Source: a virus
Virus record (IMG/VR): IMGVR_UViG_3300035091_000045
Coordinates: 1-36,144 of that record
Reading direction: 5' to 3' (one strand)
Length of the DNA stretch: 36,144 bases
Position numbers and translations under genes: made by a program. Shown one piece after another: positions 1-36,144 of the stretch (its first letter is position 1; the number at the start of each line of letters is the position of its first letter). Under the pieces are notes generated by a model. That model worked only from the letters and a program-made list of their open reading frames with translations. It made no database searches and had not been told where the DNA came from.

Positions 1-2
1 AG

Positions 3-1457
3 CTGGCCAAGCGCGCGTCGGTGAAGAGCTGGCTCTACCAGGTGCAGGAGCGGCTGTACCAGGTGCTGCAGAAGTCCAACATCTACAGCGCCTTCCCGGA
101 CATCTACCTGGGACTCGGCACCTTCGGCACCCACGCCACCCTGCTCGAGGAGGACGCGCGCAGCGTCATGCGCGCGTACGACGCGCCCATCGGCAGCTAC
201 GTGCTGGGCGCCGGCGCGGACGGGCGCATCGACACCTTCATGCGGCAGTACAGCATGACGCCCCGCCAGCTCGCGTCGAAGTTCGGCGAGGAGCGCGTCT
301 CGAGCCAGGTGCGCCAAGACGCGTCGCTGGCGAAGCAGCGCTGGGTGGACGTCTTCCACCTGGTGGAGCCGAACACGGAGCGGCAGCTCGGGCGCCGTGA
401 TTACCGCGGCATGCCGTGGCGGAGCTGCTGGTGGGAGAAGTGCGGCGACAGGACGCCGACGGCCACGGATGCCGAGTTCCTCCGCGAGTCCGGCTTCTGG
501 GAGTTCCCCGTGCTGGCCGCCCGCTGGAGCCGGACGGGCGAGGACGTGTACGGGAGCAACTGCCCCGGCATGACGGCGCTGGGAGACGCCCGGGCGCTGC
601 AGCTGATGGAGAAGCGCTCCGCCCAGCTGGTGGAGCTGCTCGCGCGGCCTCCCACGCGCGCGCCCTCTTCTCTCCGCGGGCAGCGAGCGTCGCTCGTCCC
701 GGGCGACACCACCTACGTCGACGCGAACGGCAATGGGCAGACCTTCGAGCCGGCCTACGTCGTGGACGCCAGGGCCATCGAGGTGCTCGAGAACAAGATG
801 CGCCAGCTCGAGGCGCGCATCGACGAGGCCACGTACGCGGATCTCTGGCTGATGCTCGCGCGCGGCGACGTCGGCGACATCACCGCCCGCGAGGTGGCCG
901 AGCGACACGAGGAGAAGCTGGTGGTGCTGGGGCCCGTCCTGGAACTGCTCAACGACGAGCTGCTCAGCCCCACCATCGACCGCAGTTACGGCATCGCCGA
1001 AAGGGCCGGCCTCATCCCTCCGCCCCCGACGGAGGTGCAGGGGATGGAGCTGCGCGTCGAGTACACCAGCATCCTCCACCAGGCCCAGAAGCTGGTGGAC
1101 ACCGCCGGCCTGGACAGGCTGGGCGGCTACGTCGGCGGGCTCGCCGGCGTGTACGGGCCGCAGACCGCGGAGCCGGTTACCGACCTCCTGAACACCGACG
1201 TCATGGTGCGCGGGTACGCCGAGCGCCTGGGCGTTCAGCCGGACGCCGTGCGCTCGCCCGAGGAGGTGGCGCAGATCCGCGCCGCCCGGGCCCAGCAGCA
1301 GCAGGCCGCGGCCCAGGCCCAGGCCGCGCAGACGGTGGCCGAGGGCGCCAAGACGCTCTCCCAGGCTGACACCGGCGGGGACAACGCCCTCACCCGCGTG
1401 GCGGGCGCGCTGGGCGGTCAGGCCGCGCAGGTGATTCCGATGCGAGGTGCGGCGTGA
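3..1457 (+). CDS. Portal (head-to-tail connector) protein, 5' truncated
   Basis: This is the C-terminal part of a podovirus portal, the dodecameric ring at the capsid vertex through which DNA is packaged and ejected. The frame is open to the left edge: codons before the GTG at 21 read LAKRAS in frame, so the true start lies outside the window. The segment with SNIYSAFPDIYLGLGTFGT followed by PIGSYVLGA resembles the head-tail connector family of BPP-1/T7-like phages. The end (roughly the last 80 residues) is Gln/Ala-rich and probably disordered. It overlaps the next gene by a GTGA, as expected in a late operon. The assignment rests on motif recognition plus position ahead of scaffold and capsid genes. 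Terminase should lie just upstream, outside the window. Confidence 0.85.
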   Translation: MAKRASVKSWLYQVQERLYQVLQKSNIYSAFPDIYLGLGTFGTHATLLEEDARSVMRAYDAPIGSYVLGAGADGRIDTFMRQYSMTPRQLASKFGEERVSSQVRQDASLAKQRWVDVFHLVEPNTERQLGRRDYRGMPWRSCWWEKCGDRTPTATDAEFLRESGFWEFPVLAARWSRTGEDVYGSNCPGMTALGDARALQLMEKRSAQLVELLARPPTRAPSSLRGQRASLVPGDTTYVDANGNGQTFEPAYVVDARAIEVLENKMRQLEARIDEATYADLWLMLARGDVGDITAREVAERHEEKLVVLGPVLELLNDELLSPTIDRSYGIAERAGLIPPPPTEVQGMELRVEYTSILHQAQKLVDTAGLDRLGGYVGGLAGVYGPQTAEPVTDLLNTDVMVRGYAERLGVQPDAVRSPEEVAQIRAARAQQQQAAAQAQAAQTVAEGAKTLSQADTGGDNALTRVAGALGGQAAQVIPMRGAA

Positions 1458-1822
1458 CGGCCTACCTCGACGACCCGGAGGCCCAGGAGCGCGTCCAGGC
1501 GCGGCTGCGCGAACTGGAAGAGGCGGCCCGCGAGCAGGCGAAGGCCGACCTCGGCGCCGTGCTGATGACGCCAGCCGGACGGCGCTTCTTCTGGGGGCTG
1601 CTCGTCCGCGCGCAGGTGTTCAGCGCGCAGCTCAGCCCCGACGGCATGCAGGCGGCGCACTTCGAGGGCCGCCGGGCGCTGGGCGTCCAGCTGATGACGG
1701 ACGCGCAGGACCAGCACCCGCAGCTCTACGTCCTGGGGCTGGAGGAGGCACTCCAGCGCGCCCAGGAGGACGCGCAGCAACGGCGAGCCATTGAGGGCTC
1801 GGAGGGGACCAGCGATGTCTGA
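1454..1822 (+). CDS. Small phage head-region protein between portal and scaffold
   Basis: A 122-residue protein that starts with GTG overlapping the portal stop (GTGA). It is helical and charged. The central stretch with TPAGRRFFWGLL, then FEGRRALGVQLM and QLYVLGLEEALQ, matches a small protein commonly found between portal and scaffold genes in BPP-1-like podoviruses ('GRRFLW... EG.RNVGL... L.ML.E' pattern). Its function is unknown; a role in head or portal assembly is inferred from position only. The C-terminus overlaps the scaffold start by a few bases. There is no signal peptide or membrane segment. Confidence 0.75.
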   Translation: MTAYLDDPEAQERVQARLRELEEAAREQAKADLGAVLMTPAGRRFFWGLLVRAQVFSAQLSPDGMQAAHFEGRRALGVQLMTDAQDQHPQLYVLGLEEALQRAQEDAQQRRAIEGSEGTSDV

Positions 1823-2564
1823 AGCGACGACGACGCAGGCGACGGCCACCACCACGACGCAGACGACGGCCGCCACCGGCGGGGCCACGGCTACCGCGGA
1901 CGCGGGGTCCGCGAAGACGGCGAGCACCGGCTCGGCTGCCGGCGGCGAAACGGTGCTGACGGGTTCCGCCACGGCGCCGGCGGACGCCAAGCCGAAGACG
2001 GAGTCGGGCGCCGCGGACGCCAAGGCGGGCCAGGGCGAGGCGCCGGCGGAGATCTCCCTCAAGCTGCCGGAGGGCTGGCAGTCCGGCAAAGAGGTGGACG
2101 ACTTCAAGGCCTGGGCGAAGAGCGCGAAGCTCACCTCGGAGCAGGCGCAGGCCGCCTTCGACCTCCACGTCCGCACCCAGCAGGCCCAGCTCCAGGAACT
2201 GCAGGACCACCACGCGCAGCAGCAGCGCGAGTGGACGGAAGCGCTCAAGGTCGACAAGGACTTCGGGGGCGCGAAGTACGACGCCAACCGGGCCCAGGCC
2301 CAGAAGGCCTTCACCCAGTTCGGCTCGCCCGAGCTGGCGCAGTTCCTCAACGAGACCGGCCTGGGCAACAACCCGGCGCTGGTGCGGTGGGCCTGGAGAG
2401 TGGGCCAGGCCCTCGGCGAGGACACCCCGGCCGGCACCGGCGCCGGCGTCCGCACCGAGAAGGGCGCCACCGACCCGCAGGCCCCCATGAAGTCCATGTA
2501 CCCCAACTCGCCGGAGCTCTTCGGCGAACCGCGGCGCGAGAAGCCCAGCGCCACCACGAAGTAG
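1815..2564 (+). CDS. Capsid scaffolding protein
   Basis: A 249-residue scaffold candidate that would guide major-capsid assembly into the procapsid and then leave. Start chosen at the ATG at 1815 because GGAGGGG lies just upstream; an in-frame upstream start at 1791 would only add residues overlapping the previous gene. Residues 1-75 are Thr/Ala/Gly-rich and look disordered. The segment beginning ISLKLPEGW is followed by a long Gln-rich helical region with many AQLQEL/HAQQQRE-type heptads, then an F.GAKYDAN..AQKAFTQFG and LNETGLGNNPALVRW segment typical of phage scaffold C-termini. It sits directly before the major capsid gene, which fits the role. Confidence 0.8.
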   Translation: MSEATTTQATATTTTQTTAATGGATATADAGSAKTASTGSAAGGETVLTGSATAPADAKPKTESGAADAKAGQGEAPAEISLKLPEGWQSGKEVDDFKAWAKSAKLTSEQAQAAFDLHVRTQQAQLQELQDHHAQQQREWTEALKVDKDFGGAKYDANRAQAQKAFTQFGSPELAQFLNETGLGNNPALVRWAWRVGQALGEDTPAGTGAGVRTEKGATDPQAPMKSMYPNSPELFGEPRREKPSATTK

Positions 2565-2576
2565 GAGGACACGCAC

Positions 2577-3581
2577 GTGACCACGGCTCTGTCTCGCAGC
2601 TACCCCAACCTCCTCGACTATCTGAAGCAGCGGGATCCGCAGGGAGGGATGGCGCAGGTCGTCGAGTACCTGACCCGCCGCTCCACCGTCCTCGAGGATA
2701 TGCCCATGAAGGAGGGCAACCTCACGACGGGGGAGCGCGTCTCCGGCCGCACGTCCTTGCCGTCCGAGGGGTCGGGCTGGGGCTGGACGCGCATCAACGA
2801 GGGCGTCGCGCCCGGCAAGAGCACCACCCGCCAGGTGGATGAGCCCTGCGGGATGCTGAACGGCCTCAGCAAGGTGGACTCCCGGCTCATCCGGCTCAAC
2901 GGCGGCCCGGCCTTCCGGCTCTCGGAGGACAAGGCCTTCATGGCCGCCATGAAGAACGACGTGGAGCGCGGCACCTTCTACCACTCGGTCTCCACGACGC
3001 CCCAGAAGTTCACCGGCTTCTTCCCGCGCCTGGATGCCACCTCCGGCAACGAGGCGGCCACGCAGATCATCAAGCACACGTCGGGCGCGTCGGGGAACGA
3101 CCAGACCTCCATCCTCATGGTGGTGTGGGGATTCGACACCGTCTACGGCTTCTTCCCGCAGGGCTCCACGGGCGGGCTCGTCGCGAAGGACCTGGGCGAG
3201 GAGTTGGTGAGCGACGGCGACGGCGGCGAGTACCCGGCCTACCGCACCTGGTTCGACTGGAGCATCGGGCTCGCGGTGCGCGACTGGCGGTACGTCGCGC
3301 GCGTCTGCAACATCGACACGAGCGCGCTCTCCCTGACCGCGGACGACATCATCCCGAAGATGATCGACGCCTACTACCGGCTGCAGGACACGGTGTCCGG
3401 GGACTGCCGCATCTACTGCAACCGCTACATCCAGGCGGCGCTGCACCGGCAGGCGCGGGCGGCGGTCGGAAACTCCTCGCTGTCCCTGGCCATGGTGGAG
3501 GGGAAGGAGATCGTCACCTTCATGGGCCATCCCATCCGCCTGACCGACGGCATCGTCGTGACGGAGTCCGTCGTCTCCTGA
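2577..3581 (+). CDS. Major capsid protein
   Basis: A 334-residue protein, the likely subunit of the icosahedral shell (HK97 fold expected). It starts at GTG 2577 preceded by AGGAGG at 2564-2569, the best ribosome site in this stretch, as expected for the most abundant virion protein. The N-terminus (SYPNLLDYLKQRDPQGGMAQ) and the central STTRQVDEPCGMLNGLSKVDSRL-type block resemble the capsid proteins of BPP-1-like podoviruses. The order portal, scaffold, capsid, cement supports the call. A spacer of 78 bases with AAGGAAGGG follows before the next gene. No frameshift or truncation is seen. Confidence 0.87.
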   Translation: MTTALSRSYPNLLDYLKQRDPQGGMAQVVEYLTRRSTVLEDMPMKEGNLTTGERVSGRTSLPSEGSGWGWTRINEGVAPGKSTTRQVDEPCGMLNGLSKVDSRLIRLNGGPAFRLSEDKAFMAAMKNDVERGTFYHSVSTTPQKFTGFFPRLDATSGNEAATQIIKHTSGASGNDQTSILMVVWGFDTVYGFFPQGSTGGLVAKDLGEELVSDGDGGEYPAYRTWFDWSIGLAVRDWRYVARVCNIDTSALSLTADDIIPKMIDAYYRLQDTVSGDCRIYCNRYIQAALHRQARAAVGNSSLSLAMVEGKEIVTFMGHPIRLTDGIVVTESVVS

Positions 3582-3659
3582 CCTCCAGCTCGGCGCGCGC
3601 CGGGCGAGTCCTCGACGCGCGCCCTCCCCTCACCAGCAACTGCAAGGAAGGGCATCACC

Positions 3660-4124
3660 ATGATTCAGGACAAGCTGTGCGTCCTCTCGGACGAGCAGGA
3701 CCTGGCGCAGAACACCGGCAACTACCTGTCCACGTACTCGTACGACACCGGCGCGGCGGGCACGCCGGAGAACGCCAAGGTGTTCGGCGGCACCGTGGCG
3801 CTGTCGAACGACCCGGCGCAGGGCAGCCCGCTGGCGCTCGACATCCAGGTGACGGAGGACTTCGACTCGAACGGCGCCGCGACGGTGCAGTTCCAGGCCG
3901 TGGAGGCGGATAACGCCGCCCTCACTTCCAACCTCACGGTGCTCGCGGAAACCGCGGCCATCGGCTACGCGACGCTGGTCGCCGGGTACCAGCCGCGGCT
4001 CAACTTCTTCCCGCGCGGCTCCAAGCAGTACAAGGGCGTCCGCTACGTCATCGCCGCGGCTGCCACCACCGCCGGCTCCGTGTCGGCGAGCCTCGCGTCC
4101 CTCCAGCCGTCCTCGGCGCCGTAG
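3660..4124 (+). CDS. Capsid cement/decoration-like protein (Bbp16-like)
   Basis: A 154-residue beta-rich protein, likely binding the outside of the shell to stabilise it. It begins MIQDKLCVLSDEQDL, reaches a YDTGAAG turn, and alternates short hydrophobic strands with Ala/Gly/Thr-rich turns, ending RGVRY-like (YKGVRYVIAAAAT). This is the pattern and gene position of the Bbp16-type cement protein that follows the capsid gene in BPP-1-like phages. The ATG is preceded by AAGGAAGGG at 3645-3655. It could alternatively be an unrelated head fibre, but position and length favour cement. Confidence 0.72.
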   Translation: MIQDKLCVLSDEQDLAQNTGNYLSTYSYDTGAAGTPENAKVFGGTVALSNDPAQGSPLALDIQVTEDFDSNGAATVQFQAVEADNAALTSNLTVLAETAAIGYATLVAGYQPRLNFFPRGSKQYKGVRYVIAAAATTAGSVSASLASLQPSSAP

Positions 4125-4156
4125 GCCAACCCACCACCAGCAGCCAGGAGAGCACC

Positions 4157-4639
4157 ATGCAGGAGTTCATCGTCGGCAACGCCGGCGCCTTCCATAAGGG
4201 GCGCTGGTTCAATTCGGGGCAGAAGATTCGCATCCCGGACGCGGAGCTGCCGTCCATCACCTGGACGTGGCCGAACGGCGCGCCCGTGGAGATCGACGTG
4301 AAAAAGGACGCCCAGGGCAACGTCACCAAGACGCTGAAGCCCAAGGGCGAGCCGCCGGCGGCGCCCAAGCCCCGGACGGAGGACGACGAGATCGCCGAGT
4401 TGGAGGCACGCCTCCAGCAGCTCCGCGAGAGCCAGAAGGCCAAGGACAAGCCGGCGCTCAGCCAGGTGGCGACGCCTCCGAAGTCCCCTGGCACGGAGGA
4501 CGGGAACAAGAAGGGCACCGACGCCAAGGACGACAAGGGCACCAAGGGCGAGGACGCGAAGGCGGCCCAGCCGACCAAGGACACGAAGGCCACCCAGCCG
4601 GCCAAGGGCGGCCGGCCCTCCGACCAGGACCCGGCGTAG
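4157..4639 (+). CDS. Virion-region protein with a Lys/Asp-rich low-complexity tail
   Basis: A 160-residue protein of unknown function. Residues 1-60 look folded (MQEFIVGNAGAFHKGRWF..., a small beta unit with a WTWPNG motif). Residues about 75-95 form a short coiled coil (DDEIAELEARLQQLRESQ). From about 97 to the end it is a low-complexity, charged tail with partly repeated K-D-K-G-T-K and QP(T/A)K units. Such tails occur in minor head proteins and in head-tail joining proteins. The gene lies between cement and head-tail adaptor genes and has AGGAG shortly before its ATG. Role inferred from position only. Confidence 0.7.
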   Translation: MQEFIVGNAGAFHKGRWFNSGQKIRIPDAELPSITWTWPNGAPVEIDVKKDAQGNVTKTLKPKGEPPAAPKPRTEDDEIAELEARLQQLRESQKAKDKPALSQVATPPKSPGTEDGNKKGTDAKDDKGTKGEDAKAAQPTKDTKATQPAKGGRPSDQDPA

Positions 4640-4648
4640 CAACCCGGC

Positions 4649-4688
4649 CGGGGCCGCCGCCTCCCCCCCCCTCCCGGCGGCGGCCCCG
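4649..4688. terminator. Strong GC hairpin without U-tract, intergenic
   Basis: In the 63-base gap between two late genes there is a perfect inverted repeat of 13 bp (4649-4661 pairing with 4676-4688; core GGGGCCGCCGCC / GGCGGCGGCCCC) around a 14-base, almost pure C loop. No T-run follows, so it is not a classical intrinsic terminator. It could be an attenuator, an mRNA processing or stabilising element that changes gene dosage between head and tail genes, or a chance GC structure. The downstream gene lacks an evident ribosome site because the hairpin occupies that area. Confidence 0.5.
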
Positions 4689-4702
4689 CCATCTCCTCCG
4701 CC

Positions 4703-5344
4703 ATGGCGATCACCACCGAAGTCGGCGCGGCGAACCTGGCCCTGGGGAAGATTGGCCAGACCCAGCGCCTCACCAGCCTCAGCGGCACGACGCCCGTCGT
4801 CCTGGCGGTGAACGATGCGTTCGCCCTCGCGCGGCAGGGGCTGTTGCAGGAGTTCCGCTGGCGCTTCGCCACGCGGCGGGCGGTGCTGGCGGAGAGCGAG
4901 GCCACGGCGCGCGCGGAGTGGGGCTACGTGTACGAGCTGCCGGAGGACTTCCTCGAGGCGCAGTTCATCAACGCGGGCGCGCGGGATGACCAGGTGCCGA
5001 GGGACAACCGGCTCTCCTTCACGCTCGAGTTCGAGCCGGCCGCCGGGGACCTCCCGGATCGGCAGGTATTCCTCACCGACGTGGCGCCGGCCACCGACGA
5101 GGCGCCGGAGCTCATCTACACGTGGGACCAGGACGACGTGGCGCAGTGGCCGCCGCACTTCCTGGAGGCGTTCGCCTGGCGGCTCGCCGGCGAGCTGGCC
5201 GTGCCGCTGGCGGTGAAGGTGGACCGCGCGCAGCTCGCCTTCTCCATGGCGGACCAGCGGCTGCGGGAGGCCATCGCCAAAGAGCAGCGCGGGCGACAGG
5301 CAGACCCGCCGCAGGATTCCGAATTCATCACTGGGAGGGGGTAG
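4703..5344 (+). CDS. Tail tubular protein A-like / head-tail adaptor
   Basis: A 213-residue protein expected to form the first ring below the portal (T7 gp11-type adaptor). N-terminal AANLALGKIGQT and TTPVVLAVNDAFALARQGLLQEFRWRFATRRAVL is the typical start of this family, in which the ring-forming helices follow a short loop. A PPHFLEAFAWRLAGELA.PL segment in the C-terminal half also matches it. Start ATG 4703 has no clear Shine-Dalgarno, only the hairpin described separately upstream. It is followed after 5 bases by the nozzle gene, the same A-B order as in T7-like phages. Confidence 0.8.
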   Translation: MAITTEVGAANLALGKIGQTQRLTSLSGTTPVVLAVNDAFALARQGLLQEFRWRFATRRAVLAESEATARAEWGYVYELPEDFLEAQFINAGARDDQVPRDNRLSFTLEFEPAAGDLPDRQVFLTDVAPATDEAPELIYTWDQDDVAQWPPHFLEAFAWRLAGELAVPLAVKVDRAQLAFSMADQRLREAIAKEQRGRQADPPQDSEFITGRG

Positions 5345-5349
5345 CGCGC

Positions 5350-7725
5350 ATGGCACCGAGTCGACAGGCCAACTTCTCCGGCGGGGAGATCGCCGACGAG
5401 TTGCATGGGAGGACCGACCTACCCGTCTACGCGACGGGGGAGGTAACGCTCCGGAACTTCATCGCCACGCCGGACGGGCAGCTGCTCAACCGGCCCGGCA
5501 CCACGTACGTGGCCGAAGTGAAGACGCCCGACAAGCAGACGCGGCTCATCCCCTTCGTGGCGGACCGGAGCTACGTGCTGGAATTCGGCGACGAGTACTT
5601 CCGGGTCTACTTCGAGGGCGACTATCTCGAGGTGGACATCGCGACGACGTACGACGAGGCCGACCTCTTCCGTCTGGCCTACGCGCAGTCGGGCGACATC
5701 CTCACCATCGTGCACCCGGACTATCCGCCGCGCGAGGTGGTGCGCACGGGCCACACCACCTGGGAGATCCGGGACAAGAGCTTCGCCGCCGTGGCGACCG
5801 CCCCGTCGGGCGGGAGCCGCACGCTGGACGCCACCACCACGCCGAAGAAGCCCTGGGAGGTCTGGGTAACCGGAGTGGACGAGAATGGCAACGAGTCCAT
5901 CGTCCTCAAGGTGGTGTCACAGCCGACGCACGGCACCTACTGTGCAGAGGCGGGAACCTCCAACCTGTACGGCTGGACGGCCGCGAGCGGAGCGGTGCTG
6001 TACCGCGTGTTCCGTGGCCAAAGTGGGGTGCCCGGCTACATCGGCGCGTCGCTGACGACCAGCTTCCGCGACGACGGCCAAAAGCCTGACTACGAGGACC
6101 GGCCGCCCACCTTCCCCAACCCCTTCGGCAGCTCCGGCAACTACCCGGCGGCGGTGACGTACCACGACCAGCGACTGTGGTTCGGCGGCACCGACAACAA
6201 GCCGAACGGCTTGTGGGGCTCGGTGGTGGGCCTGTTCAACCTCTTCGAGGGCCACCAGCCGCCAGTGGAGGACGACGCCGTCATCGTCGGTGTGGCCAGC
6301 CGCCGCTACGAGGAAATCCGCGGGCTCGCGTCCTCGAGCCGGGCCCTCATGGCGCTGACGAACGCAACCGAGTACGCAGCCGCCGGGGCCGGCGATGGCG
6401 AGCCAATCACCGCCACCGGCATCACCGTGCCACCCCACAGCAAGGCGGGCAGCGCCTGGCTGCAACCCCTGGAGGCGGACCACGTCCTGCTCCACGTCCA
6501 GGAGCGCGGCTCGCGCGTACGCGACCTGCTGTACGACGCCAACCTCGGCGGCTACGTCGGGAGCGACCTCACCGCCTACGCGCACCACCTGGTGGACGGC
6601 CACACCATCGTCGACTGGGCGTACACGCGGAATCCGTGGGGCATCGTCTGGGCCGTGCGCGACGACGGCATCCTGCTGGGGATGACGTACCAGCGGGAGC
6701 AGAACGTCGTCGCCTGGCATCGCCACGACACGCCGAGCGGGGACGAGGTGGGTGACTACCTCGGTCGCTTCGAGTCCGTGTGCAGCGTGCCAGAGGGGTC
6801 CGAAGACGCGCTCTACATGGTGGTGAAGCGCCTCATCAACTCGAGCTGGACGCGCTACATCGAGAGGCTCTCCACGCGGCAGGTCAGCGATGCCCGACTG
6901 GGCGTCTTCTTCGACTGCGCCATCACCTTCGACGAGCGGAACACGGACACCGCCAAGACGGCGACGCTGAGCGGGGGCATCACGTGGACCGTCGGTGACA
7001 CCATCGCCATCGACACGACCGATCCCACCTTCGTGGAGGAGACGGACACCAACGGTTCCACGTATTTCGTGGTCAATCCCGACGGGCTTCTCGTCGGCAC
7101 GCACAACAACCGGTCCGTGGTGCGGATTCTGATCGACCAGTTTCTCTCGACCACCTCTGTCTCGGGCACCATCGAGTACGGCACGGTGCCGACGTCCATG
7201 CGGGGCGAGGACAAGCCCTTCAGCACCTACGGCCTTGCCCGCATCAACCGAACGGTGCCGCACCTCAAGCAGGAGATTGTCGGCGCCATCTCCGACGGCT
7301 TCGTGGACGGAGGGACAGTGGAGGGGCCTGACGATGCACTGGAGCTGACCATCCCGGGCTGCGTGCAGCACGTCGGCCTCCAGTACACCTCGCAGCTCGA
7401 GCAGCTCTCCGCGCCGGCGAGCGCGGCGCAGGGCCTGGCCAAGCTGGTGGCCCGGCTGGTGTCGGAGCTGAAGTGGCCGGCCAGCGCCGCCACCGTGAAG
7501 GTGGGCGGCACCGGGGCGCTGGACGACTCCAGCCTGCTGACGCCGATTCGCGAGGCGCCTGACCCGTCCTGGCCGGGCGCGGTGCCGCTGGTGTCGGAGA
7601 CCTTCGTCACTGTGGTGAGCGGCCAGTGGGAGAAGGGCGCCCGCGGCTGCGTCCAGGCGGAGAGCGGGCTGCCGGTGGCCATCATCGGGCTCGCGCGGGA
7701 GCTGGAGTATGGCCAGCTCCCTTGA
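5350..7725 (+). CDS. Tail tubular protein B-like / tail nozzle protein
   Basis: A 791-residue protein that probably builds the tail nozzle. The N-terminus (FSGGEIADELHGRTDLP, then LRNFIATPDGQLLNRPGT and FVADRSYVLEFGDEYFRVY) is characteristic of nozzle proteins in BPP-1-like podoviruses. A region at about 155-235 (KKPWEVWVTGVDENGNES...) reads like an inserted fibronectin/Ig-like beta domain. The rest is beta-propeller-like with VTYHDQRLWFGGT and SNLYGW motifs. Start ATG 5350 lies 5 bases after the adaptor stop; longer upstream reading in this frame overlaps the adaptor gene and is not used. The 3' end overlaps the next gene by 17 bases. Confidence 0.83.
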   Translation: MAPSRQANFSGGEIADELHGRTDLPVYATGEVTLRNFIATPDGQLLNRPGTTYVAEVKTPDKQTRLIPFVADRSYVLEFGDEYFRVYFEGDYLEVDIATTYDEADLFRLAYAQSGDILTIVHPDYPPREVVRTGHTTWEIRDKSFAAVATAPSGGSRTLDATTTPKKPWEVWVTGVDENGNESIVLKVVSQPTHGTYCAEAGTSNLYGWTAASGAVLYRVFRGQSGVPGYIGASLTTSFRDDGQKPDYEDRPPTFPNPFGSSGNYPAAVTYHDQRLWFGGTDNKPNGLWGSVVGLFNLFEGHQPPVEDDAVIVGVASRRYEEIRGLASSSRALMALTNATEYAAAGAGDGEPITATGITVPPHSKAGSAWLQPLEADHVLLHVQERGSRVRDLLYDANLGGYVGSDLTAYAHHLVDGHTIVDWAYTRNPWGIVWAVRDDGILLGMTYQREQNVVAWHRHDTPSGDEVGDYLGRFESVCSVPEGSEDALYMVVKRLINSSWTRYIERLSTRQVSDARLGVFFDCAITFDERNTDTAKTATLSGGITWTVGDTIAIDTTDPTFVEETDTNGSTYFVVNPDGLLVGTHNNRSVVRILIDQFLSTTSVSGTIEYGTVPTSMRGEDKPFSTYGLARINRTVPHLKQEIVGAISDGFVDGGTVEGPDDALELTIPGCVQHVGLQYTSQLEQLSAPASAAQGLAKLVARLVSELKWPASAATVKVGGTGALDDSSLLTPIREAPDPSWPGAVPLVSETFVTVVSGQWEKGARGCVQAESGLPVAIIGLARELEYGQLP

Positions 7726-8221
7726 GCACCAGGTGGTGCCCGCCACCGAGGCCCACTGTCGGGCCCTGGCGTCGCGGATGCGCGCCGAGGACGCCGCGGA
7801 GGTGATGGCCACGGCCGGCATCAGCGCGCTGGCCGGGCTGATCTCCTCCCTCCGGGGCACCCTGCGGGCCGGCGGCCAGGCCTGGGCGCTGCTGATCGGC
7901 GGCGAGGTGGCGGCCATCTGGGGCACGCGTCCGGCATGGGGGGGCCGCGCCGCGCTGGTGTGGCTGCTCACCGGCGACCTGGTGGACCAGCACCGGCGGC
8001 TCTTCATGCAGCTATCCCGGGCGGAGGTGCGCCGACTGCTGGCCCTCTTCCCGGAGCTGCTCAACCTGGTGGACATCCGCTACCACCGCGCGCTGCGGTG
8101 GGCGCAGTGGACGGGCGCCGAGCTGGGCGCTCCGGTGCGCTTCGGCCGCCGGCGCGGGCTGTTCGTCCCGGTGCGGTGGCGCGCGGCCGCTGCCGTGCAG
8201 GAGCTCGCCCATGGGTGCTGA
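7709..8221 (+). CDS. T7 gp13-like (DUF2833) GNAT-fold internal protein
   Basis: A 170-residue protein resembling the T7 gp13/DUF2833 family, an acetyltransferase-like fold of podoviruses placed next to internal core genes. Typical elements: a start with ATEAHCRALASRMRAEDAAEV, then ISALAGLISSLRGTLRAG, a short GEVAAIWG strand, WLLTGDLVDQHRRLF, and LNLVDIRYHRALRWAQWTGAE near the end. It is not known whether these proteins acetylate anything; in T7, gp13 is needed for virion assembly. ATG 7709 overlaps the nozzle gene and the stop overlaps the next gene, so translation is probably coupled. Confidence 0.8.
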   Translation: MASSLEHQVVPATEAHCRALASRMRAEDAAEVMATAGISALAGLISSLRGTLRAGGQAWALLIGGEVAAIWGTRPAWGGRAALVWLLTGDLVDQHRRLFMQLSRAEVRRLLALFPELLNLVDIRYHRALRWAQWTGAELGAPVRFGRRRGLFVPVRWRAAAAVQELAHGC

Positions 8222-8726
8222 CCCCATCTCCCTCGGCGTCGGCTCGCTGGTGCTCCAGGCCATCGGCACCGGCGCGAAGGCCTTCGGCGAGTACTCCGCG
8301 GGCCAGGACGCCGCCCGGGTGGCCGAGCAGAACGCCCAGCTGGCGGAGCGCGCCGCCGGCGACGCCCTCTCTCGCGGGGAGGAGCAGGCGGCGCGGATCC
8401 GCGGGGAGACGGACCGGCTGATCGGGTCCCAGCGCGCGGCCTACGGCGCCGCCGGCGTGGAACTGGGGTACGGCAGCCCGCTGGACGTCATGGTGGGGAG
8501 CCGCCGGGTGTCCGAGCAGGACATCGCCACCACCCGGCTGAACGCCGCGCGCGAGTCCTGGGGCTACCGGGCGCAGGCCCAGCAGTTCCGCCAGGGCGGC
8601 CAGGCGGCGGCGCAGGCCGGCGCCCTCAGCGCGCTGGGCACCGGCATCGCCGGCGGGACGCAGACGCTCCTCGGGACGAACGACCTCCTGCAGCGGCTGG
8701 GGGTCAACAAGAAGAAGGACGGCTGA
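8211..8726 (+). CDS. Internal virion protein, T7 gp14-like
   Basis: A 171-residue Ala/Gln-rich protein. The N-terminal hydrophobic patch (SLGVGSLVLQAIGTGAKAFGEY) is followed by a long helix with many Ala/Glu/Arg residues, then GSQRAAYGAAGVELGYGSPLDVM, a motif common to gp14-like core proteins that insert into the host envelope during DNA ejection. The C-terminus has a second hydrophobic Gly/Ala stretch (AGALSALGTGIAGGTQTLLG). It is flanked by gp13-like and gp15-like genes with overlapping start/stop codons. Function inferred from family pattern and synteny. Confidence 0.78.
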   Translation: MGADPISLGVGSLVLQAIGTGAKAFGEYSAGQDAARVAEQNAQLAERAAGDALSRGEEQAARIRGETDRLIGSQRAAYGAAGVELGYGSPLDVMVGSRRVSEQDIATTRLNAARESWGYRAQAQQFRQGGQAAAQAGALSALGTGIAGGTQTLLGTNDLLQRLGVNKKKDG

Positions 8727-10525
8727 TGCCCACCGTCCCGGTATACGACCAGCCAAGGGTAGCGACGGAGCGCCTGCCCACCCCCTACGCCCAGCCCCAG
8801 GGCGCGCCGGGCGTCGAAGCGCTGGGCGCCGGCCTCCAGTCCGCTGGCGCGCAGCTCGAGCAGGTGGCGCGCCAGGAACAGCAGAAGCAGGACCTCGCCC
8901 GGGTGCAGGAGGCGCGGCAGGCGCTTTCGGACTGGAAGCAGGCCAACCTGTACGACGCGCAGAAGGGTTACCTGGCGAAGCGCGGCCAGGACGCCCTGGG
9001 CCAGCAGGACAAGTACCTCGCGGACCTGGACTCCACCACAGAGGCGATCTCCGGCTCCCTCGCCAACGACGAGCAGCGCCGGGCCTTCGCGGCCATGGCC
9101 CAGGAACAGCGCCAGGGCGTCGCCGAGCAGATGTCCGCCCACGAGCTGCGCGAGTCCGACCGGGCCGCGGCCGGCGCGTACGAGGGCGCCCTGTCCGCGG
9201 CCGCCAGCGACGCGGCGAACGCCTTCACCGACCCGGTGGCGGTGGCGCGGGCCCGCCACGACGGGATGCTGGCCGTCCTCGCCCGCGGAAAGGCCCAGGG
9301 CTGGAGCCCCGAGGAAACGGACGCCCAGCTCCGGGGCTTCACCACCACCATGCACCTCGGAGTGGTGGACCGAATGCTGGCCGCCGGCGACGGCCTGGGC
9401 GCCCAGGCGTACCTCCATCTGCACGGCGGGGAGATTGACGGCCGCGCCCGCGCCGGCGCGGACCGCCAGGCCGCGGCTGCGGGGTTGGACCAGCGCGCCC
9501 TGGGCGAGTCCCGGCGCATTCAGAGCGAGGCGGGGGACATCGGCAAGCAGCTCCAGCTCGCCCAGGCCATCCCGGACGCCAAGCTGCAGGACGAGGTGAC
9601 GCAGCGGCTGCAGCACGACTTCGCCGCGGCGAAGGCCGCCAAGCAGGCCCAGCAGAATGACGTCTTCGACTCAGCCTTCACCGCCTACCTAAAGGGCGGC
9701 TCCCTCAGCGCCATCCCGTCGACCACCAAGTCGTGGCTGATCGCCAACGCGCCAGAGGACTGGGACAGGCTCCGGATGAAGGCCCGCCAGGATGCGGAGT
9801 ACTGGCGCCGCCTCCAGGCCGAGGGGAAGGGCGAGACGCCCCAGCAGCGCGCGGCCATGGTGAATTTCGCCTTCGACTTCGGGAACAACCCGGAGAAGTA
9901 CCTCGGGATGCGCCCGCAGGACTTCATCTCGGAGTGGGGCGTCCAGCTGAGCCCGCGCGACCTGGAGACGGCCGGCAACCGGGTGGCCGGGCTGAAGGCG
10001 GAGACCAACAAGCCCGACAAGAATCCGGCGCTGGCCCCGCTCGTCGAGCGGATGCTGAACGTCCGCGGCTCGGAGGCCAAGCTTTGGCCGGCCGGGAAGC
10101 CGGAGACGTGGAGCGCCGCCGAGTACGACGCCTACCGCCTGGCGCACGAGGACCTGGTGAGCCGCGAGGCGGATTGGCGCCGCCAGCACAACGGCCAGAC
10201 GCCGCCGGCCGAGCAGTACGACAAGTGGATGACGGAGGACTTCCTGCGGGTGCGGGTGAAGGACTCCGGCCGCTTCTTCCCGGACCGGCCCACCCTCCTC
10301 CAGTTCCAGAAGGGCGACGCCTACAAGGGGAAGGAGTTGGAGGATCGCGACGCGGCCGCGGCCGCGCTGGTCCGCCAGGGCATCCAGCCCACGGACGAAC
10401 TGGTCGACGACCTGCTCCGGCGCATGGCGACCCGGCCGGTTTCCGGGCCCACGGCCACGGGCGAACAGGGCGGCCCCCAATCTCCTCCGTCCGGGGCGTA
10501 CCCCACGCGCTCGCAGGCGCGCTGA
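8726..10525 (+). CDS. Internal virion (ejection) protein, T7 gp15-like
   Basis: A 599-residue, strongly helical protein, second of the internal core proteins. Residues 1-45 are Pro/Gln-rich with an N-terminal peptide (PVYDQPRVATERLPTP) like other gp15-like starts. About 45-330 is long coiled coil (EQVARQEQQKQDLARVQEARQAL and similar). The region with LANDEQRRAFAAMAQEQRQG matches the family. No signal peptide or membrane segment. ATG 8726 overlaps the previous TGA. The gene is followed by the giant protein, which takes the place of T7 gp16, so these form the ejection apparatus. Confidence 0.78.
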   Translation: MPTVPVYDQPRVATERLPTPYAQPQGAPGVEALGAGLQSAGAQLEQVARQEQQKQDLARVQEARQALSDWKQANLYDAQKGYLAKRGQDALGQQDKYLADLDSTTEAISGSLANDEQRRAFAAMAQEQRQGVAEQMSAHELRESDRAAAGAYEGALSAAASDAANAFTDPVAVARARHDGMLAVLARGKAQGWSPEETDAQLRGFTTTMHLGVVDRMLAAGDGLGAQAYLHLHGGEIDGRARAGADRQAAAAGLDQRALGESRRIQSEAGDIGKQLQLAQAIPDAKLQDEVTQRLQHDFAAAKAAKQAQQNDVFDSAFTAYLKGGSLSAIPSTTKSWLIANAPEDWDRLRMKARQDAEYWRRLQAEGKGETPQQRAAMVNFAFDFGNNPEKYLGMRPQDFISEWGVQLSPRDLETAGNRVAGLKAETNKPDKNPALAPLVERMLNVRGSEAKLWPAGKPETWSAAEYDAYRLAHEDLVSREADWRRQHNGQTPPAEQYDKWMTEDFLRVRVKDSGRFFPDRPTLLQFQKGDAYKGKELEDRDAAAAALVRQGIQPTDELVDDLLRRMATRPVSGPTATGEQGGPQSPPSGAYPTRSQAR

Positions 10526-10543
10526 GCCCCAGGGAGCCAACGC

Positions 10544-13500
10544 ATGCCCAGCTTCGACGAGATCGCCGCGCAGATGGCCGCGGAGCAGCAGCGCCCGGCC
10601 GCGCCAGCGCCGGAGGTGCCGGAGGCCATCGCCGCGCCCTCGCCGCCGCCGCCGCCCACCATGGACGAGCTGGCCGGCCAGATGAAGGCCGAGCACGACG
10701 AGACGGAGCGCCGGGCTGCACAGCTCATGCGGTACCGGTCGGCGAACGACGCCACGCCACCGGAGCAGCGGGCCCAGGTGCTGAAGTACTCCGCCGCCAC
10801 CGGGCTGCCGCCCGACCTGGTGGCGGCGAACTTCGACAGGGTGAAGCGCGAGGTGGACGCCAAGGGCGTGGACTGGGCCCAACTGCGGCGCGAAATGCCG
10901 GGCCTGCGCCAGTACCTGGACGACCGGCCGGAGGGCCACCCCCTCGCCCAGGACGATTTGGAGCAGCTCCACGGCGTGGAGTGGGCGCTGCAGGCGCTGC
11001 CCAGCAAGCTCGGGCGCGGCGTGCTGAGCGTCGACCAGCAGCTCCACCGCTGGTACCTCGATGCGGCCGAGAGCGTTCTCCCCTCGCCCGACCAGGCGTC
11101 CGACTGGCAGAACTGGGTGCGGGACCAGGTCCATCACCTCCAGTTTCAGGTGGCCGGGGCCGAGACGCAGACCCAGCTGCAGGAGCAGGATGCGGGCACC
11201 TACGGCGCCACCAGCCGCGCCGGGAAGATGCTGGTGGGGACCGCCGGCGCGCTGCCCGTGGTGGCCGAGTACGGCCTCGTCGGGCTGGCCACGGGCGGCG
11301 CGGGCACCTTCGCGCTGGGTACGGCTCAGGGGTTGGACACCCTGCAGGAGCGCCTGAAGGGCCTGCGAGACCAGAACGGAGATCCGCTCGACCCGGAGGC
11401 CGTCGACACCGCGGCCCACGTCGGCGCCGTCCTCCAGGGCGCGCTCAACATCATCCCGGTGGGGAAGGTGCTCGGCCTCACCGGCAAGGGCGTGGCGGTG
11501 CTGCCTGGCAGCAAGGCGCTCCTCGAAAAGCTCGCCGGCGACGCCATGGAGCAGGTACTCCAGAAGCAGGGCGCGCCCGCCCTCCTGAAGCGCGCCGTCG
11601 CGGAGTGGGGCGTCCACACCCTCAACGCCGGATTCCTGATGGGCCTCCAGGGCGCCGTCAACCAGGCGGCCGAGGAGGGAGTGAAGGGTCAGTCCGGGCT
11701 CGGCGCCGACCCGAAGAAGGTGGCCAGCGCCTTCGCGGACAGCTTCGTCCAGGGACTCAACGATATGGCGCTCATCGGCGCCATGGGCCAGGGTCGGGAG
11801 CTGCTGGCCCAAAGCCGCCAGCTCGAGCAGTCGCGCCTGGAAGCCGCTCGGTACGAGCAGGCGATCCGCGCCGCCGGCGACTCCAAGATGCTGGAGCGCT
11901 CCCCCGTGGAGTTCGAGGCCGCGGCCGGGAAGATGGCGGAGCAGCCCGACGCCGCGCGCGAGGTGTCCGTCCCGGTGGAGGCCTGGAACACCTACTGGCA
12001 GGCGCAGAAGGTGGACCCGGCCCAGGTGGCCGAGGCGCTCCTCGGCGACCAGCGGCTGTACCAGGAGGCCGTGGCCACCCGCGGGGACCTGTCCATCCCG
12101 GCCGAGCGCTTCATCGCGCGCCTGGGGAAGACGGAGCACCTGCTCGGCCTGCGCGAGGACGTGCGGCTCAGTCCCGAGAGCCTCACCCCGCGGGAGATGA
12201 AGGTGGAGGCGAAGGCGCGCGAAGCCCGGCTGAAGGAGGAGGCGGCCGCCCGCGGCTCCGAGCTGGAGCGTGGGAAGGCGGAGGTGGAGGCCTTCATCAA
12301 CGACCAGGCGCGGGCCGCCGGCATCCCGAAGGAGGACGCCGCCGCCAACGCCAAGCTGGTGGCGGAGTACGCCGGCACCATGGCCCTGCGCCTGGGCGTG
12401 TCCGTCCAGGAGGCGGCCAACGTGGGCGCCCTGAACCGGCTCTCCATCCTCGGGCCGAAGGGCGAGGCGGTGGCGGCCGCGGCCCGGGAGAGGTTCGCCC
12501 AGTTCCTCGCGCCCAGCGCCTCGCGCGTCCTGGGAGAGCGCCTCGCGACGATGTCCCCGGAGGCGCGGGCCCGCGAGTACTACGTCGACCCGGTGTCCGG
12601 CCTGCTCAACCGTCGGGCCTTCGACGCTCTCCCTGCCCCCGAGGGCAAGCAGGTGGCGGTGGTGACGCTGCCGGACGTCAAGGCCATCAACGACTCGCCG
12701 GAGGGCGGCCACGACAGGACGAACGAGCTGCTGCGCGTCGCCGGCGCCGCGGTGGGCGAGGCCGATCCCCAAGCCGCCCGGAGCGGCACCAACTTCATCT
12801 TGCGGGTGAAGGACCAGGCCGAGCTGGACCAGGTGCTGGCGCGCGTCCGGGCCGCGCTGCCGGACCAGCGCCTCGCCGTGGAGGGCGCCCTCGGCGCCAC
12901 CCCCCAGGAGGCCGGGAAGGCGCTGGACGCGCACGTGGACGCCCGCCGCGCCGCCGGCGAGCTGCCCGCGCGCGGGACGGCGCCGGCCGGCCTGGAGGTC
13001 GGCAAGCTGACCTTCCCGGAGGGCCGGGCGCGCGGGGTGGTGCCGCTGGACCTGGTGTCCGAGCTCGGCGCCCTTTCGCCGGAGGAGTACTTCCGGCGCG
13101 CTTACCAGGACGAGAAGTCCCCCGGCATCCTCTCCCGGGAGGGCTGGGACGCCATCCCCCGGAAGGCCTACGTGGCGTCCATCGACCTGCGCGGGTTGAA
13201 GGACCTGAACGCCAAGCTGGGCAAGGCCGCCGGCGACGAGGTGCTGCGGCAGTTCGGCGACATCGCCGAGCACTTCGGCGGGTCGTCGTTCGATTTCTCC
13301 CACCTCTCCGGCGACGAGTACGCCGCCCAGGCCGATGATCCCGCCCATCTTGAGGGCTGGCTTGAAAAGCTGAGGAGTAAGGCGCAGACTTACATTGAAT
13401 TCCAGGTCACGCTCGCGGACGGGTCGAAGGCGAAGATCCGCGGCGCCGACTTCCGGTCCGGGATCGCGCGAGGTTCCTATGGCGCAGCCGACAGAGCCCT

Positions 13501-16500
13501 CAACGAAGCCAAGCTCCGAGAACGAGCCGGAACGAGTGCTGAAGCTGCACGAGATTCCGGAGGGATCAACACTGGAGTCGATCAGTATCGGGGGAACGGT
13601 GACCTGGCGGAAGGGCGAGGAGCTCTCGGACGAGGAGCGCCGGCGCCGAGTGAGGGCGGCGCTGACCAAGGCGGGACTGTAGCTGGTGAGGCGAGTCCTC
13701 CTCTGGATACTCTTCGGGCTTCTGGCCTCGGCGATTCGGGGCTCGGTGCCGGAGGTACTGATCGCCTTGGTACAGGCGGGAGGGATAGCCCGGCCGAGGA
13801 CGTCGGACGACGTGAACACGTTGGCGACGGTGGGCGCGCTGGTTCAGGCCGTGCTGATCGGAGTGGCGTTCTACTTGGTGATCTGGCGGACCAAGCGCCC
13901 AGCCTCGGACGCGGCGCTACTCCTCAAGGATTCCCCGGAGTCGAGCTCCGACAAGCCGCTCTAGGCGCAGACACCTCCTTCGACTTCGGGGCCAACGTCG
14001 CGCACATCGAGGGCGCGCCCGTCGAGTACGGTCCCTCCGGCCTGCGCGAGGCGCGCGCTGCCATCGGCCGGATGCGCCCGGACAACCGGGAGGCGGCGCA
14101 GGCCTTCCTCGAGTACTCCATCGGGCAGCGGGACACGCGGCCGGAGATCAGCCCGGAGCTGGAGCGGCGCCTGGCGGAGTACGGCGTGGTGGACCCGGCC
14201 GGGTACAGCTTCGACGAGGCAGGCCGGGAGATGGCCCGGCCCATCGGCGGGCCCAAGAAGCTGAACCAGGAGCCGGCGTCCCTGCGCGAGTACCGGATGC
14301 GGCGCCAGGGGACGTGGCGGGCCTACGAGCAGGCGGCGCCCACGGGCGGGGGCGAGGGCGGCGGCCGCGGCTCCATCAGCTTCCGGGTGACCCCCGAAGG
14401 TCGCCCGGTGGAGTTCCGCATCGAGGCCTTCCGGGGTGACCGCTCCACCCTCGCCCACGAGACGGCGCACTTCCTCTCGTGGAGCCTCCACGAGATCGCC
14501 ACCAGCGACCTGGCCAGCCCCGACGTCCGGGCCGACTACGACGCGCTGCTGAAGTGGGCCGGCTACGACTCACCGGAGCAGCGCCTGCGCGAGCAGGACG
14601 CGGCGAAGGAGGAGAAGTTCAGCCACGCCTGGGAGCAGTACCTCGCCGAGGGGAAGGCGCCGAGCAGCGCCCTGGCGCGCGTCTTCAGCCGCTTCAAGGA
14701 CTGGATGCTCCGAATCTACCGGGGCCTGGGCGGCATTGGGGCGCAGTACCGCGCCCAGCACGGAGAGGACCTCCAGCTCTCCGACGAGGTGCGGGGCATC
14801 TTCGGCCGGCTGCTGGCCGCGGACGAGTCCCTCACCCGGGCCCGGGCGGACGCCGGCGTGACGGGCCGGCCGGACCCGAACGTCGAGAAGGCCATGACGC
14901 CAGCGGAGCGCGAGCAGTACCGGAAGGCGCTGGTGGATGCGCGCACCGGCGAGGAGGCGGAGGTGGCGAAGCGCGCCGCCGAGCTGGACGCGCCGGAGCT
15001 GCGGCAGGCCAGGGCGCGCATCGCCGGCGAGGTGGCGGCCGAGCTCGACCAGCGCCCTGAGTACCGGGTGCAGCGCTTTCTCCAGCGCGGCGAGCTGGCG
15101 GACGGCAAGGGCGGCGCCCTCATCGAGGCGGCCATCCCGGACGTCTTCCTGGGGGAGGACGGCCAGCCGCTCCGGCTCAACCGGGAGAAGTTCGCCGAGC
15201 AGTACGGCGAGGACGCGGCGCGAGCCATGCCCCCCGGCACACTCGCGCGCGGGAAGGCCGGCGTCTCCGCGGACGAGCTGGCGCCCCTGTTCGGCTACGA
15301 GACGGGCGCCGAGATGGCCTCGAAGCTGATCACCACCGAGCCGCGGGACAAGGCGGTGGAGCGCCTCACTCAGGAGCGGATGGACGCGACGTACGGCCCC
15401 GCGCTGCAGCGGCTGCAGGCGGCCGCGCTGGCCGCCATCCACAGCGACGCCCAGGCGCGCGTGACGCTGATGGAGCTGCGGCAGCTGGCGAAGGAAGTGG
15501 ACCCGGCCACTGCGCGCCGGGTGCGCAGCATCAACCTGGAGACGCTGAAGGACACCGCCGAGCGGATGGTGGGGGAGACGCCCCTCGGCGCCCTCAACCC
15601 CGAGCGGTACCTCCGCGCCGAGCGGGCCACCGCCCTGCGGGCCGAGCGGCTCTGGGGCCAGGGCAAGAAGGCGGAGGCGCTGGACGAGAAGGAGGCCCGG
15701 CTGCTCAACCAGGTCCTCTACAGGGCCGCGCGGGACACCCAGGAGCGGCTGGAGAAGGCGCGCACGGCCCTGGAAGCCACCAGCGACGCGCAGCGGGCGG
15801 CGCTGGGGAAGGCGGATCCGTCCTACCGCGACGTCCACGACGCGCTGCTCAAGGCGGTGGACCTGGGCCCTGGCCCGGCGGACCCGGCGACGGCGCTGGG
15901 CTTGGACGCCATGCTGCAGCGGGCGCAGCAGGACGCCCAGGAGATGGACTTCGACGTGGCGGCCATCCGGGCGCTGCTCGCAGAGCCGGCTCCCTGGGAG
16001 CGCCTCACCGCGGACGAGGCTCAAAACGTGGTGGACGCGGTCGCCAACATCCGCACGGCCGCGCGCCGGCGGAACGAGGTGACGCTGGCCGGCAAGACGC
16101 AGACGAAGGACGCCTTCTTCGCGCGGATGAAGGACCACCTCGCCGGGCGCCAGCCCCTTCCGCCGGGGCCGTACACCCAGAGGGAGCGCACTCTCGGGGA
16201 GAAAGCCTCCAGCCTGAAGCGCAGCGTGGAGTCCGACTTGATGGACGTCGGCGAGACGCTGGCCCACATGCTCGACGCCGGCGAGCGGAACGGCCCCGCG
16301 CACGAGCTGCTCGTCGACGGACGGCTGGCCGCGCGTGACGCCGAGGCGGAGCTAACGAAGTCCGTCCTGGAGAAGGTGGCGGCCGCGTACGAGGGAATGC
16401 CCGAGGAGATGAAGAAGCTGGCGGGCACGAAGGTGCCGGGCCTCGAGCAGCTCCTCCCGATGCCAGAGGGCAGCCGGGTGCGGCCGCCGGCGACGCGGGA

Positions 16501-18286
16501 CGCGCTCTATGCCCTCTTTTTGAACTCGGGGAATGAGGGGAACCGCCAGCGACTCCGGGACGGCAACGGCTGGAGCGACGAGCAGGTACAGCGCGCTCTG
16601 AATCTCCTGAAGCCCGAGGAGGCCAAATTCCTTCAGGGCGTGCTCGACGTCGTGGACAAAGGGCTCTGGGAGCAGCTCGCCAAGGTGTACGAAGCGCGGA
16701 CGGGGCTCCCGCTCGAGAAGGTGCGGGCGACGGCCATCACCGTCAACGGAGAGAGCTACGGCGGCGGGTACTTCCCCATCCGGTACGACGAACGGAGCAG
16801 CCGCCCCGGCGAGTTGCAGGCGGACGCGGAGACGGTGGCCGGCCTGTTTCAGGGCAACTATCAGAAGGCGGCCGTCTCCTCGGGCCACACGAAGGCGCGC
16901 GTCGAGAAGGTGGACGCTGCGGTGCTGCTCGACTGGAACGTCCTCCCCGCGCACCTCGCGCAGGTCATCCACGACATCAGCTACGGGGACTGGGTGCGGC
17001 AGGCCGGGAGTCTCGTCCTGGACCAGCGCTTCAAGGACCTGGCCGCGGAGTACCTCGGCACCGAGCGGCGGGCGCAGTTGGTGCCCTGGCTCCAGGACGT
17101 GGCCAACGCGCGAGCGGACAGCGCCGCCGGCGTGCTCAGCCAGGCGGCGCGCACCATCGGGCAGGTGGCGCGCGGACGGCTGGCGGTGGCCGCGCTCGGC
17201 TTCAACGTGAAGGCCTTCGCGCTCCACACGTTCGACCCCTGGAAGGCCACGTGGGAGGGCGTCGGGATGGGGCGCATCGCCGCCGCTTACCTCAAGGTGA
17301 TGGCGCCCTGGAGATGGGGCGAGCACCGGGAACTCGCGCTGTCCAAGGAGATCGCCGCCCGAGAGACCAATTTCCGCGAGGACCTCCGCAGGACTCTGGC
17401 CGCCGCGGGCCTGGGCGAGCCGGGGCTGTGGCGCAAGCTGGGGGAGACGCAGTTCCGGCTCTACGAGTGGATTGACCGCTTCACCTCGCGGGTGACGTTC
17501 AAAGCGGCGTTCGACGGCGCCCGGGCGGAGGGGCTGTCGGAGGCGGACGCGGCTCGGCGGGCGGACGATGCTGTGCGCCGGACGCTGGCCAGCCACGACG
17601 TGGCGGAGAAGCCGCGCCTGATGCGCTCCAAGAGCGGGCTGGGCGCCATCGTCATGTTCTACGGGTACGCGAACCGGGGTTGGAACCAGCGGTTCCGCGC
17701 GCGGGACGACATCGCGCGGACCTGGGGCCGCGAGGACGCCACTGCGACGGACAAGGCCAGTGCGGTGGCGGGCTACGCGGCCAAGATGATGGCGCTCTCC
17801 GTCATCGGCGCCGGCGCCGCGTACCTCGCCGGACGCGGGCCGAAGAAGAAGGACGACCCGGAGGCCTGGGCCGTCTCGCACGTCCTGATGGAGCCGCTCC
17901 ACGAATGGCCGTTCGTCGGCGGCCTGGCGGAGAAGGCGGTCCGGTTCAAAGAGGACGGCTCCTTCTTCGTGGGTCAGGTGGACGCGCGCACGGAGCCCGG
18001 CCTGGCGTACCTGGTGGACACCATCAACCGCCTGGGAGAGATCACCAACAAGGCGCGGAGCAACAGCCTCACCAGCGAGGACAAGCTCTGGTTCGCGGTC
18101 GACAGCGTGCTCGGGCTGGCGCTGGGCGGCCAGGTGGCGGAGACCGCGGACTATGCCCACAAGCTCGGCACTGGTCAGGCGCGGCCGCGGGGCCCGCTCG
18201 ACGTGGCGTCGGGGCTGGTCTACGGCGAGAAGAAGGAGCCGGTGGCGACGCCGCTCACCGGGGCCCAGGACCTGATCAGCCAGTAG
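10544..18286 (+). CDS. Giant polyvalent ejection protein with tandem GGDEF-like and zincin-like domains
   Basis: A 2580-residue protein in the position of T7 gp16, probably carried in the capsid and injected with DNA. Visible blocks: about 1-300 helical with a hydrophobic stretch near 227-262; a degenerate GGDEF-like unit near 680-770 (DPVSGLLNRRAF, then SGTNF at 747-751 where GGDEF is expected); a better GGDEF unit near 875-985 with DLRGLKDLN (Asp 881), SGDEY at 922-926 and GIARG at 973-977 followed by ADRALNEAKLR; a Gly/Arg/Asp/Ser-rich linker about 980-1140; a zincin-like unit with HETAH at 1305-1309 and acidic residues at 1356-1357; long helices; a C-terminal region resembling the large polyvalent-protein domains, with a hydrophobic segment near 2410. 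AGGGAG precedes ATG 10544. Domain calls are by motif reading. GC3 drops to about half across the linker. Confidence 0.8.
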   Translation: MPSFDEIAAQMAAEQQRPAAPAPEVPEAIAAPSPPPPPTMDELAGQMKAEHDETERRAAQLMRYRSANDATPPEQRAQVLKYSAATGLPPDLVAANFDRVKREVDAKGVDWAQLRREMPGLRQYLDDRPEGHPLAQDDLEQLHGVEWALQALPSKLGRGVLSVDQQLHRWYLDAAESVLPSPDQASDWQNWVRDQVHHLQFQVAGAETQTQLQEQDAGTYGATSRAGKMLVGTAGALPVVAEYGLVGLATGGAGTFALGTAQGLDTLQERLKGLRDQNGDPLDPEAVDTAAHVGAVLQGALNIIPVGKVLGLTGKGVAVLPGSKALLEKLAGDAMEQVLQKQGAPALLKRAVAEWGVHTLNAGFLMGLQGAVNQAAEEGVKGQSGLGADPKKVASAFADSFVQGLNDMALIGAMGQGRELLAQSRQLEQSRLEAARYEQAIRAAGDSKMLERSPVEFEAAAGKMAEQPDAAREVSVPVEAWNTYWQAQKVDPAQVAEALLGDQRLYQEAVATRGDLSIPAERFIARLGKTEHLLGLREDVRLSPESLTPREMKVEAKAREARLKEEAAARGSELERGKAEVEAFINDQARAAGIPKEDAAANAKLVAEYAGTMALRLGVSVQEAANVGALNRLSILGPKGEAVAAAARERFAQFLAPSASRVLGERLATMSPEARAREYYVDPVSGLLNRRAFDALPAPEGKQVAVVTLPDVKAINDSPEGGHDRTNELLRVAGAAVGEADPQAARSGTNFILRVKDQAELDQVLARVRAALPDQRLAVEGALGATPQEAGKALDAHVDARRAAGELPARGTAPAGLEVGKLTFPEGRARGVVPLDLVSELGALSPEEYFRRAYQDEKSPGILSREGWDAIPRKAYVASIDLRGLKDLNAKLGKAAGDEVLRQFGDIAEHFGGSSFDFSHLSGDEYAAQADDPAHLEGWLEKLRSKAQTYIEFQVTLADGSKAKIRGADFRSGIARGSYGAADRALNEAKLRERAGTSAEAARDSGGINTGVDQYRGNGDLAEGRGALGRGAPAPSEGGADQGGTVAGEASPPLDTLRASGLGDSGLGAGGTDRLGTGGRDSPAEDVGRREHVGDGGRAGSGRADRSGVLLGDLADQAPSLGRGATPQGFPGVELRQAALGADTSFDFGANVAHIEGAPVEYGPSGLREARAAIGRMRPDNREAAQAFLEYSIGQRDTRPEISPELERRLAEYGVVDPAGYSFDEAGREMARPIGGPKKLNQEPASLREYRMRRQGTWRAYEQAAPTGGGEGGGRGSISFRVTPEGRPVEFRIEAFRGDRSTLAHETAHFLSWSLHEIATSDLASPDVRADYDALLKWAGYDSPEQRLREQDAAKEEKFSHAWEQYLAEGKAPSSALARVFSRFKDWMLRIYRGLGGIGAQYRAQHGEDLQLSDEVRGIFGRLLAADESLTRARADAGVTGRPDPNVEKAMTPAEREQYRKALVDARTGEEAEVAKRAAELDAPELRQARARIAGEVAAELDQRPEYRVQRFLQRGELADGKGGALIEAAIPDVFLGEDGQPLRLNREKFAEQYGEDAARAMPPGTLARGKAGVSADELAPLFGYETGAEMASKLITTEPRDKAVERLTQERMDATYGPALQRLQAAALAAIHSDAQARVTLMELRQLAKEVDPATARRVRSINLETLKDTAERMVGETPLGALNPERYLRAERATALRAERLWGQGKKAEALDEKEARLLNQVLYRAARDTQERLEKARTALEATSDAQRAALGKADPSYRDVHDALLKAVDLGPGPADPATALGLDAMLQRAQQDAQEMDFDVAAIRALLAEPAPWERLTADEAQNVVDAVANIRTAARRRNEVTLAGKTQTKDAFFARMKDHLAGRQPLPPGPYTQRERTLGEKASSLKRSVESDLMDVGETLAHMLDAGERNGPAHELLVDGRLAARDAEAELTKSVLEKVAAAYEGMPEEMKKLAGTKVPGLEQLLPMPEGSRVRPPATRDALYALFLNSGNEGNRQRLRDGNGWSDEQVQRALNLLKPEEAKFLQGVLDVVDKGLWEQLAKVYEARTGLPLEKVRATAITVNGESYGGGYFPIRYDERSSRPGELQADAETVAGLFQGNYQKAAVSSGHTKARVEKVDAAVLLDWNVLPAHLAQVIHDISYGDWVRQAGSLVLDQRFKDLAAEYLGTERRAQLVPWLQDVANARADSAAGVLSQAARTIGQVARGRLAVAALGFNVKAFALHTFDPWKATWEGVGMGRIAAAYLKVMAPWRWGEHRELALSKEIAARETNFREDLRRTLAAAGLGEPGLWRKLGETQFRLYEWIDRFTSRVTFKAAFDGARAEGLSEADAARRADDAVRRTLASHDVAEKPRLMRSKSGLGAIVMFYGYANRGWNQRFRARDDIARTWGREDATATDKASAVAGYAAKMMALSVIGAGAAYLAGRGPKKKDDPEAWAVSHVLMEPLHEWPFVGGLAEKAVRFKEDGSFFVGQVDARTEPGLAYLVDTINRLGEITNKARSNSLTSEDKLWFAVDSVLGLALGGQVAETADYAHKLGTGQARPRGPLDVASGLVYGEKKEPVATPLTGAQDLISQ
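13479..13682 (+). CDS. Nested small gene A inside the giant gene (+1 frame)
   Basis: A 67-residue ORF fully inside the giant gene, in the +1 frame. Its ATG has GAGG five bases upstream. My hand count gives 54 of 67 codons ending in G or C (81%), while the giant frame over 13481-13963 has only about 49%. Third-position bias therefore moves into this frame, the usual sign that it is translated. The product begins with a Pro/Ser/Glu-rich segment, then LKLHEIPEGSTLESISIGGTVTWRKG, and ends in a charged helix (SDEERRRRVRAALTKAGL). No recognised family and no membrane segment. It stops 3 bases before gene B, so the two look like a coupled pair. Confidence 0.68.
   Translation: MAQPTEPSTKPSSENEPERVLKLHEIPEGSTLESISIGGTVTWRKGEELSDEERRRRVRAALTKAGL
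13686..13964 (+). CDS. Nested small gene B, two-membrane-segment protein (holin candidate)
   Basis: A 92-residue ORF in the same +1 frame as gene A. GTG start is 3 bases after gene A's stop, with only a weak distant ribosome site (GGCGGGA), suggesting re-initiation. 79 of 92 codons end in G or C (86%), against about half in the overlapping giant frame. One hydrophobic segment begins VLLWILFGLLASAI (about 4-17) and may extend through VPEVLIALVQ; a second spans about 46-67 (LATVGALVQAVLIGVAFYLVIW), followed by a charged Ser/Asp/Lys tail. Small size, two membrane segments and a charged tail fit a class II-like holin or another small membrane protein. Function is inference; no endolysin gene is adjacent. 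Confidence 0.7.
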   Translation: MRRVLLWILFGLLASAIRGSVPEVLIALVQAGGIARPRTSDDVNTLATVGALVQAVLIGVAFYLVIWRTKRPASDAALLLKDSPESSSDKPL

Positions 18287-18298
18287 TCGGCGTCACCC

Positions 18299-18586
18299 AT
18301 GCGGCGTAAAACATCGCGTATGGAAGCTGCCCGGTTCGCCGAGCTGAAGCGCCGCATCGAGGCGGCGGACGAGTTTGGGCCCCTCCACGTTCTGGTGTCG
18401 GACCTCAACGTGGAGGATGGGCACGTTCAGTTCTGCATCCGACAGGCGGAATCGGAAGGAGACCGGACTGCTGCTGATTTGGCGAGGGAAGTCCTGTCCC
18501 TGTCGCTCGACGATCGCGCCCGCCTCTTCGGCTTCTCCGGTTACGCGGCGCTGAACTCCGGGCCCGAGGTGATCAGCGGTCAGTGA
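18299..18586 (+). CDS. Small phage protein of unknown function
   Basis: A 95-residue protein 12 bases after the giant gene's stop. There is no clear ribosome site; a second in-frame ATG at 18320 (starting MEAARFAELKRRIEAADE) is equally plausible and would remove a basic heptapeptide. The middle reads FGPLHVLVSDLNVEDGHVQFCI, a short alpha-beta pattern, and the end is DLAREVLSLSLDDRARLFGFSGY. No recognised domain. Its 3' end overlaps the 3' end of the convergent minus-strand gene by 7 bases, leaving no room for a terminator. Confidence 0.62.
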   Translation: MRRKTSRMEAARFAELKRRIEAADEFGPLHVLVSDLNVEDGHVQFCIRQAESEGDRTAADLAREVLSLSLDDRARLFGFSGYAALNSGPEVISGQ

Positions 18587-18903
18587 ATCTGGACGAGCCG
18601 TAGCTCAACCTGGTGCCCCAGGTCGTCCACGAGAGCAAGCCGACTGACGGGCGTGGGCGAGCCGAAGGGCTGGCCCGCCAGCGCAATGCCCGTCGCGCTG
18701 GCGATCGCGGGCTCGCCGAGCGTGAGCTCCACGCGGAAAAATCTGCCCCACGCGCTGAGGTCGATGGGCGTGGCGGGCTCCCAGTCCCCGGCGATGCCGA
18801 GCGCGTTGACCAGGCGCGTGCTGAGCGCTCCGGCCTCCTCCGCCTCGAGACCATCGGCCGTCAGTACGTACTTCGTGTGCTGGATCTGGTCCTCTGGTCT
18901 CAT
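18580..18903 (-). CDS. Unknown protein, second gene of a minus-strand island in the late region
   Basis: A 107-residue protein read against the surrounding late genes. Start taken at the ATG ending at 18903, which overlaps the stop of the upstream minus gene as ATGA. Codon third positions are mostly G/C, supporting this strand. The N-terminus (MRPEDQIQHTKYVLTADGLEAEEAGALSTRLV) is helical, the rest looks like a beta unit (RFFRVELTLGEPAIAS..., VSRLALVDDLGHQVELRLVQ). No family recognised. Together with its partner it could be an independently expressed 'moron'. The reverse reading in + frames gives only poor ORFs. Confidence 0.65.
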   Translation of the reverse strand: MRPEDQIQHTKYVLTADGLEAEEAGALSTRLVNALGIAGDWEPATPIDLSAWGRFFRVELTLGEPAIASATGIALAGQPFGSPTPVSRLALVDDLGHQVELRLVQIH

Positions 18904-19133
18904 CAGTCCTCCACGTCCACGTTGGTGACCCGCGCGCAGCGCGCCAGCCACTCAGCCTCGGACTCCTGCTGGCCGCGGGGCGCGATCAGGTAAGCCCGGC
19001 CTGGCGGCACGCCGACTGAGGGCGAGATTCGCAGCCGGTCGCCCAAACGCTCGATGGGGGCCTTACGGCGCTCCTCCTGGAGCTGTTCCCAGGCCCCATC
19101 CCACTGTCGCCTGTTCGCGCTCTTCTTGGCCAT
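18903..19133 (-). CDS. Small basic protein, first gene of the minus-strand island
   Basis: A 76-residue protein, beginning MAKKSANRRQWDGAWEQLQEERRKAP, basic and helical at the start, then GDRLRISPSVGVPPGRAYLIAPRGQQ and ending acidic (TNVDVED). ATG at 19133 has GGGAGA about 8 bases upstream on the minus strand, which decides the start; the longer open frame upstream (to 19430) lies antisense to the tail-spike gene and is rejected. It is coupled to the next gene by an ATGA overlap. Its start codon shares the CCATGG at 19130-19135 with a possible upstream start of the + strand spike gene. Function unknown; a DNA- or RNA-binding role would only be a guess from its charge. Confidence 0.65.
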   Translation of the reverse strand: MAKKSANRRQWDGAWEQLQEERRKAPIERLGDRLRISPSVGVPPGRAYLIAPRGQQESEAEWLARCARVTNVDVED

Positions 19134-19191
19134 GGCGCCATTCTCCCACGCCCTCAGGACGTTGTCCTCCCAGGCGTCGAACCTGGGCAGC

Positions 19192-20997
19192 ATGAAGAGC
19201 CTCGGCACCGCGCTGATTGTCGCCATCCCGTTCTTCTCGCTGCTGCCGCTCCTGCGCGAAAGCGCGCTGGGCACCCTCCCGACCGTCAACCTGTACACCG
19301 CGGCGGACGGCGGCGGCGACGACACGCAGGACTGCTCCCGGCTCCACCCCTGCGCCACCATCGAGGCGGCGTGCGCGAAGGTGCCGGACGACCTCCGACA
19401 GCCGTACGTCGTCCACGTGGGCGCGGGCACCTACTCCGCCGGCTGCCACCTGGTGGGGAAGCGCCAGGTGCGCGGCGACGACTGGAGCAGCCCCGGCTCG
19501 GTGACCATCGACTGCGCGATGAAGCTGTACACCCCGGCGGATGGAGGCACCGGCCGGGCGACGCTGGGATGGGTGGCGGCCGGCAGCTCGGCGACGCGCG
19601 ACGTCTGGGCCTTCGACGCGGGCAGCGGGCCGGGCTTCAACTCCGACGAGCTGAAGGGCTACTTGGTGCAGGTTGCGTCCGGGACGGGCGCCGACACCAC
19701 CACGCGGTGGCCCATCACCACCAACACCGGCGACCGGATGACCATCGGCGGTGTGTCCACCGCGGTCGGCCCTACGACGGCGCCGGCGGCGACCAGCGTG
19801 GTGAAGTTCTACGACTGGGACACCAACATCAACGGCGCCCTGGCCGACACCGTGACGCCGGTGGGGTATCCGCCGCAGACCGCCATCGGGGCGGCCTTCG
19901 TGGTGGGCGGCAACGTGAAGGGCTACGGCCAGGAGGCGGCGGCCGCGCCCATCACCATCCGGGGCTGCAAGTTCGGCAGCGGCGCCGCGCGTGGGGTGCT
20001 CTTCAACGGCCCCGTCGACTTCGAGGAGAACCTCTGCGCCACCACCACCTCGAGCTGCTTCCGCGGGCTGGATGGCGTGGCCACGGTGGCGGCCAAACGG
20101 AACGTGGCCACGGGCAGCTCCACCTTCATGGTGGCGGGCAACACCAGCAACGGCAGCTACCTGCCGGAGGTGCAGCTCTACAACAACTTCTCCAACGGCA
20201 CGGTGGGCAACCTCTTCTCGGCCGGCCAGGTGGGGCAGCTGATCAGCTCGATGAACGAGTTCACCACCAGCGCGGACACCATCCGCATCAACTCGCTGGC
20301 GGACGGCAACTCCAAGTACGACACCATCACCACCGCCGGGGCCTGCCTCCGCTCTCCGCTGACGCTGGCTGCGAGCAACATCGCGGACGGTCTCCGGATG
20401 GACTTCGTCGGCCTCAGCTGCACCAACACCGGCACCTACGGCTTCCAGCTCACGGGCCGCGGCAACCACGTGTACGTGGACGCGGCCTCCACGGTGACCA
20501 GCTCCAACCACCACGCCGGCCTCTCGTCTGGCGCTCAGCTCTGGTGGGCGTCGGGGGCGACCTGGAACGGCTCCGGCTCCGACGACTTCAACCTGCTGGA
20601 CACGGGCTACGGCTATACCGAGGCGGGCGCCGTCTCGGGCGCCACCGCGAAGTACCAGTGCGAGGACAACGGGACGTGCGTGGGCATCTCGGGCCACTCC
20701 GGCCAGATTTATGCGCCCGTCGTCACGCCAACCTCGGCCGCGAGCGGGCAGCTCCAGAGCTGCACCGGCACGGCGACCGCCACCAACGGCGTGGCGTCCG
20801 TCACCTTCGCCAGCGCTACGCGGTGCGCGAACTTCAGCGCCGCGCCGAGCTGCTGGTGCAGTGACCCGACGGACGCGGGCAGCATCGCCGCTTGCGCCCC
20901 CGTCGGCGGCGCGGTCAGCACCACCGCCGTCACCTTCAAGGGCGACCCGGGCAAGGGCACCAGCACCATCCAGTGGGGCTGCATCGGCTCCAAGTAG
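19192..20997 (+). CDS. Beta-helix tail spike/receptor-binding protein with N-terminal signal-like segment
   Basis: A 601-residue protein, start at ATG 19192 (alternative in-frame ATG 19132; neither has a good ribosome site). The N-terminus is hydrophobic (GTALIVAIPFFSLLPLL) and looks like a signal peptide or membrane anchor, unusual for a tail protein. It is followed by LYTAADGGGDDTQDCSRLHPCATIEAACAKVP, the opening of many secreted right-handed beta-helix (pectate-lyase-like) proteins. The body has repeated short turns with N, G, T and S as in parallel beta-helices. The last about 90 residues (SGQLQSCTGTATATNGVASVTF...) look like a separate Cys-containing end domain. Likely a capsule- or exopolysaccharide-binding spike. 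It could also be a secreted lysogenic protein. Confidence 0.72.
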   Translation: MKSLGTALIVAIPFFSLLPLLRESALGTLPTVNLYTAADGGGDDTQDCSRLHPCATIEAACAKVPDDLRQPYVVHVGAGTYSAGCHLVGKRQVRGDDWSSPGSVTIDCAMKLYTPADGGTGRATLGWVAAGSSATRDVWAFDAGSGPGFNSDELKGYLVQVASGTGADTTTRWPITTNTGDRMTIGGVSTAVGPTTAPAATSVVKFYDWDTNINGALADTVTPVGYPPQTAIGAAFVVGGNVKGYGQEAAAAPITIRGCKFGSGAARGVLFNGPVDFEENLCATTTSSCFRGLDGVATVAAKRNVATGSSTFMVAGNTSNGSYLPEVQLYNNFSNGTVGNLFSAGQVGQLISSMNEFTTSADTIRINSLADGNSKYDTITTAGACLRSPLTLAASNIADGLRMDFVGLSCTNTGTYGFQLTGRGNHVYVDAASTVTSSNHHAGLSSGAQLWWASGATWNGSGSDDFNLLDTGYGYTEAGAVSGATAKYQCEDNGTCVGISGHSGQIYAPVVTPTSAASGQLQSCTGTATATNGVASVTFASATRCANFSAAPSCWCSDPTDAGSIAACAPVGGAVSTTAVTFKGDPGKGTSTIQWGCIGSK

Positions 20998-21006
20998 GAG
21001 ATCACC

Positions 21007-21366
21007 ATGACCCTGAAGCGTCTCTGGCCGCTCCTGGCGGTCCTCGTCACCCTCGCCGTGGCCGCGGCGGCGGCCGCTGCCCCGGAGCTGCTGGCCACCG
21101 TCCCGGTGGCGCGGAAGGGGGCGGCGGAGATCTGTCTCAACGGCAGCAAGGCCCCGGGCGCCGCGCTCGAGCTCCGCGTGGAGGTGTGGCGCAAGACGGC
21201 GCTGCTCGGCACCACCACCGTGCCCGACCACGACGCCCGCGCCGTCTTCTCGGCCTGCCGCCCCATCACCCCGGCGCGCGCCGGTGACGTGGTGAAGGTG
21301 CTGTCCGTGGGTGTCCGCCCGAAGAGCGTGACTGCCACCCTCCGGCCCGACGGTACGGGGGACTGA
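21007..21366 (+). CDS. Small exported protein, beta-rich, unknown
   Basis: A 119-residue protein directly after the spike gene (9 bases; GGAG upstream of the ATG). Residues 1-25 are a clear signal peptide (basic MTLKR, hydrophobic LWPLLAVLVTLAV, Ala-rich cleavage region). The mature part has alternating strands (ELRVEVWRKTALLGTTTVP, VKVLSVGVRPKSVTATLRP) and two cysteines that could form a disulphide. No family recognised. It begins a run of five small exported or anchored proteins and overlaps the next gene by one base (TGATG). Confidence 0.68.
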   Translation: MTLKRLWPLLAVLVTLAVAAAAAAAPELLATVPVARKGAAEICLNGSKAPGAALELRVEVWRKTALLGTTTVPDHDARAVFSACRPITPARAGDVVKVLSVGVRPKSVTATLRPDGTGD

Positions 21367-21704
21367 TGGCGGCGGCACTGCTGGCTCTCCTGCTGGCCGC
21401 CTCCGCGTCCGGCCAGCACTTCCGCCTCGCCCCCGGACAGGTGCTGCTGTCCCTCGGGCTCGAGCGGCAAGCGAAGTGGCGCGTCTGCGCCACGGTGTGG
21501 AACGTCCGCCAGGCCGAGGTGGCCCTCCACGTGGACGCCGGCGCCGCCCGCTGGGAGCTGCGCACGAAGGACTTGAGCGCGGAGGCCTGCCAGTTGGTGA
21601 CGCTGCCTGCTGGCGCTTCGGTACGGCTGGTCTCCGACACGGCGGCGGAGGGGAACTTCCGCGTCCTACTTCAGGCCATCGAAGTCCTTCCGGAGGGGAC
21701 TTGA
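21366..21704 (+). CDS. Small exported protein, beta-rich, unknown
   Basis: A 112-residue protein whose ATG overlaps the previous stop (TGATG). Signal peptide at 1-16 (AAALLALLLAASASG, cleavage before QHF). The mature protein reads as a small beta-sandwich (LAPGQVLLSLGLERQAKWRVCATVW, VALHVDAGAARWELRTKD, ASVRLVSDTAAEGNFRVLLQ) with two cysteines. It has the same size, layout and two-cysteine pattern as the preceding product, so they may be distant paralogues; this is an impression only. It could be a virion spike chaperone or a periplasmic protein. Confidence 0.68.
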   Translation: MAAALLALLLAASASGQHFRLAPGQVLLSLGLERQAKWRVCATVWNVRQAEVALHVDAGAARWELRTKDLSAEACQLVTLPAGASVRLVSDTAAEGNFRVLLQAIEVLPEGT

Positions 21705-21955
21705 GGGCCGCCCTCTTCACCCTCGCCTTCTTCTCCGCGGTGGCGGCCCTGGGCGCCGCCGGCGGCGTCCTCCTCCGCGACGAGCCGCGCCCGGCGCGGG
21801 TGTTCCACCCGCACCGCCGCTGCGACAGGCTTGGCGAGGGCCTGCTGCAGGAGGGCTGCCGCTGCGAGTGGCGCGAGGCCCGCGGCTGGGTGTGGGTGAC
21901 GGAGGCCGGCCCGTACCGCGGCTCCTGGTGTCCTGGCTTTCCGGAGGCACGATGA
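21701..21955 (+). CDS. Small membrane-anchored or exported Cys-containing protein (TTG start)
   Basis: An 84-residue protein too short and differently started to be obvious: TTG at 21701 overlaps the previous stop (TTGA), with GGAGGGG at 21692-21698 upstream. N-terminal hydrophobic segment (RAALFTLAFFSAVAALGAAGGVLL) followed by a charged tail with four cysteines (CDRLGEGLLQEGCRCEWREARGW and SWCPGF) and a WVW motif. It could be a signal-anchored protein with two disulphides. The 3' end overlaps the next gene as ATGA. No family recognised; lysis accessory function is possible only by position. Confidence 0.6.
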   Translation: MRAALFTLAFFSAVAALGAAGGVLLRDEPRPARVFHPHRRCDRLGEGLLQEGCRCEWREARGWVWVTEAGPYRGSWCPGFPEAR

Positions 21956-22230
21956 GGCTGTATTCCCTGCTGTTCGCCGGCCTGGCCCTGGTGGGCGTCG
22001 GCGCCCTGGCCGGACGGGTGTCCGCCGGCGACGCGGCTCCGCCCGGCCAGCCGCCTGGGCTGTCCCTGTGCACCAGCCTCTGCCGGAGGGACTCCGCGTA
22101 CGCGGGCCCTTTCGTCGAGCACGGCGTGTGCTACCGGGACGGGAAGGCCCAGCGGACGGTGGACTCGTCCGAGGTGTCCTCGCCGAACGAGTCCCACGAG
22201 CAGCTGCTCCGAGCGTGCCCGAAGCTGTGA
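21952..22230 (+). CDS. Small exported Cys-rich protein
   Basis: A 92-residue protein with ATG overlapping the previous stop (GATGAG). Signal peptide about 1-25 (MRLYSLLFAGLALVGVGALAG, possible cleavage after VSA). The mature part has two pairs of cysteines (LCTSLCRRD and GVCYRDG ... RACPKL) and ends polar. It lacks a lipobox Cys, so it does not look like an o-spanin lipoprotein. Position before a coiled-coil membrane protein suggests a lysis or envelope module. Function unknown. Confidence 0.63.
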   Translation: MRLYSLLFAGLALVGVGALAGRVSAGDAAPPGQPPGLSLCTSLCRRDSAYAGPFVEHGVCYRDGKAQRTVDSSEVSSPNESHEQLLRACPKL

Positions 22231-22616
22231 GCGCCCAGGAGCAGAAGGAGGGCGACGAGGCGGACAGCAAGGTGGTGATCAGCCTGCGCTCGTCCCTCCT
22301 TCGCCGCCTCTTCGCTGGTGCTGTGGCCGCCGTCTTGGGCGCCGGCGGCGGGGCGGCAGAGCGCCGGCTGACGCCCGCTCCGGATACCTCAGTGGAGCAC
22401 GCGAACGAGGTGCTGGAGCTGCGCCTGCGCGTGGGCCAACTGGAGTCCCTCCGCGCCGAGGTGACCGCCCTCAAGGCGGAGCAGGCGGCGCTGACGCTGC
22501 ACGTCCAGCGCCTGGACGACGCCCAGAAGGTGGCGCTCGAGCGACGCGCGGAGGACCTGGCGCGGATCCGCGAGCTGGAGGGCCAGGCCCGCCCCGCTGG
22601 CTACCGGCCGCACTGA
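22227..22616 (+). CDS. i-spanin-like (Rz-like) membrane-anchored coiled-coil protein
   Basis: A 129-residue protein, GTG start at 22227 overlapping the preceding stop (GTGA). Topology: about 27 charged residues, one membrane segment at about 28-44 ([21 protein letters not shown]), then a long coiled coil at about 58-120 ([28 protein letters not shown]...). This matches an inner-membrane spanin, which joins inner and outer membranes at the last step of lysis. No lipoprotein (Rz1-like) partner is clear. It could also be a general coiled-coil membrane protein. It is the last + gene before the convergent early operon, with three bases between stops. Confidence 0.6.
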
Positions 22617-22635
22617 CTCCTACAGCAGCGCGGCC
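22606..22635. terminator. Weak hairpin at the convergence of late and early operons
   Basis: The late + operon and the early minus operon meet tail to tail with three bases between their stop codons. Across the junction GGCCGC (22606-22611) pairs with GCGGCC (22630-22635) around an 18-base loop. No T-run on either strand. At most a weak bidirectional terminator; it may be chance in GC-rich DNA. Confidence 0.25.
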
Positions 22636-23036
22636 TTGCCGCCCGCCCGCGCCAGGGCCTGCTCCTCCATCTGGCGGATCCGCTCGCGGGTGACGTTCAG
22701 CGCGTCGCCCACCTCCTCCAGCGTCAGGCCGCCCTCCCCTGCGCCGTCGTCGGCCCGGTCCAGCGCGCAGGTGTGCTGGAGCTCCCACGGCTCCAGGTCG
22801 GGGAAGTTCAGCTTGATGGAGCCGGTCCCTGGATTCACGTCCAGGTAGAGGTGGTGCTTGCAGGACACCCAGGGGCAGGGCCTGGGGCCGTTCTCGCAGT
22901 CCGCCCGGGTGCGGGGGCGGAGCTGGTCCAGCTCGGCGCGCAGCTGCTCCTCGTCCGCCTCGAGGCGCTCGCCTGCCACGGCGCGCCGGAGTTGCTTCGG
23001 GGAGAGGGAGCGGTTGCGCCAGAAGTCCTGGGGCAT
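22620..23036 (-). CDS. Sigma-70 region 4-like regulator with Cys cluster
   Basis: A 138-residue protein. The C-terminal half contains a helix-turn-helix typical of sigma-70 region 4 ([25 protein letters not shown] at about 104-128), preceded by [18 protein letters not shown]. Four cysteines (about 47, 54, 59 and 90, with CPWVSCKHH) could bind zinc. There is no region 2, so it is not a complete sigma factor; it might be a partner or anti-sigma-like regulator, or a region-4 transcription factor. ATG at 23036 chosen; the longer frame upstream lies in the methyltransferase gene. It is the last gene of the early operon, a sensible place for an early-to-late switch (inference). Confidence 0.75.
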
Positions 23037-23041
23037 GACGG

Positions 23042-23215
23042 CTACCGCTGCCCCTCGGCGCGCTCGAGCAGCTCCCGGATGGCCCGCTCGGCGACCGCCG
23101 TGGCGGTGACGTCGTAGCCCGTCCGCCTTCTCTCCGCGTCCAGGAAGGCTGCGAAGCGGAGGCGCAGCTTGAAGTTGCGGATGCGGAACACCAGGGGCAC
23201 CCCGCGTGCGCTCAC
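23042..23215 (-). CDS. Small ribbon-helix-helix-like protein
   Basis: A 57-residue protein with GTG start overlapping the methyltransferase stop (GTGA). It is basic and helical. The pattern [42 protein letters not shown] gives a strand followed by two helices and would suit a ribbon-helix-helix DNA-binding protein. Stop is 5 bases before the sigma-like gene start. No family hit can be shown by eye. Regulation of the downstream genes is a possibility only. Confidence 0.55.
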
Positions 23216-25302
23216 TGGCGGCCCCCACGGGTCGAAGTCTTGGCGCGCCGCCCTCGTCCGGCGCCGGCGCCACGCTTGGGCGTCTTGTCCTTCCAGGTCC
23301 TCTTTCCGCTGGAGTGGCGGGGATCGCCCTGGTCGACGTGGCCCGGCTGCTTGATGCAGGGCTGGTGACGGAAGCGGCCGTCCACCGCGCCGCAGGTGGG
23401 GCCGGTGTCGGGCGGCGGTGACGTGCGGCGGACGCGCGGTTCGGCTGCAGCGGCGGCGGCCGCCTTGGCGTTCTTCCTCCTCGTCCGCTCTGGTTCGTTT
23501 TTGAGGAGGACAGCCCTCCACGCGTCGTGGTGCTTCTTGGCGACGTAGATCTGCGAGTGGCCGCTCCGGGAGCAGCTGGTACAGAGAGGGAGGCCATAGC
23601 GGCCGCCCTTCATTCCGCTGACGACGCCGCCGCCGCGTTCGCTCAGTTCCTTGCCGCACCACGGGCACATATCCAGCCCGTGCCGGTAGAAGTTGAGGGC
23701 GGCGGCGTAGTGCGGCGCGTCCTTCGCCTTCATGCCGCGGGCGATCGCCTTGTCGATCTCGTCGGGCGCCCTCTTCTTCTTCCGCACATCCGAGCGCTGT
23801 CGGAGGCCTTGGGCGTTCCGATGCTCGAGAAGCAGCGCCGCGTCCAGCAGGAGCACGCCCCCGTCCTCCTTCCTCACCCGAAAGAGCGTGGCGCCGTGGC
23901 ACCCGCAGCCGACCGCGCTGCAGCGGGCGGTGAAGTACTCCTCGCCCTTGCCCCAGGAGAGCTTCACCTTGAAGCCGGCCTCCCGTGCTCGTTCCCGGAA
24001 GTCCTCGAAGGTGATGATCCCCGGCGGTGATGCGTCGGCGGATGAGCGGTGTCGGTCCGACTCAGAGGACGAGGAGCGGGCCGGCTGCTCGTGACCGGCC
24101 CGCTTCTCCTGCCGTGGCCCGGCCCCCCTGGCCGAGCGCTCCCCCCCGGAGGTCGCCTCGTACTCGTACAGCTCGCAGGTGCACTTCGAGCAGCCGTCCG
24201 GCCCGTGGGCCGTGAGCTCGTGGCCACAGAGGCACGGCGGCGCGGGCAGCTCAGCGCCGCTGGTCACCCATCCCGCCCGCGGCTTTCGGGAGTCCAGTTC
24301 CAGCAGCGGCCGCGCCGGACAGAGCTCCTCCACCATCCGGTAGAACTCGTCCGGCTTCGCGCTGTGCGCGCCCCGCGGCGCCTGGAGGTCGGTGGTCTGG
24401 TTGGTGAGGTTGAGCTTGGGGCTCCCGCGGGTAGCCAGGATGCACTGCTCCGTCTTGTTGCGGACGTAGCTCCCCAGCCCCATCCGGTCCTTCGTCCAGG
24501 TGATCAGCGCCCGCGGCGTCACGCCCCAGGCCCGCATCACCTGGTGGACGGGCGCCTCCAGGCCGATCAGGTGCTGGTTGGTGCACCAGATGAAGATCAC
24601 GCAGTCTTTAGCCATCGGCGGGACCTGCGCCTTGATCTCCTCCAGCGTCGCCTGCGGGTACGGCGTGCCGCCCCGCGCGCCGTCGGCCTCCAGCTGGTTG
24701 TCGTAGGGCCAGGCTTTGTCCGTGACGATGACCGGGAACTCGCCCGCCGGCGGGACGTACGCCTTGATCTGCTCGAGCTGCTCGGCCTTCTTCTTTTCCT
24801 TCCTGGTGCGCTTCGCCTCCTTCAGCAGCCCGGCGGTGGTGACCTCGCCGCTGGGAGCTGCGCGCTGCTGGCGGATGTGCTCCTCGAAGTGCTCTTCGGG
24901 GACCTCGGCGACCTGGGTCCACCGGGAGGCAGAGTCCCGCGTGATCCCCATCTCCTCGAGGGTCGGAGGAGGTAGCGCGGGGGCGGACGCGCTGGCCTCA
25001 AATGTCGCAGCCTGCGACGTTTTCCGCGCGCGCCCGCGGTCTCGCCGTTCCCCGCGGTCCTTCTGTTCCTTCAAGAGCTGACCCAGGCGCCGCTCCGCGC
25101 GGAGTTTGATCTCGCCCGCATCGTTCTGGGCCTCCCGCGATGCGTCGCGCTGGCGTGTGTAAATGCGGACGGCCTCGGCGGTGTCGCGGATCGCCTTCGC
25201 CTCGTCGATGTCCCTGCACTCGGCGAGGATCCGGCGCGCCTCCTCCACGCGGAGAAGTGGCGCTGCCGGTTCGGCCCTTGCCAGGGCGACAGCCTCATCC
25301 AT
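23212..25302 (-). CDS. MT-A70-like adenine methyltransferase with Cys/His-rich C-terminal half
   Basis: A 696-residue protein. Residues 1-180 are helical ([32 protein letters not shown]), the usual N-terminus of phage MT-A70 fusions. Residues about 185-351 form the methyltransferase core ([62 protein letters not shown]). The catalytic DPPW-type motif reads DKAW at 195-198, followed by PYDNQ, so activity is uncertain. The C-terminal half has Cys groups near 357-376 ([11 protein letters not shown]...), 461-468, 546/549 with 574/577, and 637-655, likely zinc-binding. Likely role: N6-adenine DNA modification that protects the phage genome, or a DNA-binding relic. It overlaps the upstream gene by 8 bases and the downstream gene by 4. 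Confidence 0.78.
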
Positions 25303-25840
25303 CCTGGATCTCCCTGATCAACTCAATGAGTTCGTCGCTCTCGGCGAACCACTCGCCGTGCAGTCGGCTGTGAGAGAACCGCCGGTGCAGCTCGGCCTCT
25401 TTGTCGATGCTCCCGGGTATCAGCGCGAGCTGGCGCAGGCGGAAGGGCGACATGAGCTGGAGATCGCGCAACCGCACGTCCGGGTCGAACGAGCGACCGA
25501 TCTTGATCGGTCCGCCGATCTCCGCCTGGAAGAAGTACACGTAGCCGCGCAGCTCCATGCTCGGCTGCGAGCACTCGGCCGGGAGGTCGTCGCACTCATC
25601 ATGCGGGATCCACGGGCTATGGCAGGCGGGCCTGCGGTGGTCGATTCGGCGCGCCTCTGTCGCTCCTTGCAGGTACTGAGCGATCCGTGCGTCCACCAGG
25701 TCCTTCCGGACGGGGCCAGCGCTCGCGGTCAGCAGGAGTTGATGCTCCGTGCGGCGATACACGGCGATCCAGAAGCAGTCGTCCTCGAGCGACGGGTGGA
25801 CCTCGACATAGGGGAACAGTGCATCCTGGTTTTTGGGCAT
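25295..25840 (-). CDS. GIY-YIG-like (T5orf172/Mug113-type) protein
   Basis: A 181-residue protein. ATG at 25840 chosen because AAGGAG lies 7 bases upstream; an ATG at 25909 overlapping the RusA-like stop (ATGA) would add 23 residues and is also possible. N-terminal part (ALFPYVEVHPSLEDDCFWIAVYRRTEHQLLL) is unassigned. The C-terminal 75 residues match the T5orf172/Mug113 branch of the GIY-YIG fold: GYVYFFQAE, GGPIKIGRS, R..DLQ, EAELHRRFSHSRLHGEWF. Such proteins are probable nucleases or DNA-processing proteins of phages. Located between resolvase and methyltransferase genes. Confidence 0.7.
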   Translation of the reverse strand: MPKNQDALFPYVEVHPSLEDDCFWIAVYRRTEHQLLLTASAGPVRKDLVDARIAQYLQGATEARRIDHRRPACHSPWIPHDECDDLPAECSQPSMELRGYVYFFQAEIGGPIKIGRSFDPDVRLRDLQLMSPFRLRQLALIPGSIDKEAELHRRFSHSRLHGEWFAESDELIELIREIQDG

Positions 25841-25905
25841 GGGCTGGCTCCTTGGCGGGACGCCAGCATGACCACGAGAGCCCCCGTGGGTAACCGGGGA
25901 TCCGC

Positions 25906-26436
25906 TCATGGCTTCCTCGCTGGGATGAAGTTGGGAACCACTTTGAGACCACCTCGCGCCTGCGCCCGGGCCGGCACCTTCGGTGCCGACGTCCCGCGCT
26001 TCTTGGGCCGCGGCCGCTGGCGCTCGGGCAGCACCGCCCCGCCGAGCTGGTAGCTGATCTCCACCCGCACGCCCCAGGGGCCCACCTCCTGGGCCACGGT
26101 GAACTTCACCCGGGCGTCCCCGTCGTCGACACCGATCAGCCGGGCCACCTCGTCCCGGATGCTCTTCACGGCGGCGACTGCTCCGTCGTCGTCGAGCCGG
26201 TGCCGCGCCGGCGCCACGCGCACCAGGTGCACCGCGCAGGGCACCTGCACCGGAATGCGCGGCCAGAGGAGCGCCACCGCGTTGCGCTCCCGGAGGACGC
26301 GCTTGTGCCGCACCATGGGGTGCTCGGAGACGTTGGTCCGGTTGATGGTCCGGATGGGGACGGTGAAGGCGAAGGCGGTGCGCCCGGCCGCGCGCCGGCC
26401 GTCGAACAGCACCTCCTCGAGGCGGTACCGGAGCAT
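25906..26436 (-). CDS. RusA-like Holliday junction resolvase
   Basis: A 176-residue protein resembling RusA, which cuts Holliday junctions during phage recombination. The key acidic residues are visible: LDDDGAVAAVKSIRDEVARL (Asp 82-84) and GVDDGD (Asp 104, 105, 107), the usual arrangement for metal binding. The N-terminal strand FAFTVPIRTINRT and RHKRVLRERN fit the family start. Longer than E. coli RusA by a basic C-terminal tail (RPRPKKRGTSAPKVPARAQARG). ATG overlaps the nuclease stop (ATGA). Matches its neighbours RecT and the Cas4-like nuclease in a recombination module. Confidence 0.75.
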   Translation of the reverse strand: MLRYRLEEVLFDGRRAAGRTAFAFTVPIRTINRTNVSEHPMVRHKRVLRERNAVALLWPRIPVQVPCAVHLVRVAPARHRLDDDGAVAAVKSIRDEVARLIGVDDGDARVKFTVAQEVGPWGVRVEISYQLGGAVLPERQRPRPKKRGTSAPKVPARAQARGGLKVVPNFIPARKP

Positions 26437-27767
26437 CAGCCCTCCCGGACCAGGGCGGCGACGTCGGCGTCCACCTCGGCCCGGCGCACCTCGCGCTCAC
26501 CGGCCGGCAGCGCGGGCAGCGGCGCCTTCGGGACGTGCTCCACGATGCGGCGGATGACGGTGGGCTTCGTGGCGCCCGACTCCCGGAACAGCTCCCACAG
26601 GTCGCGCTCCACCGGCGCGTACGGCTGGGGCTTGCCCTTCGGCGTCCGGGGCAGCGTCGGCATCAGGTGCTTCTTGAGGGCGCGCTCGAGCGACGCGCCC
26701 GTCATCTCGCTGCGGGCCTCGTCCACCACCGCCTTCCCGAGGGCGCCCAGGCGCTGCTCCAGCAGCTGCGCGGCGCGCCAACCGACCAGCGCCTCGCTTT
26801 CGCTGACGCGCTCGCCCAGCACCTCGCCGTCCTTGAGGGGGATGGGCTGGACGCGGGCCAGCACCTTGTAGAGCTTCTCGACGCGCTCCATCACCTGCTG
26901 GGCGCGGCGGAGCCGCAGCCAGCCCTGGCCCACCGCCACCAGGTCGGCCGCCACGTCCGCGTCCGGCGGCGGCGCCGGCAGCGCCGTGTCCGGGTCCGCC
27001 AGTACCTCCCGGAGCAGCCGCATCTTCGCGGGGCACGACAGGAAGGCCGGGCAGTAGTCGCAGTGCCGGCCCTCCACCGGCTGCGGGCGTTCCGTCGGCG
27101 GCCGCGCGCGCAGCTCCTCCACCGTCCGGGCCAGGGCGCGGAGGCGCTGGAGGTGGTCGTCCAGCTCCAGGCTGTCCCGTTCCACCACGTCCGTCCAGAC
27201 GTCGTCCTCGCCGAACACTCGGACGATGCCCTGGAGCCCCTCCTCGAGCCCAAGCGCGCGGGTGAGCATCAGGAGGTAGGTGTCCGTCTGGAGGTTGACG
27301 GCGGCGCGGGGGACGCGCCCGTGGCCGAACTTCAGGTCCAGCACCACGCCCTTGGTGCCGGCCTGGGCCGCCAGGTCGGCGATCCCCACCATCTCCTCCG
27401 GCTCGGCCAGGGCGTGCGCTTGCTCGCGGGTGAGCCCTTTCCCGAGGACGCGGGCGGCGCCGGTGGTGAGGTTCAGCGCCAGGGCCAGCTCGGCGGTGTA
27501 CGCGGCCGGGTCCAGCGAGGGCATCCGCGGGTCCTCCAGCGGGAGCGCCTCCAGGACGGCGAGCTGTTCCGGGTCCTCCACCTGGCGGAGGGCCAGCTCG
27601 CGGGCGGCCGGTAGTGCGTGGCCCTGTGCGCGGAGGTCACGGATCTGCTGGTAGAACCAGTGCGCCGTGGTGCCGGCGGCGGAGTACTCCGTCTCCCGCT
27701 GGATGTGGGGCAGCGTCTCGGAGACCGGGCACTTCTCCACCCGGTGGGTCTGGCTGGGCGTGAACAT
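26436..27767 (-). CDS. Cas4/RecB-like PD-(D/E)XK exonuclease with Fe-S cysteines
   Basis: A 443-residue protein likely to resect double-stranded ends, supplying single strands to RecT. Visible motifs: His 36 in TTAHWFY, GIAD (Asp 131), VLDLKFG (Asp 144, Lys 146) and NLQTDTYLLML (Gln 160, Tyr 164), the classical RecB-nuclease series. Four cysteines (Cys 13, 236, 239, 245; HCDYCPAFLSC) are spaced as in AddB/Cas4-type nucleases that hold a 4Fe-4S cluster. ATG 27767 overlaps the upstream gene's stop (ATGA); a start 15 codons earlier would overlap it further. The C-terminal 190 residues are helical and unassigned. Confidence 0.82.
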   Translation of the reverse strand: MFTPSQTHRVEKCPVSETLPHIQRETEYSAAGTTAHWFYQQIRDLRAQGHALPAARELALRQVEDPEQLAVLEALPLEDPRMPSLDPAAYTAELALALNLTTGAARVLGKGLTREQAHALAEPEEMVGIADLAAQAGTKGVVLDLKFGHGRVPRAAVNLQTDTYLLMLTRALGLEEGLQGIVRVFGEDDVWTDVVERDSLELDDHLQRLRALARTVEELRARPPTERPQPVEGRHCDYCPAFLSCPAKMRLLREVLADPDTALPAPPPDADVAADLVAVGQGWLRLRRAQQVMERVEKLYKVLARVQPIPLKDGEVLGERVSESEALVGWRAAQLLEQRLGALGKAVVDEARSEMTGASLERALKKHLMPTLPRTPKGKPQPYAPVERDLWELFRESGATKPTVIRRIVEHVPKAPLPALPAGEREVRRAEVDADVAALVREG

Positions 27768-28399
27768 CAGACGCCCCCTTCCCTGCGCAGCGTCTCGCAG
27801 GCCTCGCCCCATGCCTTCACCTTCGGCCCTTCCCAGCCTTCCGTCTCGCGCTCGCGGATCTGGTAGACGAAGTCGCCGACGTTCTGCGCGACCAGCGTCC
27901 TGGCTGCGGTCCTGAGCGCGCCGTAGCTGGTGATGATCCGCTTGAGCACGTCGACGGCGCCCTCGGACTCGCCGCCGTGCGGCGCCAGCAGTGCGCAGAG
28001 CTCATCCAGCAGCTTCCGTGTGCCGGCCGCCTCCTCCAGTTTCTTCCGGAGGACCTCTTCGGTTCCGGACTCGTGGACGGCGTCCGCGCCCGCGTGCCTG
28101 ACCGCGAGGTCGGCGATCCTGTAGAGCAGCTCGATGCTCAGGTAGTTGACCCGACCCGTGCAGTTCTTGTCGTCGCACAGGTGTGGCACCTCGGTGGCGC
28201 GGGAGAGCAGCTGGCCGTCCGGCGAGTCCGCATCGAACGGGACGAGCCGACCGCTGGCGGGTTCGCGCTGAACGAGGTACCCGAGGCGACCGCCGGAGCC
28301 GAGCACGACGGGTCGTCGGCCATGCGAGCCGACAAGATGCGTCTCGCCGGGCCCACCAACATGCAGCCATACCCATGGATGTGGCGTGTGCGGGATCAT
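27767..28399 (-). CDS. Unknown phage protein
   Basis: A 210-residue protein. The N-terminus has an unusual aromatic/His/Gly-rich block (MIPHTPHPWVWLHVGGPGE, then VGSHGRRPVVLGSGGRLGYLVQ) and VPFDADSPDGQLLSRA, then CDDKNCTGRVNYLSIELLYRIADL, then a long helical second half. Two cysteines in CDDKNC might bind a metal. No family recognised. It is coupled to both neighbours (ATGA at each side) between a Cys-rich protein and the exonuclease. A recombination accessory role is only suggested by position. Confidence 0.65.
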   Translation of the reverse strand: MIPHTPHPWVWLHVGGPGETHLVGSHGRRPVVLGSGGRLGYLVQREPASGRLVPFDADSPDGQLLSRATEVPHLCDDKNCTGRVNYLSIELLYRIADLAVRHAGADAVHESGTEEVLRKKLEEAAGTRKLLDELCALLAPHGGESEGAVDVLKRIITSYGALRTAARTLVAQNVGDFVYQIRERETEGWEGPKVKAWGEACETLRREGGV

Positions 28400-28731
28400 C
28401 GGCCCTCCCTCACCACCGCATCGGCCGCCTGGTGAATGCCGAGTGCGCAGTCCGAGCAGGTGCAGGACGGCACCTTCAGCGGCGCGGGTCCCAGCGCCTC
28501 GCCTCCGTTATCGAGCGCCTCCAGGGCGGCGGACCGGTAGCAGTCCTGGTGCAGCCCCGCAAAGCAGGGGGAGCAGGCGCCGGCCTGAGCCTCCCGCTCG
28601 CGTAGTTCGTCGCGCTCGTAGAGGATGCGCTCCAGCCGATCCAGGCCGATGGAGGCGATGTGGTAGCCGCGCGTCGGCGCGGCGTGCTCGGGCCGAGGCG
28701 CGGCGATGTTCATGGTGGCGGGCTCGCTCAC
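28396..28731 (-). CDS. Small Cys-rich protein, possible zinc binder
   Basis: A 111-residue protein with GTG start overlapping the RecT stop (GTGA). Residues 31-48 are helical (DRLERILYERDELRERE), then Cys residues in SPCFAGLHQDC and SCTCSDCALGIHQ-type motifs, with two His, as in a small zinc-binding phage protein. The rest is unassigned. Placement directly after RecT suggests a recombination helper or an unrelated phage regulator. It ends in the first codons of the next gene. Confidence 0.62.
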   Translation of the reverse strand: MSEPATMNIAAPRPEHAAPTRGYHIASIGLDRLERILYERDELREREAQAGACSPCFAGLHQDCYRSAALEALDNGGEALGPAPLKVPSCTCSDCALGIHQAADAVVREGR

Positions 28732-29687
28732 TTGGTCGCCCTCAGCGCGGTCCGCTTGGCGGAGAAGGCCCGGGCCACCTCGGCGCGACGGGGGTGGTCC
28801 TTCGGCGTCACGTCCTTGGACTTCTGCGCCAGCTGGTCCACCTCCGCCTCGTCCACGGCCAGGGCCAGCGCACCCAGGAGGCTGTCCACCGGGTCCTTGC
28901 CGGACGGCGCCGTCGTCGTGGCCTGCGCGGGCTGCTCGTCCAGCACCTCGCCGGTCACCGGGTCGTGCGGCGGCGCCTCCGTCTTCGGCAGCGGCGGGAG
29001 GTCGGAGCTGGGCTTCGGCGGCTCCGTCTTCGCGGCCGGGATGACGGCCGCCGTCTGGGCGGGGATGGCCACCACCCGCGGCTCCACGGGGGCGTCCACC
29101 ACCTCGCCGATCTCCTCGGGCGTGCGCAGGCCGCGGACGATGTCCGGGTACTCCTGGTCCCCCAGCCAGCTCTCCACCCGGTGGCGGAGCATGATGCGCG
29201 GGTACTTCTTCCAGGTGTCCTTCACGCCGTTCTTTCCCATGTGGAAGCCGGCGGTGGTGACCTCCTCCATGGTCAGTGTGAGGGACGCCTCCTTCTTCCC
29301 TCGGCGCTTCGTCCGGATGGTGCAGACCTTGTCCGTGGACTCGACGACGTCCCAGGCCTCACAGGCCCCCGACTGGAGGATGAGCGAGACCTTCAGCGCG
29401 GCCGACGCGGCGGGCCGGCCCTCCACGATGTAGACCTCCCGCATCGCCGTGAAGAGGCCGATGCCCAGGTCCTGCGCCATGAACATGGCGGCCACGACGT
29501 TGGAGGCCTTGCCGCGGTACTGGTCGGGCACCAGGTCCGCGCGCGAGAGCGCGTCGGCGAGCGTCCACGCCTCAGCCAGGGTGGTCGGCGCCAGGCCCAT
29601 GCTGACCTGGCGGGTGGGGGCCATGGCTTGGCCGGTCTGCGTCGTCGCCAGGGCGGACCCGTTCTGCTGCTGCGTCTGCGTCGTCAC
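28728..29687 (-). CDS. recT: RecT-family single-strand annealing protein
   Basis: A 319-residue protein, GTG start with GGAGG upstream. Core pattern of RecT-like annealing proteins: TLAEAWTLADALSRADLVPDQYRGK, NVVAAMFMAQDLGIGLFTAMREVYIVEGRPA (the characteristic helix-strand), SLILQSG, and a later KKYPRIMLRHRVESW. The C-terminal third is Pro/Lys/Glu-rich and looks disordered. With the Cas4-like nuclease and RusA it forms a RecET-like recombination module. Such modules act in replication and genome circularisation. The next upstream gene ends 17 bases before this start. Confidence 0.85.
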   Translation of the reverse strand: MTTQTQQQNGSALATTQTGQAMAPTRQVSMGLAPTTLAEAWTLADALSRADLVPDQYRGKASNVVAAMFMAQDLGIGLFTAMREVYIVEGRPAASAALKVSLILQSGACEAWDVVESTDKVCTIRTKRRGKKEASLTLTMEEVTTAGFHMGKNGVKDTWKKYPRIMLRHRVESWLGDQEYPDIVRGLRTPEEIGEVVDAPVEPRVVAIPAQTAAVIPAAKTEPPKPSSDLPPLPKTEAPPHDPVTGEVLDEQPAQATTTAPSGKDPVDSLLGALALAVDEAEVDQLAQKSKDVTPKDHPRRAEVARAFSAKRTALRATK

Positions 29688-29704
29688 GTGGTGCTCCTCC
29701 TTCG

Positions 29705-30052
29705 TCAGAGTTCTCGGGGTGGCGTCTTCGCCTTCAGCAGGGCGTCGCCCAACGCCCGGAGCGCGTCCGGCAGCTCGGCCGAGCTGGCCGTCATCACCCG
29801 CTCGCCGGCCTCGAAGAGCTCCTCGGCGGCGGCCATGTGCGAGGCCAGGGCATCCGCGCCAGGCCGGTGGACGGTGGCCACGACGGAGTACCCGTCCCGG
29901 CCGAGGATGTGGATTGGGCTGCCGGGGCTGTGGCGCCCGGCGAAGTAGGGGCGGCGGTCGTCGAGCTGTCGCACCGGCGTCGCGGCGGGGCGCTCGCCCT
30001 CTGGCCGCCGGTACGAGAGGTGCTGCGGGTCCGTGAGGAGGCGCCGGCTCAC
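29705..30052 (-). CDS. Small phage early protein
   Basis: A 115-residue protein, GTG start overlapping the preceding stop (GTGA). N-terminal half (RPYFAGRHSPGSPIHILGRDGYSVVATVHRPGAD) is beta-like; C-terminal half (ASHMAAAEELFEAGERVM...LPDALRALGDALL) resembles the common phage motif with '..AAAP.LLEAL..'. The neighbouring gene at 30049 shares the same layout, so they look like a duplicated pair. No function can be assigned. Confidence 0.65.
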   Translation of the reverse strand: MSRRLLTDPQHLSYRRPEGERPAATPVRQLDDRRPYFAGRHSPGSPIHILGRDGYSVVATVHRPGADALASHMAAAEELFEAGERVMTASSAELPDALRALGDALLKAKTPPREL

Positions 30053-30306
30053 AGCGGCCTCCGCGCGTCCTGAACGGCCTCGAAGAGCTCGTCGCCGATC
30101 TCTCCGATTTGCTCGCTCACGGTCTGGGCGGCCTCGAAGAGCTGCGAAGCCGCGCCGAGCTTCTGGGCTGCCTTCCGTCCATCCGGCGTGTCCAGCACGA
30201 AGAACTGCGCCACCGGGCGACCCGGCGCGCCGACAACGTCCACCTCAAAGCCGAGGTGATGATGGTCCGGCGCGGCGATGGGCCGGAGCTGCCAGCGGGT
30301 CGTCAT
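30049..30306 (-). CDS. Small phage early protein, paralogue-like neighbour
   Basis: An 85-residue protein. It shows the same two-part layout as the gene downstream (beta-like N-terminus with FEVDVVGAPGRPVAQFFV, then a helix KLGAASQLFEAAQTVSEQIGEIGDELFEAV), but at lower length. ATG 30306 overlaps the lipoprotein stop (ATGA). Its own stop overlaps the start of the next gene. Likely small accessory proteins of the early operon; function unknown. Confidence 0.62.
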   Translation of the reverse strand: MTTRWQLRPIAAPDHHHLGFEVDVVGAPGRPVAQFFVLDTPDGRKAAQKLGAASQLFEAAQTVSEQIGEIGDELFEAVQDARRPL

Positions 30307-30929
30307 GGCGCGGCCCGAACGCCCAGCAGCGGGTGGAGCTCAATCCCGTTCCCCGACGCGCCCGTCTGCCCGTGGCGCTTGTCCCAGAACGGCACCCCGA
30401 GGAGGAGCGCGCGCTTCGGCTCGGGCCTCACGGGCCGGAGACGTGGCCCTGGGACACCCAGCAACTGCGCGGCCGCGGCGCGGGCCTGGGCCATGCGCTC
30501 CAGGTGCGGCGAGCCCTGGGCGCACGCCGGGTCGGGCGCCTCGGCGATCATCGTCTTGTCCGGCAGGCCGTGGCCGTCCGGGCCGCAGTCCGCGGCGGCG
30601 TCGGCAATCACCAGGTGGTAGTCGCCGTCGCCCTCCTCCCACTTCGAGCCGCAGAGGAACGCCAGCACCTCCACCGCCTCCAGCTCGACGCCGGCGCGCG
30701 GCATGGTCTCCTTCCACTTCGGCGCCTCGAGCGCGGCGAGCTGGGCCACGGTGACGCGCCTCGGCGGCTTGGCCTCTTGCACCGCCACTCCGTCTGTCGT
30801 GGTCTTGACCGACCACCGCTCCCGCCCGCACTGCACTTCGCCGCCGGCCGGACCGCCGGCGCCCTGCAGGGGTGCCGCGCACCCTGCGAGGAGCACCATC
30901 ACCGCCAGCACCGTCCCGAGCGTCTTCAC
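30303..30929 (-). CDS. Lipoprotein in the early operon
   Basis: A 208-residue protein with a clear lipobox: VKTLGTVLAVMVLLAGC, Cys 17, GTG start overlapping the previous stop (GTGA). The mature part contains CGSKWEEGDGDYHLVIADAA and TMIAEAPDPACAQGSPH, a pattern seen in small secreted proteins with paired cysteines. It would be anchored in the envelope of the infected cell. Possible roles include superinfection exclusion or surface conversion; this is speculation. Its location in an early operon rather than next to lysis genes is notable. Confidence 0.72.
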   Translation of the reverse strand: MKTLGTVLAVMVLLAGCAAPLQGAGGPAGGEVQCGRERWSVKTTTDGVAVQEAKPPRRVTVAQLAALEAPKWKETMPRAGVELEAVEVLAFLCGSKWEEGDGDYHLVIADAAADCGPDGHGLPDKTMIAEAPDPACAQGSPHLERMAQARAAAAQLLGVPGPRLRPVRPEPKRALLLGVPFWDKRHGQTGASGNGIELHPLLGVRAAP

Positions 30930-31177
30930 GTCGTCGTTCCTCCGTTCAGCGCGGCGAGCTGCGCGCGCACCACGTCCAGCCGGTTGAGGGCCTGGGCCAG
31001 GTTCTCCCTGGCGTCCTTCGTGAGCCACTCCGCCCACCGTTCACGCTCGGCACGAAGCAGGCGCCGGGCGAGTTCCTCCACCAGCGCCACGTCCGCGGCC
31101 TGGGCCCGCGCCAGCGAGTCAAAGCGCGTGCGGCGGTACGCATCGCTCTCGGGGCCTACGAGGTGGACCACTGCCAC
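30926..31177 (-). CDS. Small helical phage protein
   Basis: An 83-residue protein with GTG start at 31177, four bases after the previous gene's stop. It is almost entirely helical (LARAQAADVALVEELARRLLRAERERWAEWLTKDARENLAQALNRLDVVRAQ), suggesting a coiled coil. Its 3' end overlaps the lipoprotein start (GTGA). No membrane segment and no recognised family. GTG is used instead of ATG and the ribosome site is weak, so translation may depend on coupling. Confidence 0.6.
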   Translation of the reverse strand: MAVVHLVGPESDAYRRTRFDSLARAQAADVALVEELARRLLRAERERWAEWLTKDARENLAQALNRLDVVRAQLAALNGGTTT

Positions 31178-31180
31178 GGC

Positions 31181-31621
31181 CTACCGGCTCTTCTCGGAGA
31201 CCATCGCGTCCGCCGCCATGTAGGCGGCCCGCGCGTACAGCCGCCGCAGCCGCCCGCCGTCTCCGCCGTTCGTCTCCTCGAGCAGACGCTCTCTGACGGC
31301 CTCCCCGCCGTCCCGGAGCGCGCCCCTCAAGTACGAGGCCAGCGCGATGCCCGCGAAGTAGTCGCGGAGGTCCATGCTGTCGCCAGGGATCTCCTCGCGT
31401 GGCGGCGGCGCCGAGACGACGGCCAGCTTCGGCAGTTTGCCCGGCTGCGCCACGCGCAGGACGACCCACCCGTGCGCCTGCAGCGTCCCGTAGTACGCCT
31501 CCATCTCCTCCTCAGCGGTGCAGATCAGCCGGTCGTGCTCATCCCATGCCGGCCGCCCGGCGCCGTGCGCTCCGAAGAGCAGCGAGAGCGCCTCCTCCCT
31601 CTGTGCTGCCGTGATCGCCAT
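31181..31621 (-). CDS. First gene of early operon, unknown small phage protein
   Basis: A 146-residue protein. Start chosen at ATG 31621 (in-frame GTG at 31627 also possible) because GAGAGG lies just upstream. N-terminal third (REEALSLLFGAHGAG...) and a middle segment (ICTAEEEMEAYYGTL, WVVLRVAQ) are followed by MDLRDYFAGIALASYLRG and a final RAAYMAADAMVSEKS, typical of the small phage proteins with 'LRDYFAA.AL...AY..ADAML' pattern. Function unknown. It is the first gene after the leftward promoter described separately, with a leader of about 150 bases. Confidence 0.7.
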   Translation of the reverse strand: MAITAAQREEALSLLFGAHGAGRPAWDEHDRLICTAEEEMEAYYGTLQAHGWVVLRVAQPGKLPKLAVVSAPPPREEIPGDSMDLRDYFAGIALASYLRGALRDGGEAVRERLLEETNGGDGGRLRRLYARAAYMAADAMVSEKSR

Positions 31622-31783
31622 GCTCACCTCTCCCGTGCTGCGTGTCCTCGCCGCTGCCGGAGGGCTCAGCGTCCCGTTCCCACTCCCCGCCCTCGCTCAG
31701 AAGCGAGGCCCGCCGCCCCAGAGACTTCGTGCCGCGCCCGCGGTGCTGCGCGCCTGCATCGCCGAAGCGCTACAGGCAAGAGC

Positions 31784-31812
31784 GGTATGCGACAACTTTG
31801 TTGTCGTGTCAA
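31784..31812 (-). promoter_or_regulatory. Leftward early promoter candidate
   Basis: On the minus strand, TTGACA (31812-31807) is a perfect -35 box and CATACC (31789-31784) lies 17 bases away as a partial -10 (three of six consensus bases). Transcription would start near 31776 and enter the 31621 gene. The 17-base spacer is exactly the palindrome described separately. Sequence around it is AT-richer than the rest of the window. Promoter strength cannot be judged by eye, but position upstream of a coupled 14-gene operon supports it. Confidence 0.55.
31790..31806. promoter_or_regulatory. Operator-like palindrome filling the promoter spacer
   Basis: A perfect inverted repeat CGACAAC-TTT-GTTGTCG (7 bp arms) occupies exactly the 17 bases between the -35 and -10 boxes of the leftward promoter. 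A further TGTCGTG occurs at 31802-31808 and again at 31816-31822, 14 bases apart, overlapping or just right of the repeat. Symmetry and position suit a repressor site that blocks RNA polymerase. The repressor is unknown; the small protein gene at 31942 is a candidate. Confidence 0.6.
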
Positions 31813-31827
31813 TCTGTCGTGCACTGC

Positions 31828-31859
31828 TTGACAAAAAAACTGCCGTAAACGACTGTAGC
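31828..31859 (+). promoter_or_regulatory. Rightward promoter candidate
   Basis: TTGACA at 31828-31833 is a perfect -35 on the + strand, facing the regulator/Xis genes. A -10 is not clear: ACTGTA or TGTAGC occurs 18-20 bases later (31852-31859). It forms a divergent pair with the leftward promoter, its -35 box lying 15 bases from the leftward -35 box. Many promoters of high-GC hosts have poor -10 boxes, so this is only moderately supported. Confidence 0.4.
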
Positions 31860-31941
31860 GGCGTGTAGCGCGCTAGCGGCCTTGTGCGATCGGAGGTAGG
31901 AGTTGCTTGGTCTCACCGCCCCCACCCGAAGGAAGCCTCCA

Positions 31942-32241
31942 ATGCCGTTTCCAACCTTGCTGCCCAAGGAGAAGCGCGAGGAACGACGCGTCTTTCTTCC
32001 GAGGCAGCTCTGGAAGGATCTCGACGAGTGCGCCGCCTTCCACCAGGCGGCCTTCGATGAGCTCGACGCGAAGGAGAGCGTCTCTCGTAACGACCTCATT
32101 CAGGCCTTCATGTCGTGGGCCCGCGACGCCTACTGGGAACAGGTCGGCGGTCGCCCCAAGGACAAGAAGGAGTGGGGCGAGAAGGTCAAGCGGTTCGCCG
32201 AGTCCATGCGGCAGCCGGCGAAGCAGGGCGATCAGAAGTAG
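31942..32241 (+). CDS. Small putative DNA-binding regulator (RHH-like)
   Basis: A 99-residue protein, first gene to the right of the divergent control region. ATG 31942 has AAGGAAG about 7 bases upstream; a TTG at 31903 in frame is rejected. After a basic start (PKEKREERR) comes RVFLPRQLWKDLDECAAFHQAAFDELDAKESVSRNDLIQAFMSWARDAYW, a strand followed by helices like a ribbon-helix-helix protein, then a Lys/Glu-rich tail. It could be the repressor acting on the neighbouring palindrome. This is inference from position and shape only. Confidence 0.62.
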   Translation: MPFPTLLPKEKREERRVFLPRQLWKDLDECAAFHQAAFDELDAKESVSRNDLIQAFMSWARDAYWEQVGGRPKDKKEWGEKVKRFAESMRQPAKQGDQK

Positions 32242-32249
32242 TTCAACAG

Positions 32250-32318
32250 CACCCTGGGGCGAGATTTACCCGCGCGCGGGACGACGGAGATTTGCGCGAT
32301 GATCAGTAACACCCTGGG
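32250..32318. repeat. Paired short repeats between regulator and excisionase genes
   Basis: CACCCTGGG occurs at 32250-32258 and again at 32310-32318; GAGATTT occurs at 32261-32267 and 32287-32293, each followed by a CG-rich stretch. These are in the 97-base gap before the excisionase-like gene. They may be binding sites for that protein or arm sites for recombination, or a residual duplication. No hairpin terminator is evident. Confidence 0.4.
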
Positions 32319-32338
32319 TCTTGCCACGGGGGGGCCCG

Positions 32339-32695
32339 ATGTTTTCCCCAGCGACCGTTCTCGAGCGCCTGGAGCGGCTCGAGGACCACTTGAAAATGAT
32401 CGAGCGGAAGCTCGATCTCCTCAGCGGTCCCCCGCCAGCGTACGCATACACGCTGCGCGAAGCAGCCCAGATGCTCAGCATGAGCGAGAGCAAATTGAGG
32501 GGACTGCTCCGCGAGCGGAAGCTCTCAACGGTCCGACTGGGGGGGAGGCAGTACGTGCCGGTGAGCGAACTCATTCGGGTGACCACTCCACCGCTCACAA
32601 GATTGCCGCGCCGTCCGGTGGGGCCGCGCCCTCGGAGCCTGGACGGACCGGGCGAGGCGGAGAAGATCCGTGCGTTGGCGAAGCGGAAGGACTAG
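32339..32695 (+). CDS. Excisionase-like helix-turn-helix protein
   Basis: A 118-residue protein, ATG at 32339. N-terminal coiled coil (TVLERLERLEDHLKMIERKLDLL), then the HTH_17/excisionase pattern YTLREAAQMLSMSESKLRGLLRERKLSTVRLGGRQYVPVSELIRVT, then a basic, Pro-rich tail. Such proteins direct excision together with integrase or act as small regulators. It is convergent with the integrase gene and their stop codons overlap by CTAG (32692-32695), so both genes end on the same few bases. Likely Xis/recombination directionality factor, inferred. Confidence 0.68.
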   Translation: MFSPATVLERLERLEDHLKMIERKLDLLSGPPPAYAYTLREAAQMLSMSESKLRGLLRERKLSTVRLGGRQYVPVSELIRVTTPPLTRLPRRPVGPRPRSLDGPGEAEKIRALAKRKD

Positions 32696-33768
32696 GGGCC
32701 GGGCACCAGGCGGAGCACCGGGACGCGCACGGTGGGGACGGCGACGTCCACATAGAAGCGCTTCGTGGTCTGGACGCTGCGGTGGTTGGCGAACTCCGCC
32801 GCCTCTTGAGGCGTGGCGCCCTGCTCCACCGCGTGGGTCAGCACGGAGTGGCGCATCACTCCGAGGCGCCAGTGCGGCATCCGCTTCGGCTCGGGCACGC
32901 CGGCGTCGGCCTGGATCTGGCGGACGCGGTCGCAGGCGCGCTGCATCTGGTCCACCAGCGTCTCGCGGATGGGAATCCGGCCGCGGGTGCGGATCCGCTC
33001 GGCGGCGGCCAGGTGCTCGGCGGTGGTGATGGGCGTCCGCGTCAGGTCGCCGGACTTGTGGGGCGTCACCAGGACGGCGAGCGGATCGCCGCCCACCGGG
33101 CGCACCACCTCCCCGAGCTGCGCGAAGCGGCGCACCTCAGAGATGTGCCAGGCGGTGCCGGTGAGCAGGCGCAGGACGTCGCGCGTCTCCGGCGGCAGGT
33201 GGGGCAGCACCAGCTCCACGTACTGGAGCGGTACCGCCCGCCGGCGGCGCTGCTTGGCCGGCTCGGCCTGGGGCACGCGGAGCGCGAGCGCCGGGTCCTG
33301 GTTGATGGCAAGCACCTCCCGGTCCTCGCGCAGCCAGCGGCAGAAGCCCTTGATGGCCTCGATGCGGTGCCGGCGGGACGTGCCGCGCTCCTCCAGCGCG
33401 TCGCGCAGCGCCACCGTCTTGAGGCGGCGGAGATCGCCGCCGGCCAGGTCCTCAGCCCAATCGCCGAGGAAGCGCACGACGGTGCGGACCCAGTCCAAGG
33501 TGTCCTTCTTCACCTCCAGCAGGTGCTTCCGGTACCGCGCCACCAGGTCGGCGGTGATCCGCACGGGGGCGTCCGTCTCGCTCACCGGCCGGTAGCCGTG
33601 GGGGTCAGCCTCGAAGCGCTCCAGCTCGCGCAGGGCGGCGCGCTCCGTCCGGCGCCGGGTGCTGACGTGGAAGTGGACGCCCCCGAGCCAGCGCTCGATG
33701 ACGTACGTGGGCCCGCTCTTGCCGGCGCGGACGTAGCCGCCGAGCCATGGAGTCCTTCCAGGTCTCAC
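32692..33768 (-). CDS. int: Tyrosine-family integrase
   Basis: A 358-residue site-specific recombinase. GTG at 33768 is preferred: GAGG lies 5 bases upstream and the family-like N-terminus WLGGYVRAGKSGPTYVIERWLGGV follows. The longer open frame to 33897 (401 residues) starts inside the att core and translates tRNA antisense (MGIEPTDPRS). Catalytic elements: Lys 238 (PHKSGD), Arg 306 with His 307 (MRHS), His 329 (NHRS) and Tyr 339 (KRFY). The usual first Arg (TG.R..E pattern) appears as His 208 (TAWHISEV). It would integrate the phage at tRNA-Sec. Convergent with the excisionase-like gene. Confidence 0.87.
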   Translation of the reverse strand: MRPGRTPWLGGYVRAGKSGPTYVIERWLGGVHFHVSTRRRTERAALRELERFEADPHGYRPVSETDAPVRITADLVARYRKHLLEVKKDTLDWVRTVVRFLGDWAEDLAGGDLRRLKTVALRDALEERGTSRRHRIEAIKGFCRWLREDREVLAINQDPALALRVPQAEPAKQRRRRAVPLQYVELVLPHLPPETRDVLRLLTGTAWHISEVRRFAQLGEVVRPVGGDPLAVLVTPHKSGDLTRTPITTAEHLAAAERIRTRGRIPIRETLVDQMQRACDRVRQIQADAGVPEPKRMPHWRLGVMRHSVLTHAVEQGATPQEAAEFANHRSVQTTKRFYVDVAVPTVRVPVLRLVPGP

Positions 33769-33809
33769 GAAATCCTCACGAAGCTCAGCGCGAAGGAGGG
33801 ACAACCGTA

Positions 33810-34508
33810 ATGGATTCGCCAACTTCCAGGCAACCCGACTGGCCTTCAAAACCGGTGGACGCACGCGAGAGCGTGGGTCGGTGGGTTCGATTCCCATGCT
33901 CTACCGATGGGTTAGCCGCGGGGGGCTCCGTCCCCACTGCGCAGATTCCAGCAGAATCCACCCGAAAGCATCACGACGGCCTCACGCCCTTCGAGACCGC
34001 GCCGATCTGCGCCGGGCTGGAGGGGGCTGATCGCGGCCCGGTGGCGGAGCAGCGGCCGCTTCGGATCTACGTCGCGTCGAGCTGGCGGAACGACCTTCAG
34101 CCCGGCGTGGTGAGCGCGCTCCGGCAGGACGGCTTCGAGGTCTACGACTTCAAGAACCCGCCCTCGCGCGCGGGGTTCGGGTGGCGGCAGCTCGCCCTGG
34201 GCGATCCGTCCACGTGGAGCACCGCCCTGTGGCGGGAGGCGCTCGAGCACCCGGTGGCGATCGCCGGCTTCAACTCGGATATGGGGTCACTCCGGGCCTG
34301 CGACGTCTGCGTGCTGGTCCTGCCCTGCGGGCGGAGCGCTCACCTCGAGCTGGGCTGGGCGGTGGGCGCGGGTAAGCGCACCGTCGTGCTGGCAGCCGCG
34401 ACGCTCGACGAGCCCGAGCTGATGGTGAAGATGTGCCACGCCATCGCGCTCGATCTCCCGGAGCTGCGTGAGCTTCTCCAGCGCTGGGCTCGGGAGGCGC
34501 GGCCATGA
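33810..34508 (+). CDS. Nucleoside 2-deoxyribosyltransferase-like protein
   Basis: The recognised domain runs from about 34050: LRIYVASSWRNDLQPGVVSALRQDGFEVYDFKNP, then HPVAIAGFNSDM and CDVCVLVLPCGRSAHLELGWAVGAGK, the pattern of nucleoside 2-deoxyribosyltransferase-like proteins (nucleotide handling or signalling). ATG 33810 has a perfect AAGGAGG (33793-33799) about 10 bases upstream, giving 232 residues; but it then reads through the tRNA core and about 77 unassigned residues. GTG 34041 would give a 155-residue protein of normal family length, with GGAGGGGG about 14 bases before it. The start is open. The 3' end overlaps the next gene (ATGA). Confidence 0.66.
   Translation: MDSPTSRQPDWPSKPVDARESVGRWVRFPCSTDGLAAGGSVPTAQIPAESTRKHHDGLTPFETAPICAGLEGADRGPVAEQRPLRIYVASSWRNDLQPGVVSALRQDGFEVYDFKNPPSRAGFGWRQLALGDPSTWSTALWREALEHPVAIAGFNSDMGSLRACDVCVLVLPCGRSAHLELGWAVGAGKRTVVLAAATLDEPELMVKMCHAIALDLPELRELLQRWAREARP
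33835..33906 (+). tRNA. selC: 3' part of a selenocysteine tRNA gene; presumed att core
   Basis: The sequence reads like the 3' half of tRNA-Sec: anticodon loop CTTCAAA (anticodon TCA, 33844-33850), a long variable arm with 8 of 9 bp pairing around GAGA, a T-arm GTGGG-TTCGATT-CCCAT with the universal TTCGA, and acceptor GCTCTACC plus discriminator G at 33898-33906. The 5' acceptor half (GGTAGAGC expected) and D-arm are absent upstream, so this is a partial gene, as in attP cores that restore the 3' end of the host tRNA upon integration. selC is a known integration site in bacteria. No CCA is encoded. Confidence 0.78.
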
Positions 34509-35107
34509 GCGCGCTGCTCGAGAAGTCCGCGCTCCGGCGGGCGCTGGACGAACTGCGCGCCCAGCTCGCTGACAGCACCTCGCTCCGGGCCCTCACGCTT
34601 TGGCAGCCCTGGGCCTGGGCCATCCTCCACGCCGGGAAGACGGTGGAGAACCGCGGGTGGGCGCTCGCGCGCTGGGCTCAGAACAGGTGGATCGCCCTCC
34701 ACGCCGGGGGCCCGCACTCCACGGAGCCTGATGACGCGGGCTGGATCCGCACCACGTTCGGGCTGCAGGTTCCGCCCGACACGGGCCGCGGCCTGGTCGG
34801 GCTGGTGAAGTTCGGGACGCCCTACCACGTCAAGCGACCGCCCTCCCCCTACGCCGCCGGTGATGGAGACGGGCCCTTCTACCGAGCCGAGCGCGACACC
34901 CCGCCGTCTCGGGTTGACGGAGGCGCGCGACAGCCCGCCACACCGTGGGAGATCGGCCCGGTCTGCTGGCCCATCACCGAGCGGCTGGCGCTCCCCACGC
35001 CCATCACCCTCCGCGGGGCGCAGGGGTTCTGGTTCGTCCCGCCCCACACCACCGAGCAGATCCTCGCGCAGCTCGCCGGCGCCGCCGCTGCGGAGGCGCG
35101 GCCATGA
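34505..35107 (+). CDS. ASCH-domain-like protein
   Basis: A 200-residue protein. After a helical start (MSALLEKSALRRALDELRAQL) comes LRALTLWQPWAWAILHAGKTVENRGW, the typical start of ASCH-domain proteins (PUA-like fold, RNA binding), then AQNRWIALHAGG, GLVGLVKFGTPYH, and GPVCWPITERLALPTPITLRGAQGFWFVPP at the end. Found often in phages of high-GC hosts. ATG overlaps the previous stop (ATGA), and its own stop overlaps the next start. Role unknown. Confidence 0.75.
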   Translation: MSALLEKSALRRALDELRAQLADSTSLRALTLWQPWAWAILHAGKTVENRGWALARWAQNRWIALHAGGPHSTEPDDAGWIRTTFGLQVPPDTGRGLVGLVKFGTPYHVKRPPSPYAAGDGDGPFYRAERDTPPSRVDGGARQPATPWEIGPVCWPITERLALPTPITLRGAQGFWFVPPHTTEQILAQLAGAAAAEARP

Positions 35108-35478
35108 AGCTGCGCACCTGGCACCTCGAGGCCGCAGCGGAGGCGGCCCTCTACCTGGTGGCGATCGTTGGCCAGCACGGCACGCTGGCCCGGCCGGAGC
35201 TGCTCCTCGGCGCCGCCTTCTGGCTGCTCGGGCGCGCGGCGTCGCGCGCTGATCGGCAGCGCGAGCGGTACGAGCGCGACGGCCTGACGGGCCTCCTCCA
35301 GGAGCACGCCGTCGAGTGCGCGGGCGGCCTTCGGTGGGACTTGCGCTTCGCCACCCTCGCCTTCGGCGGCTGGGGTCTCTACCTCGGGAGCTGGCTCACC
35401 CTCGCGAACGTCGCGTGGACGGTGGCGTACCCGCTCTGGCGGCGCGGGTACCGGCTCCTGACGGAGACGCGGCCATGA
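35104..35478 (+). CDS. Small membrane protein
   Basis: A 124-residue protein, ATG 35104 overlapping the previous stop (ATGA). Three hydrophobic segments are visible: ALYLVAIVGQHG, LLLGAAFWLLGRA and FATLAFGGWGLYLGSWLTLANVAWTVAYPLW, separated by charged stretches (SRADRQRERYERDGLTG). Possibly three membrane spans. No family recognised. Could be a holin or a phage membrane protein; no endolysin is adjacent. Coupled to the following gene by ATGA. Confidence 0.66.
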   Translation: MKLRTWHLEAAAEAALYLVAIVGQHGTLARPELLLGAAFWLLGRAASRADRQRERYERDGLTGLLQEHAVECAGGLRWDLRFATLAFGGWGLYLGSWLTLANVAWTVAYPLWRRGYRLLTETRP

Positions 35479-35630
35479 CGCGGCGCTGGGTGGACAGCTG
35501 TCGCCACTGCGGCGAGGAGCACGAGGAGCGGAACGGCCGCGCCTGGCTCCGCTGGTACAAAGAGCACCTCCGCGCCTGCGCCGCCTTCCTTGAACGGATG
35601 CAGCTCGCGGTTCGGAGGGCGACTCGATGA
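35475..35630 (+). CDS. Small zinc-finger-like protein
   Basis: A 51-residue protein beginning MTRRWVDSCRHCGEEHEERN and continuing WLRWYKEHLRACAAFLE. Cys-x2-Cys and a later His-x3-Cys (HLRAC) give a CCHC metal-binding pattern, with a basic surrounding. ATG overlaps the previous stop (ATGA) and its stop overlaps an ATG at 35627. Probably a small DNA- or RNA-binding protein; function unknown. From 35631 to 35795 I see no convincing gene: a frame starting at 35627 with a hydrophobic start (MIAALLLALGRGFALGL) stays open to the window edge but loses coding bias. Confidence 0.6.
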   Translation: MTRRWVDSCRHCGEEHEERNGRAWLRWYKEHLRACAAFLERMQLAVRRATR

Positions 35631-35795
35631 TCGCCGCCCTCCTTCTCGCCCTGGGCCGCGGTTTCGCCCTCGGCCTGTCATCCCCGGAGACGCCGTGCGG
35701 TGGTCCCCCTGCCGCAGGCGCTGCCCCTCGCCCAGCAGGCCGCCCGAGTGCTCCGCGGAGGCGGCCACCCTTTCCCCGTAGTCCAGGAGGTGCAC

Positions 35796-36131
35796 GTGGA
35801 AGGGCAGAAGGAGAAGTCGTACGAGGGCTGGGCCATCGTCGAGCTGATGGGGCACCGGCGCCTCGGCGGGCGGGTCAGCGAGGCGAGCATGTTCGGGACG
35901 GTGCTGCTCCGCATCGACGTCCCGCACCGGCCGCCGGCGACGGGGTACAGCGCGCACTACTTCGGCGGGGCGGCGATCTACTCGCTGAACCCGACGACGG
36001 AGGAGCTGGCGCGCGCGGTGGCGGAGATGACCCAGCCGGCGCCGGTGCAGCCCTGGGAGCTCCCCGAGCGGCGGCGGCTGCCGGCGGAGAGTCCGACGGC
36101 GCCGCCGGACGAGGACCTTCCGCAGTTCTGA
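35796..36131 (+). CDS. Unknown phage protein near right edge
   Basis: A 111-residue protein. GTG 35796 is chosen because AGGAGG (35785-35790) lies 5 bases upstream; a longer reading from 35700 is possible but less likely. Almost every codon ends in G or C. It begins EGQKEKSYEGWAIVELMGHRRLGGRVSEASMFGTVLLRIDVP and includes YFGGAAIYSLNPTTEELARAVAEM, a pattern I associate with a widespread phage protein of unknown function. The end is Pro/Glu-rich and probably disordered. Only 13 bases follow before the window ends. Confidence 0.68.
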   Translation: MEGQKEKSYEGWAIVELMGHRRLGGRVSEASMFGTVLLRIDVPHRPPATGYSAHYFGGAAIYSLNPTTEELARAVAEMTQPAPVQPWELPERRRLPAESPTAPPDEDLPQF

Positions 36132-36144
36132 CGTCCGACAACGC

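What the first reader, a model, noticed from the sequence alone, without database searches (positions are those of the whole stretch)
13479..13964. Two coupled small genes nested inside the giant ejection-protein gene
Seen: two ORFs in the +1 frame (67 and 92 residues), 3 bases apart, the first with a ribosome site, the second with two hydrophobic segments. By hand count GC3 is 81% and 86% in them, but only about 49% (79 of 161 codons) in the giant frame over the same stretch, where the giant is a Gly/Arg/Asp/Ser-rich linker. The giant keeps its frame open all through. Inference: the linker is tolerated because the other frame is selected; this is a true overprinted gene pair, possibly a lysis (holin) or membrane function hidden in a virion gene.
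Basis: partly seen in the sequence, partly recalled or inferred. Interest (0 to 1): 0.85.

Follow-up and report, generated by a model that had tools for sequence, protein, structure and literature searches.

The report
Hidden gene inside phage injection-protein gene
A phage gene for a giant protein that is probably injected into the host carries a second small gene in a shifted reading frame, just after a signalling-enzyme-like domain, and distant phages with the same domain carry a small gene at the same spot, so the first one (A) is almost certainly real; a second small membrane-protein gene beside it (B) is probable, and neither function is known.

Summary
Over 13479-13964 the giant frame's codon composition (0.95 GC at position 3 elsewhere) shifts by exactly one base into the +1 frame, where ORFs A (67 aa) and B (92 aa) lie. 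Comparative work goes further. The giant is a BPP-1-type ejection protein with two GGDEF-like domains; A starts inside the last helix of the second. All 19 GGDEF-bearing giants found have a +1-frame small ORF at or just after that point; none of 13 first GGDEF copies does. The giant frame stays open through every one (16 lineages: 16.8 stops expected, 0 seen). Window A is homologous to nested proteins of other giants (15 of 31 residues identical to one in a myxobacterial genome; 6 of 31 in the giant frame). A is therefore a true, conserved, apparently unannotated overlapping gene. B rests on codon composition, position and a two-helix membrane pattern; no homologue was found. The holin/lysis idea is not supported. 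Most likely A is a small partner of the GGDEF domain (regulator, antidote or chaperone), which is inference. Nested genes in phages are a known kind; this position-conserved family inside a giant ejection protein is a new variant.

The parts
10544..18286 (+). Giant ejection (internal virion) protein gene, 2580 aa; host gene of the nested ORFs
   Evidence: Open frame; phrog_9880 E 9e-209 over residues 1271-2565, LPD22 and GGDEF domains; synteny with BPP-1-like podoviruses
12485..12955 (+). First GGDEF-like domain of the giant; no nested ORF behind it (internal control)
   Evidence: Profile from alignment A3, E 2e-38
13040..13519 (+). Second GGDEF-like domain of the giant (signature SGDEY); its last helix overlaps the start of gene A
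   Evidence: Profile E 1e-51; alignment
13470..13473 (+). GAGG, probable Shine-Dalgarno site of gene A, 5 nt before the ATG
   Evidence: Sequence; GGAG/GGGAG-like sites at a similar distance in most relatives
13479..13682 (+). Gene A, nested in the +1 frame, 67 aa; disordered Ser/Thr/Pro-rich start, then beta-hairpin and helix
   Evidence: Codon composition; conserved position in all GGDEF-bearing giants; homology to L223, L199, L196 nested proteins; model
13686..13964 (+). Gene B (probable), nested in the +1 frame, GTG start 3 nt after A's stop, 92 aa, two predicted transmembrane helices
   Evidence: Codon composition, coding log-ratio 60 bits over the giant frame, hydropathy, helix model; no homologue
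13523..13963 (+). Giant-frame linker overlapping A and B (Gly/Arg/Asp/Ser-rich), poorly conserved
   Evidence: Giant-frame GC3 0.49; lower conservation than the nested frame
14456..14473 (+). HETAHF metalloprotease-like motif opening the conserved C-terminal part of the giant
   Evidence: Motif scan and alignment

Best explanation
Gene A (and probably B) is an independently started small gene lying wholly inside the gene of a giant ejection protein, in the +1 frame, in the linker between the second GGDEF-like domain and the HExxH domain. Ribosomes translating the giant read through in frame 0 and make the linker; other ribosomes start at A's own Shine-Dalgarno and ATG, which sit on the last helix of the GGDEF domain, and make A; B follows by stop-start coupling. 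Shown by sequence comparison: conserved position, start codon and coding signature; conservation of nested proteins beyond the giant frame; the giant frame kept open. Inferred: that both products are made; that A is a partner of the GGDEF domain (keeps it inactive or soluble in the producing cell, or helps it to be packaged); that B is a small membrane protein.
For: All 19 GGDEF-bearing giants have a +1 ORF at or just after the last GGDEF domain, 0 of 13 first GGDEF copies do (L079 and L112). Three giants found by GGDEF homology alone also carry it. 16 lineages: 16.8 giant-frame stops expected, 0 seen; T-ending giant codon that makes the ATG in 16 of 16. Window A vs L223: 15/31 identical in the nested frame, 6/31 in the giant frame; vs L199 11/27 against 6/27. 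Left-out profile ranks A first of 57,776 ORFs. Other nested pairs: 56 vs 33%, 57 vs 35%, 68 vs 38%. Composition phase shift. GGDEF giants carry about 11 times more coding-like nested ORFs per codon than verified structural genes.
Against: No expression data. Lineages are not independent. The N-terminal similarity of A proteins is partly forced by the giant frame, and a +1 ATG over Tyr-Gly/Ala is easy to get. Some nested pairs are more alike in the giant frame (L030/L032, L084/L137). The codon score of the nested ORF against its own giant is negative in L199 and L202. B has no homologue and only P 0.073 in the permutation test. The partner role of A is inferred from position only.
Confidence: 0.88

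Rival explanations
1. A and B are chance ORFs: high GC removes stops, and the linker of the giant simply has odd codons.
For: Openness alone is not significant; a broad scan of long ORFs in these genomes gives many false nested ORFs.
Against: Composition is rotated, not degraded; conserved position in 19 of 19 with 0 of 13 in the tandem control; nested-frame homology above giant-frame homology; present in members of 54-63% GC, where the other frames are full of stops.
Confidence: 0.04
2. The +1 frame is reached by programmed frameshifting from the giant, giving a truncated GGDEF-A fusion, rather than by a separate start.
For: The +1 frame is open for some distance before the ATG in the window and several relatives.
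Against: In L202, L203 and L205 a +1 stop lies 2-8 codons before the nested ATG, leaving almost no room for a shift; ATG and purine-rich sites are conserved; B would still need its own start. No slippery sequence was searched for systematically.
Confidence: 0.05
3. The giant is not one protein: the frame-0 linker is never made and the locus is separate genes (GGDEF part, A, B, HExxH part) that happen to lie in one open frame.
For: Over A and B the giant frame looks like the shadow of a coded +1 frame.
Against: Frame-0 coding resumes directly after B with no start codon near; 16.8 stops expected and none seen over 16 lineages; homologues are single giant genes.
Confidence: 0.04
4. B is a holin or other lysis protein hidden in the virion gene.
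For: 92 aa, two hydrophobic helices, charged tail; no recognised holin elsewhere in this fragment; in Pseudomonas phage AF annotated holins lie directly behind the giant.
Against: No holin family match; A's relatives are soluble and tied to the GGDEF domain; the second nested ORF of L131 is soluble; the window is a fragment, so lysis genes may lie outside it.
Confidence: 0.08

Closest known systems
Polyvalent proteins of phages and conjugative elements (Iyer et al. 2017, PMC5512222)
   Same: Giant multi-domain proteins thought to enter the host with the DNA; GGDEF, zincin-like protease and LPD domains; the window giant has LPD22, GGDEF and HExxH parts.
   Different: The paper's text does not mention overlapping genes inside such proteins (term search).
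Nested phage genes such as Rz1 in Rz, or gene E in gene D of phiX174 (own knowledge)
   Same: A complete small gene in another frame of a larger phage gene.
   Different: Here the outer gene is a giant ejection-protein gene, the site is an inter-domain linker after a GGDEF domain, and the inner proteins are unrelated to those families; no lysis role is shown.
BPP-1-like giant internal virion proteins (BPP-1 Bbp10, Pseudomonas phage AF gp16, Cobetia phage Carin1 gp32)
   Same: Homologous C-terminal two-thirds, same gene order.
   Different: No GGDEF domain was found in these by the profile, and no nested gene of the A type.
Stand-alone GGDEF proteins of YuA-like phages (YuA gp44, Churro, Bordetella phage FP1)
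   Same: Homologous GGDEF-like domain and a similar C-terminal tail.
   Different: Separate 157-aa genes; no nested ORF at the corresponding place.

Membership tests
Overlapping (nested, same-strand) protein-coding gene: A | Nested frame open with own start and ribosome site | tested here: met
   ATG 13479, GAGG 13470-13473; starts conserved in relatives
Overlapping (nested, same-strand) protein-coding gene: A | Nested frame conserved beyond what the outer frame requires | tested here: met
   15/31 vs 6/31 (L223), 11/27 vs 6/27 (L199); profile rank 1 of 57,776
Overlapping (nested, same-strand) protein-coding gene: A | Outer frame also maintained | tested here: met
   0 stops against 16.8 expected over 16 lineages
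Overlapping (nested, same-strand) protein-coding gene: A | Product is made in the cell | not testable with these tools
   Needs ribosome profiling or mass spectrometry
Overlapping gene: B | Coding-type composition in the nested frame | tested here: met
   GC3 0.86 vs 0.47; coding log-ratio 60 bits
Overlapping gene: B | Conservation in relatives | tested here: not met
   No homologue in viral contigs, phages, related records or 195 genomes
Holin / lysis protein (for B) | Match to a holin family | tested here: not met
   Pfam and PHROGs: no match
Holin / lysis protein (for B) | Membrane-spanning helices | tested here: met
   Two segments
Holin / lysis protein (for B) | Position in a lysis cassette or lysis activity | tested here: inconclusive
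   No lysis cassette recognised in this fragment
Polyvalent protein (giant) | Several unrelated domains in one giant phage protein, including LPD-type domains | tested here: met
   LPD22, GGDEF-like, HExxH parts
Active diguanylate cyclase domain in the giant | Metal- and substrate-binding residues of GGDEF domains kept | tested here: inconclusive
   Alignment A3: D69, N77, G81 and G111-D112-E113 invariant; signature is S/H-GDE-Y/F; activity not testable here

The most novel reading that the evidence does not exclude
The nested gene is a dedicated antidote or regulator of the nucleotide-cyclase domain of an injected multi-domain phage effector. It is encoded within the effector gene itself, so that module and partner are inherited together, and other partner genes lie in other linkers of such giants: an effector/partner arrangement folded into one gene.
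Probability: 0.25. Interest if true: 0.92.

Novelty: new variant of a known kind. Interest (0 to 1): 0.76.

Why it matters
Standard gene callers usually suppress a gene that lies wholly inside another, so a conserved family of small phage proteins appears to be missing from annotation. No PHROG or Pfam family matches the A proteins tested. It gives a testable reason why linkers of giant ejection proteins are long and poorly conserved, and it ties a small unknown protein to a GGDEF domain that is probably injected, so the role of cyclic-nucleotide domains in phage ejection proteins can be probed genetically.

Tried and rejected
Direct searches with A and B in viral contigs and phage records found nothing; single-protein searches with the linker region and the giant's C-terminus also failed. 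Searching 195 genomes of the L131 phylum with B gave only chance-level matches (E 0.004-0.007 per genome). PHROG searches with nested proteins gave one weak match (L030 4331-4546 to phrog_11719, E 0.029). Fold search with the model of A gave nothing (best E 3.1; only the C-terminal half is confidently modelled). A broad scan of nested ORFs by codon score is not specific by itself: long spurious ORFs give more hits. With homology-verified genes as control, GGDEF giants are about 11-fold enriched and other giants about 2-fold, so claims on other giants rest only on homologous pairs. Early hits near giant N-termini were tails of the upstream gene and were dropped. The idea that YuA-like stand-alone GGDEF genes have a separate homologue of A behind them was checked and not seen. 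Pairwise similarity of A to the L039 and L033 nested proteins is only suggestive.

Full report
What the window is. The left 21 kb carries the virion genes of a BPP-1/epsilon15-like podovirus in the usual order: head-tail adaptor, protease, major head protein, tail proteins, internal virion proteins, a structural-lysozyme-like gene (8726-10525) and then the 2580-aa giant at 10544-18286. The giant has an LPD22 domain, GGDEF-like domains and a C-terminal half matching phrog_9880. Homologues in isolated phages are single giant genes of about 2040-3125 aa.

The observation. A (13479-13682) and B (13686-13964) are in the +1 frame of the giant. GC by codon position in the giant is about 0.75/0.48/0.95 outside the stretch. 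Over the stretch it is 0.83/0.64/0.49 in the giant frame but 0.63/0.51/0.81 (A) and 0.65/0.47/0.86 (B) in the +1 frame. The coding signature has moved by exactly one base, which an insertion of AT-rich DNA would not do. Openness of the ORFs alone proves nothing at 72% GC.

Finding relatives. Direct searches with A, B or the linker failed. An alignment of the conserved HExxH region of ten homologues plus the window brought 80 viral and 80 bacterial loci. The window's N-terminal half then led to giants sharing its GGDEF-like region (L131 from an Archangium MAG, L039, L033), and an alignment of that region brought more.

The key result. In the GGDEF-bearing giants a small ORF in the +1 frame starts at the end of the last GGDEF domain. 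A profile of the domain run over 182 giant ORFs finds 19 with it. Fifteen have the nested ATG inside the last helix of the last GGDEF domain; L033, L062, L079 and L112 have the nested ORF within a few dozen codons after it. Most of these giants have two GGDEF-like domains in tandem, and none of the 13 first copies has a coding-like nested ORF behind it (three have ATG ORFs there with negative coding scores). A search of 195 genomes of the phylum of L131 with the GGDEF alignment alone then gave three new giants (L222, L223, L224), and all three carry the nested ORF. Two of these have intact giant ORFs of 3364 and 2735 aa on long contigs (631 kb and 121 kb), so the arrangement is not an assembly artefact.

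Both frames are kept. In 16 lineages the nested stretches total 1171 codons. From the density of stops in the equivalent frame elsewhere in the same giants, 16.8 giant-frame stops are expected; none is seen (P about 5e-8). The giant codon that creates the nested ATG is TAT, GAT or CAT in all 16, although such T-ending codons are only 2-21% of their synonyms in most members. Upstream, GGAG/GGGAG-like sites are common; in the window it is GAGG. These numbers treat lineages as independent, which they are only partly.

The nested frame is the conserved one. Leaving out the first 16 residues, which overlap the conserved giant helix, window A matches the nested protein of L223 at 15 of 31 residues (SISIGGTVTW against SISIGGTQVW and on), while the giant frame over the same codons matches at 6 of 31 with a BLOSUM sum of 0. 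Against L199 it is 11 against 6 of 27, and against L196 8 against 4 of 27. A profile of five other nested proteins ranks window A first among the non-members in 57,776 ORFs of all six frames of all loci (E 0.31). Independent nested pairs in other giants behave alike: L180/L172 56% against 33%, L112/L079 57% against 35%, L035/L091 68% against 38%, with differences most often at nested position 3. Not every pair does: L030/L032 and L084/L137 are more alike in the giant frame, where a conserved giant domain overlaps.

What A and B are. A's relatives have a Ser/Thr/Pro-rich start and fall into several sequence groups. The window's group has a beta-hairpin followed by a helix with an LSxEE-like start, and the model of A shows the same with pLDDT of about 80-90 in that half. 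No known family or fold matches. B has two helices of transmembrane type and begins 3 nt after A's stop, a stop-start arrangement. L131 also has a second nested ORF, which is soluble and unrelated. B is therefore probable, not proven.

How it most likely works. Inference: the late transcript of the virion genes is translated twice over this stretch. The fixed link to the GGDEF domain suggests that A acts on or with that domain, most simply by restraining it in the producing cell or by helping it fold or be packaged. GGDEF domains in polyvalent proteins are on record (PMC5512222). Stand-alone relatives in YuA-like phages share the domain and its tail but lack the nested ORF, which would fit overprinting on an older GGDEF tail.

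Compared with what is known. Nested genes are a known kind in phages. Literature searches in the held library found nothing on nested genes in ejection or polyvalent proteins; that library is incomplete, so this is not proof of novelty.

Noticed in passing
L030 (Limnohabitans phage DC33, PQ492659.1) 4331-4546 and 5180-5368; L029 5072-5260 and 5846-5983: Giants without a GGDEF domain also carry +1-frame ORFs that read like proteins; L030 4331-4546 has a weak match to phrog_11719. Not annotated in the records.
   Followed up: partly
L180 10506-10880, L172 10563-10781, L178 10485-10730: A nested +1 family behind the HExxH motif of giants from other bacteria; 56% identical in the nested frame against 33% in the giant frame.
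   Followed up: partly
L062 9081-9293, L079 594-779, L112 6774-6992: Another nested +1 family (LKPGKDF...AGYRPP) just after a GGDEF domain; 48-57% identical in the nested frame against 32-35% in the giant frame.
   Followed up: partly
L131 3741-3986: Second nested +1 ORF (81 aa, soluble) behind the first, with a purine-rich ribosome site; same two-gene layout as A and B but unrelated sequence.
   Followed up: partly
L030 (record PQ492659.1): The record is filed under Inoviridae, but it is a 39-kb genome with BPP-1-like podovirus virion genes, so its taxonomy looks wrong.
   Followed up: no
L054 / L057 (IMGVR_UViG_3300045977_000222): One 50-kb contig gives two different giant ejection-protein matches, which may mean two prophages side by side or a duplicated giant.
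   Followed up: no
window 22620-23036 (-), 23212-25302 (-), 25295-25558 (-), 26436-27767 (-): Sigma-70 region 4-like protein, DNA methyltransferase, small endonuclease-like protein and PD-(D/E)XK nuclease in the leftward block.
   Followed up: no
window 22227-22616 (+): Coiled-coil protein with a weak hydrophobic segment; could be a spanin-type protein, but no family matches.
   Followed up: no
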